This document shows, piece by piece, positions 1 to 64,000 of a stretch of DNA of 64,000 bases. The stretch lies in contig CANFWI010000003.1 of assembly GCA_947450675.1 (NCBI GenBank), positions 1-64,000 on the forward strand, given 5' to 3'. The position numbers and the translations under genes are program-made. This stretch comes from Comamonadaceae bacterium (GTDB taxonomy: Bacteria; Pseudomonadota; Gammaproteobacteria; Burkholderiales; Burkholderiaceae_C). The notes under the pieces were generated by a model. It was given only the letters and a program-made list of their open reading frames with translations. It was not told the origin of the DNA and ran no database searches. Position 1 is the stretch's first letter, and every line of letters begins with the position of its first letter.

Positions 1-74
1 CTCGATAGCTCAGTTGGTAGAGCGCCGGACTGTTAATCCGTAGGTCCCTGGTTCGAGCCCAGGTCGAGGAGCCA
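1..74 (+). tRNA. tRNA-Asn (GTT), 5' end truncated by window start
   Basis: Cloverleaf sequence ctcgatagctcagttggtagagc...ctGTTaatc...ggttcgagcccaggtcgaggaGCCA; anticodon GTT; CCA encoded. Confidence 0.95.
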
Positions 75-94
75 GAACAAGCCGAACAGGCTCT

Positions 95-135
95 AAGCCC
101 CCTGCTATTTTTCAAGATAGCATGGGGCTTTTTTT
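95..135 (+). terminator. Rho-independent terminator downstream of tRNA-Asn
   Basis: Arms aagccccctgctat / atagcatggggctt followed by T-run. Confidence 0.85.
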
Positions 136-168
136 ATGCCCTCAAATAATGAAATAGAGAAAGAAATC

Positions 169-426
169 ATGACCGATAAAAACACCCAACGGGTTCATCT
201 CGAAACATTCGACGATTTCGACAACGGCCTGTCAGACCTGATTGACCTCTGGTCCAGCGCTGACAAAAAAGTCACCGCAAAAATCAAAGAAGCCGCCCTC
301 GCCAATTACAAAGAAGACTTGGAAGAAGCCACACTCCAGTGGATTGACAACAAAGCCAAGTCTAAAAAATACGCGGCTATCGCTGAAGAACTGGCTGAGT
401 TTGAGGACGCGCTGAATCAAGGCTGA
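169..426 (+). CDS. Hypothetical small charged protein (85 aa)
   Basis: ORF MTDKNTQRVHLETFDDFDNGL...; the upstream start at 136 abuts the terminator, so ATG at 169 preferred. Confidence 0.6.
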   Translation: MTDKNTQRVHLETFDDFDNGLSDLIDLWSSADKKVTAKIKEAALANYKEDLEEATLQWIDNKAKSKKYAAIAEELAEFEDALNQG

Positions 427-480
427 TGCGCTGCGGCATTGGGCGGTCACCGCAAGCCTTCACGTCAATCAACAGCCCGC

Positions 481-1383
481 ATGCAAACCTCCCCGTCAAC
501 TGTCAAATTGTGGTTACTCGCCGGCCTGCTGGCATTCGGGCCAATCAGCCAGAGCCTAGCCGGGCAAGACTTTTCAGCCTGCCCGCAGTTCTTTGCGAAT
601 GGCATCGCGCCCGAGGTGAAGGATCGGCCCCTGCAGCGGGCGCTTTGTTTCGACGCCTTTGCTGTCTTGCACTCGGGCGAAAGCAAAACGCCGGTGTTCG
701 TCGCTGAAAGGCTCAACCGGGCGGCGATCGCCGACACGGGTGAAAAACGCAGCAACCGGTTCTATGCAGAAGCCAGACTGCGGTCTGCCGAGCGCGCCAC
801 GTTAGCGGACTACAAGGGCAGCGGCTTCGATCGGGGCCACATGGCCCCCGCCGGCGACATGCCGACAGCACAGGCCATGGCGCAAAGTTTTTCTCTGACC
901 AATATGGTGCCGCAAGCACCTGAGCAAAACCGGGGCGTGTGGGCGAAAGCGGTAGAGTCTTCGACACGCAAATATGCGTCACGCGCCTTGGGCGATGTTT
1001 ACGTCATCACGGGCCCCGTCTATGTGCCCAGCATCGACCTGAGTCCCAGCATTGGCCCTGGCCATGTTCGCGTTCCCAAGTACTTGTTCAAGCTGGTCTA
1101 TGACGAGCAGCAACACAAGGCCTGGGCCTATTGGCACGAAAACGCCAACGCAAACCCGGCCTCAGCACCGATCAGCTACGCAGAACTGGTGAAAAGAACG
1201 GGCATTTCCTTCTTTCCCGACACCCAAGTGGCCGGCCTTGCGTCTGCTCAGCATCCATGCCTTCGCTCGACCTTGAGCCATGCGCGCGGCATACCAACCA
1301 GAGCTTGGCAAGTCCAGATCACTGACGCGCATGTCCAACCCAACGGGGCGGCGCTGCACTCTCGCCCCTGCCAAGTCAGTTGA
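481..1383 (+). CDS. Secreted DNA/RNA non-specific endonuclease (NUC family)
   Basis: DRGHMAPAGDM active-site motif, N-terminal hydrophobic signal-like segment. Confidence 0.9.
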   Translation: MQTSPSTVKLWLLAGLLAFGPISQSLAGQDFSACPQFFANGIAPEVKDRPLQRALCFDAFAVLHSGESKTPVFVAERLNRAAIADTGEKRSNRFYAEARLRSAERATLADYKGSGFDRGHMAPAGDMPTAQAMAQSFSLTNMVPQAPEQNRGVWAKAVESSTRKYASRALGDVYVITGPVYVPSIDLSPSIGPGHVRVPKYLFKLVYDEQQHKAWAYWHENANANPASAPISYAELVKRTGISFFPDTQVAGLASAQHPCLRSTLSHARGIPTRAWQVQITDAHVQPNGAALHSRPCQVS

Positions 1384-1400
1384 TGGGCAACACGGGTTGA

Positions 1401-2699
1401 TCAAGTCGCTATCGGCAACTCATCCCACCGCGTGGTGAAGCCGCCGGACCGATTGTCAGACTTCATGCCCCAGCGCTCGGCTGTACCGCAAACGCCTGTG
1501 CGCAAGGTGTTGCGCCCATAGGTTCGGTTCAGCGTGTCGAGCGCCGCCATCAATCTGGCTGAGCGGGCGCGGGCCGTGGGGTCGTCAAACAGTGTTTCTT
1601 GCCTGGCGGCTTGACTGGACAGCATGGTCAGCATGACGCCGGCTTTTTTGTACTGGTAGCCGGGCTTGTAAATCAACTCCAAGCCAAAAAGAGCTGCGCG
1701 CGTCAACGCCAGTGTGTCGCTGCTCGGGTCCATCAGCGGCACCAGCAGGCCGGCGTTGTATTGCGGATCGTTGGGCTTGAATCGGTTGGTTTGCACAAAG
1801 ACTTGCACGGCCGCTGCCACCGAGGCCTGCTGGCGAAGTTTTTCAGCCGCCTTGGCGACGTAGCTGGCCACCGCTTCTCGCAACTCTGACAAGGTGATCA
1901 CCGGCGTACCAAAGCTGCGCGAGCTCATGATTTGCTGCTTGGGCGGCGCAATGTCTTCGAGCTCTAGACAAGACACACCGCGCAACTCGTTGCAAGTGCG
2001 CTCCATCACCACGCCAAACTGCGCCTGCATGTGTTTGGGCGACTGACGCCGCAAGTCCAGCACGCTGTGCACGCCCATGGCTTGCAGCCGCTGGGCGATG
2101 CGCCTGCCGACCCCCCAAACCTCACCGACGTCGGTTTGCGACATCCACTGCAAACGCTCTGGCTTGCTCAGCGCGTGCAGGTCGCAGACGCCGTTGAACT
2201 CAGGGTTCTTTTTGGCCAGATGATTCGCCAGCTTGGCCAAGGTTTTGGTCGGCCCAATGCCTGCGCAAACAGGCAAGCCCGTCCATTGCCGAATGCGCTC
2301 CCGCATGAGCTGCCCCATGGCCACGCCGCCGCCGTAATGCCGCACCACTGACTCCACGCGCAAGAAGCTTTCGTCAATGCTGTAGACCTCGATGTCAGGG
2401 GCGAAGTCACGCAAGATGCTGACGACGCGGTTGCTCATGTCGCCGTACAGCGTGTAGTTGGATGAGAGCGCCTGAATGCCGTGCTCGGCGGCCAAGTCTT
2501 TCATCTTGAACCACGGCGTGCCCATCTTCACGCCCAAGGCCTTGACCTCGCCGCTGCGCGCCACGGCGCAACCGTCGTTATTCGACAGCACCACCATCGG
2601 CACGCCCTCCAGCTTGGGCTGAAAGACGCGCTCGCAAGAGACGTAGAAGTTGTTGACGTCGACCAGCGCAAACTGCGGCGCTACCGGCACGGTGGACAC
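1401..2699 (-). CDS. umuC: Y-family DNA polymerase V subunit UmuC
   Basis: [43 protein letters not shown] motif; adjacent to umuD. Start codon (GTG) uncertain. Confidence 0.92.
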
Positions 2700-2701
2700 G
2701 T

Positions 2702-3166
2702 TCAGCCCCGCGACGTGAGGCGCCGCACCACGCCCACGACAACACCCCAAATTTCGAGCTCAGCGCCTTCGGCAAAGGTGATGGGCGCGTAGCTCGGGTT
2801 CTCTGGCCAAAGCTCGGGCTGGCCTTGGCGGTAGCGCAGCCGTTTGATGGTGTAGTCACTGTTCACCACGGCCACCACAATGTCGCCCGACTGCGGCGTG
2901 AGCGAGCGGTCGACCACCACCTTGTCTTCGTGGTGGATGCCGGCGTTGGTCATCGAGTCGCCCTTGACCGTGAACATGAAGGTGGCCGGTTTGTTGCGCA
3001 CCAAATAGTCATTCAGGTTCAGCGTTTCTTCGGTGTAGTCGGCGGCGGGTGAGGGAAAGCCGGCCGACAACCGATGGCTGATCAGCCGCAGCTGCGCGGC
3101 TGGCTGGCTGGGCGCTAAATGGCGCGGAGATTGGTCAAGCGAGGGTTCAAGGCGGGGCAAAGGCAT
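2702..3166 (-). CDS. umuD: UmuD-like S24 self-cleaving protein
   Basis: [12 protein letters not shown] cleavage-like site, [10 protein letters not shown] (Ser) and IKRL (Lys) dyad; upstream of umuC. Confidence 0.9.
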
Positions 3167-3176
3167 GGTGCAAGTA

Positions 3177-3192
3177 CTGTATAAAAACACAG
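3177..3192 (-). promoter_or_regulatory. LexA/SOS box upstream of umuDC
   Basis: CTGTATAAAAACACAG matches CTGT-N8-ACAG, 10 bp upstream of the umuD ATG. Confidence 0.85.
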
Positions 3193-3225
3193 TCTACCTG
3201 CGGCATGGTCGATTGCAATGATTTT

Positions 3226-4206
3226 TTAGTCCAGCTGAGCGCCTGAATCTTTCACGATCTTGGACCAACGCACCAAGTCATCGCGCAACAGCATAGCCAG
3301 CTGATCCGGCGTGCCGGGCGCAGCCTCGACACCCAAGCCGACCAAACGTTCGCGCATCTCCGGGTTGTCCATCAGCTTGATGATTTCAGTGTTGAGCTTG
3401 GTGATGATCTCTTTCGGCGTTCCGACCGGAACGAACAGACCGTACCAAGCGTTGGCATACAGACCGGGAATCGTCTCAGCCAAAGTCGGCAGATCAGGCG
3501 CGAGCTGCGTGCGCTTTTCGGTACAGACACCGAGTGTGCGCAACTGACCACTGCGCACAAAAGGCATCAGGCCGGCCAAGCTGCCAAAGGTCATCGGCAC
3601 CTGCCCTGCCACGACATCGGTCGCAGCCGCCGCCGCGCCACGGTAAGGCACATGCACGATGTCGATCCCCGCCGCGTTCTTCAGCATTTCACCCAGCAGG
3701 TGATTCACGGTGCCGTTACCGGCAGACGCGTAATTGAACTTGCCCGGGCTGGCTTTGGCGATTGCCACCAGCTCACGCAGATTTTTAGCCGGCACCGACG
3801 GGTTGACCGCGAGCATGTACGGGGCGACGCCGACGACCATGACGGGATCAAAGTCTTTGACCGGATCGAACGGCACCTTGCGGTAAAGAAAGGGATTGAT
3901 GGTCTGCACGCTTTGCGCGTTCAGCAGCAGGGTGTGGCCGTCCTTGGGCTGCCGCGCCACGTAGGCCGTGCCGAGATTACCGCCTGCGCCCTGCCGGTTT
4001 TCAACGATGACTGGGTTACCGATGGCAGCCGACAAGCGTTGCGCCAGCGCCCGCCCGATCACATCATTGGCACCGCCCGGCGCTTGCGGCACGACGATGG
4101 TGATGACCTTGGAAGGGTATGAATCTGCCGCGCGGGCAGTGTTGGTCCAGAAAAAAGGCGTGGCCAACGAAGCGGCCCCGGCGATGATGTCTCGTCTGCT
4201 TGTCAT
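3226..4206 (-). CDS. Bug-type tripartite tricarboxylate transporter substrate-binding protein
   Basis: SYPSKVITIVVPQAPGGANDVIGR...VENRQGAGGNLG; TAT-like SRRD signal. Confidence 0.9.
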   Translation of the reverse strand: MTSRRDIIAGAASLATPFFWTNTARAADSYPSKVITIVVPQAPGGANDVIGRALAQRLSAAIGNPVIVENRQGAGGNLGTAYVARQPKDGHTLLLNAQSVQTINPFLYRKVPFDPVKDFDPVMVVGVAPYMLAVNPSVPAKNLRELVAIAKASPGKFNYASAGNGTVNHLLGEMLKNAAGIDIVHVPYRGAAAAATDVVAGQVPMTFGSLAGLMPFVRSGQLRTLGVCTEKRTQLAPDLPTLAETIPGLYANAWYGLFVPVGTPKEIITKLNTEIIKLMDNPEMRERLVGLGVEAAPGTPDQLAMLLRDDLVRWSKIVKDSGAQLD

Positions 4207-4337
4207 TGCTTTGTCTCCTGCGTCAGCTTGGGCTGAACTAATGGTCATTGAACGCCGCGATCACGATAACATCATTGCTCACGTACCCAACGGCCTCCAT
4301 GCGTCAGTGCCATCAACACCATCCGAGCTCAACCCAC

Positions 4338-5132
4338 ATGCAACCGACCTACGAAACCATCACCCTTGACAGGCCAGCGCCGCACGTTCTGCAGGTCACC
4401 TTGACGCGACCGGAAGCCGCCAACGCGCTCAACACCCAAATGGGCCGCGACCTGCTGGGACTGTGGACCAGCCTGACCGAAGACGCGGCCGATGTGCGCT
4501 GCGTGGTGCTCACCGGGCAAGGCGACAAGGTCTTCTGCGCCGGTGGCGACTTGAAGGAGCGCAACACCATGGACGCCGTGCAATGGCGACAGCAGCATGA
4601 GCTGTTTGAACGCAAGTATTGGGCGCTGGTCGACCTGCCCATTCCGGTCATTGCGGCCGTCAACGGACACGCTTACGGCGGCGGCTTAGAGATGGTGCTG
4701 TGCTGCGACTTTGCGTACGCCAGCGAGACCGCCCGTTTCGCCTTGCCGGAGTCCAAGCTCGGCATCATGCCGGGCGGCGGTGGCACACAAAACTTGCCGC
4801 GTGCCATTGGCGAACGCCGAGCCAAAGAGCTGATGCTGACGGGACGACCTTTCAGCGCGCAAGAGGCCTTGGACTGGGGCGTGATCAACCTGCAATGCGA
4901 CGCTTCATCGCTATTGTCCAAAACGCTGGAGACGGCGACAACGATTGCCCAAGGTGCACCGCTGTCCATGCGGCAAATCAAAAAATCCGTGCGCTACGGT
5001 GGCCAAATGGAACTTCGCACGGCTTACCGTTTTGAAGTCGAGGCGTACAACCATCTGGTCGACACAGATGACCGCCGGGAAGGCGTGGCGGCCTTCAACG
5101 AGAAACGCCAAGCGGATTTCAAAGGTCGCTAA
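4338..5132 (+). CDS. Enoyl-CoA hydratase/isomerase family protein
   Basis: Crotonase motifs VFCAGGDLKER, AYGGGLEMVLCCDFAYAS. Confidence 0.9.
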   Translation: MQPTYETITLDRPAPHVLQVTLTRPEAANALNTQMGRDLLGLWTSLTEDAADVRCVVLTGQGDKVFCAGGDLKERNTMDAVQWRQQHELFERKYWALVDLPIPVIAAVNGHAYGGGLEMVLCCDFAYASETARFALPESKLGIMPGGGGTQNLPRAIGERRAKELMLTGRPFSAQEALDWGVINLQCDASSLLSKTLETATTIAQGAPLSMRQIKKSVRYGGQMELRTAYRFEVEAYNHLVDTDDRREGVAAFNEKRQADFKGR

Positions 5133-5204
5133 TTTTTACGCCGCGCCAACACATGAGGGCACGCCGGTGAATCGACCGGATCGAAGCCATGGTGAGCATG
5201 AGTC

Positions 5205-7820
5205 ATGCGGCACAATTTCCGCATGACCCGCCCCCGCAACAGCGCCCCTGAACCGCCACAAGGCACTGACGAGCGTGATCGTCTGGTGGCGATGCCCGCG
5301 CAGGCCGATTCAGAGGTAAGTCGGGTCATTGGTCAATTCCGCCCTCGTCTCACCCTGCAAACTCTGGACCGTGGCGATGGCCTGCTTGGCCTCAAGCCCC
5401 AAGGAAAGCTCGGCCCGCGCGGGGACAGCGTGACACTGGCCCAGTTTGACTGGACCTACCAGACAGAGGCGGGAGATCGCTGGCAAACGCCAGCCCCCAG
5501 TTCCATCCTGAACAACCGCCCACCGGCGACGCAACAACTGTTCGATGCCGATGGCACCGCGGTGCTGATGCCGCGCGATCTGGCCGCCGAAGTTGATGCG
5601 ATGGATCTGGTCTGGGAGCTGGGCTTTGTCCCCTTGGAAGAAAGCACTTTTCAATGGCGCAGTGAAGACCACATCCCAGCGCTCGGCTCGGTTTGGACGC
5701 TGCCGCAAGAAGCCTTTTTTGGGGAATTTTGGGCTGAGCAAATCCCCCTGCTGCAAGCCAAAGGCTGGTCAGTGGTGGTGCTCCCCGGCTTTGCCCATGA
5801 AAGCGTGCCGGTGCAAGGCTGGAAGCTGGTGCTCAGCCACGACACCGGCGAAGTGCTGGGCAAGGAACTGGCCAGTCTTCTGGTGAAACCCGAGCGCGGC
5901 GTTGAAAAATTGCAGCTCCCTGAGCGCGAAGGCGCTTGGCTGCTGAGCCTGGGCATCGAGATTGACGGCCAAACGCTGGACTTGGCCCCGATGCTGGCCG
6001 ACCTGCTGCGCCGCGATGCCCGCTGGCTCAACGCCGCACAAATCGCCGCCATCGACGACATGGCCATCGTGACGTTGCGCGCGCCGGGTGGCCAGCGCAT
6101 CGAGGCGCCCGCCGCGCCACTCAAAGCCATCGTCGGTTCGATGTTGGACTTGCTGACCGACCCGCTTCGCAATCAAGCCTCGCTCCGGTTGGGCGCATGG
6201 GAAGCACGCCGGCTCGATGCCTTGCGTGCCAGCCTGCTGGAGACACACCGCGTAGGGCCACACAACACCTGGCAACTCGAAGGTGATCTGGGCTTGGCCA
6301 GCTTGGCCAAACGCCTGAAAATCTTGGGCGCGCCGCAAGCAGTGGCCGCACCCGAAGGCCTGCAAGTGCAACTGCGGCCTTACCAGTTAGAAGGTCTGGC
6401 TTGGCTGCAATACCTGCGCGCGCAAAGCTTGGGCGGCATCCTGGCTGACGACATGGGACTGGGTAAAACCGCGCAGGCATTGGCCCATGTGCTGACCGAA
6501 AAGAACGCGGGCCGACTCGACTTACCGGTGCTGGTGGTGCTGCCGACTTCGCTTATCTTCAACTGGCAAACAGAAGCAAAACGCATGGCACCCGGCCTGC
6601 GCTTACTGACTTTACAAGGGCCGCAGCGTGACGCATGGTTTGAGCAAATGCCCGCCCACGACGTGGTGCTGACCACTTACCCGCTGTTGTGGCGCGACAT
6701 AGAAGCACTGGCCGCACAGCACTTTCATTTGGTGATTCTGGACGAAGCGCAGATGGTGAAAAACGCCGGTAGTCGCAGCGCCCGCGCCCTGCGCCGTCTG
6801 CAGACCCGACACAGCGTGTGCCTGACCGGAACACCGATGGAAAACCATCTGAGCGAACTGTGGGCGCAGTTTGACTGGCTGATGCCCGGCTTCTTGGGCA
6901 ACGCCCGACACTTTGCCGCTCAGTGGCGCAAGCCGATCGAAGAAAACGGAGAAACCCTGCGCGCGGCACTGCTGGCCCAACGCGTGCGCCCGTTCATCCT
7001 GCGCCGACGCAAACAAGATGTGGCCAGTGAACTGCCACCGCGCACCGAGATCATTCAACGCGTGCAGTTGCAAGGCCAACAGCTCGAACTGTATGAGAGT
7101 GTTCGCGTGGCGGTCGACGTACAAGTGCGCCGCGTGCTGCAACGCAAGAGCTTTAACGGCGCACAAATCACCATCTTGGACGCCCTGCTCAAGCTGCGTC
7201 AAGTCTGCTGCGACCCGCATCTGGTCAAGGGCAGCAAGTCAGCTCCGAGCATGGAGCGCGCCAAATTAACGCTGTTGACCGACATGCTGCCAAAACTGGT
7301 GGAACAAGGCCGCCGCGTGTTGGTGTTTTCACAGTTCACAGAGTTGCTGGACCTGATTGCAGATCAACTGCGGGATCTCGCGTTGCCGTTTCTAAGTCTG
7401 ACCGGCAAGACCCCGACCGAGGAGCGCGGCCAAGTGGTGCAGCGTTTTCAAGCGCAAGAAGTTCCCGTGCTCTTGGTCAGCCTGAAAGCCGGTGGCCTCG
7501 GCTTGAACCTGACCGCTGCCGACACCGTGATTCACATGGACCCGTGGTGGAACCCCGCCGTCGAAGAACAAGCCACCGCACGCGCCCACCGCATTGGCCA
7601 AAACCGGCCGGTGCTGGTCTTCAAGCTGGTGGTGCAAGGCAGCATTGAGGAGCGCATGTTGGAGTTGCAGGCACGCAAACTGGCGCTGAGCAACAGCGTG
7701 CTGGGACACGATGCAGCGGGTGCGCTCAAGTTTGACGCAGCGGATCTCGATGCTTTGCTGGCGCCGATCGGTGTTGTTACAGCCGCTTTGCAACTGCCAG
7801 AATTAGCGATGCAACGTTGA
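5205..7820 (+). CDS. SNF2-family DEAD/DEAH helicase
   Basis: GGILADDMGLGKTAQALA, DEAQMVKN, LTGTPMENHLSELW, AHRIGQNRPV. Start may be 5223. Confidence 0.92.
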   Translation: MRHNFRMTRPRNSAPEPPQGTDERDRLVAMPAQADSEVSRVIGQFRPRLTLQTLDRGDGLLGLKPQGKLGPRGDSVTLAQFDWTYQTEAGDRWQTPAPSSILNNRPPATQQLFDADGTAVLMPRDLAAEVDAMDLVWELGFVPLEESTFQWRSEDHIPALGSVWTLPQEAFFGEFWAEQIPLLQAKGWSVVVLPGFAHESVPVQGWKLVLSHDTGEVLGKELASLLVKPERGVEKLQLPEREGAWLLSLGIEIDGQTLDLAPMLADLLRRDARWLNAAQIAAIDDMAIVTLRAPGGQRIEAPAAPLKAIVGSMLDLLTDPLRNQASLRLGAWEARRLDALRASLLETHRVGPHNTWQLEGDLGLASLAKRLKILGAPQAVAAPEGLQVQLRPYQLEGLAWLQYLRAQSLGGILADDMGLGKTAQALAHVLTEKNAGRLDLPVLVVLPTSLIFNWQTEAKRMAPGLRLLTLQGPQRDAWFEQMPAHDVVLTTYPLLWRDIEALAAQHFHLVILDEAQMVKNAGSRSARALRRLQTRHSVCLTGTPMENHLSELWAQFDWLMPGFLGNARHFAAQWRKPIEENGETLRAALLAQRVRPFILRRRKQDVASELPPRTEIIQRVQLQGQQLELYESVRVAVDVQVRRVLQRKSFNGAQITILDALLKLRQVCCDPHLVKGSKSAPSMERAKLTLLTDMLPKLVEQGRRVLVFSQFTELLDLIADQLRDLALPFLSLTGKTPTEERGQVVQRFQAQEVPVLLVSLKAGGLGLNLTAADTVIHMDPWWNPAVEEQATARAHRIGQNRPVLVFKLVVQGSIEERMLELQARKLALSNSVLGHDAAGALKFDAADLDALLAPIGVVTAALQLPELAMQR

Positions 7821-7892
7821 GGGGTGATGCTTGATCGATGAGACAACAGACTTTCAACATCTGCACGGGCATCGCAATGCGAGCACCAACGA

Positions 7893-7927
7893 AAAAGCCG
7901 CTTCGCACGTTAATGCAAAGCGGCTTT
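7893..7927 (-). terminator. Terminator downstream of tRNA-Lys
   Basis: aaaagccgcttcgca / tgcaaagcggctttt hairpin with one mismatch. Confidence 0.75.
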
Positions 7928-7938
7928 TCGAGATTCAG

Positions 7939-8014
7939 TGGTGGGACGTGCGGGGGTCGAACCCACGACAAACGGATTAAAAGTCCGCTGCTCTACCAAC
8001 TGAGCTAACGTCCC
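7939..8014 (-). tRNA. tRNA-Lys (TTT)
   Basis: Reverse complement GGGACGTTAGCTCAGTTGGTAGAGC...ctTTTaatc...GGTTCGAACCCCCGCACGTCCCACCA. Confidence 0.96.
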
Positions 8015-8073
8015 ACTTATTCTTTTTAACTCTCTTCTGATTCAGAGTTTGTCTGTACCAGTCGAGCCTCAAA

Positions 8074-8925
8074 TTATAGCGTCCTTTTTTGCTTGTTTTG
8101 AGAACCGGAAGCAATTTTATCTAACAACCAGCCTGCAGCACACACGCCGAAGGTTGATGTGACGCTGACCACCGATCCGTAACCGTGGCAATTCAGGCTG
8201 CCGTCACTGGCTTCACTACTAGTGGTGGCTGCGGTTTCAATGGCGCACTGCGGATCTGGCTGCATCACCGACTCGCGGCTGAACACGCAGGTGACGCCAA
8301 TCTTGCCGACGCGTGCGGCGCCCTGCTCTTTACGCAGACGGTAGCGCAACTGTGCGAGCAACGGGTCGTGCGTGGTGAGTGAGAGGTCTTCGATGTCAAC
8401 ACGGTGAGCGTGACGCTTGCCGCCTGCCGCACCGACGGTGATGAAGTTAATGCCATGCTGAATTGCCCAGGCGGCCATCGCTGTTTTGGCCCTGACTTGG
8501 TCACAAGCATCCAGCACAGCCAACGGGGCCGCAGAGTCGAGAATGTCTAGGCCAGCGATGTGCGGCCAGTTGGTGGCGTCAACAAATTCTTCAATGCAGC
8601 GCACTTCGCAGCTGGGGTTGATCAACTGAATGCGCTCGCGCATGGCTTCGACTTTGGACTGCCCTAGCGTGTTGTCCAAAGCGTGAAGTTGGCGGTTGAT
8701 GTTGGACTCAGAAATATGGTCTAAGTCGATCAGGGTGAGTTTGGCAACACCGCTGCGGGCAAGTGCTTCTGCCGCCCAGGAACCGACGCCGCCCAAACCC
8801 ACCACCACAGCATGCGCTTGACGAATTCGCTGCGCGCCAGCCTGACCGTAAAGACGAGCAAGGCCGCCAAAACGTCGATCAAGATCAGCCGGCACCGCGG
8901 CATCGACAGGGACAAAAGCAGCCAC
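8074..8925 (-). CDS. tcdA: tRNA threonylcarbamoyladenosine dehydratase (ThiF/E1-like)
   Basis: RFGGLARLYG..VVVGLGGVGSWAAEALARSGVAKLTLIDLDHI; TcdA/CsdL signature. Confidence 0.9.
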   Translation of the reverse strand: MAAFVPVDAAVPADLDRRFGGLARLYGQAGAQRIRQAHAVVVGLGGVGSWAAEALARSGVAKLTLIDLDHISESNINRQLHALDNTLGQSKVEAMRERIQLINPSCEVRCIEEFVDATNWPHIAGLDILDSAAPLAVLDACDQVRAKTAMAAWAIQHGINFITVGAAGGKRHAHRVDIEDLSLTTHDPLLAQLRYRLRKEQGAARVGKIGVTCVFSRESVMQPDPQCAIETAATTSSEASDGSLNCHGYGSVVSVTSTFGVCAAGWLLDKIASGSQNKQKRTL

Positions 8926-10040
8926 TACAGCGTGCGCTCGAGGCGCCAGATTTGGTAGTTGAGGCCGGCAACGGCACCGAGCAATATAGCCGCCAAGGCC
9001 ACGAAGCTGGTCGCACTCAAGGTCGAAATTCCAGACAAACCCTGCCCGATGGTGCAGCCCATGGCCGCCACACCACCGACGCCCATGAGCACAGCGCCAA
9101 CGAGATGGTTGGCCGTGTCTTCGGTACCACCGAAGCCTTCCCAGCGAAATGAACGTGTCGTCAATGAATACACAGCAGAACCCACCACCACGCCGACCAC
9201 CGAGACGATACCCAAGGTCAGCACTTTGCTTTTGTCACTGAAAAATAACAGCCAGTCGAGCGTGTAAGCCACTGGCGAGACAAAACTCATGGCCTCGGCA
9301 CGGCCAGAATTAGTGGCTAAAAATACCGACTCCAAGGTCTCAGGATGTTCAACTACAAAACCGAAGCTACCGCTGACCCACCACAGTGCAGTGATGATGG
9401 CACCAACGCCAAGGCCGGCAATGAGGTTGTCAAAGCGTAGGAAATCCCGCCCGCTCATCGCCCACACCACCAGTGCCAAACCGAGTGCAAGACCAACAAC
9501 CAAAGCGGTTGCAGAGGGTGAGAAGCCGGTGGCATTGGCCAGCCACTGGCCGAGTGTTGCGGGCGTCAAAAAATCGATGGCGACGCTGTCGACCGTGTTG
9601 ACCCGCAGCACTGCGGTGATGCCCTTGAGTGTGGCAAAAGCGGCTAAGCCCATGACGATAAAAACCACCAAAGACTTGAGGTTACCGCCGCCCACGCGCA
9701 CCAGCGTTTTGCTACCGCAACCCGAGGCCAGCACCATGCCGAATCCAAACAGCAAGCCGCCCACAAGGGCAGACAACCAGAGAAAGCGGTTGGACACGTA
9801 AAGCGTCTTGGTTGGGTCGATCAATCCAGCGGCGGCCAAACAGGCAAAGCCGATCAGGGAGATGCCGGCAGCCAGACCCCACACGCGCATGCGCGTCCAG
9901 TCGCCCATGCTCACAATGTCGCTGACTGCGCCCATGGTGCAAAAGTGAGTCCGTTGTGCCAGTGCGCCAAAGAGCACCGACAGGGCAAAGGCAGACCAAA
10001 GAATTTGGCTGTTGAGGGATTGAAGCGCAATGATGTCCAT
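8925..10040 (-). CDS. YeeE/YedE-family sulfur transport membrane protein
   Basis: Multi-TM, QRTHFCTMGAVSD, ASGCGSKTLVRVGGGNLKS, GCTIGQGLSGIS motifs. Confidence 0.85.
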   Translation of the reverse strand: MDIIALQSLNSQILWSAFALSVLFGALAQRTHFCTMGAVSDIVSMGDWTRMRVWGLAAGISLIGFACLAAAGLIDPTKTLYVSNRFLWLSALVGGLLFGFGMVLASGCGSKTLVRVGGGNLKSLVVFIVMGLAAFATLKGITAVLRVNTVDSVAIDFLTPATLGQWLANATGFSPSATALVVGLALGLALVVWAMSGRDFLRFDNLIAGLGVGAIITALWWVSGSFGFVVEHPETLESVFLATNSGRAEAMSFVSPVAYTLDWLLFFSDKSKVLTLGIVSVVGVVVGSAVYSLTTRSFRWEGFGGTEDTANHLVGAVLMGVGGVAAMGCTIGQGLSGISTLSATSFVALAAILLGAVAGLNYQIWRLERTL

Positions 10041-10092
10041 CCCCGCATTTTACGGGGGATGAAAGGCCCGGGTCGCGGCCCAAATGAACCGG

Positions 10093-10902
10093 TTACTTCA
10101 GTTTGGCTAAACGCTCTTTGCCAACTGTTGCAGCCTCAGACTGGGGATAGGTCTTGAGCAGTTCGCCCAAGGTTGTACGAGCGCCTTTGGTTTCTTTCAG
10201 CTCAATCTGGCAATTAGCGATAGACAGCAAGGCCTCAGGCGCACGCAGATGGGTCGGCGACGCACTCATGAGCGCGCGAAAGTTACTCACGGCGTCTTTG
10301 TAATTGCGCTGGGCGTACTGAGCATTGCCCAACCAAAACAGAGCCGAAGGGTTATAGCCACTGCTAGGGTAGCGCCGGTTGAAATCAGTGAATAAGGACT
10401 GGGCTTGTGCAAAGTCACCCTTGCGCAAGGTCGCCAATGCCGCATCAAAATCACGTACCTCTGCAGGGTCGGCGACGAACTCAAGCCCATCAACCCGAAC
10501 CTTGCTGGGTTCAAACTTTTTGAGCCGATCTTCGATCGATTGCATCAAGTCTTTTTGACGGAGTTGAACATCCGTCAGATCGCGCGCAAATTGCTCGTCT
10601 TGGCCACGAATTCGGGCCAACTCGCCGCGAGAAACTTCAATCTGACTCGCCAACTCGAGAATGCTTCGACGAAGCTGCGCATTCAGCTGCGCATTTTCCT
10701 CATTCGCTTTGCGAAGATCTTCGGCACTTTTCACTTGAAGTGCATCGACCTTGGTACGCAGTTCCAGAATCGCTTGGCGCGCTTCGTCGTCACCAAAGAG
10801 AGCTGCGTGGGCTGTACTCATTGACAGCAACACGACTGCCAAAAAGACGCGGCGGCAGCGCTGTTTCAATGATGGCATCACAGCGTGAATCCCGCGATTC
10901 AT
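10093..10902 (-). CDS. Tol-Pal system protein YbgF/CpoB
   Basis: Coiled coil plus C-terminal TPR; adjacent to pal and tolB. Confidence 0.88.
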   Translation of the reverse strand: MNRGIHAVMPSLKQRCRRVFLAVVLLSMSTAHAALFGDDEARQAILELRTKVDALQVKSAEDLRKANEENAQLNAQLRRSILELASQIEVSRGELARIRGQDEQFARDLTDVQLRQKDLMQSIEDRLKKFEPSKVRVDGLEFVADPAEVRDFDAALATLRKGDFAQAQSLFTDFNRRYPSSGYNPSALFWLGNAQYAQRNYKDAVSNFRALMSASPTHLRAPEALLSIANCQIELKETKGARTTLGELLKTYPQSEAATVGKERLAKLK

Positions 10903-11435
10903 CGGTAGTTGATTTCAGCGCGGCGATTTTTGGCGAAAGCCTCTTCGGTATCACCCGCCATGGCTGGCTTTTCTTTGCCAAAACTAACGGCTTCGACTTG
11001 CGTCTCGGCGACACCCAACAATGCCAGCGAACGGCGAACGGCTTCAGCACGTTTTTGACCCAGCGCCAAGTTGTATTCGCGGCCGCCACGTTCGTCGGTG
11101 TGACCTTCAATAGAGATCTTGCGGCTCTTGTTCGCGGTCAGAAAGCGGGCATGCATTTCAATGGCGCCCTGAAACTCAGAATTGATAGTGAAGCTGTCAT
11201 AACCGAAATAAATAATGCGAGCAGCACCCACGGGGCCTGCAGCCGTGGTCTCGGTGGTCATGATCTCCACGGGCGCTACGCCGCGGCCAGAGACGCCACC
11301 AGCAGCACTGCCTGCACCCATAGACCCAGCACTGCGGTCTTCAACTGGAACATCGCTCAGCTTGACACTGGAGCCACAAGCGGCCAAAACAAAAGAAAGC
11401 GTGAGCACGGACAAGACTGAAAAAATACGTTTCAT
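10899..11435 (-). CDS. pal: Peptidoglycan-associated lipoprotein Pal
   Basis: Lipobox LAAC, OmpA-like IEGHTDERGGREYNLALGQKRAEAVRRSL. Confidence 0.93.
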   Translation of the reverse strand: MKRIFSVLSVLTLSFVLAACGSSVKLSDVPVEDRSAGSMGAGSAAGGVSGRGVAPVEIMTTETTAAGPVGAARIIYFGYDSFTINSEFQGAIEMHARFLTANKSRKISIEGHTDERGGREYNLALGQKRAEAVRRSLALLGVAETQVEAVSFGKEKPAMAGDTEEAFAKNRRAEINYR

Positions 11436-11482
11436 GGAAACCTCGTGAAAATAAGAGCTAAAAAAGAAAAGTAATGAAAAAA

Positions 11483-12790
11483 TTAACGCTGGAACGGGCC
11501 CCAGTCGGGCTCGCGGATATCACCGCTCGCACCAGACAAACGGGCCTTGATTTTCCCGTCCAGCGTGGCAGTCATCAAGGCCTCCCGGCCTTGCTGTTGC
11601 GTCGCGTACAGGACTAATCTGCTGTTTGGCGAGAAGCTGGGGTTCTCGTCAGCGTTGGTGTCGGTGATCGACGAAACGGCGCCACTGCTCAAGTCCATCA
11701 GATGCAACTTGAAAGCACCTCCAACCCTGGAAATATAAGCCATCCATCGGCCGTCAGGGCTGAGCGCGGGAGAAATGTTGTACGAGCCCGTGAAGGTGAC
11801 ACGCTGTGGGTTGCCCCCCGAAGGTGCCATCTTGTAAATTTGCGGTGCACCACCGCGGTCACTCACAAAATAAATGCTTTTACCGTCTGGTGCGTAAGTC
11901 GGTTCGGTGTCAATGCTGGCGGACTGCGTCAGTCGACGCGGCTCGCCACCATTGAAGTCGATCGAAAAAATCTGCGAGCCACCATCTCGGCTGAGTGTGG
12001 CGACCAGTTGACGCCCGTCGGGAGACCAAGCGGGTGCGCTGTTAGAGCCTTTGAAGTTGGCCAACAGGCGGCGTTTACCGGTGGCCACATCGTGCGAATA
12101 AATCACCGGCTTGCGCGACTCAAAAGACACGTAGGCCAGCTGAGTACCGGTTGGCGACCACGACGGTGAAATGATCGGCTCAGGACTTGTCAAGGCAGAC
12201 TGCGCGTTTTCGCCGTCAGAGTCTGCAACCCACAAGTTAAAACGGTTAGCGGCTTTGGTGACGTAAGCGATGCGGGTGGCAAAAATACCTTTTTCGCCGG
12301 TCAGCTTTTCATAAATAAAGTCGGCCACACGGTGCGCAGCCAAGCGCAAATCACCGGCAGCCACCACATGGCTTTGACCACCGAGATCCTGGCTGCGAAC
12401 CACATCCCACAGCCGAACACGCACATCGAAGCGGCCATCTGCCAGCTTGGAAATGCTGCCAGTGGCGACCGAATCTGCGCCACGCTGACGCCAAGCAGAA
12501 GCGTCCAATTGGGTTGTTTCGTCGGCCATTAAACCCGCCGCATCAACTGAACGAAACATGCCGCTGCGTTCAAGATCCGCCTTGACAATGGCGCTGATCT
12601 TTTGAGGGGACTGACCTTCACCCTTGAAGACGGGGAGTGCAATCGGCAATTGCGTCATGCCAACGCCAGAAACTTCAACGCGAAATTGGGCCAATGCAGA
12701 GGACGCACTGACCGCCAAAAGAGTGGCAGAAGACAGCGCTTTGAGTGCGCCCCGTCTTTCAAGATTTACAAAACGAAAATCATTATTCAA
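11483..12790 (-). CDS. tolB: Tol-Pal translocation protein TolB
   Basis: WD40-like SPDGRxxxYVS repeats, tol-pal neighbourhood. Confidence 0.93.
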   Translation of the reverse strand: MNNDFRFVNLERRGALKALSSATLLAVSASSALAQFRVEVSGVGMTQLPIALPVFKGEGQSPQKISAIVKADLERSGMFRSVDAAGLMADETTQLDASAWRQRGADSVATGSISKLADGRFDVRVRLWDVVRSQDLGGQSHVVAAGDLRLAAHRVADFIYEKLTGEKGIFATRIAYVTKAANRFNLWVADSDGENAQSALTSPEPIISPSWSPTGTQLAYVSFESRKPVIYSHDVATGKRRLLANFKGSNSAPAWSPDGRQLVATLSRDGGSQIFSIDFNGGEPRRLTQSASIDTEPTYAPDGKSIYFVSDRGGAPQIYKMAPSGGNPQRVTFTGSYNISPALSPDGRWMAYISRVGGAFKLHLMDLSSGAVSSITDTNADENPSFSPNSRLVLYATQQQGREALMTATLDGKIKARLSGASGDIREPDWGPFQR

Positions 12791-13019
12791 TTTGACAACC
12801 CAGACAATTCAATTTGAAAAAGTACGTGAATGCACTTTTAGCCTGCATGGTACACATCGCAAAGGCCAACACAGAGGCTGAAAGTCTAAACGAAACAATT
12901 CGATGCCAATTATCGCCGCACAGGCGCCAAGCAGATCAAACCACGTAGACTCTGGCCCAACCTCAAGTCGGTGAAACACACCGATAATCCCATCCGAGCA
13001 GGCAACCAGGGAAAAGCTC

Positions 13020-14819
13020 TTGAACCATTCTTCTTCGTCCCAAGCGACTGCTCTGACACCCCCCGCTGCGGCGCATAAACGTACGCTTCCTGAAAGCGTC
13101 GTCAGACTTTGGCCGTATTTCAGCAGTTCAAAAAGTGGCTGGATTTTGGCGATTGCCGCCACCTTGATGGCCTCCGCCACCGAACCAATGGTGCCGGCCT
13201 TGCTCAAGCCTTTGTTGGATCGAGGCTTCAAGCCTGGCGGCGAGCTCAGCATCTGGCAAGTTCCCGTCTTCCTGATGCTGCTTTTTGGTGTCCGCGGACT
13301 GGCCGGCTTTGTGGCGCAGTTCGGTCTGGCCCGGGTCACCAACCTAGGGCTTCAAAAACTGCGCGAAGCGATGTTTGACAAGCTGCTAAGCGCCCGCTTC
13401 AGCCTGTTCACCGAGCAGACGTCGAGCACCATCGCCAACACCGTTGTCTACGAAGTCCAGAATGGTTCCAGCTTGCTGGTGAACGCCGTCATGCGATTGG
13501 CGCGCGATTTGCTGAGCATGCTGGCCTTGGTGGGCTACCTGCTGTACCTGAACTGGAAACTGACGCTGGTCGTGGCGCTGGTTTTTCCAGTTGTCATCGT
13601 TGTTGTACGAACCCTCTCAAAGCGTCTGTACCGACTCACCAAAGAAAGTCAAATTGCCACCGACGACCTAGCCTATGTCGTTGAAGAAAACGTGTTGGCA
13701 CATCGCGACATACGTTTGTATGCGGCACAAACGATTCAATCCCAACGCTTTCATCAGCTCAGTCTGTCGCTACGTCACTTGTCCACCAAATCGACAGTGG
13801 CTCACGCCGGCATGAGTGCCCTCACCCAGCTATTGGCTGCCGTAGCGCTGTCGGCCGTGGTCTCTATTGCCTTGCTGCAAAGCGCTCATGGCGCCACCAC
13901 GGTCGGTAGTTTTGTGGCCTTTGTCACGGCCATGCTGCTGCTGATCGCGCCCATTAAAAGTCTGTCTGACGCAGCCACGCCCATCACACGCGGCATCGCG
14001 GCGTTAGAGCGCGGCCTGAATCTTCTCGACCACATTGAAGACGAAACCGGCGGCAGTTTCAGCAAACAAAGAGCGACCGGAGAGATCACATTTGCAGACG
14101 TCTCGGTACGCTACAAAGCCGACGCCAATCCAGCGCTAGACCAATTCAACCTGAACATCAAACCGGGTGAAACCATCGCCATTGTTGGCACGTCTGGTTC
14201 GGGGAAAAGCACGCTGGTGAACTTGCTACCGCGCTTTCGGGATGTCACGTCAGGCGTGATCAGCCTAGACGGCGTTCCGCTCAACCACTGGAGCCTGACA
14301 TCGCTGCGCGAACAGTTTGCCTTTGTCAGCCAGCATGTGGTGATGCTCAACGAGTCAATTGCATCGAATGTCGCTCTGGGGCAGCCGATTGATCGGGCAC
14401 GGGTGACTCACTGCCTACAAGCCGCCAACCTCGACAAGCTGATGGCGGAACTGCCTGACGGCATGGACACCCTGCTCGGCCACAACGCCATGCAACTATC
14501 CGGCGGCCAGCGGCAGCGTTTGGCCATCGCCAGAGCGCTCTACAAAGATGCGCCAATTTTGATTTTGGACGAAGCCACCTCAGCGCTGGACACAGAGTCA
14601 GAGCAAGCGGTTCAGCAAGCGATTGGGCGGCTGACGGCCAACCGAACCTCCCTCGTGATTGCGCACCGCCTGTCAACCATTCAACATGCCGACAGAATCA
14701 TCATGCTGGAAAGCGGTCGGGTGCTGGAGTCTGGCACGCATGAGGAGTTGTTGGCCAAAGGCGGGGCCTACAACCATCTTTACCAGTTGGGCTTCAACAC
14801 CAGCAGCAAGACCCACTGA
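13020..14819 (+). CDS. msbA: MsbA-like lipid A export ABC transporter (TTG start)
   Basis: TM domain plus GTSGSGKST Walker A, LSGGQRQRLAIARAL signature. Confidence 0.85.
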   Translation: MNHSSSSQATALTPPAAAHKRTLPESVVRLWPYFSSSKSGWILAIAATLMASATEPMVPALLKPLLDRGFKPGGELSIWQVPVFLMLLFGVRGLAGFVAQFGLARVTNLGLQKLREAMFDKLLSARFSLFTEQTSSTIANTVVYEVQNGSSLLVNAVMRLARDLLSMLALVGYLLYLNWKLTLVVALVFPVVIVVVRTLSKRLYRLTKESQIATDDLAYVVEENVLAHRDIRLYAAQTIQSQRFHQLSLSLRHLSTKSTVAHAGMSALTQLLAAVALSAVVSIALLQSAHGATTVGSFVAFVTAMLLLIAPIKSLSDAATPITRGIAALERGLNLLDHIEDETGGSFSKQRATGEITFADVSVRYKADANPALDQFNLNIKPGETIAIVGTSGSGKSTLVNLLPRFRDVTSGVISLDGVPLNHWSLTSLREQFAFVSQHVVMLNESIASNVALGQPIDRARVTHCLQAANLDKLMAELPDGMDTLLGHNAMQLSGGQRQRLAIARALYKDAPILILDEATSALDTESEQAVQQAIGRLTANRTSLVIAHRLSTIQHADRIIMLESGRVLESGTHEELLAKGGAYNHLYQLGFNTSSKTH

Positions 14820-14821
14820 AT

Positions 14822-16303
14822 TCAGAGCAGCACGATGTCGTAGTGCTCTTGCGCCATCGCGACTTCAGACTGCAAAGAAATTGGCTTGCCGATGAAGGCA
14901 CTCAAGCCAGCCAAGTGCTGGCTTTCTTCATCCAAAAATAACTCAATCACTTGTGGCGCCGCCACAACCCGAAACTCACGCGGATTGAACTGCCGAGCCT
15001 CGCGCAGTATTTCTCGCAAAATGTCGTAGGTCACGCTGCGCGCGGTCTTGACCACACCCTTGCCGCCGCAAGCGCTGCACGGCTCGCAGAGTTGATGTGA
15101 CAACGACTCACGCGTGCGTTTACGCGTCATCTCCAACAAACCCAGCGCCGAAAATCCGTTGACTGTGGTCTTGATGCGGTCGCGCGCCAGCTGTTTTTTG
15201 AACTCGACCAGCACCGCGTCGCGGTGGTTATCACGCAGCATGTCGATGAAGTCAACGATCACGATGCCGCCCAAATTGCGCAGCCGGAGTTGCCGGGCAA
15301 TCGTCTGCGCAGCTTCCAAATTTGTCTTGAAGATAGTTTCGTCAAAGTTCCGTGCGCCGACAAAACCACCGGTATTCACATCGACCGTGGTCAGGGCTTC
15401 GGTCTGGTCAATGATCAGGTAACCCCCTGACTTGAGTTCCACCCGACGCCCCAAGGCGCGCGCAATTTCTTCGTCGATGTTCAACAAATCAAAGATCGGA
15501 CGCTCACCGGCGTAAAGCTGAATTTTCTTCAGCGTGGCCGGCATGAACTCCGCGGCAAAGCTTTGCAATTTCACGCACTGATCACGCGAATCGACACGGA
15601 TGCTTTGCGTGGCGTCAGAGACCACGTCGCGCAACACGCGCTGCAATAAATTGAGGTCTTGGTGCAAGACAGAGGTCGGCGGTAGTCGCAAGGACGCGTC
15701 TTTGATGCGAGCCCAGGTCTTGCGCAAATACGCGATGTCTTCACTGAGTTCAGCGTCACTCGCCTCTTCACCGTTGGTGCGCAGAATAAAGCCGCCACCC
15801 GCCTCGCCGGCGAGGACTTGCAAACGCTGGCGCAAATCTTCACGCTGCTTGGGCGGTATTTTTTGCGACACACCAATGTGGCTGTCTTGCGGCAAAAACA
15901 CCAGCAAGCGCCCAGCAATACTGACCTGCGCAGTCAAGCGCGCGCCCTTGGTGCCGATCGGGTCTTTGAGGACTTGCACCATGATGGCCCGTCCCTCAAA
16001 CAGCTGCTTCTCAATCGGCAAAGGCGGGGCGGCGTCTAGCTTGCCGGGCTCGGCTTCTGCGTGGCGGCTGTTGATGCTGCTCATCAAGTCAGCCACATGC
16101 AGAAAGGCGGTGCGGTCGAGTCCGATGTCAATGAAGGCCGACTGCATTCCGGGCAGCACGCGGACCACCTTGCCAAGGTACACATTGCCGACCAAGCCAC
16201 GTTCGAGCGAACGCTCAACGTGCAGCTCTTGCACGGCGCCGTTTTCAACCACAGCGACGCGGGTTTCCTGGGGCGACCAATTGATCAGGATTTCCTGTGA
16301 CAT
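14822..16303 (-). CDS. rng: Ribonuclease G
   Basis: MSQEILINWSPQETRVAVVENG, S1 domain, TVDVNTGGFVGARN, DFIDM. Confidence 0.93.
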   Translation of the reverse strand: MSQEILINWSPQETRVAVVENGAVQELHVERSLERGLVGNVYLGKVVRVLPGMQSAFIDIGLDRTAFLHVADLMSSINSRHAEAEPGKLDAAPPLPIEKQLFEGRAIMVQVLKDPIGTKGARLTAQVSIAGRLLVFLPQDSHIGVSQKIPPKQREDLRQRLQVLAGEAGGGFILRTNGEEASDAELSEDIAYLRKTWARIKDASLRLPPTSVLHQDLNLLQRVLRDVVSDATQSIRVDSRDQCVKLQSFAAEFMPATLKKIQLYAGERPIFDLLNIDEEIARALGRRVELKSGGYLIIDQTEALTTVDVNTGGFVGARNFDETIFKTNLEAAQTIARQLRLRNLGGIVIVDFIDMLRDNHRDAVLVEFKKQLARDRIKTTVNGFSALGLLEMTRKRTRESLSHQLCEPCSACGGKGVVKTARSVTYDILREILREARQFNPREFRVVAAPQVIELFLDEESQHLAGLSAFIGKPISLQSEVAMAQEHYDIVLL

Positions 16304-16320
16304 GGGGGACTGTCCTGGTG

Positions 16321-16923
16321 TCAGATCTTCACGCCGACGGCGCGCAAGAGCAATGAGGTTTCATGCAGCGGCAAACCCATGATGCCCGAATAACTGCCGC
16401 TGATGCGGGTGATGTGAACCGCCGCCCTGCCCTGCACGGCATAAGCCCCGGCTTTGCCCATGGGCTCACCTGAGGCGACATAGGCTTTGATTTGGGACCG
16501 CGTCATGGCGGAAAAAGTGACGCTAGAAATGCTCAGCGCTTCGAAAGTCTTTTTACCGTGCTGCACCGCCACCGCCGTCAGCACCCGGTGCGTCGCGCCC
16601 GACAACAGCGTCAACATGCGGATCGCATCAGCGTCGCTCGAGGGCTTGCCCAAAATGGTTCGACCCAAGGCGACGGTGGTGTCAGAACACAGCACCGGCG
16701 CAGCCGGCAAACCTTGCCGCTGCAGGCGCGCCACAGCCGCTTGCAACTTGAGCCGCGTGACACGCTTGACGTAGGTCGCCGGGGCCTCAGCCCCATGCAC
16801 AACTTCAAGTGCTTCGGCGTCTTCAGACGGGTCCGGCAACAAGCGCTTGAACGACAAACCCAGTTGCTCTAACAACTGCGCCCGACGCGGGCTTTGAGAG
16901 GCTAGGTAGATGAAATCGGACAT
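16321..16923 (-). CDS. Maf-like nucleotide pyrophosphatase
   Basis: IYLASQSPRRAQLLEQLGL; SDTTVALG; AGAYAVQGRAA. Confidence 0.92.
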   Translation of the reverse strand: MSDFIYLASQSPRRAQLLEQLGLSFKRLLPDPSEDAEALEVVHGAEAPATYVKRVTRLKLQAAVARLQRQGLPAAPVLCSDTTVALGRTILGKPSSDADAIRMLTLLSGATHRVLTAVAVQHGKKTFEALSISSVTFSAMTRSQIKAYVASGEPMGKAGAYAVQGRAAVHITRISGSYSGIMGLPLHETSLLLRAVGVKI

Positions 16924-16925
16924 GG

Positions 16926-17393
16926 CTATTCGCGGTGGTAGGGATGGTTCACCGTGATGCTCCAGGCGCGGTACAACTGCTCAATCAGCAGCACACGCAC
17001 CATGGCGTGAGGCAGCGTCAAGTCAGACAAACGGATGCGTTCGTGGGCGGCTTGTTTGAAGCCAGGGTCAAGGCCGTCGGGGCCACCGATGACGATCGCA
17101 ACATCATCGCCCTCGCGCTGCCAATGCCGAAGTTTGTCGGCCAAAGCCACTGTGGTGATGTTGGTGCCGCGCTCGTCTAAGGCGACGATGCGCATGCCTT
17201 TGGGAATCGCCGCTTCAATGCGCGAACGCTCTGCGGCGAGCAAATTCTCAAGGGTTTTAGAAGCGCGGGCTTCGGTCTTGACCGCCTTCAGCTCGACTTT
17301 GAGTTCAGGCGGGAAGCGCTTGGCGTAGTCGTCGTAGGCGGTCTGCGCCCAGTCGGGCACCCGTTGACCGACTGCGACGATCTGCAGCCTCAT
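16926..17393 (-). CDS. rlmH: 23S rRNA pseudouridine1915 N3-methyltransferase RlmH
   Basis: [32 protein letters not shown]. Confidence 0.95.
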
Positions 17394-18271
17394 GCGCTCC
17401 GGGGAGTTTTCTTGGCCGCGACCTTTTTAGCCGGCACTTTCTTAGCTGCTACCTTCTTGGCGGCGACTGGCTTGGCGGCGACTTTCGGCGCTGCCGGCTT
17501 TTTCAGCGCGGCCGTTTTAGCAGCCAAGCTTTTTGGCGCAGCCCTTTTGACTGGTGCGGCTTTCACCGGTGCTGCGGCAACCGACTTGACCACTGGTTTG
17601 GCGCGCGGCTTGGCCGTCGCTTTTGGCAGTGGCGTGTTGGTGACGATGGCCTTGACCGCCGCTTTCACGGACGGCTTAGGAGCCGCCTTGGCTGCGCCGC
17701 GCTTGATTGGTGCTTTCTTGGCGGCTGTCTTGGCGCTGGCAGGAGCCGGCTCACCACTGACGCGGGCCGCTTTTTTGGCAGCGTTACGGGCCACGGTACG
17801 GGCTGCTGTGCGGCCGCTAGGCGCTTGCTCGACTTTGGCCGCGGCTTCAGCCGCAGCCAAAGCAGCAGCGCGCGATGCTTTGACCAGCGGTGCAACAGCG
17901 CCAAGTTTGAGCTTGACCGGCTTGTCGCCCCACAGCTCTTCGAGGTGGTAGTACTGGCGAATCGTCGGTTGCATGATGTGCGCCACAGCAGCACCGCAAT
18001 CCACAATGATCCACTCGCCGTTTTGCTCGCCTTCAATGCGGGGTTTGCCAAAACCGGCTTCGCGCACGGCATCGCGCACGCTGGCGGCCAGCGCTTTGGT
18101 TTGGCGGTTCGAGGTGCCCGAAGCCACGATGACACGCTCAAACAAAGACGTGATGTGCTCCGTGTCGAAGACTTGAATGTCCTGCGCCTTGACGTCCTCC
18201 AAGCCATCCACAATGGCCCGCTGAAGTTTTTGGATGTCTTTTTTGTCGGCGCTGGTGTAGTTGTCGGTCAT
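17390..18271 (-). CDS. rsfS: Ribosome silencing factor RsfS with long Ala/Lys/Pro-rich C-terminal extension
   Basis: [23 protein letters not shown]...[16 protein letters not shown]...[10 protein letters not shown] core, then ~180 aa AAKK-rich tail. Confidence 0.9.
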
Positions 18272-18278
18272 GCGGTGC

Positions 18279-18911
18279 TCAAGGAGAGGTTGGACGGGCT
18301 TGGTACAGCCCATGGAGTGAAATATAACGCGCTACGGCGTCCGGAACCAGTCCGGCAAGATCTGGCTGCGATGTATTGAGGGAGCCGGTGTGAGTGGCAA
18401 TTCGCTGGCGGATTGCCGTTGCGCTGACAGTCATGGGAGGCAGTTGCAGGTGAATGCTCTGCCGCAAAGCTGGCGTCTGCGTCAGCACATCGGCTGGCGC
18501 GCTGGCCTGCAGCGGGCGTTCCGCTACACAAACTGTAGCTCGCGAGAGTATATCCTGCCACCGGTGCCACTGCGTGAAGGCCGCCAACTGGTCGCCACCG
18601 ATGATCAGAAAGAACGAGGCACCAGGCTCTTCGGCCTGCAACGCTTCGATTGTGTCGATGGTGTAGCTGTGCCCTTCGCGCTTGATTTCACGATCATCAA
18701 TGCGGATGCGGTCAAGCCCGCTGAAGGCCAGTTGCGTCATCTTCAGCCGATGCTCGGCAGCGCTCAAGGGGCGATCTTTGTGCCACGCGAAGCCGGTCGG
18801 GATGATTTTGAGTTCATCCAGCTTCAACTGGTCGATGGCCGTTTGGGCCAACGCCAAATGCGCGTTGTGCGGCGGGTCAAAGGCACCACCAAAAACACCG
18901 ATACGCTTCAA
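18279..18911 (-). CDS. nadD: Nicotinate-nucleotide adenylyltransferase
   Basis: [29 protein letters not shown]. Confidence 0.94.
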
Positions 18912-19840
18912 ACCCAGTCCCTTCGGACCAAGAAATCACGCGTCAAAGCCGCTTCCGGCGACTCTGGCGGGTCTTCGCGCCGATACGACCAACTCGTCAG
19001 CGGCGGCATCGACATCAAGATAGATTCGGTGCGCCCGCCTGACTGCAAACCAAAATGTGTGCCGCGGTCCCAGACGAGATTGAACTCAACGTAACGGCCG
19101 CGACGATACAGCTGAAAATCTCGTTCAACTTGACCATAAGGCGTGTCCATGCGGCGCTCAACAATGGGGAGGTAGGCCATCAAGAAAGCATTCGCTACGC
19201 TCTGCATCATGGCAAAACTGCCCTCCATACCGAGCTCCTGGAAGTCGTCAAAAAACACGCCGCCAATGCCGCGCTGCTCTTGCCGGTGCTTCAGATAGAA
19301 ATACTCGTCGCACCAGGTTTTGAAGCGCGGGTATTTGTCTTCGCCAAACGGCGTCAGCGCGTCCTTGCAAACCTGATGAAAATGCACCGCGTCTTCTTCA
19401 AAAGCGTAGAACGGCGTGAGGTCCATGCCGCCGCCGAACCAAACAGCAGGCACACCTGAGGCTGGGGTAGCGGTGAGCATGCGCACATTCATGTGCACGG
19501 TCGGCACATAGGGGTTGCGCGGATGAAAAACCAGCGACACACCCATGGCCTCAAACTGTGCACCCGCCAGCTCTGGCCGGTGCTGCGTGGCGGACGGTGG
19601 CAAGCTGGCTCCCCGTACATGCGAGAAACCGCAACCGGCGCGCTCAAAGACCCGGCCCTGCTCCAGAATTTGCGTGACGCCGTTGCCCTGCAAGGCTTCG
19701 CCCGGCGCTTTTTCCCAAGCGTCAGAAACAAAAGAGTGGCCGTCAAGTGCGGCCACAGCCGAGGTGATGCGCTGCTGCAAACCGAGCAAAAAATCTCGGC
19801 CAGCTTCAGCCGTTTTTTCTGAAGAAATAGTCAAAGTCAT
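18908..19840 (-). CDS. hemF: Oxygen-dependent coproporphyrinogen III oxidase
   Basis: [35 protein letters not shown]. Confidence 0.96.
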
Positions 19841-19852
19841 CTCAAAGTTGCA

Positions 19853-21160
19853 TCAAGACTTGATGGCCCGGTAGCCAATGTCTTTGCGGTATTGCGCGCC
19901 GTCAAAATGAATCTTTGCAGCCACATCGTAAGCATGCTTTTGCGCTTCTTTGACGGTGCTCCCCAAGGCGGTGACGCACAAGACGCGGCCGCCCGAGGTC
20001 AGTGCCTCGCCTTTGCTCGCCGGCACCGTACCAGCATGAAACACCATGACATCGGCCTGCTGCATCAGCTCTAGGGATGGCACGCCGGTGATCAAGTCGC
20101 CCTTGCGGGGGTTGAGCGGATAACCGTGTGCGGCCATCACCACGCCCAGGGCCGGACGACGATCCCACTCCAACTCAACTTGGTCCAACTGGCCAGAAGT
20201 TGCAGCCATCATCACGTCGTACAAATCTGACTTCAGGCGCATCATGATCGGCTGCGTTTCAGGGTCGCCCATGCGGCAGTTGAACTCCAGCGTTTTGGGA
20301 TTGCCTTCAGCGTCAATCATCAGCCCGGCATACAAAAATCCGGTGAACTCAATGCCGTCTTTTTCCATGCCTTTGATGGTCGGCATGATGATCTCGCGCA
20401 TGGCACGCGCATGGATTTGCGGCGTCACCACCGGTGCGGGCGAGTAAGCGCCCATGCCGCCGGTGTTCGGGCCCGCATCACCGTCTAGCAGTCGTTTGTG
20501 GTCTTGGCTGGTCGCCAGCGGCGTGACATTTTTACCGTCGCACATGACGATGAAACTGGCTTCTTCGCCCTGCAAAAATTCTTCGATCACCACGCGGGCG
20601 CCGCCTGCGTTGTGCGTCACGCCGAGCGGGTTGAAGCTGGCGTCAGGCGCGAGCATGAAGTCAATCGCCTCATGCGCCTCTTGCAGTGACATCGCCACCA
20701 CCACGCCTTTACCGGCAGCCAAGCCATCGGCTTTGACAACAATGGGCGCACCTTTTTTGTCGATGTACGCATGGGCGGCCACCGGGTCTGAGAAGGTTTC
20801 GTACTCGGCCGTGGGAATGCCGTGGCGCTTCATGAAGGCCTTGGAAAAAGCCTTGGAGCTTTCGAGCTGCGCGGCGGCTTGGGTCGGGCCGAACACACGC
20901 AAGCCGTGGGCGCGAAAGTCATCGACGATACCAGCGGCGAGTGGCTGCTCAGGACCAACGACCGTCAAGACGATTTTTTCAGCCAAGGCCCATTCGCGCA
21001 GCGCTTTGATGTCCGTGATGGGAATATTTTCCAGGCGCAAATCCAGCGCCGTGCCGCCATTGCCAGGCGCCACATACACCGCCTGCAACTTGGGGGACTG
21101 CGCCAGCTTCCAAGCCAACGCGTGCTCACGGCCACCGCCGCCTACAACCAAAACTTTCAT
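19853..21160 (-). CDS. purD: Phosphoribosylamine-glycine ligase
   Basis: MKVLVVGGGGREHALAWKL; ATP-grasp; GNGGTA. Confidence 0.96.
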   Translation of the reverse strand: MKVLVVGGGGREHALAWKLAQSPKLQAVYVAPGNGGTALDLRLENIPITDIKALREWALAEKIVLTVVGPEQPLAAGIVDDFRAHGLRVFGPTQAAAQLESSKAFSKAFMKRHGIPTAEYETFSDPVAAHAYIDKKGAPIVVKADGLAAGKGVVVAMSLQEAHEAIDFMLAPDASFNPLGVTHNAGGARVVIEEFLQGEEASFIVMCDGKNVTPLATSQDHKRLLDGDAGPNTGGMGAYSPAPVVTPQIHARAMREIIMPTIKGMEKDGIEFTGFLYAGLMIDAEGNPKTLEFNCRMGDPETQPIMMRLKSDLYDVMMAATSGQLDQVELEWDRRPALGVVMAAHGYPLNPRKGDLITGVPSLELMQQADVMVFHAGTVPASKGEALTSGGRVLCVTALGSTVKEAQKHAYDVAAKIHFDGAQYRKDIGYRAIKS

Positions 21161-21209
21161 GCCAATACTTTCATGCCGTAGCGTTCATTTTTAAAATTCA
21201 GGGAGCGGG

Positions 21210-21935
21210 TCAAAGCGACAGCGCCGCGTTGTGAAAGACCGCTTGGGTGTCGTCCAAGTCTTCCAGAATGTCGAGCAGCTTTTGCATTTTTTGCGCGTCA
21301 TCGCCGCTCAGCTCAATGCTGTTTTCGGCGCGCATGGTGACTTCAGCCACCTCGGCAACCAAACCCGCAGCCTCAAGAGCATTTTTGATCTTTTCGAAAT
21401 CGGCGTACGGTGTCAACACCTCGATAGCGCCATCCTCATCGGTGATCACGTCGTCAGCGCCAGCGTCCAGCGCCAGTTCCATGACTTTGTCTTCGCTGAC
21501 ACCGGGCGCGTAAATCAGCTGGCCGCAGTGTTTGAACTGGAACGCCACCGAGCCTTCGGTGCCCATGTTGCCGCCGTGTTTTGAAAACGCATGCCGCACT
21601 TCGGCCACGGTGCGCACCTTGTTGTCGGTCATGCAGTCAACAATGATGGCCGCGCCGCCTATGCCGTAACCTTCGTAGCGGACTTCTTCGTAATGCACGC
21701 CTTCAAGGCTACCGGTGGCCTTGGCGATGCCGTACTTGACGTTTTCGCCTGGCATGTTGGCGGCCTTGGCTTTGTCTACGGCCAGCCGCAGGCGTGGATT
21801 GGTACCGAGGTCACCACCGCCCATGCGAGCGGCGACCATGATTTCACGCATCACACGGGTCCAGACGCGCTGACGCTTTTCATCCTGGCGACCCTTGCGG
21901 TGTTGAATATTCGCCCATTTACTGTGTCCGGCCAC
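21210..21935 (-). CDS. YebC/PmpR family transcriptional/translation regulator
   Basis: [21 protein letters not shown]. Confidence 0.95.
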
Positions 21936-22051
21936 GAAGAATCCTTCTGAAATGGATGAATTGATTTAATCTAGCGCTGCATTTTACTTTTCGCCTGAGG
22001 CAGAGCTCAAACACAAGCGCATTTCAGCCGAAATACAGGAAAACACGCCAG

Positions 22052-22732
22052 ATGAACACGCCCCTCGCACCCGACCTGAGCCCAAGCTCCCAGAACAAAC
22101 CCAGCGCCCCAGTCACGCTGGTAGACCACCCGTTGGTGCAGCACAAGCTCAGCTTGATGCGCAGCAAAGACGCCAGCACCAGCAGTTTTCGCACACTTCT
22201 AACTGAACTCAGCATGCTGATGGCCTATGAAGTCACGCGCGACATGCCGATGCAAACAGTCGAGATTGAAACGCCGCTGGAGACCCTGCAGGCCAAGGTC
22301 ATAGACGGCAAAAAGCTGGTCTTGGTGTCGATCTTGCGGGCTGGCAACGGCATTTTGGAGGGCATGTTGAGCGTGGTGCCGAGTGCCCGCGTTGGGCATA
22401 TCGGCCTGTACCGTGACCCAGCCACGCTGATGGCGGTGGAGTACTACTTCAAGATGCCGCAAGACATGCAGGAACGGGCAGTCATCGTGGTCGACCCCAT
22501 GCTGGCCACTGGCAACTCAGCCATTGCAGCCATCGATAGGCTGAAAAAACTCAATCCAAAATCCATCAAGTTTGTTTGCCTGCTGACCTGCCCTGAAGGC
22601 ATTGCCGCACTGCAGGCTGCGCACCCAGACGTGCCGATTTTCACCGCCGCCATCGACCGCCAACTGAATGACCACGGGTACATCTTGCCGGGTCTGGGGG
22701 ATGCCGGCGACCGCATTTTTGGCACGCGTTAG
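22052..22732 (+). CDS. upp: Uracil phosphoribosyltransferase
   Basis: [37 protein letters not shown]. Confidence 0.95.
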
Positions 22733-22806
22733 TTGCGCTAGATCAGACTGTTGCAGGTCTGAATCGGGGAAAATAGCCAATTCAACAGACCCCATCGAAA
22801 CCCGAC

Positions 22807-23790
22807 ATGCCTGACTTTCTCACCGCCGCCCTGTATAAATTTGTCGACTTGCCCGACTTCGCCGAGTTGCAAGCGCCGCTGCAAGCTTTTTGCGAAGCGA
22901 ACGATGTGCGTGGGACTTTGCTGCTGGCGGCCGAAGGCATCAACGGCACCATCGCCGGCCCCGAGGCGGGCGTGCGGGCGGTGCTGGCGCATCTGCGGGC
23001 GGACCCGCGCTTGGCCGCGCTGGAGCACAAAGAAGCGCACAGCGACAAAGCCCCTTTTTACAGAATGAAGGTGCGTCTCAAGCAAGAGATCGTGACCATG
23101 GGCGTTGAAGGCATCAACCCGAACCGCATGGCCGGCCAGTACGTCAAGCCGCAAGACTGGAACGCGCTGATCAACGACCCGGACGTGGTGCTGATCGACA
23201 CCCGCAATGACTACGAAGTCTCCATCGGGACGTTTGAAGGCGCGATCAACCCGGCCACCTCCAGTTTTTCAGAATTGCCTGATTGGGTGCGCCGTGAAAT
23301 GGGGCCTGAAGGTCGGCTGCAAGAGCGCAACGGCAAAAAACCCAAAGTCGCCATGTTTTGCACGGGCGGCATTCGCTGCGAAAAGTCCACTGCATTCATG
23401 CGCACCCAAGGTTTTGACGAGGTCTTTCACTTGGAAGGCGGCATTCTCAAGTACTTAGAAACCGTGCCCGAGGCCCAGAGCAACTGGCGCGGTGAGTGCT
23501 TTGTGTTTGACGAGCGCGTCTCCGTCGACCACGGCCTGCAGCCAGGCCACTTCTCCCTGTGCCGCTCCTGCCGCGACCCGGTGAGCGCCGAAGACAAACT
23601 CTCGCCGTTGTATGTCGAGGGCGTGAGTTGCCCCGGTTGCCACGACAAAACCACCGAAGCCCAAAAAGAAGGCTTTCGGGAGCGCCAGCGCCAAATCGCT
23701 TTCGCACAACAACGCAATGAACGTCACATCGGCGTCAAGCGGGGCTTGGCGGCCCAGCTGGCAGAAGACACGAAAAAAACAAATCCCTGA
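22807..23790 (+). CDS. trhO: Rhodanese-type tRNA uridine hydroxylase TrhO (YceA)
   Basis: [13 protein letters not shown], rhodanese [14 protein letters not shown]. Confidence 0.92.
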
Positions 23791-23792
23791 CC

Positions 23793-24476
23793 ATGCAGGA
23801 CACGCTGCCGGTCTTGTATTCATTTCGCCGCTGCCCTTATGCGATGCGCGCCCGACTGGCGCTGGTCATCAGCGGCCAGGCCTGCGAGTTGCGCGAGGTC
23901 GTGCTCAAAGCCAAACCTGCTGAGTTGCTCAACGCATCCGCCAAAGCCTCGGTGCCCGTGCTGGTGTTGCCAAGCGGCAAAGTCATAGCCCAAAGTCTGG
24001 ACATCATGCGCTGGGCTTTGCAACGCAACGATCCAGCGCACTGGCTGACTTCAAATTCTGCGCAAGCCGCGCAAGTGCAAGCGCTCATCGACGGCTGCGA
24101 AAAGACCTTCAAACACCACCTAGACAGGTATAAATACCCGGGCCGTTATGCGGGCGTCAACGCCCTAGACCACCGCGCAGCCGCCGCCGTTTGGTTGATG
24201 CAACTAGGGCAGCAACTCACCCCCGAAGGCTGGCTTTTCGGCCCAGCAGCCTCACTGGCTGACATGGCCATCGCGCCCTTTGTGCGGCAATTTGCTCAAA
24301 CCGACCCTCTCTGGTTTGGGCAGCAAGATTGGCCGGCGCTCCAAGCTTGGTTGAGCCGCATCGTCTCTAGCGCGCTGTTTGACAGCATCATGCACAAATA
24401 CCCGGCGTGGGAGAGCGGGACGATTGGGCCTATTTTTTCCGAATTTGTGGGTGTTTTTTCAGCAACGACTACTTAA
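23793..24476 (+). CDS. Glutathione S-transferase family protein
   Basis: LYSFRRCPYAMRARLALVISG N-terminal thioredoxin fold; C-terminal helical domain. Confidence 0.88.
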   Translation: MQDTLPVLYSFRRCPYAMRARLALVISGQACELREVVLKAKPAELLNASAKASVPVLVLPSGKVIAQSLDIMRWALQRNDPAHWLTSNSAQAAQVQALIDGCEKTFKHHLDRYKYPGRYAGVNALDHRAAAAVWLMQLGQQLTPEGWLFGPAASLADMAIAPFVRQFAQTDPLWFGQQDWPALQAWLSRIVSSALFDSIMHKYPAWESGTIGPIFSEFVGVFSATTT

Positions 24477-24778
24477 CCGACTGAGTCCTGCTTGTAGCCA
24501 GACTCCCGCTGGTGTCGCAAAGCCAGCACCAACACACGGCTGAGATGGGGCAAAAACCGATAAAGTGCCATGTAACCAGTTCGCCCCCTTGAGATCACCA
24601 GTTCGCGCTGGCCAAAGTGAACTTTGCGGCCAATCTCAGGGTGCTGCTCCAAAATCCCCAACGCATCAATGATCAGGACGGCAGTATCTTCTGCGATGAG
24701 AGGGTCGGTTTCCAGCAAAAAGTCGCTGAGCCTTTCCAAGTCCAAAAGTGCTTGCTCTGTGTAGACCAGCTCAGTCAT
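24473..24778 (-). CDS. RelE/ParE-family toxin
   Basis: MTELVYTEQALLDLERLSDFL...ILEQHPEIGRKVHFGQRELVISRGRTGYMALYRF...LALRHQRESGY. Confidence 0.88.
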   Translation of the reverse strand: MTELVYTEQALLDLERLSDFLLETDPLIAEDTAVLIIDALGILEQHPEIGRKVHFGQRELVISRGRTGYMALYRFLPHLSRVLVLALRHQRESGYKQDSVG

Positions 24779-25082
24779 GCAGTGGGGTCATGGGCTTTGC
24801 AGTATCCAAGGGCCGTGTTTGTGGTCGAACCGCTTGGCCACCCGCTAATCGACCCAAAACATAGGCTTTGACATCCGCTGCCGCGTAAACAGCGTTGGTG
24901 CGCAAGGTGTCGTGATAGGCCGCGTCTGCATCCGCATAAAACTGCTGGCGCACCAGTGCATCTTCCATGGCGGACTGAAGGGTGTCGACCATCAGCGCGT
25001 GAGCGGTCTTGCCCTCAAAGGCGGCGACTTTGGAAATGCTGGCCTTCAAAGCATCGGGCAACTTAAGAGATGTGGTGGACAT
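24771..25082 (-). CDS. Ribbon-helix-helix (CopG/ParD-like) antitoxin
   Basis: N-terminal TTSLKLPDALKASISKVAAFEGKTAHALMVDTLQSAM; overlaps toxin start by 8 bp. Confidence 0.8.
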   Translation of the reverse strand: MSTTSLKLPDALKASISKVAAFEGKTAHALMVDTLQSAMEDALVRQQFYADADAAYHDTLRTNAVYAAADVKAYVLGRLAGGQAVRPQTRPLDTAKPMTPLHD

Positions 25083-25097
25083 GGCTGACTCCAAAAA

Positions 25098-25110
25098 ATG
25101 GTGTCACCAT
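25098..25110. promoter_or_regulatory. Candidate TA operator palindrome
   Basis: atggtg-t-caccat perfect palindrome 15 bp upstream of antitoxin ATG. Confidence 0.45.
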
Positions 25111-25138
25111 CGTAACACCCAACTTTTTCAGGCGTACT

Positions 25139-25252
25139 GAAAGTGCACTGTTTAACAGCGTCATGCGCTAATACCCGGCGTGGGAAAGCGGGGCAACCGG
25201 GGCTACTTTTTTCGGGCCGGTGTTTCCTGCACCTGTGCTTGCATCACCATGA
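25139..25252 (+). pseudogene. Decayed duplicate of the GST gene 3' end
   Basis: In-frame ESALFNSVMR*YPAWESGATGATFFGPVFPAPVLASP* vs GST C-terminus SSALFDSIMHKYPAWESGTIGPIFSEF; ~59/73 nt identical, hand count, no gaps. Confidence 0.8.
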
Positions 25253-25291
25253 AAAAAGCCCGCTAAAGCGAACTTCAGCGGGCTTTTTTTT
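25252..25291. terminator. Bidirectional terminator downstream of clpA
   Basis: aaaaaagcccgct...agcgggcttttttt hairpin. Confidence 0.85.
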
Positions 25292-25303
25292 GCTACAGCT
25301 TGA

Positions 25304-27640
25304 TCAGTCAGCCGTTGCCGCTTGCGGCTCTGGCTTGGATTTGCCTTCTTTCTTGGGCAGCGGCTGGATGTCCAGCTTGACCTCGCCGGTCTCAACGCCT
25401 TTCTCGTCCTTGGTGACGATCATGTCCACCGTCAGACGACCACCGTCGACCAAGCGGCCAAACAGCAATTCGTCGGCCAAGGCACGACGAATCGTGTCTT
25501 GAATCAGGCGCTGCATCGGGCGGGCACCCATCAGCGGGTCAAAGCCTTTGCGGCCCAAGTACTGGCGCAGAGCATCGGTGAAGGTGACTTCGACTTTCTT
25601 TTCTGCCAGCTGGGTTTCCAGTTGCAGCAAGAACTTGTCCACCACCCGCAAGATGACCGACTCGTCCAGCGCCTTGAAGCTCACAGTGGCGTCCAGACGG
25701 TTGCGGAACTCCGGCGTGAACAGACGCTTGATGTCAGCCATCTCGTCACCCGCTTCACGCGGGTTGGTGAAGCCGATGGTCGCCTTGTTCATGGTCTCGG
25801 CACCCGCGTTCGTCGTCATGATGATGATGACGTTGCGGAAATCTGCCTTGCGCCCGTTGTTGTCTGTCAGCGTGCCGTGGTCCATGACCTGCAGCAAGAC
25901 GTTGAAGATGTCCGGGTGGGCCTTTTCGATCTCGTCGAGCAGCAACACACAATGCGGCTTCTTGGTCACCGCTTCGGTCAGCAAACCGCCTTGGTCAAAA
26001 CCGACATAGCCCGGCGGTGCACCAATCAGGCGGCTGACGGCGTGACGCTCCATGTACTCAGACATGTCAAAGCGAATCAGGTCGATGCCCATGATGTAGG
26101 CCAGCTGTTTGGCCGCTTCTGTTTTACCGACGCCCGTGGGGCCGGAGAACAGGAAAGAGCCAATCGGCTTGTCGCCCTTGCCCAGACCCGAACGCGCCAT
26201 CTTGACGGCCGAAGCCAGCACATCAATGGCTTTGTCTTGGCCGAAGACCACGCTTTTCAGGTCACGCTCAAGAACTTTCAACTTGCCGCGATCGTCGTTA
26301 GACACATTCGCGGGCGGGATGCGCGCGATCTTGGCCACGATTTCTTCGACCTCGGTCTTGGTGATGGTTTTCTTGCGCTTCGACGGCGGCAAAATCCGCT
26401 GGGCCGCACCGGCCTCGTCGATCACGTCAATCGCCTTGTCGGGCAAATGGCGGTCATTGATGTACTTGGCGCTGAGCTCTGCCGCCGCCTGCAGCGCAGC
26501 CACGGCGTACTTGACGCCGTGGTGCTCTTCAAAGCGTGACTTCAGACCCTTCAAGATTTCAACGGTTTCTTGCACCGTCGGCTCAACCACGTCCACTTTT
26601 TGGAAGCGACGTGACAAGGCAGCGTCTTTCTCGAAAATACCGCGGTATTCGGTGAACGTCGTGGCACCAATGCACTTGAGCTGACCCGAGCTCAGCGCGG
26701 GCTTGAGCAAATTCGACGCATCCAAGGTGCCGCCCGAAGCTGCACCGGCACCGATCAAGGTGTGGATTTCGTCAATGAACAAAATGCCGTTAGGCTTGTC
26801 TTTGAGTGCTTTCAAAACGCCTTTGAGGCGCTGCTCAAAATCACCGCGGTACTTGGTGCCGGCCAGCAACGCGCCCATGTCGAGCGAGTAAACCTGCGCT
26901 TCGGCAAGGATCTCAGGCACATCTTTTTGCGTGATGCGCCAAGCCAAGCCCTCAGCAATCGCGGTTTTGCCAACACCAGCTTCGCCCACCAGCAAGGGGT
27001 TGTTCTTGCGGCGGCGGCACAGAATCTGAATCACCCGCTCGACTTCGTACTCACGACCAATCAGCGGATCGATCTTGCCTTCTTTGGCGAGCTGGTTCAG
27101 GTTTTGGGTGAATTGCTCCAAGGGTGAAGCCTTTTCAGACTTTTCAGCGGTTTCTTCGGTTTCAGCAGCGCTCTCACCGGCTTTGGTGGGCTCAGGTGGG
27201 TCGCTCTTTTTGATGCCGTGCGCGATGAAGTTCACCACATCCAGACGGGTCACGCCCTGCTGGTGGAGGTAATACACGGCGTGCGAGTCTTTTTCACCAA
27301 AGATCGCCACCAACACATTGGCGCCGGTGACTTCCTTCTTGCCGTTGCCGGTGGACTGCACATGCATGATGGCGCGCTGAATGACGCGCTGAAAACCCAG
27401 CGTCGGCTGAGTGTCAACGTCATCCGTGCCGGCGACCTGCGGTGTGTTGTCTTTGATGAAATTGCTCAGGGCCTTGCGCAAATCATCGACATTGGCTGAG
27501 CATGCACGCAGCACTTCGGCTGCACTGGGGTTGTCCAGCAAGGCCAGCAACAGGTGTTCCACGGTGATGAACTCGTGGCGTTGTTGCCGGGCCTCGACGA
27601 AGGCCATGTGCAAGCTAACTTCTAATTCTTGGGCAATCAT
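25304..27640 (-). CDS. clpA: ATP-dependent Clp protease ATP-binding subunit ClpA
   Basis: [35 protein letters not shown]; two AAA+ modules. Confidence 0.97.
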
Positions 27641-27704
27641 TGATTTTCCTTTCGGCTAGCTACACAAAATATAAAAACTACTGAAGAGCAGATTGGGGCA
27701 TTTC

Positions 27705-28085
27705 TCACAATTCAACAGGTTCGCTGACACATTGCAAGGGATGACCGTTTCGGCGGGCTGCTTCAGTGACCTGATCGACCTTGGAGGCCGCGACATCTTT
27801 GGAAAATACGCCGCAAACACCTTTGCCGTCTAAATGGATTTTCAGCATGATCTGGGTCGCAGCTTCTCGGTCTTTGTTGAAAAACTCCTGAATCACCACC
27901 ACCACAAACTCCATCGGGGTGTAGTCATCGTTCAAGAGCACCACTTGGTACATCTGCGGGGGCATCACCTTCTGGGTGCGCCGCTCAAGCACAACAGAAC
28001 CACCGCCCTGACCCTCTTCAGGCTTGTTGGGCGTTGAAACAGGCGCCTTTGCCGGCGCGGGGACTTTAGGAGATTTCGTAGCCAT
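27705..28085 (-). CDS. clpS: ClpS adaptor
   Basis: [28 protein letters not shown]; upstream of clpA. Confidence 0.95.
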
Positions 28086-28318
28086 GGAATTCATTCTAGC
28101 GAGCAGTTTGGGTCGAAGCATCCTTCGGGGCCATTGCTGTGGTCTGAGACATTTTTTAGAAATCCAGCATGCAATACCAAAGAGCTACAAATCCAAAATA
28201 AAAAAATGTTTGAAAGTTTTTACAGCGCCCATGTCAACCGCTTGTTGCGCGCGCCGTTGTGGGTGTAGTCCATCAAATTTAATGGACGTTGTTTCCAAAA
28301 CTTAATAGGAAATTTCAA

Positions 28319-28570
28319 ATGAGCAAAATTCTCGCCATCATGATCTCTGGTCTGTTCGCTGCGACTGCTTTCGCCCAAGCCCCTGCGGCCAAGCCAGCAG
28401 TTGCGCCAGCCGCGATGACAACGCCTGCGGCGGCTCCGGCAGCGATGAAAGAAGAAGCCAAGCCAGCGGCTAAAGCTGAAAAGAAAGAAGCGAAAAAAGC
28501 GCAGAAAAAAGAAAAGAAAGCGGCTGCGCCAGCGGCTATGAAAGAAGAAGCCAAGCCAGCGACTAAGTAA
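28319..28570 (+). CDS. Small secreted Ala/Lys/Glu-rich low-complexity protein
   Basis: Signal peptide MSKILAIMISGLFAATAFAQA; internal repeat AAMKEEAKPA; followed by terminator. Confidence 0.7.
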   Translation: MSKILAIMISGLFAATAFAQAPAAKPAVAPAAMTTPAAAPAAMKEEAKPAAKAEKKEAKKAQKKEKKAAAPAAMKEEAKPATK

Positions 28571-28585
28571 CGCTTAGTGATGCGA

Positions 28586-28614
28586 AAAATGCCCGCCTTT
28601 GGCGGGCTTTTTTT
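28586..28614 (+). terminator. Rho-independent terminator
   Basis: gcccgcctttggcgggcttttttt. Confidence 0.85.
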
Positions 28615-28693
28615 GGCCTCAATTTTTCACCCCTTTTGCTCATCTTTGCCCATCTTTACCCACCGACAACCCGCTGCCTTTATCATGCGGGTC

Positions 28694-29185
28694 ATGAATC
28701 AACGACTTTCGCCGTCCACCCCCCGCGCCACGCGGGCTGTCAAGTCAATCCTGTTGGCTCTCGCCTTGTTGGGTTCAAGCGCACTTTTTGCACAAAATGC
28801 GCCCCAACTGGACTTGCAGCGCACGATGCTGAATGCAGGCATGTACCAAATCACGGCGCAAGTCGCGCAGACGCCGCAACAGCGGGAAGTGGGTCTGATG
28901 TTCCGCAAAGACATGCCGCAACAAGAAGGCATGATTTTCATTTTTGAAGCGCTTTCGCAGCAGTGCTTTTGGATGAAAAACACCTTGCTGCCGCTGACCG
29001 CGGCATTTGTGGCCGACGATGGCACCATCGTCAACCTCGCCGACATGAAAGCGCAAACCACTGACTCACATTGCTCGACCCAACCTGTTCGCTATGTGTT
29101 GGAGATGAACCAGGGCTGGTTTGCCAAAAAAGGCATCAAAGCCGGCACCAAACTGAGCGGCGTGCTGTTCGAGGCCAAGCGCTAA
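28694..29185 (+). CDS. DUF192 family secreted protein
   Basis: EVGLMFRKDMPQQEGMIFIFEALSQQCFWMKNTLLPLTAAFV. Confidence 0.9.
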   Translation: MNQRLSPSTPRATRAVKSILLALALLGSSALFAQNAPQLDLQRTMLNAGMYQITAQVAQTPQQREVGLMFRKDMPQQEGMIFIFEALSQQCFWMKNTLLPLTAAFVADDGTIVNLADMKAQTTDSHCSTQPVRYVLEMNQGWFAKKGIKAGTKLSGVLFEAKR

Positions 29186-29201
29186 AAACAATCAGGCTGG
29201 C

Positions 29202-30896
29202 TCAAACGGCAGCAGCTTTGGCGTTGCGCGTGATGGCCGACAGAGTGCCGCGTGTGCTGATGACTTCCGGGTCCAGCATGATTTCAATCAGCGTGCCTTC
29301 AGCACGACTCAATGCCGCCAACAACTCAGGCTCAAATTCGGCTGTGCGTGTGATGCGCACGCCGGCATAACCATAAGCGCGCGCCAAAGCTGCAAAGTCA
29401 GGGTTCTTTAGGCGAGAACCACTTTCATGCTCGGGATACTCGCGCTCTTGGTGCATGCGGATGGTGCCGTACATGCCGTTGTTGAGCAACACGATGATGG
29501 TTTTGGCACCGTGCTGCACTGCGGTCGCCAACTCTTGGCCATTCATCAAAAAGTCGCCGTCACCGGCGATGGTGAAAACCACCCGCCCGGTGGTGATCGC
29601 CGCCGCAATACCCGCAGGCACACCGTAACCCATGGCACCCACAGTCGGCGCGAGCTGCGTTTTGTGGCCTTTGACGAGGCCGTGGTGTTTATAAAAGCGA
29701 TGCACCCAACTGGCGAAGTTGCCGGCGCCATTGGTCAGCACCGCGTCTTCAGGCAAATGCTTTTGCAGCAAACCCACGATGGCCGGCATGTCGACGTCGC
29801 CAGGCAGCGCTTGCGGCACCAAGTTGCCCAAGTAATCGGCATTGGCGGACGCTGTCCAAGCCTCCCACGCCACCGACACGGGCGCCGTCAACACTTCCAG
29901 TGAACGGGCCGCCGCGTTCATCGTGGCGTTGATGGCCAGGTCAGCCTGAAAGACACGATTGAGTTCTTCAGCACTGGCGTGAATATGCACCAGCTTTTGC
30001 TGCGGCTTGGGCGCTTCAATCAGCGTGTAATTCCCAGTCGTCATCTCGCCCAGACGCGGGCCGATGGCCAAGATCAGATCGCACTCTTTGATGCGTGCTG
30101 CCAGCTTGGGATTCAGTCCAATACCGACATCACCGGCGTACAGCGGATGGTGGTTGTCAAAGGTGTCTTGGAAGCGAAAAGCGTTGCCCACGGGCAGCTG
30201 CCAATTTTCGGCAAAGCGTTGCAGGGCTTGAGCGGCTTGGGGCGTCCAGCCACCACCGCCGGCAATCACCAATGGCCGCTTGGAGGCCAACAGCATTTCG
30301 CGCAGCGAGCGCAGAGCACCTGGGTCACTCCAAGCTTGCACAGCCTCGACCTTGGGCAAAGGTTTTGCGGCGGTCATTTCTGTCAGCATGTCTTCTGGCA
30401 AGACCAACACCACGGGTCCGGGCCGGCCATTCATGGCGGTGGCAAACGCCCGGGCGATGTATTCGGGAATGCGATTGGCGTCATCAATACGCTCGACGCG
30501 TTTTGCAAAACCCTTGGTGCTGGGGCCGAAAAAACTGGCGTAATCGACCTCCTGAAAAGCTTCGCGGTCACGGCAATCACTGGCCACGTCGCCCACCAGC
30601 AACACCATCGGCGTCGAGTCTTGAAAGGCCGTGTGCACGCCAATAGAGGCGTTGGTGGCGCCTGGGCCGCGGGTCACCATGCAGACGCCGGGCCGGCCGG
30701 TGAGCTTGCCATGGGCCTCAGCCATGAAGGCGGCGCCGCCCTCTTGCCGACAAATCACGAAGTCAATCTGGCCCTGACGCGCATGCAGCCCGTCCAAGAC
30801 CGCAAGATAACTTTCGCCTGGAACGCCAAAGGCGTGGGTGACGCCCTGTGCAATCAGGCAATCTACGAGAAGGTGGCCGGCAAGTTGTTTTGTCAT
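29202..30896 (-). CDS. Thiamine pyrophosphate-binding enzyme (acetolactate synthase-like)
   Basis: HAFGVPGESYLAVLDGL..EGGAAFMAEAHGKLTGRPGV; GDGDFLMNGQEL TPP motif. Confidence 0.9.
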   Translation of the reverse strand: MTKQLAGHLLVDCLIAQGVTHAFGVPGESYLAVLDGLHARQGQIDFVICRQEGGAAFMAEAHGKLTGRPGVCMVTRGPGATNASIGVHTAFQDSTPMVLLVGDVASDCRDREAFQEVDYASFFGPSTKGFAKRVERIDDANRIPEYIARAFATAMNGRPGPVVLVLPEDMLTEMTAAKPLPKVEAVQAWSDPGALRSLREMLLASKRPLVIAGGGGWTPQAAQALQRFAENWQLPVGNAFRFQDTFDNHHPLYAGDVGIGLNPKLAARIKECDLILAIGPRLGEMTTGNYTLIEAPKPQQKLVHIHASAEELNRVFQADLAINATMNAAARSLEVLTAPVSVAWEAWTASANADYLGNLVPQALPGDVDMPAIVGLLQKHLPEDAVLTNGAGNFASWVHRFYKHHGLVKGHKTQLAPTVGAMGYGVPAGIAAAITTGRVVFTIAGDGDFLMNGQELATAVQHGAKTIIVLLNNGMYGTIRMHQEREYPEHESGSRLKNPDFAALARAYGYAGVRITRTAEFEPELLAALSRAEGTLIEIMLDPEVISTRGTLSAITRNAKAAAV

Positions 30897-30938
30897 GCCG
30901 ATATTGTGCCGCGACTGGGCAGCACATTTCGCCGTGAC

Positions 30939-31319
30939 TTACTCAGGTGTGCGGATGTCGTTGTCCGCACCGCCAGCCTCGAGGGCTTGTCGTTCGAGTT
31001 CTGCATCAGACAAAGGCGGCGTGTTTTCCAGCGCCTGCAGCTCCGCCAGAAATTCCGGTGTCGGCGTTTCGTGCTCCAGCAAAACCTCCTCCAGTTTTTG
31101 CGCGCTGGTCTCCACATGCAGGGCGTCAGAATGCAGCTCGGTCGGTGGCACGGGAAATTTCTCGCCTAGCTCAAACTTCAGGGCCTCGGCCTTTTCGTCG
31201 ACCCAGTGAGCGAACTCACCTTCTGCCGAGGGATTACGGGGATTGATCAAGATCGTCTCCTTGCCTGACGGGCAGGTATGCAGATGAGCCGGCCCAAGAA
31301 GGACGCGACCGACTTTCAT
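30939..31319 (-). CDS. Hypothetical acidic protein (126 aa)
   Basis: ORF only; no family recognised. Confidence 0.5.
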   Translation of the reverse strand: MKVGRVLLGPAHLHTCPSGKETILINPRNPSAEGEFAHWVDEKAEALKFELGEKFPVPPTELHSDALHVETSAQKLEEVLLEHETPTPEFLAELQALENTPPLSDAELERQALEAGGADNDIRTPE

Positions 31320-31364
31320 GATATTGAAATTCAGCCTTCTACGCCAGCGGCGTTAAACCAGAGA

Positions 31365-32600
31365 TCAAGCAGTCAAAAGCGCCGTCCGCCGCACACGCCG
31401 AACACTGAAGGCGCTGACGATCAAGACGCCTTGCACCATGGCCAAGCCGAGCAGCACGCCGCGGAAATTGCTGTGGTCCATCATCAATCCAAAGATCAGC
31501 GGCGACAGGGCCTGGCCAATGTCCAGCCCCGAATACACGACGCCGTAAACGCGGCCGGTGGCGTTGTCCGGCGTTGAGCGTTTGACCAACAGATCGCGTG
31601 ACGGTGCAGCCAAGCCGGACGAAAAGCCCATCAACGCAAACAGCACGGGCACCATGTTAGGTGAGGAGAAACTGCCGAAGGCCAAGGTCAAGGACATCAG
31701 CGCGGCAAAGCCAAAACCCAGACCCACAATCCGCTCGCAGCGTTCCGGGTTGGCGGCCAAAAAACCGCCGCTGACCATGCCGCAAGCACTGCCGATCATG
31801 AAAACGGTCAGGCACATGGCCACCAAAGACAGCGGCACATCATGCAAACGACGCGCCGCTTCGGGCGCAAAGGCCTGCACGATGCTCAAGCCGATGGCGT
31901 AGACAAAAAAGAAAGAAAAGCACATCCAGACCGCAGGGATTTTCAGGAACCCCAAGCTGCCTTCTGTGCCTAGCGTCGCCGACACCTTGGCAGGCGGCGC
32001 GGGAGGCAGCGTTAACTTGCTGCGGTTCAGAACCAACACAGCCAGCACGGCAAAGGCCACCAAAGCAGCCGCGGCCAACGCGATTCGCCATGAATACGCC
32101 AGTGTCAAGCTGACCACCAGCGCCGGAGACAATGCCCAACCCAAACTGCCCGTGATGCCGTGAACGCTGTAGGCGTGACCCAAACGCGGCACACTCACCT
32201 TGCGGTTGAGCAGCGTGTAGTCGACGGGGTGAAACACACCATTGCCAATGCCGGCCAAGACAGCAAAGCCGGCGAGCATCCAGTAACTGGTGCTGATGGC
32301 ATAGCCAAACGCCGCCAGACCGATCAGACTCAATCCCGCAAAGAGGATCGGCCGCGGGCCAAACCGATCAACGACAAAGCCGGAGATAGTCTGCACCGCA
32401 CAAGACACGACGAAAAAAATCGTCATCAAAAAACCAAGCTGGGCATAGTTGACACTGAACTCGTCCTTGAGCCAAGGAAACAGCGACGGCAGCAACAACT
32501 GGCTGAAGTGACTGACCATGTGCGCCAGGCCGACCAGTCCAATCACGCCGGCGTCACGGCTCAGCGGGACGCTGCTGTTCAAGGTAGGGGCTGTCGTCAT
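31365..32600 (-). CDS. MFS transporter
   Basis: 12-TM-like, VDRFGPRPILFAGLSL motif. Confidence 0.9.
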   Translation of the reverse strand: MTTAPTLNSSVPLSRDAGVIGLVGLAHMVSHFSQLLLPSLFPWLKDEFSVNYAQLGFLMTIFFVVSCAVQTISGFVVDRFGPRPILFAGLSLIGLAAFGYAISTSYWMLAGFAVLAGIGNGVFHPVDYTLLNRKVSVPRLGHAYSVHGITGSLGWALSPALVVSLTLAYSWRIALAAAALVAFAVLAVLVLNRSKLTLPPAPPAKVSATLGTEGSLGFLKIPAVWMCFSFFFVYAIGLSIVQAFAPEAARRLHDVPLSLVAMCLTVFMIGSACGMVSGGFLAANPERCERIVGLGFGFAALMSLTLAFGSFSSPNMVPVLFALMGFSSGLAAPSRDLLVKRSTPDNATGRVYGVVYSGLDIGQALSPLIFGLMMDHSNFRGVLLGLAMVQGVLIVSAFSVRRVRRTALLTA

Positions 32601-32757
32601 AGTGATGTCAAAATAATTCTAGAAGTTAAGATCAGCTCAGAAAACGTTATCAGGCCTATTTTTGTCACTTTGCCGATTTTCCACCTTGCCGGATCTTTCT
32701 GATGGTGTGCCAATTGTGCCCGTCTCATTCAGATCGCTTGCCTGCAAAACCAGCCAC

Positions 32758-33618
32758 ATGGTTATCTGGCTTGCGACACTGGCGTGCCTGACGGCACTGA
32801 ACGCTGAGCCAGCGCAAGCGCAAATCAAAAACGACATCGACCATCCCCAATCGCTGCTGAATGCACTGAACGACGTGCGCTCACGAGGCTGCGCTGGCAA
32901 CACAAACCCAACGACTGCATTGCGCCATGATTCACGCCTATCAGCAGCGGCGACACGCGTTGCCAGCGGAGTCAAACTGGCCGAAGCCCTGAAATCCTCT
33001 GCATACCGCTCACCTCGCACCACGCTGATCGAACTTAGTGGCTACACCAGCGCTCAAACCACAGCCCTTGGCGCTGCCAAGCACTCCTGCAACACGCTGA
33101 TGGATGTTGAGTTCAAAGACTTGGGATTTTATGCCCGTGGAACACAGACCTGGATCGTCTTAGCGGTTCCTTTTTCGCCTCCCGACTCAGCCGATGCGGA
33201 TCAGATTGAAGCCCGTGTACTGTCGCTGGTGAACCAGGCTCGCAGCCAACCCCGCATGTGCGGTAGCGAAGCGTTGCCAGCGGCACCGCCGGTGCGGTTG
33301 AATGCTCGGCTTCGTGCGGCATCCGCAGCCCATGCGGATGAGATGGCGCGTCTTAACTACTTTAGCCACAGCGGCCAAGATGGACGGCATGTGTCAGAAC
33401 GCGCCAACCGGGCCGGTTACGCATGGCGAGCGATTGGCGAGAACATCGCTTCGGGCCAGATGAACGCCGATCTGGCCGTTCAAGGCTGGTTAAAAAGCCC
33501 CTCGCATTGCGCCAACCTGATGATGCCCAGTTACACCGAGATGGGGCTGGCTTTTGCAGTCAACCCGCAAAGCGATGGCGGTGTGTATTGGGTGCAGGTG
33601 TTTGGCTTGCAAAAGTAA
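32758..33618 (+). CDS. Secreted CAP (SCP/PR1)-domain protein with two tandem CAP-like segments
   Basis: Second half: LVNQARS..LNARLRAASAAHADEMARLNYFSHSGQDGR..GENIASG..GWLKSPSHCANLMMPSYTEMGLAF; first half similar but degenerate. Confidence 0.85.
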   Translation: MVIWLATLACLTALNAEPAQAQIKNDIDHPQSLLNALNDVRSRGCAGNTNPTTALRHDSRLSAAATRVASGVKLAEALKSSAYRSPRTTLIELSGYTSAQTTALGAAKHSCNTLMDVEFKDLGFYARGTQTWIVLAVPFSPPDSADADQIEARVLSLVNQARSQPRMCGSEALPAAPPVRLNARLRAASAAHADEMARLNYFSHSGQDGRHVSERANRAGYAWRAIGENIASGQMNADLAVQGWLKSPSHCANLMMPSYTEMGLAFAVNPQSDGGVYWVQVFGLQK

Positions 33619-33625
33619 GTCAAAC

Positions 33626-36244
33626 TCAGACCGGACTGGCGGCGTCCTTCAAGGCGTCGCCAAAACTAAACACACCGGGGTCACGGATCGGATCGACGTC
33701 CACCGGAATCGTGCTTTTAGGTGGAAAGCGTCCTTCGAGCAGCAACTTCGACAACGGGTTTTCAATCCGCTGCTGAATCGCCCGCTTCAACGGCCGCGCG
33801 CCAAACACCGGGTCAAAACCGACCTTGGCCAACTCGGCAATGGCGGCTTCCGACACCTCCATCGTCAAGTCCATCTTCTGCAAACGCGCCATCAGCACCT
33901 TGAGCTGGATGCGGGCAATCGACTCGATGTTGCTGGCGTCGAGGGCGTGGAAGACGACGGTCTCGTCGATGCGGTTCAAAAACTCGGGCCGGAAGTAGTT
34001 CTTCAGCTCGTCGGTCACGGCGTCTTTGATGTCCTCATAAGGCTGGCCCACCATCGACTGGATGATGGGCGAGCCAATGTTGCTGGTCATCACGATCACG
34101 GTGTTTTTAAAGTCGACGGTGCGGCCTTGGCCGTCGGTCAAACGGCCGTCGTCGAGCACCTGCAACAAGACATTGAAAACATCCGGATGGGCTTTTTCAA
34201 CCTCGTCCAGCAACAACACACTGTAAGGCTTGCGGCGCACGGCTTCGGTCAGGTAGCCGCCCTCTTCGTAACCGACATAACCGGGCGGCGCACCGATCAG
34301 GCGAGCGACCGAATGCTTCTCCATGAACTCGCTCATGTCGACGCGGATCAGGTGGTCTTCGCTGTCAAACAAAAAGCCCGCCAGCGCCTTGCACAGCTCG
34401 GTCTTGCCAACGCCAGTGGGGCCTAGGAACAGGAAAGAACCGGTTGGGCGGTTCGGGTCACTCAGACCCGAACGTGAACGGCGGATGGCGTTGGCCACAG
34501 CTCCAATGGCTTCGTTTTGGCCGACCACGCGCTCATGCAATTTGCCTTCCATTTGCAGCAATTTGTCGCGCTCACCTTGCATCATTTTGGACACCGGAAT
34601 GCCCGTGGCGCGGCTCACCACTTCAGCGATTTCTTCGGCGCCAACTTGCGTGCGCAGCAATCGCGGCGCGTTGGTCGCGCCCTTCTGCTCTTCATGGTCT
34701 TTAGCCGCTTTCAGGCGTTTTTCAAGTTCGGGCAGCTTGCCGTATTGCAGCTCGGCGACTTTATTGAAGTCACCTTTGCGCTTGAGTTCTTCAATTTGAA
34801 AGCGCGTCTTTTCGATCTCTTCCATGACGTCTTTGGAGCCCAAGGCTTGCGCCTTTTCAGCTTGCCAAATTTCGTCAAAGTCGGATATTTCTTTTTGCAA
34901 CTTGACGATTTCTTCTTCGATCAAGCTAAAGCGTTTTTGCGAGGATTCGTCTTTTTCGCGACGCACGGCTTCTCGCTCGATTTGCAGCTGAATCAGCCGG
35001 CGGTCCAGCTTGTCCATGACCTCGGGTTTGGAGTCCATCTCGATTTTGATCTTGGCCGCCGCTTCATCGATCAAATCAATCGCTTTGTCAGGCAAAAAAC
35101 GGTCGGTGATGTAGCGGTGGCTGAGCTCGGCCGCTGCCACGATGGCCGGGTCGGTGATCTGCACGCCGTGGTGAACTTCGTACTTTTCCTGCAAACCGCG
35201 CAGGATGGCGATCGTTGCTTCTACCGTCGGCTCACCCACCAAAATCTTTTGGAAACGACGCTCCAAGGCGGCGTCTTTTTCAATGTATTTGCGGTACTCA
35301 TCTAGCGTGGTGGCACCCACGCAATGCAACTCGCCTCGCGCCAAGGCGGGCTTGAGCATGTTGCCGGCGTCCATAGCGCCCTCGCCTTTTCCTGCGCCGA
35401 CCATAGTGTGCAGCTCGTCAATGAAAACAATGGTCTGACCTTCGTCTTTGGCGAGTTCTTTCAGCACGGTTTTCAGCCGTTCTTCAAACTCACCGCGAAA
35501 CTTGGCACCTGCCAAGAGCGCAGCCATGTCGAGCGACAGCACACGCTTGCCTTTCAGCGAATCAGGCACTTCGCCGGCGACGATGCGCTGCGCCAAGCCT
35601 TCGACAATCGCGGTCTTGCCAACGCCCGGTTCACCGATCAGCACCGGGTTGTTTTTGGTGCGGCGCTGCAGCACTTGAATGGCTCGCCGGATTTCATCGT
35701 CGCGGCCAATCACCGGGTCGAGCTTGCCCATGCGCGCGCGCTCGGTCAAGTCCATGGTGTATTTTTTGAGGGCTTCGCGTTGTCCTTCGGCTTCTGGGTT
35801 GTTGACGGTTTGACCACCACGCACGGCTTCAATTGCAGCCTCCAGCGACTTGCGTGTCATGCCATTGCCTTGGGCCACCTTGCCCGCCTCACCTTTGCTG
35901 TCGGTCAGGGCCAGCAAAAAAAGCTCGCCGGCGATGAATTGATCGCCCCGTTTGATCGCTTCTTTTTCAGTCGCCTGCAACAACTTGCCGAGCTCAGCAC
36001 TGATTTGGATGTGCTCCTGCCCCTGCACTTGCGGCAGCTTCTTGACCGCTGCGTCGGTGGCCGACTGCAGCGCCGACATGTTGACGCCAGCGCGTTGCAA
36101 CAATGCCCGAGGTCCTTCTTCTTGGCGCAGCATGGCAGACAGCAAGTGCAGCGGCTCAATGTAGCCGTTGTCATTGCCCAAAGCCAAGGATTGAGCGTCG
36201 CTCAGGGCTTCTTGAAACTTGGTAGTGAGTTTGTCTTGACGCAT
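33626..36244 (-). CDS. clpB: ClpB disaggregase
   Basis: [35 protein letters not shown]; two AAA+ and coiled-coil middle domain. Confidence 0.97.
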
Positions 36245-36362
36245 GCTGGCTCCGAAAAATTAGTACATCGATATGTGGGGGCTTTATCGACTTTTCAATA
36301 GCTCGCAGCTTAAAACGTAACAGTCGCGCTGTGCAGTTGAGCTTGACACTAAAATTAAATGC

Positions 36363-36962
36363 ATGAATATCCACCAAGTTTGCGTTAGCTACAGCCATGA
36401 GCACGACCGCTTTTTGGTACGCATCAACACCCGTAGTGAGGAAGAGGTCCGGTTGTGGTTCACCCGCCGATTGACCTTGGGGCTGCTGCCGCTGCTTGAA
36501 AAAGCATCGACCGAACAAATTTCGAGGCAAGCCAGTCCACCGAACCCAGCCGCACCAATGGACGAGCAGCGCCGACGGCTGCTAGAAAACTTCGAACAAG
36601 AAGCCGCCAGCTACCAAAGCGACTTCCAAACACCTTACCGCGAACAACTCACAGCGCTGCCGCTCGGGCCTGAGCCGCTGTTGGTGACGGAAGTCAAGAT
36701 GACAGCGCTCGCCGGTGGTGAGCTCGAACTCAACTTGCATGAGAAGCTCGCAGACAACACACGCCATTTGCATATCAAGCTGGACGCCCAGCTGACACGC
36801 GGCCTGGTGTCGTTGCTCAACCAAGCCTTGAGCACCTCGCGTTGGTTGGAAATCGAAAACGGTGTCTCGGTCAAAATCAACGGCGGTAAGGCATCACAAG
36901 CGCAAGAGCTTGAGCCGATGACTCTGGCGCTCGGCGCGGACAAGCCGCGTTACCTGAATTAA
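36363..36962 (+). CDS. Hypothetical protein (199 aa)
   Basis: Long ORF with coding-like composition; no family recognised with confidence. Confidence 0.6.
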   Translation: MNIHQVCVSYSHEHDRFLVRINTRSEEEVRLWFTRRLTLGLLPLLEKASTEQISRQASPPNPAAPMDEQRRRLLENFEQEAASYQSDFQTPYREQLTALPLGPEPLLVTEVKMTALAGGELELNLHEKLADNTRHLHIKLDAQLTRGLVSLLNQALSTSRWLEIENGVSVKINGGKASQAQELEPMTLALGADKPRYLN

Positions 36963-38227
36963 GCTTTCAGCGATTCAAGCGAAAATCCGGCCACCTGTTT
37001 GTAGTGGTCTGAAATCGCTCGCAACTCATCTTGACTGATGAGGTCGTCGATGTTTGAAAACGGCTGACCGCCACTCAGTTCGTCGGCCTTCATGATGATG
37101 AAGTCGGGTGGTGTCGACCGATTTGTGAGCACCACCTTGGCGGTCGGGGCAAGACGCAGTGTTTCGTAACTTTTGAGTGCCACCTGTGGATCGCTTGTTT
37201 TCGACAACTCATCCGCCAAGGTTCGAGCATCAATCAAGGCCTGTGCTGAGCCGTTAGAACCGCGCGGGTACATTGGGTGAGCCGCATCGCCCATGAAGGT
37301 GATGCGACCGAAAGTCCATTGCGCAACCGGATCTTTGTCAACCATCGGGTATTCGAGGATTTGTTCAGCGTTGGCTATCAACGCGGGCACATCAAGCCAG
37401 TCAAATTTCCAATCTTTGAAAATATCCAAAAAGTCTGCGGCATTGCCTGACTGGTTCCAGTCGTTCATCACGGCCGAATCACGTTGGATTTCTGCCATCC
37501 AATTGATAAGCTGATTGCCCTCTGCGTCAATGTTATCGACGATCGGATAAATCACCATCTTGCCGGTCTCGATAGAGCCCACCCGCATATAACTTTTCCC
37601 AGTCAAGATGGGCTTGTGCTTGGTCACGCCACGCCAAGTGTTGATGCCAGAGAAAGCCATCTTTTCGTCTGGGTAAAAATGCTTACGTATGGCGGAGTTG
37701 ATACCGTCACAAGCCACCACCACATCAGCACGCACAGAGGGTCGCACGGTGCCGGTCGCAGGATCGACAAAATGCACGGTCGCTCCGGTTTCGTCTTGGT
37801 CAACGCCTACACAGCGGTGACCGGTATGGATATGTTGCGCGCCAATCTGCGCCACAGTTTCGTCAAACAAGATGCGGTGCAACTTTCCTCGATGGATGCC
37901 AACCTCAGGTAATGCGTACCCGGCATGCCGCCCGCGTGGTTCACTGTAAATGTACTGACCGTAGCGGTTGAAAAATACACTCTCCAAGTTCTCAATCCCT
38001 GCTGCTTCGAGCTTGTCCTGCACGCCCAATGCAGCCAGTTCTCGCATGCCATGCGGCAAGAGTGTGATGCCCACACCCAACTCCCGGATCTCGGGAACCG
38101 ACTCGTAGACCTCGCAGCTGATGCCCTTGCGCTTGAGGCCCAGCGCCAGCGCCAAGCCGGCGATGCCGCCCCCAACAATAGCGATGTGCTTATTTTTGGG
38201 AGGGTTGATGATTGACTGTGTATTCAC
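36959..38227 (-). CDS. Flavin-dependent oxidoreductase (PhzS/salicylate hydroxylase-like FAD monooxygenase)
   Basis: IAIVGGGIAGLALALGLKRKG; FMGDAAHPMYPRGSNGSAQALIDARTLADEL. Confidence 0.88.
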   Translation of the reverse strand: MNTQSIINPPKNKHIAIVGGGIAGLALALGLKRKGISCEVYESVPEIRELGVGITLLPHGMRELAALGVQDKLEAAGIENLESVFFNRYGQYIYSEPRGRHAGYALPEVGIHRGKLHRILFDETVAQIGAQHIHTGHRCVGVDQDETGATVHFVDPATGTVRPSVRADVVVACDGINSAIRKHFYPDEKMAFSGINTWRGVTKHKPILTGKSYMRVGSIETGKMVIYPIVDNIDAEGNQLINWMAEIQRDSAVMNDWNQSGNAADFLDIFKDWKFDWLDVPALIANAEQILEYPMVDKDPVAQWTFGRITFMGDAAHPMYPRGSNGSAQALIDARTLADELSKTSDPQVALKSYETLRLAPTAKVVLTNRSTPPDFIIMKADELSGGQPFSNIDDLISQDELRAISDHYKQVAGFSLESLKA

Positions 38228-38301
38228 TGTGCGCTCCGGTTTGAATCGTTAGCATACACACAATCTATCATTTTTTTTGCCCTTTAAAAAATATCAACAA
38301 C

Positions 38302-39282
38302 TCAGTCAGCCGTGATGGCTTCGCGCTTAATCACAGAACCCCAACGGACATAGTCTTGCTTGACCGTGGTGGCGAGTTCCGACGTTGTCGAGGATGCAGC
38401 ATCCAGCCCAGCCTTGGCTAAAACAGCACGCACATCAGGCAATTTCATGATGGCTGCAATTTCGGCATTAAGACGATTGATGACAACTACAGGCGTGCGG
38501 TTCGGCGCAAAGAAGGCGTACCACATGTCGACGTTCACGTCTTTCACACCCAACTCCTGAAACGTGGCGACGCTGGGGGCTACCGGGTTTCGGGTGGGGC
38601 CGCCAACAGCCAGCGCAATCAGTTTGCCACTGCTGACAAATCCCTGCGCCACGTGAATGGGCAAAAAGCCAACCATCAATTCACCGCCCAGTAAATCAGT
38701 CACATAACCGGCAGTTCCTTTGTACGGAACATGCAACATTGACAGTTGAGTCTTGCTTTTGAGGAGCTCCATGGCCATATGGTGTGGCGTCCCAATACCA
38801 GGCGAACCGAAGGTCACTTCGCCTGGTTTAGCTTTCGCCATGGCGATGAATTCTTGAAGCGACTTGATACCAGTCTTGGGATTCGCGACCAACATCAAGG
38901 TGCCGTAGGCCGCCATAGAGACGGAAGAAAAGTCATTGACCGGATCGAAAGGCACGTTCTTATAAAGCTGTGAAGCCATGAGCATGGTGTTCGCGCCCAT
39001 CAGCATGGTGTAGCCATCAGGCGATGCCTTAGCCACCATGTCGGCACCAATGTTGCCGCTGGCGCCCGGCGTGTTTTGCACAATCACGGGTTGACCGAGA
39101 CGCTCGCTGAGTTTGGGGGATACCGTGCGGGCAATCGTGTCCATGCCTGTCCCAGGGGTAAATGGAACAACAATTTTGATGGTCTGACTCGGCCAAGTCT
39201 GTGCCTGGACACTGGTTTGCCCTAAGCCAAGCAGTGCCATGAAAAGTCCGCTTAGAAGGAAACGTAATTTTTGAATGCGCAT
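38302..39282 (-). CDS. Bug-type substrate-binding protein
   Basis: WPSQTIKIVVPFTPGTGMDTIAR...VIVQNTPGASGNIGADMVAK. Confidence 0.92.
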   Translation of the reverse strand: MRIQKLRFLLSGLFMALLGLGQTSVQAQTWPSQTIKIVVPFTPGTGMDTIARTVSPKLSERLGQPVIVQNTPGASGNIGADMVAKASPDGYTMLMGANTMLMASQLYKNVPFDPVNDFSSVSMAAYGTLMLVANPKTGIKSLQEFIAMAKAKPGEVTFGSPGIGTPHHMAMELLKSKTQLSMLHVPYKGTAGYVTDLLGGELMVGFLPIHVAQGFVSSGKLIALAVGGPTRNPVAPSVATFQELGVKDVNVDMWYAFFAPNRTPVVVINRLNAEIAAIMKLPDVRAVLAKAGLDAASSTTSELATTVKQDYVRWGSVIKREAITAD

Positions 39283-39290
39283 GATTTGCC

Positions 39291-40355
39291 TCAACGAATC
39301 TTAAAAACTGTTTCTGCATTCGTCTGAAAGAACATTTTCTTGTCTTCAGCGCTCATGGTCATGTTGTCTAGTGCAATGACTTCATCAACCTGATGCTGAT
39401 ATGGATAGTCCATCGCATAAAGGACGCGGTCAACACCCACCACCTGCTGTGCAAACTTGATAGCCGGCTCCCATGCCACACCGCTGTTGGTGATATAAAA
39501 GTTCTCGCGCAGGTAATCACTTGGTTTTTTCTTAATCGGCTTCATGCTGTCATAACGCTGAGACGCCACAGTTGCGCGGTGCATGTAATCAAGGCGATAC
39601 ATCCAGTACGGCAGAGCTTCGCCCATGTGCCCAATGATCATCTTGAGTCTCGGAAAACGGTCAAACACACCGGCGGTGATGATGCGCATGGCATGGAGCC
39701 CGGTCTCTACGCCAAAACCGTAGATTGCGCCGTCAAGGCCGCACTCTTGGAACGGTTGAAGCATGTTCTTCGGGAGCGAATTCGGGTGCAAGTAAATCGG
39801 CGTATCGTGGGCTTCAGCCGCGGCGAAAATATCCCAGAATTTAGGGTCGGACAAATACTCGCCCTGTGTGTGCGAGTTAATCACGACAGAGTGAATACCA
39901 AGTTTGTTGACACCGCGCTCAATCTCCTTAGCCGCTGCTTGTGGGTCTTGTGGCGCCACAGTCAGCATGCCGACGAAACGCGTCGGGTGGCGGCGAATAG
40001 CATCAGCCAAATAGTCGTTGGCGACTTGGGCATAAGCCACTGCGTCGGCCTTTTCCATCACCTGTACGCCGGGCGACGTCAGAGCGAGCACCTGCTTGTC
40101 AATGCCGCATTCGTCCATGTGCTGGATCCGCAACGTGTCCATGTCGGTCAGGCAGCGAATGATGTGCTGGGCACGAGCGCTGGGGCTGCTCATGTAAAAG
40201 CCCATCAAACCCCTGAAGCCAGGATCTGCATCCCCTTTTTCAAGGATCTTCTTATAGATATTGAGCATTTCTGGAGGGGCAAATGCCTCTTCTGTGGCGA
40301 TCCGCTGATAGGCGCTTGATTTTGGATGCACGGTTTTTTTCTCCGGTAAGTTCAT
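39291..40355 (-). CDS. Amidohydrolase-family decarboxylase, LigW (5-carboxyvanillate decarboxylase)-like
   Basis: RIATEEAFAPPE; INSHTQGEYL; GLDGAIYGFGVETGLHAMRI; GHMGEALPYWMYRLDYMHR; TNSGVAWEPAIKF; YAMDYPYQ. Confidence 0.82.
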   Translation of the reverse strand: MNLPEKKTVHPKSSAYQRIATEEAFAPPEMLNIYKKILEKGDADPGFRGLMGFYMSSPSARAQHIIRCLTDMDTLRIQHMDECGIDKQVLALTSPGVQVMEKADAVAYAQVANDYLADAIRRHPTRFVGMLTVAPQDPQAAAKEIERGVNKLGIHSVVINSHTQGEYLSDPKFWDIFAAAEAHDTPIYLHPNSLPKNMLQPFQECGLDGAIYGFGVETGLHAMRIITAGVFDRFPRLKMIIGHMGEALPYWMYRLDYMHRATVASQRYDSMKPIKKKPSDYLRENFYITNSGVAWEPAIKFAQQVVGVDRVLYAMDYPYQHQVDEVIALDNMTMSAEDKKMFFQTNAETVFKIR

Positions 40356-40403
40356 GAAAAAGTGATGGTTAAAGTGATCGGTTGATGTCGATATGCGGTC
40401 GTG

Positions 40404-41372
40404 TCAATTGGCTTTAATGTTGTTGTCAACGGCGAGTTGCCGCCAGACTGGAATTTCTAAGGCGATGATTTTGGAGAATTCTTCAGACGTATTGCTCATG
40501 GGAATGACAGACATGCCGGTCATTCTTTTCTGCACGTCTGGCATGGCGACGACTTTGGCAACGCCGTCCTCCAGCGTCTTGACGATATCGGCAGGCGTGC
40601 CAGCAGGTGCCAGCAGGCCGATCCATAGCGACGCCTTCAGGTCAATGCCAAGTTCCGTCAACGTTGGCACGTTGGGGTAGTCTTTCATGCGTGCGGCCGA
40701 CGTGACGGCCAAGGCCTTGACGCGACCGTTCTGCATGCCGATGAAAGCCGGACCGGCATCGGCCAGCGTCATCGTCACGTCGCCAGCCATGACCGCGGTG
40801 ACAGAGTCATTGGCGCCCTTATAGGGAATGTGCGTGAACTTCGCGCCGGTCTTTTTATTGAACAATTCAGTGATCAACTGAAAAGATGCCGAACTGGCGC
40901 CATAGTTGGCTTTGTCTGGATTTTGCTGTGACTGGCTGACCAGTTCTTGCACCGTTTTGGCTGGATTTTTGATGTTCACGAGCAACACCAAGGGTGAGTC
41001 GCTGACCCATGAAATAGGCATGAAATCCTGCGGCGCGTAGGGCAGCTTGGTGTAAATGGCATGATTGAAAATCATCGGACCGGGCGCGCCCATCATCAAG
41101 GTGTAGCCGTCTGCTTTGGCCTTGGCGACATAGGTGCTTGCCACAATCGCGCCTACGCTGGGGCGATTTTCAACGATCACCGGCTGGCCGAGGACCGCGG
41201 GTAATTTTTCCGACAAGATGCGGGCCATCGCATCGACGCCGCCGCCGGCGGAGTAACCCACCACGATGGTGATCGGTTTGGCGGGATAATCGGCCGCTGT
41301 GGCAGCAAGTGGCGTACAGCTCAGTGCAGCCGTCAAAAAATAGGCAAGTCGAGTCAGTTGTTTGATCCGCAT
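40404..41372 (-). CDS. Bug-type substrate-binding protein
   Basis: YPAKPITIVVGYSAGGGVDAMARIL...VIVENRPSVGAIVASTYVAKA. Confidence 0.92.
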   Translation of the reverse strand: MRIKQLTRLAYFLTAALSCTPLAATAADYPAKPITIVVGYSAGGGVDAMARILSEKLPAVLGQPVIVENRPSVGAIVASTYVAKAKADGYTLMMGAPGPMIFNHAIYTKLPYAPQDFMPISWVSDSPLVLLVNIKNPAKTVQELVSQSQQNPDKANYGASSASFQLITELFNKKTGAKFTHIPYKGANDSVTAVMAGDVTMTLADAGPAFIGMQNGRVKALAVTSAARMKDYPNVPTLTELGIDLKASLWIGLLAPAGTPADIVKTLEDGVAKVVAMPDVQKRMTGMSVIPMSNTSEEFSKIIALEIPVWRQLAVDNNIKAN

Positions 41373-41395
41373 TTTTGTCTCCTGGTTAAAACCGC

Positions 41396-43141
41396 TTATT
41401 GCAGCCCGATCTGCACATTGAGCACTGCGGCCTGTCCGGCATCCACGGCTTTCAGGCAACGAGCGATGGCCGCGTTGACCTCGCTGGGCTCACTGACACA
41501 TTCCCCGTAAGCACCAAAGGCCTCTGCGACTTTTTCGAAGTGTCTGTCTGGGCCTTGAAGGCGGGCTTGGAATTCATCGGCTGCAACTGCCGCACCAGCG
41601 GGATAGACCCGCAGCACAGCTTCTTTGACAGCTTGCCAGCCACCGTTGTCGAGCACCACGGTAAAAATCGGTAATTTGTAACGCTGTGCGGTGGCGTACA
41701 CCGAGGTCGGTGTTGAAAAGTGAAAGCCGCCGTCGCCGACGATCTGAACAACCCGCACCTTGGGATTGGCCAGTTGTGCACCGAGCGCCATGCCGCCGCT
41801 GTAGCCTAAGCCGCCGCCAGCACCGCACAGCAAGGTCAACGGCTGGCTGCGCGGGATCTGATTCAATACCGCAAAGGTGTTGCGAATGGCTTCGTTGATG
41901 ACGATGTCTTGCGGCGCAATGGCCGCGCCCAGCGCTGCGCAGACATAGGCCGCTGAAATCGCGCCGGTTTGGCCATGCTCAACCGCAGCTCGCGCAATAC
42001 CGGCCTTGCGCTCGCCAGTGCTGGCAACCCAGCTGTCGATGCGCGCAGAGACTTGTTGATGAAAAGCCGCATCAGCTTTGTCACGGACAATTTTGGCCAC
42101 CTGCCGCAGCACGGCACCGCAGTCGGCTTGCACGCGCATGTCCGTGGCAAAGCCCCACATCGGGAAATCTTTTTTGATAGTGTCGACGTCGATGTGCGTC
42201 CAGCGGGTGGCGCTGTTGACATGCACAAACTTAGGCAACCATGGCACGTCGACATCCAACAGCAGCCCAAAATCTGCAACAGCAACCGCCTTGGCTGGGT
42301 CAAAGCCACCAAAGCAAGGTGAGCTGCGGTCGATGCTCATGTGGCTCGGGCTGAACTCAAACACTTGAATGCCGCACAGCAGCGCCAGATCTTCCAGCGC
42401 TGCAACGGCATCCGCCTTGCGGCCGAGGTAAGAGGTCACCGCCACCGGACTGCTGGCCGTCATGAGTTGCGCTGCAATGGCCTGCGCGCGCTCGTCGTCA
42501 ATGCCGCCAGCCTGAACCGCGCCGTAGCGCTCGCCGCTGTAGCTTTGAACTTTGTCAATCGCCACGCTTTCAGCCAGTACTTCGCGCGGCAAAGTCAGGT
42601 AGACCGGGCCTTGCGGATCGCTCTGCATCACCGAGTGGCCGCGCCGCAAAACTTCTTTGGCAACCACGCCACTGGGCAAAGAATAATCCCACTTGACATA
42701 CGGACGCACCAGGCTGACCATGTCGAAAGGGTCTTGTACAAAATGGACATAGTTGTCGCGCGAACCCGGCAGTTCCCCACGCAGGGTATAAGGTGCTTTG
42801 CCGGCTATCAGCATCACTGGCAGGCGACCCCGAAACATGTTGTGCATGCCCATAGCAGCGTTGGCAGTCCCGGCGTCAACGTGCACCATGACGGCCTGGC
42901 CGCGGCCTGTGGTCGCCGCGTAACCTGCCGCCATGTGAATCGCGACGTTCTCATGCGGACATAACAACACTGCCGGGTGCAGGCGACCTTGCTGATCCCA
43001 GCGCGCCAGTTCCTCAATGATCGACACGTGGTCGGTGCCAAGGTTGGAGAAGACATAGTCAATGCCCAGTTCCGTCAGACCTTCGAGGAAATAATGCGCA
43101 CCGCTGTGAAGAGCGGCTGTGCTGGCGCTTGGCAGTGTCAT
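41396..43141 (-). CDS. Thiamine pyrophosphate-requiring enzyme
   Basis: DYVFSNLGTDHVSIIEEL..CPHENVAIHMAAGYAATTGR; VGDGGFHFSTPTSVYATAQRYKLPIFTVVLDN. Confidence 0.9.
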   Translation of the reverse strand: MTLPSASTAALHSGAHYFLEGLTELGIDYVFSNLGTDHVSIIEELARWDQQGRLHPAVLLCPHENVAIHMAAGYAATTGRGQAVMVHVDAGTANAAMGMHNMFRGRLPVMLIAGKAPYTLRGELPGSRDNYVHFVQDPFDMVSLVRPYVKWDYSLPSGVVAKEVLRRGHSVMQSDPQGPVYLTLPREVLAESVAIDKVQSYSGERYGAVQAGGIDDERAQAIAAQLMTASSPVAVTSYLGRKADAVAALEDLALLCGIQVFEFSPSHMSIDRSSPCFGGFDPAKAVAVADFGLLLDVDVPWLPKFVHVNSATRWTHIDVDTIKKDFPMWGFATDMRVQADCGAVLRQVAKIVRDKADAAFHQQVSARIDSWVASTGERKAGIARAAVEHGQTGAISAAYVCAALGAAIAPQDIVINEAIRNTFAVLNQIPRSQPLTLLCGAGGGLGYSGGMALGAQLANPKVRVVQIVGDGGFHFSTPTSVYATAQRYKLPIFTVVLDNGGWQAVKEAVLRVYPAGAAVAADEFQARLQGPDRHFEKVAEAFGAYGECVSEPSEVNAAIARCLKAVDAGQAAVLNVQIGLQ

Positions 43142-43264
43142 ATTTTGTCTCCTATTGGTGTCGTCATCGAACACATACTTGTTTTATCGCCCATCCTAAT
43201 TAACTTCGAATTGCATGACAATAGCCAATTTTCAAGATAAACCTTTTCCAGATCGCGATGAATC

Positions 43265-44227
43265 GTGGACACTCTTTCCAACCTCAAAGCCTTTGTAACC
43301 ACGGCTGATGCTGGTAGCTTTTCAGGTGCAGCGCGGCAATTGGGGCTGGTCCCGTCGGTCATTTCAAAACGCATTGACCAGCTCGAGTGGCTGATTCGTG
43401 CGCCGCTCTTCACGCGCTCCACGCGCAAACTGACGCTGACCGACGTCGGTGAGCGCTACTTGCACACTGTGCGCCAGGTGATCGCTCAAGTCGACGATGC
43501 GCTGGTCGGCATGGCGCGCGCCAGCGGTGAGTTGGAGGGACACATCCGCGTGAAACTGCCGACTACGCTCGCCATTTTGTACCTTAGCGACATCCTCAAT
43601 GACTTTATCAAAAGTCAGCCCAGAATCAGCATGGACATCGTTTTGGCCGACCGCTCTGTGAACCCCATTGAGGAAAGTTTTGACATTGCCATTGGTGCCC
43701 TGCCCGAGCTCTACGGGCGAGTTCAGGACAAACCACTGCGATTGATGAAGCGCTACCTGTGCGCCGCACCGGCCTATTTGGAGCGCATGGGTGCGCCACA
43801 ACATCCGGCCGACTTGGCTGAGCATGACTGCCTGGTGTTTACTACCTCCGGCGTGCGCTGGGAATTTCAGAGCCCGCAGGGGCTGACCGGCATCGACGTG
43901 CGCGCCAAACTGCGTACCAACGACGGACTTGCGCTGTGTAAAGCGACGATTGCGGGCACCGGTATCGCGGTCTTGGCGGACTACATCGCAGAAAGTGCCT
44001 TGGCTTCGGGCCAATTGGTGGAAGTCATGCAGCCTTATTCTGTTTCCGGAATTTGGCTGAAAGCCTTGGTGCCGACGAGCCGGCTTGAACTCCCGCGGGT
44101 GCGCATGCTGCTGGACTGGCTGGAGCAGAAACTCCAGTCCGCCGGCCCATGGGACAAAATACGCGACTCACCCCATGCTGCCGCGCCGCAGTCAGAAGCA
44201 CTCGCCACAACGGCTACCTCTCCATGA
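43265..44227 (+). CDS. LysR-family transcriptional regulator
   Basis: TLSNLKAFVTTADAGSFSGAARQLGLVPSVISKRIDQLE. Confidence 0.93.
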   Translation: MDTLSNLKAFVTTADAGSFSGAARQLGLVPSVISKRIDQLEWLIRAPLFTRSTRKLTLTDVGERYLHTVRQVIAQVDDALVGMARASGELEGHIRVKLPTTLAILYLSDILNDFIKSQPRISMDIVLADRSVNPIEESFDIAIGALPELYGRVQDKPLRLMKRYLCAAPAYLERMGAPQHPADLAEHDCLVFTTSGVRWEFQSPQGLTGIDVRAKLRTNDGLALCKATIAGTGIAVLADYIAESALASGQLVEVMQPYSVSGIWLKALVPTSRLELPRVRMLLDWLEQKLQSAGPWDKIRDSPHAAAPQSEALATTATSP

Positions 44228-44703
44228 CCTTGTTCAACGACCTTTCGCAGCTGTACACCCGACCGGGATTTCTACTCAGACGGGCCCATCAAATTTCAGC
44301 AGCCGTGTTTGAAGACGAATGCCGTAGTTTCGCACTGACGCCAGCCCAATTTGGAGTGCTGACTGTTTTGCGCGCATCCCCGGGGCTTGACCAATCGAGC
44401 CTAGCACGCGCTCTCGGTTTTGACAAAGTGACTGTGCTGCGTGTTTTGCGCGGCTTAGAAGAGCGCGGATTGGTCAAGCGATCACTGGCACCCGAAAGTC
44501 GACGCAACATTGCGGTTGAGCTCACACCAGAGGGCGAAAAGTTCTTGAAGGAGTCGCAAAAACCGGCGGAGCGCGCTTATGAGCGGCTGATGACGCCACT
44601 GTCTGCCGAGCAACAGTTGCAGTTGGTGGCTTTGTTACAGCAGCTGACCGAAGGCCTGGAAGAGCACGCTCGGGCGTCCTTCGTGCCGGCAGATCGAACG
44701 TAG
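44224..44703 (+). CDS. MarR-family transcriptional regulator
   Basis: LTPAQFGVLTVLRASPGLDQSSLARALGFDKVTVLRVLRGLEERGLVKRS; ATGA overlap with the LysR stop. Confidence 0.92.
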   Translation: MTLFNDLSQLYTRPGFLLRRAHQISAAVFEDECRSFALTPAQFGVLTVLRASPGLDQSSLARALGFDKVTVLRVLRGLEERGLVKRSLAPESRRNIAVELTPEGEKFLKESQKPAERAYERLMTPLSAEQQLQLVALLQQLTEGLEEHARASFVPADRT

Positions 44704-44731
44704 TCCAGAGATACCACTGAATGCGAGGCCC

Positions 44732-45670
44732 ATGAATATATCCATCAAGCAGTTGCGTGCGTTCGTCACTGTCGCCGACAGCCAAAGTTTCACCAAGGCA
44801 GCCAACACGCTGTGCTTCACCCAATCAGCGCTGAGTGTGCTCGTCAAAGAGCTTGAGGATGAAGTCGGTTTTCGGCTTCTGGACAGAACAACACGTCAAG
44901 TTGTACTGTCTGATTCAGGCAGAGATTTTTATCAACTTGCGCAAAAGTTGCTGGATGAATTTCAAGCTGTTATCCGGGATACATCGGACATCGCCATGCT
45001 CCGACGCGGTGTGGTTCGTGTCGGCGCAACAGAGGCCGTTGCCTCATCTCTTGTGGTCCCAGCCATCGCCGCCTATGACCGCAGCCAACCAGGCATCAAT
45101 GTTCGACTTGTGGACACATTGGTGTCTTCCATGTTCAATGCCCTTCGCAGCGGCGAAGTCGACTTTGTCATCGGTCCGGACTCCATCCAAGACTCACAGT
45201 TCGACACTGCGCTGCACATGGAGCCGCTGTTGAGTAACCCCTTTTTAGTCTGGAGTTTGCCGAGTCACCTTTTGGCCACTGGCCAAAAGGTGACGTGGCA
45301 AGAACTGTTGCGCCACGACCTGATCATCCCCACCATGGACTTTTCAACACAGCTCATACCGTTGGTCCAACAGCATCTCGGGAAGGAAGCTGTCGACCGC
45401 GCATTGACCCTGACAACGGCTACGCGTCGTCGAGTCACGAACATCACCACGGCACTGAGCATGGTCAAGGCAGGATTAGGGGTCACGATTGCGGCCGAAT
45501 ATGTCAGTTCACTCGCAATTGCCTTTGGTCTTGAAGGCCGCCCCCTTGTCAAACCCAGCCTCAAAAGAATAGTGACTTTGTACTCCCGCCAAGGCCGGGC
45601 ACTCTCGCCAGCGGCAGAGGCTTTTGCAGAATTTTTTCGTGGCTTTTTAAAGAACAGAAAAATTTCTTAA
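44732..45670 (+). CDS. LysR-family transcriptional regulator
   Basis: ISIKQLRAFVTVADSQSFTKAANTLCFTQSALSVLVKELE. Confidence 0.93.
   Translation: MNISIKQLRAFVTVADSQSFTKAANTLCFTQSALSVLVKELEDEVGFRLLDRTTRQVVLSDSGRDFYQLAQKLLDEFQAVIRDTSDIAMLRRGVVRVGATEAVASSLVVPAIAAYDRSQPGINVRLVDTLVSSMFNALRSGEVDFVIGPDSIQDSQFDTALHMEPLLSNPFLVWSLPSHLLATGQKVTWQELLRHDLIIPTMDFSTQLIPLVQQHLGKEAVDRALTLTTATRRRVTNITTALSMVKAGLGVTIAAEYVSSLAIAFGLEGRPLVKPSLKRIVTLYSRQGRALSPAAEAFAEFFRGFLKNRKIS
45264..45294. repeat. Perfect 14-bp-arm inverted repeat inside the LysR CDS
   Basis: gtcaccttttggcc-act-ggccaaaaggtgac. Confidence 0.95.
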
Positions 45671-46626
45671 GCTGGTTTGATGTTTGTTTTTTTAACAACC
45701 TGAGACCACAACTCAGACTCAGCTTTGGTCAAAGCGAGCAGCTCTGAGGCCGTTCCAGTTTTCAACAGCATGCCTTGCTTTGCAAAACTCTCTTTGACAC
45801 TTGGTTCATTGAGAGATTCGGTCACGGCTAGTCGATATTGCTCAGCCAGCGCCAAAGATATTTTGGGCGCAGCCCAAACCGAATACCAAGCATCGGCGTG
45901 AAAATTCTTCGCCCCCTGCTCTTGAAGCGATGGAATATCAGGAAAACTGGGATGCCGCTCACGCAATGAGCCGCCAATAATTTTTAAGCGACCGGAATCA
46001 CGCTGCGCAATGGCGATCTGAATCGGCAAGAACATGGCAGGTATCAGTCCGCCCAGCAAGTCGTTAATCGCAGGGGAAGACCCTTTGTAAGCGACATGTT
46101 CAAGATTTACACCCACGGACTGTTTCAGCAACTCCATGAACAAGTGATGGTGTGTACCATTGCCCGGTGAAGCATAAAACAACCCTTGCTTGGAATTCGC
46201 CCACACACCGAACTCATGCAAATTTTTAGCCGGGATGTCTTTGTGCACGGCCAACACAAAAGAAGTCGATGCAATTTGTGTAATCGGCGTGAAGCTGTTG
46301 ATGACATCAAAGTCGATCATTTTGTAGAAAAGAGGCAATGTCACCGTTGTCGCGGGAACGATCATGAGCGTGCCTAGATCGGTTGACTTGGCCACATAAC
46401 TCATACCGATCATGCCGGACGCACCGGCTTTGTTGTCGACCACATAGTCCAAGCCCAACTTGGCTTGCATGCTCGGCCCTATCGCGCGTGCAATGGTGTC
46501 CGGCGTTGTCCCCGGTGTGAGTGGTACCACCATGCGAATCAGTTTTTGCTGCGCCCGCAAAGCGGTCATCGACAAAAACCCTGCGACTCCCGTCGCGGCC
46601 AGTAAGGTTCTGCGTCGTAATGTCAT
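45667..46626 (-). CDS. Bug-type substrate-binding protein
   Basis: IRMVVPLTPGTTPDTIARAIGPSMQ...VDNKAGASGMIGMSYVAK. Confidence 0.92.
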   Translation of the reverse strand: MTLRRRTLLAATGVAGFLSMTALRAQQKLIRMVVPLTPGTTPDTIARAIGPSMQAKLGLDYVVDNKAGASGMIGMSYVAKSTDLGTLMIVPATTVTLPLFYKMIDFDVINSFTPITQIASTSFVLAVHKDIPAKNLHEFGVWANSKQGLFYASPGNGTHHHLFMELLKQSVGVNLEHVAYKGSSPAINDLLGGLIPAMFLPIQIAIAQRDSGRLKIIGGSLRERHPSFPDIPSLQEQGAKNFHADAWYSVWAAPKISLALAEQYRLAVTESLNEPSVKESFAKQGMLLKTGTASELLALTKAESELWSQVVKKTNIKPA

Positions 46627-46668
46627 TGAATATTCACCGTGTTGAAAGTCATCGGTTTCGCAAGCTTG

Positions 46669-47409
46669 TCAACTTGCTGAAGCCAACAGTTCGGCTTTTT
46701 CTAATTCCAGTGTTTTCAACATTTTGCTACGCACCAAATTCCAGAAGCGTCCGTAGTCTTGCCAGACAACATTCGCCGCCACCTCTTTGTCGTCCATGAA
46801 GGTAATAGGCCCCTGAGTTCGACCTGCCAGCAGCTCTGCTTGGTATTGCATCCGCGCATTTTGCTCCAGATAAACACTGCGACCGACGGCCACCTGCAGG
46901 CTTTCACCAACAACAATCGCACCATGGCCACGCATCAAGGCGGCAGGATGTCCGCCAAGCGTTTTGGCCAGGGCAGCGCCGAGGTAGGTATCACGGACCA
47001 GCATGTCGGAGCCCTCCTTGGCTTCGCGAATTTCCCAATTGGGAACCCCTTGCCCGATGAACGCAGACATGTGGAAAATCGGTCTTAAAGCAGCACCCGT
47101 ACAGGAAAAGGGGATGACCGAAGGCGAGTGGTTGTGCACCACGGCCATCACTTCAGGCCGTGCCTTATAAACCTCGCCGTGAATGAATCGCTCGTTCACT
47201 GGACTGCGTCCTTGGGCATCAATCGGCTCGCTGTTCATGCCGAACTCCATCATGTCGCCTTCAGTGACCAGTTCAGGCGGAATGGAGCGTGCCATCCAAA
47301 ATCGCTCCGGATGGGTCGGCGAGCGAACGCTGACGTGGCCATAGGCGTCGATGATCCCGTGTTCGGCAAGAATTCGATAAGCGATGGCCAGATCTTGGAA
47401 AAGATTCAT
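46669..47409 (-). CDS. Class II aldolase/adducin family protein (HCOMODA decarboxylase-like)
   Basis: GHVSVRSP; HGEVYKARPEVMAVVHNHSPSVIPFS; ALMRGHGAIVVG. Confidence 0.85.
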   Translation of the reverse strand: MNLFQDLAIAYRILAEHGIIDAYGHVSVRSPTHPERFWMARSIPPELVTEGDMMEFGMNSEPIDAQGRSPVNERFIHGEVYKARPEVMAVVHNHSPSVIPFSCTGAALRPIFHMSAFIGQGVPNWEIREAKEGSDMLVRDTYLGAALAKTLGGHPAALMRGHGAIVVGESLQVAVGRSVYLEQNARMQYQAELLAGRTQGPITFMDDKEVAANVVWQDYGRFWNLVRSKMLKTLELEKAELLASAS

Positions 47410-47439
47410 GATGTGTCTCCGTTTCTGTTTTTAGATTAT

Positions 47440-48402
47440 TCAATCCGAGACGAGCTTGCCGCGCGTCACCACCTGCGCCCAAAGTTTGACCTCGCTGCGC
47501 AGCAAAGTGTCAAGTCTCTCGGGTTTTCCACCAACCGGATCCAGCCCTTGTTTGGCCATGACCTCTTTGACGTCAGGAAGTGTCAGAAGGTGGTTGACCT
47601 CTGCATTCATACGGGCGATCAAAGCCGGTGGCGTTCCAGCAGGGGCGAACACGCCGTACCACGTTTCAACGTTCATATTGCCATAACCGAGCTCAACGAG
47701 TGTCGGCACTTGCGGAAATGTCGGAACCCGTTCACGACCCATGACCGCCAGCATCCGCATCTTGCCGCCCGCGGTTAGCACGGTGGCAGTTTGCATCGAA
47801 ACCACCGTCGCTTGAACATGACCGGCCACGAGATCGTTCAAAGCACCTGCAGAGCCTTTGTAGGGCACGTGCAACATGTTGGTGTTTGTTTCCTGCTTGA
47901 ACAATTCCATCGCCAGATGCTGAATGCCACCCGCACCGGGGGATGCATAGTTGAACTTACCTGGCTGTTTTTTGATCTCTTCTACAAACTCACGCACGTT
48001 GTTGGCAGGAAATTTATTGTTGATGACCAAGGTCATTGCGCTCGTTCCGAGCAAGGAAACCGGTGCGAAGCTCTTGATAGCGTCGTAGGGCAGTTTGGGG
48101 TTGATCGCACCGAGAGTACCGTGGGATGTCGCGGCAAACAGAAATGTATAGCCATCCGGCGCGGACTTGGCAACCGCCTCGGCGCCAATAATTCCGCTAG
48201 CGCCAGCCTTGTTGTCGACCACGACCGGAACATTCCAGCGCTGCGCAATTTTCTGACCCAACAGACGGGCTAACATGTCGCCTGTCGTTCCCGGCGTGTA
48301 AGGCACTACGAACTGAATCGCTCGTGCGGGATAGTCCTGCGCCTGCACCCATGGAGACACGACGCACGCGCATACAAAACTCAGGGCTAGATAAATTTTC
48401 AC
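47440..48402 (-). CDS. Bug-type substrate-binding protein
   Basis: YPARAIQFVVPYTPGTTGDMLARLL...VDNKAGASGIIGAEAVAK. Start codon uncertain (GTG). Confidence 0.9.
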   Translation of the reverse strand: MKIYLALSFVCACVVSPWVQAQDYPARAIQFVVPYTPGTTGDMLARLLGQKIAQRWNVPVVVDNKAGASGIIGAEAVAKSAPDGYTFLFAATSHGTLGAINPKLPYDAIKSFAPVSLLGTSAMTLVINNKFPANNVREFVEEIKKQPGKFNYASPGAGGIQHLAMELFKQETNTNMLHVPYKGSAGALNDLVAGHVQATVVSMQTATVLTAGGKMRMLAVMGRERVPTFPQVPTLVELGYGNMNVETWYGVFAPAGTPPALIARMNAEVNHLLTLPDVKEVMAKQGLDPVGGKPERLDTLLRSEVKLWAQVVTRGKLVSD

Positions 48403-50018
48403 TTTGAATGTCCGGTTGCAACGGACGCAACATGCGCAGGATCTTCTGGTGACGTCTGGCCACGCCAAACAATATGCATGTCAGGGCGAAGCAGAATCAA
48501 GTCGAATCCGTAAAGCTCGCGAGCGATCTGATCGGGCACGTCCAACACCGTCAGCGGTGCACCGCTTGCGCTTATAAACGTCTCCAGTTCTGCCGTATTC
48601 GCTTGTGTGCGACCGAGCTTCAGCAAGGTGAAGCCATCAACCGGCAATCGATCCTGCAGCGCGGTGCCGTCATCCAGCCAAACATGGGGAAGACGTGCGC
48701 CCGGCCACGTACTGGGAACGTATTCACGGAACAAATGCTCCGGCCCGCCAGGAATGTCCATGATGATCGGTGAATCAACATAGCGGTAACCCATTTCGGC
48801 ACCAACCATTTCATTGGTCTTACGTTGTTCAACATCCGCGACACTGGCGAGAATTTTTCGATTTTGAAGCCCTGTCGGCGTGTTATCGGCGATGTTGGAA
48901 CGGAACATCGAGCGCCACTTACGACGCCCCATCGACGCATAACGCGAAGCCCCAATGTTGCGCTCACCCACTTGGCGACGCTCATGTTCGTAGGAATCCA
49001 GAATTTTTGGACCTCCCCATCCTTGCAGGGTCGCGGCCAGCTTCCAAGACAGGTCGAACGCATCGCCAACGCCAGTGTTCATGCCGAGTCCTCCCGTCGG
49101 AATCACAAGATGAGCCGCGTCACCGGCAATGAACACCCGCTTGTCACGGTAGCGGTCGGCCAGCAGTAAATTTTGCTTCCATGGGGAACATGACAACATT
49201 TCATACTTGACCGGAAAACCGACCACTTTCTCAAACTGTGCCTTCATCTCTTCATCCGAGTTGACGACCGAATGCAACGTCCAATGAATCGTCGAATCCT
49301 GCATGATCAAGAATGAGGCCTTGTCATCGGCGACATGGTAATGACGTCCCCTTCCAGGGCCATTCCCAACAGGGATTCGATCAAACAATTCATCGCAACG
49401 AAATAGCGCTTGGCGCAACTCCATCAGCGCACCTTCGCCGCGCAGTTTGATGCCGAGCTGCTTACGAACAGGGCTGGCGCCGCCATCGCATCCGACGACA
49501 TAAGCGGCGCGAATGGTTTCCGCATTCCCGCCGGTCTTGACGCTTGCCGTGACCCCGTGTTCATCCTGATCGAAAGCCATGAATTCGGTCCCAAAGCGCA
49601 CACTCACCGACGGCAGACTTTCGGCGATCGACTTCAGAAGCGGCTCAATCGTGTATTGCGAGATCAACTGGTAAGGCTCCAGCGGACTGCTGCCGTCGTT
49701 GGTTGCACGGCAGTCAGCCTTCGCCTCTTCGACTGACGGATAACGCAGGCGCAGCAAGGGCGGCTGATTCATGCTCAAGACGACATAAACGTCCATCGGA
49801 CAATCACCACGCAGCCCCGCTTCTCGGATAGTGTCCGCAAGCCCGATGCGCCGAAACATCTCCATCGTACGGGCATTGGCACGTTCCATTTTCGGAAGAA
49901 ACTGGGGGGCGTTCTTTTGCTCGATCAAGATGCATTTGACACCGCGTTTACCAAGGTCAATGGCCAGCGTCAGGCCGACCGGACCAGCTCCGACGATAAG
50001 AACATCCGTCTTTTTCAT
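48399..50018 (-). CDS. FAD-dependent aromatic monooxygenase (PheA/TfdB/MhpA-like)
   Basis: VLIVGAGPVGLTLAIDLGKRG; RVFIAGDAAHLVIPTGGLGMNTGVGDAFDLSWKL. Confidence 0.9.
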   Translation of the reverse strand: MKKTDVLIVGAGPVGLTLAIDLGKRGVKCILIEQKNAPQFLPKMERANARTMEMFRRIGLADTIREAGLRGDCPMDVYVVLSMNQPPLLRLRYPSVEEAKADCRATNDGSSPLEPYQLISQYTIEPLLKSIAESLPSVSVRFGTEFMAFDQDEHGVTASVKTGGNAETIRAAYVVGCDGGASPVRKQLGIKLRGEGALMELRQALFRCDELFDRIPVGNGPGRGRHYHVADDKASFLIMQDSTIHWTLHSVVNSDEEMKAQFEKVVGFPVKYEMLSCSPWKQNLLLADRYRDKRVFIAGDAAHLVIPTGGLGMNTGVGDAFDLSWKLAATLQGWGGPKILDSYEHERRQVGERNIGASRYASMGRRKWRSMFRSNIADNTPTGLQNRKILASVADVEQRKTNEMVGAEMGYRYVDSPIIMDIPGGPEHLFREYVPSTWPGARLPHVWLDDGTALQDRLPVDGFTLLKLGRTQANTAELETFISASGAPLTVLDVPDQIARELYGFDLILLRPDMHIVWRGQTSPEDPAHVASVATGHSK

Positions 50019-50243
50019 TGCTTCTATCCATTTCCTGATGACCAAATTTGCAGCCTGTGGCGGCTAAAAATTTAGAATTGAGCCCCCTTTGGCTCATCAA
50101 TCAATGAATTAAACAGGCTTGTTGGAGAAACGACAAACAAATAATTTAAATGCATTTATACGAAATACAGATAAACAAAATGTCAGAAAAGCTAAGGAAG
50201 TAGAGCGCGGCTGACGTCTGTTGATCGTCCACGGAAACCGACC

Positions 50244-50717
50244 TCAAGCGTTAGTTGCTTGCAGACCCCAGCGGGCCAGCGCCGCATCGTCGCTGACGCG
50301 GGCATCGACCCAGCGGGCACCGGCAGGCGTTTCTTCTTTTTTCCAAAAGGGCGCTTGCGTCTTCAGGTAGTCCATGAGGAACTCACAGGCCTGAAAACTC
50401 TCGCCGCGGTGCGCCGAGGTGACGGCCACCAAGACGATTTGGTCTAGCGGCTGTAGCAACCCAACGCGGTGGATCACCCGGGCCGCGAAGATGTCAAAGC
50501 GCGCCATCGCCGCATCGATCATGGCCTCAATGGCTTTTTCGGTCATGCCCGGGTAGTGCTCCAGCTCCAGCGTGGCGACCTGGTCACCCGCGTTGCGGTC
50601 ACGCACCGTGCCGACAAAACTACACACCGCACCGACGCGTTTATCGCTTGCCCGCAGCGCCGCAATTTCGGTAGAAAGATCGAAGTCTTCGGTTTGAACG
50701 GCGACCCGGGCCAACAT
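50244..50717 (-). CDS. moaE: Molybdopterin synthase catalytic subunit MoaE
   Basis: GAVCSFVGTVRDRN; HRVGLLQPLDQIVLVAVTSAHRGESFQACEFLMDYLKTQAPFWKKE. Confidence 0.95.
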   Translation of the reverse strand: MLARVAVQTEDFDLSTEIAALRASDKRVGAVCSFVGTVRDRNAGDQVATLELEHYPGMTEKAIEAMIDAAMARFDIFAARVIHRVGLLQPLDQIVLVAVTSAHRGESFQACEFLMDYLKTQAPFWKKEETPAGARWVDARVSDDAALARWGLQATNA

Positions 50718-50718
50718 C

Positions 50719-50976
50719 TCAGCCTCCGGTGACCGGTGGGAAAAAAGCCACTTCGCAGCCTTCTCGCAAAGCGGCTGACTCGTCGCTCATGCTTTGGTCT
50801 AGCGCCATGCGCACCGGTTTACCGCGGGCCAGCGCCTGCGCATGCGCCGGGCTGACGGCCAACAACTCGTTGCGCAAGTCGGCCAGCGTGGTGGCCGCGG
50901 TCTCGCGTTGCTCAGTGCCCTGCCCCAGTGCCTCACGGATGGAGGCGAAATATTTGACGGTGATTTTCATGGGCAT
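50719..50976 (-). CDS. moaD: Molybdopterin synthase sulfur carrier MoaD
   Basis: MKITVKYFASIREALG...CEVAFFPPVTGG (C-terminal GG). Confidence 0.94.
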   Translation of the reverse strand: MPMKITVKYFASIREALGQGTEQRETAATTLADLRNELLAVSPAHAQALARGKPVRMALDQSMSDESAALREGCEVAFFPPVTGG

Positions 50977-51009
50977 GCTTCGATGAACTGCAGGAGTCTT
51001 GACGGCGGT

Positions 51010-52299
51010 TCAGGACAGCAAAGCCGAGAATGGAATGTAGCTGACCACATCACCCGGCGCGATGGTTTTGCCTGGCGGGTTGTCAACCAAGCCATCACCC
51101 CACACCGCCGAGGTGAGGACGCCTGAGCTTTGGTTGTCGAACAGCGCCAAACCGCCGCCAGCCAACTGCCGCACGCGCAAAAATTCACGGCGCTTGTCGG
51201 CCTTGGGCCAGCTGAATTGCGCCACCGCCGTCATAGCTTGCGGAGCCAAGGCTGTCACCCCCAAGAGCTTGAGCACAAAGGGGCGCACCAACAACATGAA
51301 GGTCACAAAGCTCGACACCGGGTTGCCGGGCAAACCAATGAAGTGCGCAAACGGGTCTGCACTTGAAGATTGAATGCGGCCATACGCAAACGGCTTACCC
51401 GGCTTGATGGCCAGCTGCCAGAGCTTGAGCTCGCCCAGCGTCTGCACGGCCGGTTTGATGTGGTCTTCTTCCCCCACCGAGACGCCACCACTGGTGAGAA
51501 TCAGGTCGTGTTGCAACGATGCTGCAGCGAGTGCCTGCACCGTCGCGTCAAGTCGATCGGGCACGATACCGAGGTCTGTCACCTCGCAGCCCAAACGCTT
51601 GAGCATGGCGCGCAAGAAAAACCGGTTCGAGTTGTAAATGGCACCCGGCGGCATGTCCGCTGGCGCAACGTCGCCTGGCATCACCAGCTCATCACCGGTC
51701 GAAAACAAGGCCACGCGAACGGGCCGGGTCACTTGCAATTGAGCAAAGCCGATGCTGGCCGCCAGCCCTAAAGCCGCTGGCGACAGCCGTTGGCCGCGAG
51801 CCAAGACCACCGCACCGCGCGCCACGTCTTCGCCTTGGCGCCTGATCCATTGACCGGCGCTGGGGACCGTCAACAAGCGCACGCTGGCGCTGTCGGTCAA
51901 GGCTTCGGTGTCTTCCTGCATGACCACCGCGTCCGCGCCCGGCGGGATCGGTGCACCGGTGAAAATTCGCGCAGCAGCCAAAGGCTCCAACGCATGGCCA
52001 TGACTGCCGGCTGGAATCCGCTGGGTCACTTGCAACACATCGGTGGTGGCCAGATCAGCGCTGCGCACGGCGTAACCGTCCATCGAGCTGTTGTCGTGAC
52101 CGGGCACGTCGAGGCTGGAGATCAAGTCTTCAGCCAGCACGCGGCCATCGGCATCAAAGGTCGACACGCGTTCAAGGTCGGCCAGCGACAAAGCCATGGC
52201 CAACAACTCAGACAACGCTTCATCCAGCGGGCGCAGGGGCTGTCGAACGGGCACAGGAGATGTCGCAGCAGATTTCAACGGTACGGCAGGATTGAGCAA
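51010..52299 (-). CDS. moeA: Molybdopterin molybdenumtransferase MoeA
   Basis: DNSSMDGYAVRSADL; IFTGAPIPPGADAVVMQED; LTSGGVSVGEEDH. Confidence 0.95.
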   Translation of the reverse strand: MLNPAVPLKSAATSPVPVRQPLRPLDEALSELLAMALSLADLERVSTFDADGRVLAEDLISSLDVPGHDNSSMDGYAVRSADLATTDVLQVTQRIPAGSHGHALEPLAAARIFTGAPIPPGADAVVMQEDTEALTDSASVRLLTVPSAGQWIRRQGEDVARGAVVLARGQRLSPAALGLAASIGFAQLQVTRPVRVALFSTGDELVMPGDVAPADMPPGAIYNSNRFFLRAMLKRLGCEVTDLGIVPDRLDATVQALAAASLQHDLILTSGGVSVGEEDHIKPAVQTLGELKLWQLAIKPGKPFAYGRIQSSSADPFAHFIGLPGNPVSSFVTFMLLVRPFVLKLLGVTALAPQAMTAVAQFSWPKADKRREFLRVRQLAGGGLALFDNQSSGVLTSAVWGDGLVDNPPGKTIAPGDVVSYIPFSALLS

Positions 52300-52311
52300 G
52301 CTCAGCCCCTT

Positions 52312-52860
52312 TCAAAATTGGTAATTGTCAGCGTCGTAGTCAAAGCGATGCCCATTTTGGACGAGGAACGAAGCCACACTGTCAGGGTCATTCAAATCCA
52401 GCACGGGCAGCAAGGTTGGCACGGGCAGACTGTGCGCAGCATCGGTGGCAATGGCCACGATGAAGGCGTCGTCGGGATAGCGCACTGGCAACGGTGCGTA
52501 ATCGGCCGTGGGTGCCCGCCAAACTTCAATCTTCAGCAAGTCACTGCTTTTGAAACCTTCGACCAACACCCAGTCAACACCGGTGTACAGCTCAGCAATC
52601 AGATGGTGCACGCTGAGCTCGGCTGGTTGCTCAAACTCACGCATGAGGGCTAAGCGTGTATTGGACGCAGCAACCACTTCAAAGGCGCCGGCTTCGCGGT
52701 GCCGCCAGGTGTCTTTGCCGGGCTTGTCGATATCAAATTTGTGGTGGGCGTGCTTGACGATGGAGACCCTAAGACCGCGCATTTTCAGCGCCGGAATCAC
52801 CTGTTCAACCAGCGTCGTTTTGCCTGAACCGGAGTAACCGGCGAAGCCGACAACTTTCAT
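52312..52860 (-). CDS. mobB: Molybdopterin-guanine dinucleotide biosynthesis protein MobB
   Basis: MKVVGFAGYSGSGKTTLVEQVIPAL...VLVEGFKSSDLLKIEVWR; upstream ORF extension is encoded by the repeat element. Confidence 0.93.
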   Translation of the reverse strand: MKVVGFAGYSGSGKTTLVEQVIPALKMRGLRVSIVKHAHHKFDIDKPGKDTWRHREAGAFEVVAASNTRLALMREFEQPAELSVHHLIAELYTGVDWVLVEGFKSSDLLKIEVWRAPTADYAPLPVRYPDDAFIVAIATDAAHSLPVPTLLPVLDLNDPDSVASFLVQNGHRFDYDADNYQF

Positions 52861-52870
52861 GCGCAAAACT

Positions 52871-52949
52871 CCGTCACTGCGAGCGTAGCGCGGCCATCCA
52901 TCACCGCGTACCGCCGAGATGGATGGCCGCGCTACGCTCGCCATGACGG
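52871..52949. repeat. REP/MITE-like inverted repeat (two 32-nt arms, 30/32 complementary)
   Basis: ccgtcactgcgagcgtagcgcggccatccatc / gatggatggccgcgctacgctcgccatgacgg, 15-nt loop. Confidence 0.9.
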
Positions 52950-53030
52950 GAGCGGTTAACTTCGCCATGACGGATGAGTTTTGCCGTTGCAGGCTGGATA
53001 AAAAGCCATTGGTTCATGAAAAAACTCGGG

Positions 53031-54485
53031 TTAATGCGCATGCTCAGCCACATAAGCCTTGATCAAGGCCACCTCTGGCGGCATGATTTTGACGCGCTTG
53101 GGCAGGGCTTCGATGCCGTCAAAACCGGGCGGACGCTCAGGCGGGCGACCGAGAGCTTCTTCAATCGTCGCGGCAAACTTGATCGGCAAAGCGGTCTCCA
53201 ACACCAGCATCGGGACGCCGGGCGTGAGGTGCTCTCGCGCGACTTTGACGCCGTCGGCGGTGTGTGTGTCGACCACCACGCCAAAGCGCTGATAGGTCTC
53301 GCGAATCGTCTGCAGGCGGTCGGCGTGCGTGCTCTTGCCGCTGACAAAACCGTAGCGCGTTGCCGCTTGCTGAAAAGCCGGGTGGGCGCTCAAATCGAAA
53401 AAGCCTTGGTCGCTGAGTTGGCGACCAAACAAGTCTTGCGTCTGCGCGGCATCACGACCCAGCAAATCAAAGACAAAACGTTCGAAGTTCGAGGCTTTGG
53501 AAATATCCATCGACGGGCTGGAGGTTTCGTGCGTGTCCGCACCTACGCGCACGCGGTAGACACCGGTGCGAAAAAACTCGTCCAGCACATCGTTCTCGTT
53601 GGTTGCTACCACCAGTTGGTGCACCGGCAAACCCATCATGCGGGCCACATGACCAGCACACACATTGCCGAAGTTGCCCGAGGGCACGGTGAAGCTGGCT
53701 TTGCCGCCAGTCGCTGATTCGGGCAGTTGGAAGTAGCCGGCAAAGTAGTAAACCACCTGCGCCATCAGCCGCGCCCAATTGATTGAGTTGACGGTGCCGA
53801 TTTTGTATTGGCGCTTGAACGCCAAGTCGTTAGAGACCGCCTTGACGATGTCTTGGCAGTCATCGAAGACGCCATCGATCGCGATGTTATGGATGTTCTC
53901 GTCGAGCAAGCTGAACATTTGCGCTTGCTGAAACGGACTCATACGGCCGTTCGGAGATGTCATAAAAACACGAACACCTTTTTTGCCGCGCATGGCGTAT
54001 TCAGCCGCGCTGCCGGTGTCACCACTGGTCGCGCCCAAAATATTGAGTTCTTCGTTGCGTCGGGCCAGCTCGTACTCAAACAGGTTGCCGAGCAGCTGCA
54101 TGGCCATGTCTTTGAAAGCCAGCGTCGGGCCGTTCGACAAAGCTTCGAGATAAAAACCAGCTTGAGCCGCATCCGTCGCCGCGTCTTGCAGTTTCTTCAG
54201 CGGCACAATTTCGGGGCTGCCAAACACTGCGGCGGTGTAGGTTTTGCGGCACAGCGCCCGCAGATCATCGGCGGGAATATCGTCGATGTAGAGCGAGAGA
54301 ATTTCAAAAGCCAAGTCAGCGTAACCCTGCTTCAGGTAGACCTCGCGCCAGGTCGCCAGCGTGGCAGCGTCAACCACCGGGTAGTGCTCAGGCAAGTACA
54401 AGCCACCGTCAGGCGCCAAGCCTTCCAGCAAAATTTCGCAAAATTGTTTGCGGTCGGTATGACCGCGCGTGGAGAGGTAGCGCAT
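53031..54485 (-). CDS. thrC: Threonine synthase
   Basis: MRYLSTRGHTDRKQFCEILLEGLAPDGGLYLPE; ALSNGPTLAFKDMAMQ. Confidence 0.96.
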   Translation of the reverse strand: MRYLSTRGHTDRKQFCEILLEGLAPDGGLYLPEHYPVVDAATLATWREVYLKQGYADLAFEILSLYIDDIPADDLRALCRKTYTAAVFGSPEIVPLKKLQDAATDAAQAGFYLEALSNGPTLAFKDMAMQLLGNLFEYELARRNEELNILGATSGDTGSAAEYAMRGKKGVRVFMTSPNGRMSPFQQAQMFSLLDENIHNIAIDGVFDDCQDIVKAVSNDLAFKRQYKIGTVNSINWARLMAQVVYYFAGYFQLPESATGGKASFTVPSGNFGNVCAGHVARMMGLPVHQLVVATNENDVLDEFFRTGVYRVRVGADTHETSSPSMDISKASNFERFVFDLLGRDAAQTQDLFGRQLSDQGFFDLSAHPAFQQAATRYGFVSGKSTHADRLQTIRETYQRFGVVVDTHTADGVKVAREHLTPGVPMLVLETALPIKFAATIEEALGRPPERPPGFDGIEALPKRVKIMPPEVALIKAYVAEHAH

Positions 54486-55822
54486 CAGGCCAGCTCCTCC
54501 TTGCGGATGCGGGTGATCGGCGCCAGCACCGTCGGCAAACTCTGCATCTGTGCCATGGCCGCGTTCATTTTGGCTTCGACACAGTCGTGCGTGAGGATGA
54601 TCAAATCGGTCTGCGTTGAACCTGCACCGCCCACGTCGTCGGCTTCGCGCTGCAGCATGGCGTCAATGCTGATGCCCGCCTCGGCCAGCAAGCCCGTCAC
54701 GCGGGCCAACACGCCAGCTTGGTCCGCCACCTTCAGGCGCAGGTAATAGCTGGTCACGACTTCGCTCATCGGCAGAATCGGCGCGTCGCTCATGGCGTCT
54801 GGCTGGAAGGCCAGATATGGCACGCGCTGGGCGGCTTCGGCGCCATGCAAACGCGTGATGTCCACCAAGTCAGCGATCACCGCACTGGCCGTCGGCTCAC
54901 TGCCGGCGCCCTTGCCGTAATACAGCGTGGTACCCAGGGCGTCGGCTTGCACCATGACGGCATTCATCGCGCCCTCGACATTGGCAATCAAACGCTTGGC
55001 CGGCACCAAGCTCGGGTGCACACGCAACTCAACGCCATTGGCCACACGTTTGGTGATGCCTAACAGCTTGATGCGGTAGCCGAGCTGTTCGGCGTATTGG
55101 ATGTCTTGTGCGTTGAGCTGGGTGATGCCCTCGACATAGGCTTTGTCAAACTGCACCGGAATGCCGAAAGCGATGGCCGACATGATGGTGACCTTGTGGC
55201 CGGCGTCCACGCCTTCGATGTCAAAGGTCGGGTCGGCTTCGGCGTAGCCGAGTCGCTGCGCATCCTTGAGGGCGACGTCAAAGTCCAAGCCTTTGTCGCG
55301 CATTTCGCTCAAGATGAAATTCGTTGTGCCGTTGATGATGCCGGCGATCCATTCGATGCGATTGGCCGTCAAGCCTTCGCGCAGCGCCTTGATGATCGGG
55401 ATACCGCCAGCGACAGCCGCTTCAAACGCCACCATCACGCCCTTGCGGTGCGCGGCAGCAAAAATCTCCGTGCCATGCACAGCAATCAGCGCCTTGTTGG
55501 CCGTCACCACGTGCTTGCCGGCCACAATCGCTTCCAGCACCAGTTGGCGCGCAATGCCGTAGCCACCGATCAACTCAATAACGATGTCGATTTCAGGGTT
55601 GGCGATGACCGCCCGCGCGTCATTCACCACTTGCACGTTGGGACCGACCACCGCTTGCGCGCGCGCCGTGTCGAGGTCTGCCACCATGGCGATTTCTATA
55701 CTGCGGCCTGCACGCCGCAAAATTTCTTCTTGATTGCGCTGCAACACGTTGAAGACACCACTGCCGACGGTTCCAATGCCCAGAAGGCCCACTTTGATAG
55801 GCGCCAGATTGCTTGATTTCAT
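54485..55822 (-). CDS. Homoserine dehydrogenase
   Basis: KVGLLGIGTVGSGVFNVL; ANKALIAVHG; C-terminal ACT domain. Confidence 0.96.
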   Translation of the reverse strand: MKSSNLAPIKVGLLGIGTVGSGVFNVLQRNQEEILRRAGRSIEIAMVADLDTARAQAVVGPNVQVVNDARAVIANPEIDIVIELIGGYGIARQLVLEAIVAGKHVVTANKALIAVHGTEIFAAAHRKGVMVAFEAAVAGGIPIIKALREGLTANRIEWIAGIINGTTNFILSEMRDKGLDFDVALKDAQRLGYAEADPTFDIEGVDAGHKVTIMSAIAFGIPVQFDKAYVEGITQLNAQDIQYAEQLGYRIKLLGITKRVANGVELRVHPSLVPAKRLIANVEGAMNAVMVQADALGTTLYYGKGAGSEPTASAVIADLVDITRLHGAEAAQRVPYLAFQPDAMSDAPILPMSEVVTSYYLRLKVADQAGVLARVTGLLAEAGISIDAMLQREADDVGGAGSTQTDLIILTHDCVEAKMNAAMAQMQSLPTVLAPITRIRKEELA

Positions 55823-55848
55823 GCTTGATTCAGTAAAGTAAAAGAGAT

Positions 55849-57129
55849 TTAGGCCGCAGCTTTGACAGCCTTCAAAGCCGGCACCGAAAGACTGCGATTC
55901 CGGTAGCCTTCCAAGAATTTAGCGACGCGGCCAATGGCTTCGCGCAGGTCAGCTTCGTGTGGCAAAAAGACGATGCGGAAATGGTCTGGCGATGGCCAAT
56001 TGAAGCCGGTTCCTTGCACCAGCAAGACCTTGGTTTCTTGCAGCATTTCAAAAATAAATTCTTGGTCATTGGCGATCGGGTACATGGCCGGGTCCAGCCG
56101 TGGAAACATGTACAACGCAGCGCTCGGCTTGACGCATGTGACACCCGGAATGGCCGTGATCAACTCATGCGCAATGTCGCGCTGGCGGCGCAAGCGGCCG
56201 CCCTCGCCCACCAAGTCGTTGATGCTTTGGTAACCCCCCAGCGCGGTTTGAATCGCCCACTGGCCCGGCACGTTGGCACACAGCCGCATGCTCGACAGCA
56301 TGTTCAGGCCTTCGATGTAGTCGCGAGCGCGCTTCTTGTCGCCCGACACCACCAACCAGCCCGCGCGGTAACCGCAGGACCGATAACTTTTAGACAGTGA
56401 GTTGAAGGTCAGCGTGAGGATGTCGTCCGACAGGCTGGCAATGGCGGTGTGCGTGCGGCCGTCGTACAGCACTTTGTCATAAACCTCGTCGGCAAAGATC
56501 ACCAAATCGTGCTGACGCGCCAGCGTGATGATCTCGCGCAGCAGTTCATCAGAGTACAGCGCACCGGTCGGGTTGTTCGGGTTGATCACCACGATGCCCT
56601 TGGTATTCGGCGTGATCTTGCGTTTGATGTCGGCCAGATCAGGCATCCAACCGTTGGCCTCGTCGCACAGGTAGTGCACCGGCGTGCCACCCGACAAGCT
56701 CACCGCCGCCGTCCACAGCGGATAGTCGGGGGCCGGCAAGAGCAACTCGTCACCGTCGTTGAGCAGCGCATTGGTGGCCATGACGATCAACTCACTGGCG
56801 CCATTGCCGAGGTAAATATCGTCCAGCGTGACGCCCTTGATGCCCTGCTTCTGCGACTCATGCATGACGGCCTTGCGGGCGCCAAAAATGCCTTTGGAAT
56901 CAGAGTACGCGGCCGAGTTGGGCAGGTTGCGGATCATGTCCTGCTGAATTTCTTCAGGGGCGTCAAAGCCAAACACGGCCAGATTGCCGATATTGAGCTT
57001 GATGATCTTTTGGCCTTCTTCTTCCATTTGCCGCGCCGCCTCCATCACCGGGCCACGAATGTCATAGCAGACGTTCGCCAGCTTGGCTGATTTGGTGATG
57101 GGTTTGGCTTGCTTGGATTGGCTTTGCAT
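55849..57129 (-). CDS. Pyridoxal phosphate aminotransferase (AlaA/AlaC-like)
   Basis: NPNNPTGALYSDELL; LTFNSLSKSYRSCGYRAGW. Confidence 0.92.
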   Translation of the reverse strand: MQSQSKQAKPITKSAKLANVCYDIRGPVMEAARQMEEEGQKIIKLNIGNLAVFGFDAPEEIQQDMIRNLPNSAAYSDSKGIFGARKAVMHESQKQGIKGVTLDDIYLGNGASELIVMATNALLNDGDELLLPAPDYPLWTAAVSLSGGTPVHYLCDEANGWMPDLADIKRKITPNTKGIVVINPNNPTGALYSDELLREIITLARQHDLVIFADEVYDKVLYDGRTHTAIASLSDDILTLTFNSLSKSYRSCGYRAGWLVVSGDKKRARDYIEGLNMLSSMRLCANVPGQWAIQTALGGYQSINDLVGEGGRLRRQRDIAHELITAIPGVTCVKPSAALYMFPRLDPAMYPIANDQEFIFEMLQETKVLLVQGTGFNWPSPDHFRIVFLPHEADLREAIGRVAKFLEGYRNRSLSVPALKAVKAAA

Positions 57130-57324
57130 GAAAAATTCTTTCGCTCAAGTCTTGACCTGAGCCTTGTTGGCGGCAATACAAACGTCTGCAACCAACCGAA
57201 TCAAGCCGAATCCATAATTTGACCACATAAAATAACTATTCAAGCGCGGACAAATCGTCAGCATCGCATGCGGAGGATGATCATCGCCACCGCGCAACCC
57301 GCCCTACCAATCTAGAGAAACCCC

Positions 57325-57714
57325 ATGAAACTCCAGCCTGACCGCCTTGACGTCCAGTCCATCCTTGGCTACGGGCCTGGCTGGATCGGTCTGGCCAGAA
57401 ACGGCGTGGCCGAAAAAATTGAGCGCAGCGTCATCATCGGTTCACGCGGTGAGTTGATGGACTGGAATTGCGCCCGATTTGAAGACCTCAGTGCGGCGCA
57501 TTTCGACCAGATGGCAGAGTACCGACCGGAACTGATTCTTTTTGGCAGCGGGACGCGCTTACGCTTTCCAGCACCTGCTTTTTTGCGCAATTTGATGACC
57601 CAGCGCATCGGCATAGAAACCATGGACACCTTGGCCGCTTGCCGAACTTACAACATCTTGGCCGGCGAGGGGCGACATGTCTTGGCAGCGATGCTGATTG
57701 AGCCCGTCAACTGA
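57325..57714 (+). CDS. Mth938/DUF498-domain protein
   Basis: ELILFGSGTRLRFPAPAFLRNLMTQRIGIETMDTLAACRTYNILAGEGR. Confidence 0.88.
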   Translation: MKLQPDRLDVQSILGYGPGWIGLARNGVAEKIERSVIIGSRGELMDWNCARFEDLSAAHFDQMAEYRPELILFGSGTRLRFPAPAFLRNLMTQRIGIETMDTLAACRTYNILAGEGRHVLAAMLIEPVN

Positions 57715-57843
57715 CGAGCAGACGGGCAAACACTCTTTCAGAGTAAAATATTGGGTTGCATTAGGCGCAACACTGAGCTTGACAGCCTCTTTTGCAGCTG
57801 AAGGCCAACGGCCAATCACAACTTTTGTCAGGGTCTACGCAGT

Positions 57844-58338
57844 ATGGCAGTCGTCGTTAATAAACTTCTCCCCGAATTTGATGCAGTCGCCACGGGCGGC
57901 CTCAAAGTCTCCAACCAAACCCATTTGGGTAAAGTTGTTGTTCTGTATTTTTACCCCAAGGACAATACCCCGGGCTGCACCACGGAAGCCATGCAGTTTC
58001 GTGACAAGTACAAAGACTTCGTGAAAGCCGGCGCCACGGTTTTCGGTGTGTCCCGCGACAACATGAAGTCTCACGACGAGTTCAAGTCCAAGCTTGAGCT
58101 GCCTTTTGAGCTGATCGCTGACACAGAAGAAAAAATGTGCCACATGTTTGGCGTCGTCAAAAACAAAATCATGTACGGCAAAAAGGTCAAAGGCATTGAG
58201 CGCAGCACTTTTTTGGTTGGCCCTGACGGCCAGCTCAAGGCAGAGTGGCGCGGCCTCAAGGTGCCGGGTCATGTGGAGGACGTCTTGAAAGCCGTCAAAG
58301 AACTGAACAAAGCTGAGAAAGCTGAAAAAGCCGCTTAA
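57844..58338 (+). CDS. bcp: Peroxiredoxin (BCP family)
   Basis: VVLYFYPKDNTPGCTTEAMQFRD. Confidence 0.93.
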   Translation: MAVVVNKLLPEFDAVATGGLKVSNQTHLGKVVVLYFYPKDNTPGCTTEAMQFRDKYKDFVKAGATVFGVSRDNMKSHDEFKSKLELPFELIADTEEKMCHMFGVVKNKIMYGKKVKGIERSTFLVGPDGQLKAEWRGLKVPGHVEDVLKAVKELNKAEKAEKAA

Positions 58339-58425
58339 TTCGAGCGCACTTCAGGCGCAGGAAACTGTCATTGACGTCGTGCATAATGATTTCATGTTGT
58401 TGACACGCCAACTGCCCTTCACACC

Positions 58426-58456
58426 AAAGCCGCCCCGGTAACGAGGCGGCTTTTTT
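58426..58456 (+). terminator. Rho-independent terminator between bcp and phoH
   Basis: aaagccgcc...ggcggctttttt. Confidence 0.8.
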
Positions 58457-58482
58457 GTTTCCGGAATTCTTAACTTCACTCT

Positions 58483-60168
58483 GTGAGTCACAAGCCCATG
58501 CCCTTGCCACCCGCCCCGACCAAACGTGCCGCCCTGCTTTCAGCCGATGCTTTGAACGCGCCTGCGCGTCCTTCAGCTCGGGCTGGCCGAAAATCAGGGC
58601 CCGCAGAAGCACCCGCTAACCCGCGCCCGCTGGCCGTTGAAAAACAAGAGGTGATCAAAGCCGAGCGTGCCACCGCGCCGCAGGAGAAATCTCGACCCAG
58701 TCCGGTCAAGTCACTGTCGACCCACGCCAAAAAGGAAGCCCCTGCAGTTGCCGCCAAGCCGCGCAAGTCAAAGCCCAGCGGTCCGACAAAACTCTTTGTG
58801 CTCGACACCAATGTGCTGATGCACGACCCGATGTGCCTGTTTCGCTTCGAAGAGCACGACATCTTTTTGCCGATGATTGTTCTGGAAGAGCTAGACGGCC
58901 ACAAAAAAGGCATGAGCGAAGTGGCGCGCAATGCGCGTCAGACCAGCCGCACGCTGGATGCGCTGGCGGGCGCACAGGGCGCAGACATTGCCAAGGGCTT
59001 GAGCTTGGACACCACCGGCCACACAGAAGCGCGTGGCAGCTTGCTGTTCCAGACCCGGCCGCTTGACTACACCTTGCCCATGAGCCTGCCCCAAGGCAAA
59101 GCTGACAACCAGATTCTGGGGGTGGTCGAAGCGCTGCGCAAAGAACAAGCGCCGCGTGAGGTGGTACTGGTGTCGAAAGACATCAACATGCGCGTCAAGG
59201 CACGCGCCTTGGGCCTGCTGACGGACGATTACCAGAACGACAAGACGCTGGAAGACGGTGATCTGCTGTACCCCGGCTCACTGCTGTTGCCGAATGATTT
59301 CTGGACGCACCAGAGCAAGACGCTTGAAAGCTGGCAGCAAGGCAGCCACACCTTCTACCGCATCACCGGCCCGATCGTGCCCAGCCTGATGATCAACCAG
59401 TTTGTCTACTTCGAGGCCCCTGGCGAGCCGCCACTGTATGCGCGCGTGACCGAGATTCGCGCCAAAACGGCGGTGCTGAAGACACTGAAAGATTTCAACC
59501 ATCTGAAAAACGCAGTCTGGGGCGTGACCGCCCGCAACCGAGAGCAAAACTTCGCACTGAATTTGCTGACCGACCCTGAAGTCGATTTCGTCACGCTGGC
59601 CGGTAACGCTGGCACCGGCAAGACTCTGATGGCGCTGGCCAGCGGTTTGATGCAAGTACTTGACGACAGGCGCTACACCGAAATCATCATGACGCGGGCC
59701 ACCGTGTCGGTCGGTGAAGACATCGGTTTTCTGCCGGGTACGGAAGAAGAAAAGATGGGCCCGTGGATGGGTGCGCTGGACGACAACTTGGAGGTTCTTG
59801 GCAAGACAGAAAGTGGCTCTGGCGAATGGGGACGCGCAGCGACCAATGAATTGATCCGCTCGCGCATCAAGGTCAAAAGCATGAACTTCATGCGCGGCCG
59901 CACCTTCCTTAACAAGTACGTGATCATTGACGAAGCGCAGAACTTGACGCCCAAGCAAATGAAGACGCTCATCACGCGGGCCGGGCCGGGCACCAAGATC
60001 ATCTGCATGGGCAATTTGGCCCAGATTGACACGCCTTACTTGACTGAAGGTTCTTCAGGTCTGACGTACGCGGTGGATCGCTTCAAGGGATGGCCGCACG
60101 GTGGTCACATCACCTTGGCACGTGGCGAGCGTTCGCGTTTAGCGGACTTTGCCAGCGAAGTTCTCTAA
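58483..60168 (+). CDS. PIN-domain/PhoH-family ATPase
   Basis: LFVLDTNVLMHDP (PIN); LAGNAGTGKTLMALA; IIDEAQNLTPKQMKTLITRAGPGTKIICMGN. Confidence 0.93.
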   Translation: MSHKPMPLPPAPTKRAALLSADALNAPARPSARAGRKSGPAEAPANPRPLAVEKQEVIKAERATAPQEKSRPSPVKSLSTHAKKEAPAVAAKPRKSKPSGPTKLFVLDTNVLMHDPMCLFRFEEHDIFLPMIVLEELDGHKKGMSEVARNARQTSRTLDALAGAQGADIAKGLSLDTTGHTEARGSLLFQTRPLDYTLPMSLPQGKADNQILGVVEALRKEQAPREVVLVSKDINMRVKARALGLLTDDYQNDKTLEDGDLLYPGSLLLPNDFWTHQSKTLESWQQGSHTFYRITGPIVPSLMINQFVYFEAPGEPPLYARVTEIRAKTAVLKTLKDFNHLKNAVWGVTARNREQNFALNLLTDPEVDFVTLAGNAGTGKTLMALASGLMQVLDDRRYTEIIMTRATVSVGEDIGFLPGTEEEKMGPWMGALDDNLEVLGKTESGSGEWGRAATNELIRSRIKVKSMNFMRGRTFLNKYVIIDEAQNLTPKQMKTLITRAGPGTKIICMGNLAQIDTPYLTEGSSGLTYAVDRFKGWPHGGHITLARGERSRLADFASEVL

Positions 60169-60182
60169 AGCATCTGGCTCAG

Positions 60183-60222
60183 AAAAAACCCGCCGTTGCC
60201 TTGCAGCACGCCGGGTTTTTTT
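60183..60222 (+). terminator. Rho-independent terminator after phoH
   Basis: aaaaaacccg...cgggttttttt. Confidence 0.8.
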
Positions 60223-60260
60223 ATGCTCTGAACAGCGCCCATCGAGGACGCATCGAGCGC

Positions 60261-60824
60261 TCAGCGCTTGAGTCCAAAGGCGGTCAGCATTTGCTCACTT
60301 TGCTGCTGCATCTGCTCCTGCATTTGTGTGAACAGTGATTTAGATTGTTCAACGTAGGTTCCCATCATGCCCTGCATCATGGGCGACTGGGCTTTCATGA
60401 GTTGAGCCCAAGTCTCAGGTGACATGCCCTTGGATTGCTCGCTCATCTTGACTTGCAAGTCCATGAAGGATTCCACATTTTTCTCAAGATAAGCCCCCAT
60501 AAAACCTTGCATGGCATTGCCGTAAAAACGGATGATGTTGCCCAGCACCGCTTCCGTGAACATCGGCGCGCCACCGGTTTCTTCTTCAAGGATGATTTGC
60601 AGCAAGATGCTCCGTGTCAGGTCGTCATTGCTCTTGGCGTCTCGCACGACAAACACGGCACCACTCATCACCAGTTGGCGAATATCGCTCAGCGTGATGT
60701 AAGTCGAGGTGGTGGTGTCATAAAGTCGCCGGTTCGGGTACTTTTTAATCACGCGAATGGGCACGGCCTTGGCATCAGGACTTTTCTTGGGTTCAGCGCC
60801 GGACGCATCGGTGCTATTTTTCAT
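60261..60824 (-). CDS. phaR: Polyhydroxyalkanoate synthesis repressor PhaR
   Basis: RVIKKYPNRRLYDTTTSTYITLSDIRQLV. Confidence 0.93.
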   Translation of the reverse strand: MKNSTDASGAEPKKSPDAKAVPIRVIKKYPNRRLYDTTTSTYITLSDIRQLVMSGAVFVVRDAKSNDDLTRSILLQIILEEETGGAPMFTEAVLGNIIRFYGNAMQGFMGAYLEKNVESFMDLQVKMSEQSKGMSPETWAQLMKAQSPMMQGMMGTYVEQSKSLFTQMQEQMQQQSEQMLTAFGLKR

Positions 60825-61181
60825 TTTTTGCAAAGCTCTGATTCCTTCGAAGACAAGACCGATTGTGCGCGACCTCCGCGGCAACAAGCCATGGATGCAT
60901 TTTAGAAAGCTTGGGGTAGCCCGCAGCCCTTGGTTTACCCTTGAGCCTGGCGGAAGACAACATCGCTGGCTGACAAGCGGTTCAGCGCCAGATCGCCGTC
61001 GAGACTCGCTGAAATACATGCTCATCTATCGGCTCACACCGCACGTTTTGATTCGAACCATACCTTATTTCTTTGAAACTATCAGCTGTGCACCTCTTAA
61101 ATTCCTAATGCCTCATAATTCGACACCCGATCAATCATTAGGCTTCACCGTCGATCACGACAACGCCACCAATGGAGCCCC

Positions 61182-61988
61182 ATGAATAGTTTTTTGCTGA
61201 GCGCGTTGAGCAAGCTTGGATTTGCATCTAGCGAAACACCAACCGATGATCTCGTTGCGGGGCATGCCGCTTTAGTCCAAAAAGACTTCGCAACAGCGTT
61301 TAAAAAATTCAAGCGCGCAGCCACCCAAGGAAACGCAGCAGCACAAATTGAAGTCGGACATTTTTTCCGCGATGGGCTGGGCATTCGACCCAACCTCGTC
61401 AAAGCAGTGCATTGGTATCGGCTTGCAGCCCTTCAGGGCAATGTGATGGCACAGTTCAATTTGGGCGTTATTCACAACAACGGCGAAGGGAACTTGCAAG
61501 ATTTCACTGAGGCGGTGCACTGGTATCAACTGGCTGCGTTACAAGGACATGCGAACGCCCAGAGCAACCTAGGCCTCATGTACGAAAAAGGCCAAGGCGT
61601 TTTACAAGACTACGCGGAGGCGTTGAACTGGTATCGGCGGGCCTCAGAACAAGGACATCTGGTCGCGCAGTTCAACTCGGGGCTGTTGTACGAAAAAGGC
61701 GAAGGGACCACCCAAAACTTCGCCGAGGCATTGAAATGGTATCGGCTTGCAGCCCTTCAGGGGCATAGCGAGGCGCAAGGCAACCTCGGCGTCATGTATG
61801 CCAAAGGTGAAGGCGTCGACCAAGACTACAAAAGTGCCCATATGTGGTTCAACATTGCCGCCGCCGCCGGTCACAGTGTGGCCACTCAAAACCGGGATGC
61901 GATGACCCAAAATATGAATGCACAACAAATCAGCGAAGCGCAAAAAATGGCGCGAGACTGGCAAGCTGGGCGTATATTGCCCGGATGA
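61182..61988 (+). CDS. Sel1-like repeat protein
   Basis: About five tandem units of type A.WYRLAALQGHAEAQ.NLGVMYEKGEGV.QDY.EA. Confidence 0.92.
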   Translation: MNSFLLSALSKLGFASSETPTDDLVAGHAALVQKDFATAFKKFKRAATQGNAAAQIEVGHFFRDGLGIRPNLVKAVHWYRLAALQGNVMAQFNLGVIHNNGEGNLQDFTEAVHWYQLAALQGHANAQSNLGLMYEKGQGVLQDYAEALNWYRRASEQGHLVAQFNSGLLYEKGEGTTQNFAEALKWYRLAALQGHSEAQGNLGVMYAKGEGVDQDYKSAHMWFNIAAAAGHSVATQNRDAMTQNMNAQQISEAQKMARDWQAGRILPG

Positions 61989-63460
61989 GTTATCAACCGC
62001 ACCACCATCATCGATCTGACTTGGTCAGAATTGCCACACAGGCCATGATCGATCGGGGGTTGGCGCCAGAGTTTTCGGCTCACGCGCTGGGGCAACTGGC
62101 CGACATCACAGGGCCCGGACACGACGACAGCCCCGACATTCTTGATTTGACTGACCTGCTGTGGTGCTCCATCGACAACGATGATTCGATGGACCTCGAC
62201 CAGTTGACGGTTTGCGAGTCATTGGCGCACGGTGCGCTGCGCGTTCAGGTGGCGATTGCCGACGTTGATGCGTTGGTCGAGCTCGGCTCTCCGATTGATT
62301 CCCACGCACGCTTGAACACAACCACGGTCTACACCTCGGCGCGGATTTTCCCCATGCTGCCGGAGCGGCTTTCAACCGATCTGACCTCGCTGAATCCACA
62401 ACAAAACCGGCTGGCGCTGGTAACCGACATGGTGTTTGACGCTGACGGCGTGTTGACCCAATCAAGCTTGTACCGGGCATGGGTGCGCAACCAGGCCAAG
62501 CTGGCTTACGACGCAGTGTCAGCCTGGATTGAAGGCAGCGGTGCATTGCCAACAGCGGCTGCGGCGGTACCGGGGATGGCCGTACAACTGCAGTTACAGG
62601 ACGGCATGGCTCAGCGCCTGCGGACTTTGCGCCATGCGCAAGGCTCATTGGAATTTGAAAGCTCCCAACCGCGGGCGGTTTTTGAGGGCTCGCGGGTGGT
62701 CGACTTGCAGCAGCAGGTGCAAAACCGGGCGCGCCAATTGATCGAGGAATTCATGATCGCCACCAACGGCTGCACGGCGCGCTACTTGAGCAGCCGGGGC
62801 CGAGATTCACTGCGGCGGGTGGTGCGCACGCCTGAGCGCTGGCAGCGCATCGTGACGGTCGCGCACGACCGCGGTCACACCCTGCCGGCCGAACCAGATG
62901 CCAAAGCGCTGTCGGATTTTCTGGCGGCACAGCACCGCAAAGACCCTTTGCACTTTCAAGACTTGTCGCTGATCATCGTGAAGCTGCTGGGTTCGGGCGA
63001 ATACACGGTGGAGTCTCCGCAGATGGAACCGGTCGGGCATTTTGGTCTGGCGGTACGCGACTACACACACTCGACCGCACCGAATCGGCGCTACCCAGAC
63101 CTGATCACCGCCCGGCTATTGAAAGCAACACTCAAGGGCGAGCCGTCGCCCTACTCCCAAGCCGAGCTCGGGCTGCTGGCCCAACACTGCACAGTGCAAG
63201 AAGACGCCGCGCAAAAGGTCGAACGACAAATGCGCAAGTCTGACGCTGCGATGGTGCTGGAGTCGCGCATCGGTCAGCGCTTTGAAGCCTTGGTGACCGG
63301 CAGCACGCCCAGCGGCGTGTGGGTGCGTATTTTTTCGCCGCCCGCAGAAGGAAAGTTGGTCGCTGGACAAGAAGGCTTGAACGTTGGCGACGCCTTGCGG
63401 GTCAAGCTGACGGGTACGAACGTAGAGCGCGGTTTTATCGATTTTGTGCGGGTGGGCTGA
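61985..63460 (+). CDS. RNase II/R family (RNB domain) ribonuclease
   Basis: DLLWCSIDNDDSMDLDQLTV; RVQVAIADVDALVELGSPID; YTHSTAPNRRYPDLITARLL. Confidence 0.9.
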   Translation: MSYQPHHHHRSDLVRIATQAMIDRGLAPEFSAHALGQLADITGPGHDDSPDILDLTDLLWCSIDNDDSMDLDQLTVCESLAHGALRVQVAIADVDALVELGSPIDSHARLNTTTVYTSARIFPMLPERLSTDLTSLNPQQNRLALVTDMVFDADGVLTQSSLYRAWVRNQAKLAYDAVSAWIEGSGALPTAAAAVPGMAVQLQLQDGMAQRLRTLRHAQGSLEFESSQPRAVFEGSRVVDLQQQVQNRARQLIEEFMIATNGCTARYLSSRGRDSLRRVVRTPERWQRIVTVAHDRGHTLPAEPDAKALSDFLAAQHRKDPLHFQDLSLIIVKLLGSGEYTVESPQMEPVGHFGLAVRDYTHSTAPNRRYPDLITARLLKATLKGEPSPYSQAELGLLAQHCTVQEDAAQKVERQMRKSDAAMVLESRIGQRFEALVTGSTPSGVWVRIFSPPAEGKLVAGQEGLNVGDALRVKLTGTNVERGFIDFVRVG

Positions 63461-64000
63461 CGCTGAGGGCGCCTGATGTGGCTTCGGCCAAGATGGTTTC
63501 AGCCAGCAGCGCGATCGGCTTGTCGACCAGTTTGCCATCGACGGCAATCGCCCCCAGCGGGCCGCTGGCCAAAGCTGCGATGACCTTTTTAGCCCATTCA
63601 ATTTGCGCCACCGTCGGCGCAAAGGCCGTGTGCACACCCGCTACCTGACGCGGATGAATGCACAACTTGGCACCAAAGCCGAAGCGGCGCGAGCGGCGCA
63701 CGTCTTCTTCGAGCTGGGTGTTGTCGTCAATCGCCAGCGACACGCCGTCGATCGGGGCCGGTAAACCCGCCCGTCTAGAAGCCAAGACCAGTTGTGTCCG
63801 CACGCTGTCGAGTTCTTCGCCGTCACCTTGAATGCCGGAGTCAGACATGAAATCAAAGGAGCCAAAAGCCAGACGCGTCACGCCCGTGACCTGCGCCAAT
63901 GGCAAGGCTTCAAACCAGCCAGCGACAGACTCCACCAAGGGGATCAGGCCCTGCCCTGGCCGCAAGCGGCTGGCCAGTTGGCGCAGCCCGTCGGCCGACT
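63435..64000 (-). CDS. HpcH/HpaI aldolase / CitE-like CoA ester lyase, 5' end beyond window
   Basis: LIPLVESVAGWFEALPLAQ...RLAFGSFDFMSDSGIQGDGEELDSVRTQLVLASRRAGLPAPIDGV...FGFGAKLCIHPRQVAGVHTAF; frame open to window end. Confidence 0.9.
   Translation of the reverse strand, partial: SADGLRQLASRLRPGQGLIPLVESVAGWFEALPLAQVTGVTRLAFGSFDFMSDSGIQGDGEELDSVRTQLVLASRRAGLPAPIDGVSLAIDDNTQLEEDVRRSRRFGFGAKLCIHPRQVAGVHTAFAPTVAQIEWAKKVIAALASGPLGAIAVDGKLVDKPIALLAETILAEATSGALSVSPPAQNR

Follow-up and report, generated by a model that had tools for sequence, protein, structure and literature searches.

The 13-kb stretch between clpB and moaE (positions 36959–50018 of the 64,000-nucleotide stretch of DNA analyzed here, hereafter the window) consists of two modules with different histories and is not one unit. 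In our view, the chances are evenly balanced that it represents a funnelling locus built up module by module, in which LysR1/TPP-TctC2-AH would have been added to a MarR/TctC1/FMO1 base and module A would have been inserted. The host, a freshwater-type bacterium, probably uses the two gene sets to trim unusual plant-derived aromatic acids for ring cleavage encoded elsewhere.

The originally noted gene content and coordinates between clpB and moaE were confirmed: two FAD monooxygenases, two decarboxylases (one LigW-like, the other of class II aldolase type), one ThDP enzyme, four orphan TctC receptors and three regulators (two LysR and one MarR). Module B lies on the minus strand in the order TPP-TctC2-AH-TctC1-FMO1, with intergenic gaps of 11–74 bp. 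It comprises the ThDP-dependent enzyme TPP (41396–43141, with the start corrected to ATG 43141), the receptor TctC2 paired with it (40404–41372; PF03401, 211 bits), the amidohydrolase-superfamily protein AH (39291–40355), the tripartite-tricarboxylate-type periplasmic receptor TctC1 (38302–39294, start approximate, ~39279; PF03401, 237 bits) and the single-component FAD monooxygenase FMO1 (36959–38227). Module A, also on the minus strand, reads FMO2-TctC4-ALD-TctC3 with gaps of -7 to 42 bp. Its genes encode a class A FAD monooxygenase with a C-terminal domain (FMO2, 48399–50018, most likely starting at ATG 50018), the receptors TctC4 (47440–48405, start approximate; PF03401, 246 bits) and TctC3 (45667–46626; PF03401, 179 bits), and the class II aldolase-fold decarboxylase ALD (46669–47409). 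Between the modules, on the plus strand, lie the module B regulator LysR1 (43265–44227; PF00126 and PF03466), the MarR regulator (44224–44703; PF01047) and LysR2 (44732–45670), which comes with module A. As originally noted, the clpB–moaE interval holds no ring-cleavage dioxygenase, CoA ligase or ferredoxin; integrase and TctA/TctB genes are likewise absent from it. A tripartite tricarboxylate transporter requires TctA and TctB, and the island receptors are TctC only. With 114 TctC matches in the 3.06-Mb genome, the four island receptor genes offer little specific evidence.

Comparison of gene neighborhoods revealed that the 13 kb is not conserved as a unit. Among 26 same-genus genomes, the moaE–clpB site is empty in 10, carries MarR/TctC/FMO1 alone in 8, and holds the ThDP–LigW module in 3. 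Module A (FMO2-TctC-aldolase-TctC, with LysR2) represents a separate insertion of 5.5 kb that lies between MarR and moaE; the inserted segment (~44695–50245) appears as an exact gap, from window position 44694 to 50246, against two related loci (L012 and L177). The original claim of one coherent set is thus not supported, since modules A and B are present or absent independently of each other in relatives, and MarR occurs with one TctC and FMO1 alone in at least 7 genomes of the genus. The finding of empty, minimal and extended states within one genus suggests that a housekeeping-flanked chromosomal site stacks catabolic modules stepwise. A mobile element was considered and provisionally dropped on gene content and tRNA position, as no integrase is present among the island genes and no tRNA lies nearby, the sole tRNA of the window being at 7939–8014.

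It is improbable, in our judgment, that the whole 13 kb makes up a single co-regulated pathway dedicated to one carboxylated hydroxy-aromatic acid, as first proposed. Aromatic-acid chemistry suits all the enzymes, and a Pacificitalea cluster joins an FMO2 orthologue (64%) and an ALD (46%) to a ThDP enzyme, an ALDH, TctC, TctA and an amidohydrolase. However, the ThDP enzyme and amidohydrolase of that cluster are only ~30% identical to those of the window, the former does not score as PRK08327, and the two modules, besides their separate occurrence, each have their own LysR.

AH is predicted from its sequence to be a LigW-like, metal-dependent ortho-hydroxybenzoate decarboxylase. Over 340 residues it shares 58% identity with LigW (4inf/4qrn). 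The published metal ligands of LigW are Glu19, His188 and Asp314, with Arg58, Phe212, His241, Arg252 and Tyr317 completing the active site (PMC6031855). All eight are kept in AH (E22, H190, D316, R61, F214, H243, R254 and Y319 in the alignment), bearing out the LigW-like label given to it originally. LigW Tyr317 is Phe in gamma-resorcylate decarboxylase, and AH is of the Tyr317 type. A picolinate-type pathway was provisionally dropped because, among solved decarboxylases other than PicC, LigW is the best match of AH. LigW chemistry as known leads to vanillate or ferulate, feeding protocatechuate and not gentisate, which counts against a gentisate-directed module B.

These features would fit a 5-carboxyvanillate-type lignin route, in which 5-carboxyvanillate would arise from a 5-carboxylated aryl-C2 fragment through TPP and a dehydrogenase, AH would yield vanillate, and VanAB with LigAB or PcaGH would finish the pathway, FMO1 being an unrelated older resident. 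We regard this alternative as rather unlikely. The AH active site, including the residues that gamma-resorcylate decarboxylase does not share, argues for it, as does the occurrence of FMO1 without AH/TPP in relatives. The genome encodes the vanillate demethylase VanA and protocatechuate 4,5- (LigAB) and 3,4-dioxygenase (PcaGH) clusters, with the vanillate/protocatechuate pathways on contigs C5 and C51. In Novosphingobium LigW follows an ALDH (PMC11323797). The window resembles the FerD–LigW pair for 5-formylferulate/5-carboxyvanillate (Sphingobium SYK-6, Novosphingobium aromaticivorans) in that a LigW-type decarboxylase with an identical active site would act on the acid product of an aldehyde dehydrogenase; AH relatives likewise have an ALDH as neighbor in L089 and within the L182 operon. 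The window differs in having a ThDP enzyme upstream and FAD monooxygenases after, in an island lacking PcfL/LsdD/LigXYZ genes and an operon lacking ALDH. Against the lignin route, the AH operon keeps FMO1 in every complete copy or substitutes another FAD monooxygenase (L015, L073). Moreover, no LigZ-like dioxygenase for a biphenyl route was found in the genome (assembly 94% complete), and the DDVA (biphenyl lignin) pathway was dropped on this basis. The LigB family has only two matches in it: one neighbors a LigA-type small subunit (PCA 4,5-type), and the other is YgiD/DODA-looking.

The modular funnelling scheme that we favor assigns TPP the first step of module B. TPP belongs to the PRK08327 equivalog family (NF006203; 649 bits, cut-off 456), and its structural model, whose best matches are benzoylformate decarboxylases (BFD), predicts an arylglyoxylate (benzoylformate-type) decarboxylase; acetohydroxyacid synthases score nearly equally in the fold search. 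The ThDP-activating Glu, the GDG...N ThDP motif and the equivalent of BFD His70 are invariant in 81 TPP-family sequences. The BFD Ser26 position is Thr in TPP, and the His281 position shifts between alignments. In most of 80 related loci a TctC gene follows the ThDP gene, and an ALDH adjoins it in 29 of the 80. In one relative (L182), which also has AH, the ALDH gene immediately precedes that of the ThDP enzyme. This arrangement suggests that an arylglyoxylate is converted to the aldehyde and then to the acid, followed by decarboxylation and hydroxylation. Against the scheme, ALDH is missing from the window operon, and the best match in the genome to the full-length L182 enzyme is only 38% identical. 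A benzoylformate decarboxylase–aldehyde dehydrogenase route for lignin C2 fragments has been published (PMC9811514, PMC7760541), as has a FerD (ALDH)–LigW sequence (PMC11323797, PMC12997858). Known benzoylformate decarboxylase clusters (mdlC, bzf and the R. jostii 4-hydroxybenzoylformate pathway) likewise combine a ThDP enzyme with an ALDH, as TPP relatives do. However, identity between TPP and benzoylformate decarboxylase is only ~20%, TPP carries the Ser26-to-Thr change and falls in a different curated family, and a TctC receptor takes the place of the MFS/porin genes of those clusters. Close relatives of TPP (E ≤ 1e-100) were not found on plasmids.

The near-equal fold score of acetohydroxyacid synthases, together with a ketopantoate-reductase-like gene beside TPP in 8 of the 80 loci, could instead mark TPP as a carboligase or acetolactate-type enzyme, with module B handling a non-aromatic acid and other compounds serving as substrates of AH and FMO1. 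We consider this very improbable, given the invariant benzoylformate-type His70 and a family that adjoins ALDH, FAD monooxygenases and gentisate genes.

FMO1 is a member of PRK07538 (NF005720; 556 bits, cut-off 400) and lies outside the curated 3-hydroxybenzoate 6-monooxygenase family NF006021 (155 bits, below the cut-off of 459); its closest solved structures are PhzS (2rgj/3c96). Six relatives (47–63%) sit in or beside operons for gentisate 1,2-dioxygenase, fumarylpyruvate hydrolase and isomerase, in two Bordetella, Sphingomonas parapaucimobilis, Caballeronia, Polymorphobacter and Rhodococcus antarcticus. From these contexts, we predict that the product of FMO1 is gentisate or a similar para-dihydroxybenzoate, and that core metabolism is most likely entered at gentisate. 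The same genome holds a gentisate cluster on contig C25, comprising a curated 3-hydroxybenzoate 6-hydroxylase (667 bits vs NF006021), a gentisate dioxygenase-like protein, fumarylpyruvate hydrolase and isomerase. Together with LigAB, PcaGH and VanA, this cluster upholds the original view of a peripheral set whose core pathway lies elsewhere. Given the curated hydroxylase, FMO1 as a further gentisate former would be redundant, or it may act on another substrate. The arrangement resembles gentisate peripheral pathways (3-hydroxybenzoate 6-hydroxylase, NagX/MhbM/XlnD type), in that a single-component FAD hydroxylase adjoins gentisate ring-cleavage genes in the relatives of FMO1; it differs in family and in having the ring-cleavage genes on another contig. 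In Bordetella, Variovorax and minimal Polaromonas-type clusters, TctC1 and FMO1 occur as a pair. MarR is a constant partner of this pair, accompanying FMO1 without TPP/AH in same-genus genomes and adjoining FMO1 relatives outside the genus. The FMO1 and TPP families adjoin, with MarR, in Agrobacterium cucumeris and share one region in Polymorphobacter.

In module A, FMO2 falls in PRK06126 (NF004780; 519 bits, cut-off 445) and is RebC/TfdB/HbpA-like. ALD (PF00596) is a relative of HMPDdc (Mlr6791; 2z7b, 153 bits, by far the best solved relative) and PhtC. It shares their fold family and metal-site residues, the Glu, His-x-His and His set (E73, H92, H94 and H162) being invariant in 10 homologues. 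Unlike them, ALD lies far below the cut-off of the PhtC 3,4-dihydroxyphthalate decarboxylase equivalog (NF053537; 78 bits vs 200) and is partnered with a RebC/TfdB-group FAD monooxygenase. FMO2 and ALD relatives adjoin in Pacificitalea and Sinorhizobium. The TctC4-ALD pair is conserved in three loci (L134, L135 and L138; 53–58%/55–63%), in two of which (L135 and L138) it adjoins a gentisate dioxygenase.

Based on these findings, we infer both the reaction order and every substrate of the following scheme. The MarR/TctC1/FMO1 base would supply a monooxygenase that forms gentisate, together with a receptor and a regulator for it; LysR1/TPP-TctC2-AH would have been added to this base. TPP would decarboxylate an arylglyoxylate to the aldehyde, which an aldehyde dehydrogenase (in the operon in one relative, elsewhere in the genome here) would oxidize to the acid. 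AH would then remove the carboxyl group ortho to the phenolic OH, and FMO1 would hydroxylate the remaining hydroxybenzoate. In module A, FMO2 and ALD would hydroxylate and decarboxylate a hydroxyphthalate-type dicarboxylate. The products would most likely enter the C25 gentisate cluster, or else the pathways for vanillate and protocatechuate (C5 and C51).

More broadly, PRK08327 ThDP enzymes, PRK07538 flavin monooxygenases and MarR may constitute a recurrent, uncharacterized (hydroxy)arylglyoxylate-to-gentisate route in Alpha- and Betaproteobacteria, and the window would carry a version of it in which a LigW-type decarboxylase deals with carboxylated substrates; we offer this tentatively, as a possibility. 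PRK08327 ("thiamine pyrophosphate-requiring protein") and PRK07538 ("hypothetical protein/flavin-dependent oxidoreductase") are widely annotated and uncharacterized, and would thereby gain a defined role in the catabolism of aromatic acids that can be tested. If true, this would improve the annotation of many freshwater Burkholderiales genomes. The original suggestion of an undescribed pathway may hold: no identical described cluster was found in the open-access literature searched, although each enzyme class has a characterized relative, and the set appears to work like known funnelling pathways.

Promoter and terminator scans gave matches at chance level. A GTTWGCATGCWAAC operator guessed from the minimal clusters was not enriched in the window (3 matches, 1.0 expected by chance), and no MarR operator is therefore claimed. 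LysR1 travels with TPP-AH in relatives, and within the divergent LysR1/TPP intergenic region (43142–43264) a block lying upstream of TPP/ALDH shows conservation across five relatives and L182.

The island lies between moaE and the hypothetical gene adjoining clpB. Its 12-gene content was as first described, and it likewise contains no gene for a ring-cleavage enzyme, CoA ligase or ferredoxin; integrase and TctA/TctB genes are also missing from it. The minus strand comprises two tight operons. Module B encodes, in order, a ThDP enzyme (TPP, 43141–41396), the tripartite-tricarboxylate-type receptor TctC2, a LigW-like amidohydrolase (AH), TctC1 and the FAD monooxygenase FMO1 (ending at 36959), while module A encodes the FAD monooxygenase FMO2 (50018–48399), TctC4, a class II aldolase-fold decarboxylase (ALD) and TctC3 (ending at 45667). 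The plus strand between the two operons carries the regulators LysR1, MarR and LysR2, with MarR overlapping the stop of LysR1. The genome (3.06-Mb assembly, 97 contigs, 94% complete) has 17 amidohydrolase-2 matches and 114 TctC receptor matches, a very large receptor load; thus, the four TctC genes of the island carry little information.

The original prediction took the island for a single pathway, which comparison with relatives does not bear out. Among 80 loci encoding TPP relatives, the nearest, from Comamonadaceae and Polaromonas MAGs (L009–L015 and L073), share module B including AH, but the whole island is not conserved as one unit. L010 and L013 carry module A in addition, and moaE directly follows MarR in L012, L014, L015 and L073. 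Homology to L012 and L177 ends at window position 44694 and restarts at 50246, indicating that module A is one separate 5.5-kb insertion; both modules vary across relatives. In 26 same-genus genomes, the site is empty in ten (G429, G418, G426, G414, G417, G422, G419, G401, G408 and G427), holds MarR and TctC1 in eight (G403, G407, G424, G415, G431, G410, G404 and G402; FMO1 was read directly in seven), module B in three (G425, G423 and G413), a lone TctC in one (G399) and other arrangements in four. G403, whose moaE is 96% identical to that of the window, has only the minimal MarR/TctC1/FMO1 unit there. The order of these states suggests stepwise accretion, the direction of which could be gain or loss. 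At ~15.2–16.9 kb in L015 and L073, a different FAD monooxygenase (PRK06126-like, 30–31% to FMO2) replaces FMO1 in the same position after AH–TctC1, a possible non-orthologous replacement.

TPP is a member of the PRK08327 equivalog. All 81 sequences compared retain the ThDP Glu, the GDG...N motif and the counterpart of benzoylformate decarboxylase His70; Thr occupies the Ser26 position, and the His281 equivalent has no clear place in the alignment. Benzoylformate decarboxylases and formolase variants fill structure-match ranks 1–42 for its AlphaFold model (mean pLDDT 82). Acetohydroxyacid synthase follows with similar E-values, so the structural match is support rather than proof. In most of the 80 loci, TPP is followed by a TctC gene, and in 29 of the 80 it has an aldehyde dehydrogenase (ALDH) gene as a neighbor.

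AH shares 58% identity over 340 residues with the Novosphingobium LigW decarboxylase and retains all eight named active-site residues of LigW (PMC6031855). Tyr317 sets it apart from γ-resorcylate decarboxylase, which has Phe there; the alignment with that enzyme excludes the Arg58 segment. AH is rare: among the 399 genomes sampled from the order, two carry it, this one included (E ≤ 1e-90). Elsewhere, a LigW-like gene (53%) in L139 (G137:C85) neighbors genes for an acyl-CoA synthetase, crotonases and an acyl-CoA dehydrogenase-like protein, which suggests a CoA-dependent route for a LigW substrate.

FMO1 belongs to PRK07538 and falls outside the curated family of 3-hydroxybenzoate 6-monooxygenases. 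Two Bordetella genomes each have a single cluster combining gentisate 1,2-dioxygenase (566 bits versus a cut-off of 442, scored in one genome), fumarylpyruvate hydrolase, an FMO1 relative (52–53%), TctC1, isomerase, ALDH, TPP, reductase and TctC2. Further relatives (47–63%), often accompanied by MarR, lie in or beside gentisate clusters of Sphingomonas parapaucimobilis, Caballeronia zhejiangensis, Polymorphobacter megasporae and Rhodococcus antarcticus. No gentisate gene is annotated within 9 kb of the Neorhizobium petrolearium relative, so this association, though common, has exceptions. MarR, FMO1 and a PRK08327 gene adjoin in Agrobacterium cucumeris; in Salipiger abyssi, the FMO1 relative lies ~6 kb from genes for an alpha-hydroxy acid oxidase, ALDH (49%) and a ThDP enzyme, arranged as in a mandelate-type chain.

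The most informative relative for the mode of action is the G423 locus (L182), where LysR1 stands against ALDH–TPP–TctC2–TctC2–AH–TctC1–FMO–FMO1. Based on this gene order, module B probably works in four steps: a 2-oxo acid would be decarboxylated, the resulting aldehyde oxidized, a carboxylate ortho to a hydroxyl removed non-oxidatively, and the product hydroxylated. Both halves of this route are known separately: benzoylformate decarboxylase and aldehyde dehydrogenase handle lignin aryl-C2 fragments (PMC9811514, PMC7760541), and FerD and LigW act on 5-formylferulate (PMC11323797, PMC12997858). Here, an ALDH encoded outside the island would have to fill this step. The genome's best match to the L182 ALDH is 38%; other dehydrogenases are reported to substitute partly for FerD (PMC11323797). 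The route might exit to gentisate, given the FMO1 context, or to vanillate and protocatechuate, given LigW chemistry. The island is no new class of system; its gene combination and the two uncharacterized families, PRK08327 and PRK07538, set it apart as a variant.

The proposal that the island funnels into core pathways elsewhere is supported by other contigs of the genome. C25 encodes a curated 3-hydroxybenzoate 6-hydroxylase (667 bits), fumarylpyruvate hydrolase, an isomerase and a gentisate dioxygenase-like protein scoring under its cut-off; C5 a LigAB pair and VanA with reductase and MarR; C51 PcaGH; and C4 an intradiol dioxygenase. C34 (L140, G000:C34:3000-19000) holds a phthalate-like cluster (by sequence appearance, a Rieske oxygenase, reductase, dehydrogenase and Pht5-like protein) with a second ALD paralogue (44–45%) and TctC genes.

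ALD is nearest to HMPDdc (2z7b) and does not reach the score threshold of the PhtC equivalog; 10 homologues all share its metal-site residues E73, H92, H94 and H162. HMPDdc and PhtC substrates are hydroxy-dicarboxylates with the hydroxyl next to the lost carboxylate, which points to a hydroxyphthalate-type acid as the candidate substrate of module A. FMO2 is a PRK06126 hydroxylase, RebC/TfdB-like; in both Pacificitalea and Sinorhizobium, its orthologue (64–68%) neighbors an ALD relative. ALD and TctC4 adjoin gentisate dioxygenase in L135 and L138.

At the clpB-side edge, a 199-aa protein (36363–36959, plus strand), with no Pfam or NCBIfam family above its cut-off, is part of the backbone; its gene is present at the otherwise empty site of G429 (L151) and missing from others by loss. 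Beyond clpB, a second ThDP enzyme gene (29205–30896, minus strand), encoding all three TPP-enzyme domains, adjoins an MFS transporter gene (31368–32600) and is retained in the close relative G403 (L176).
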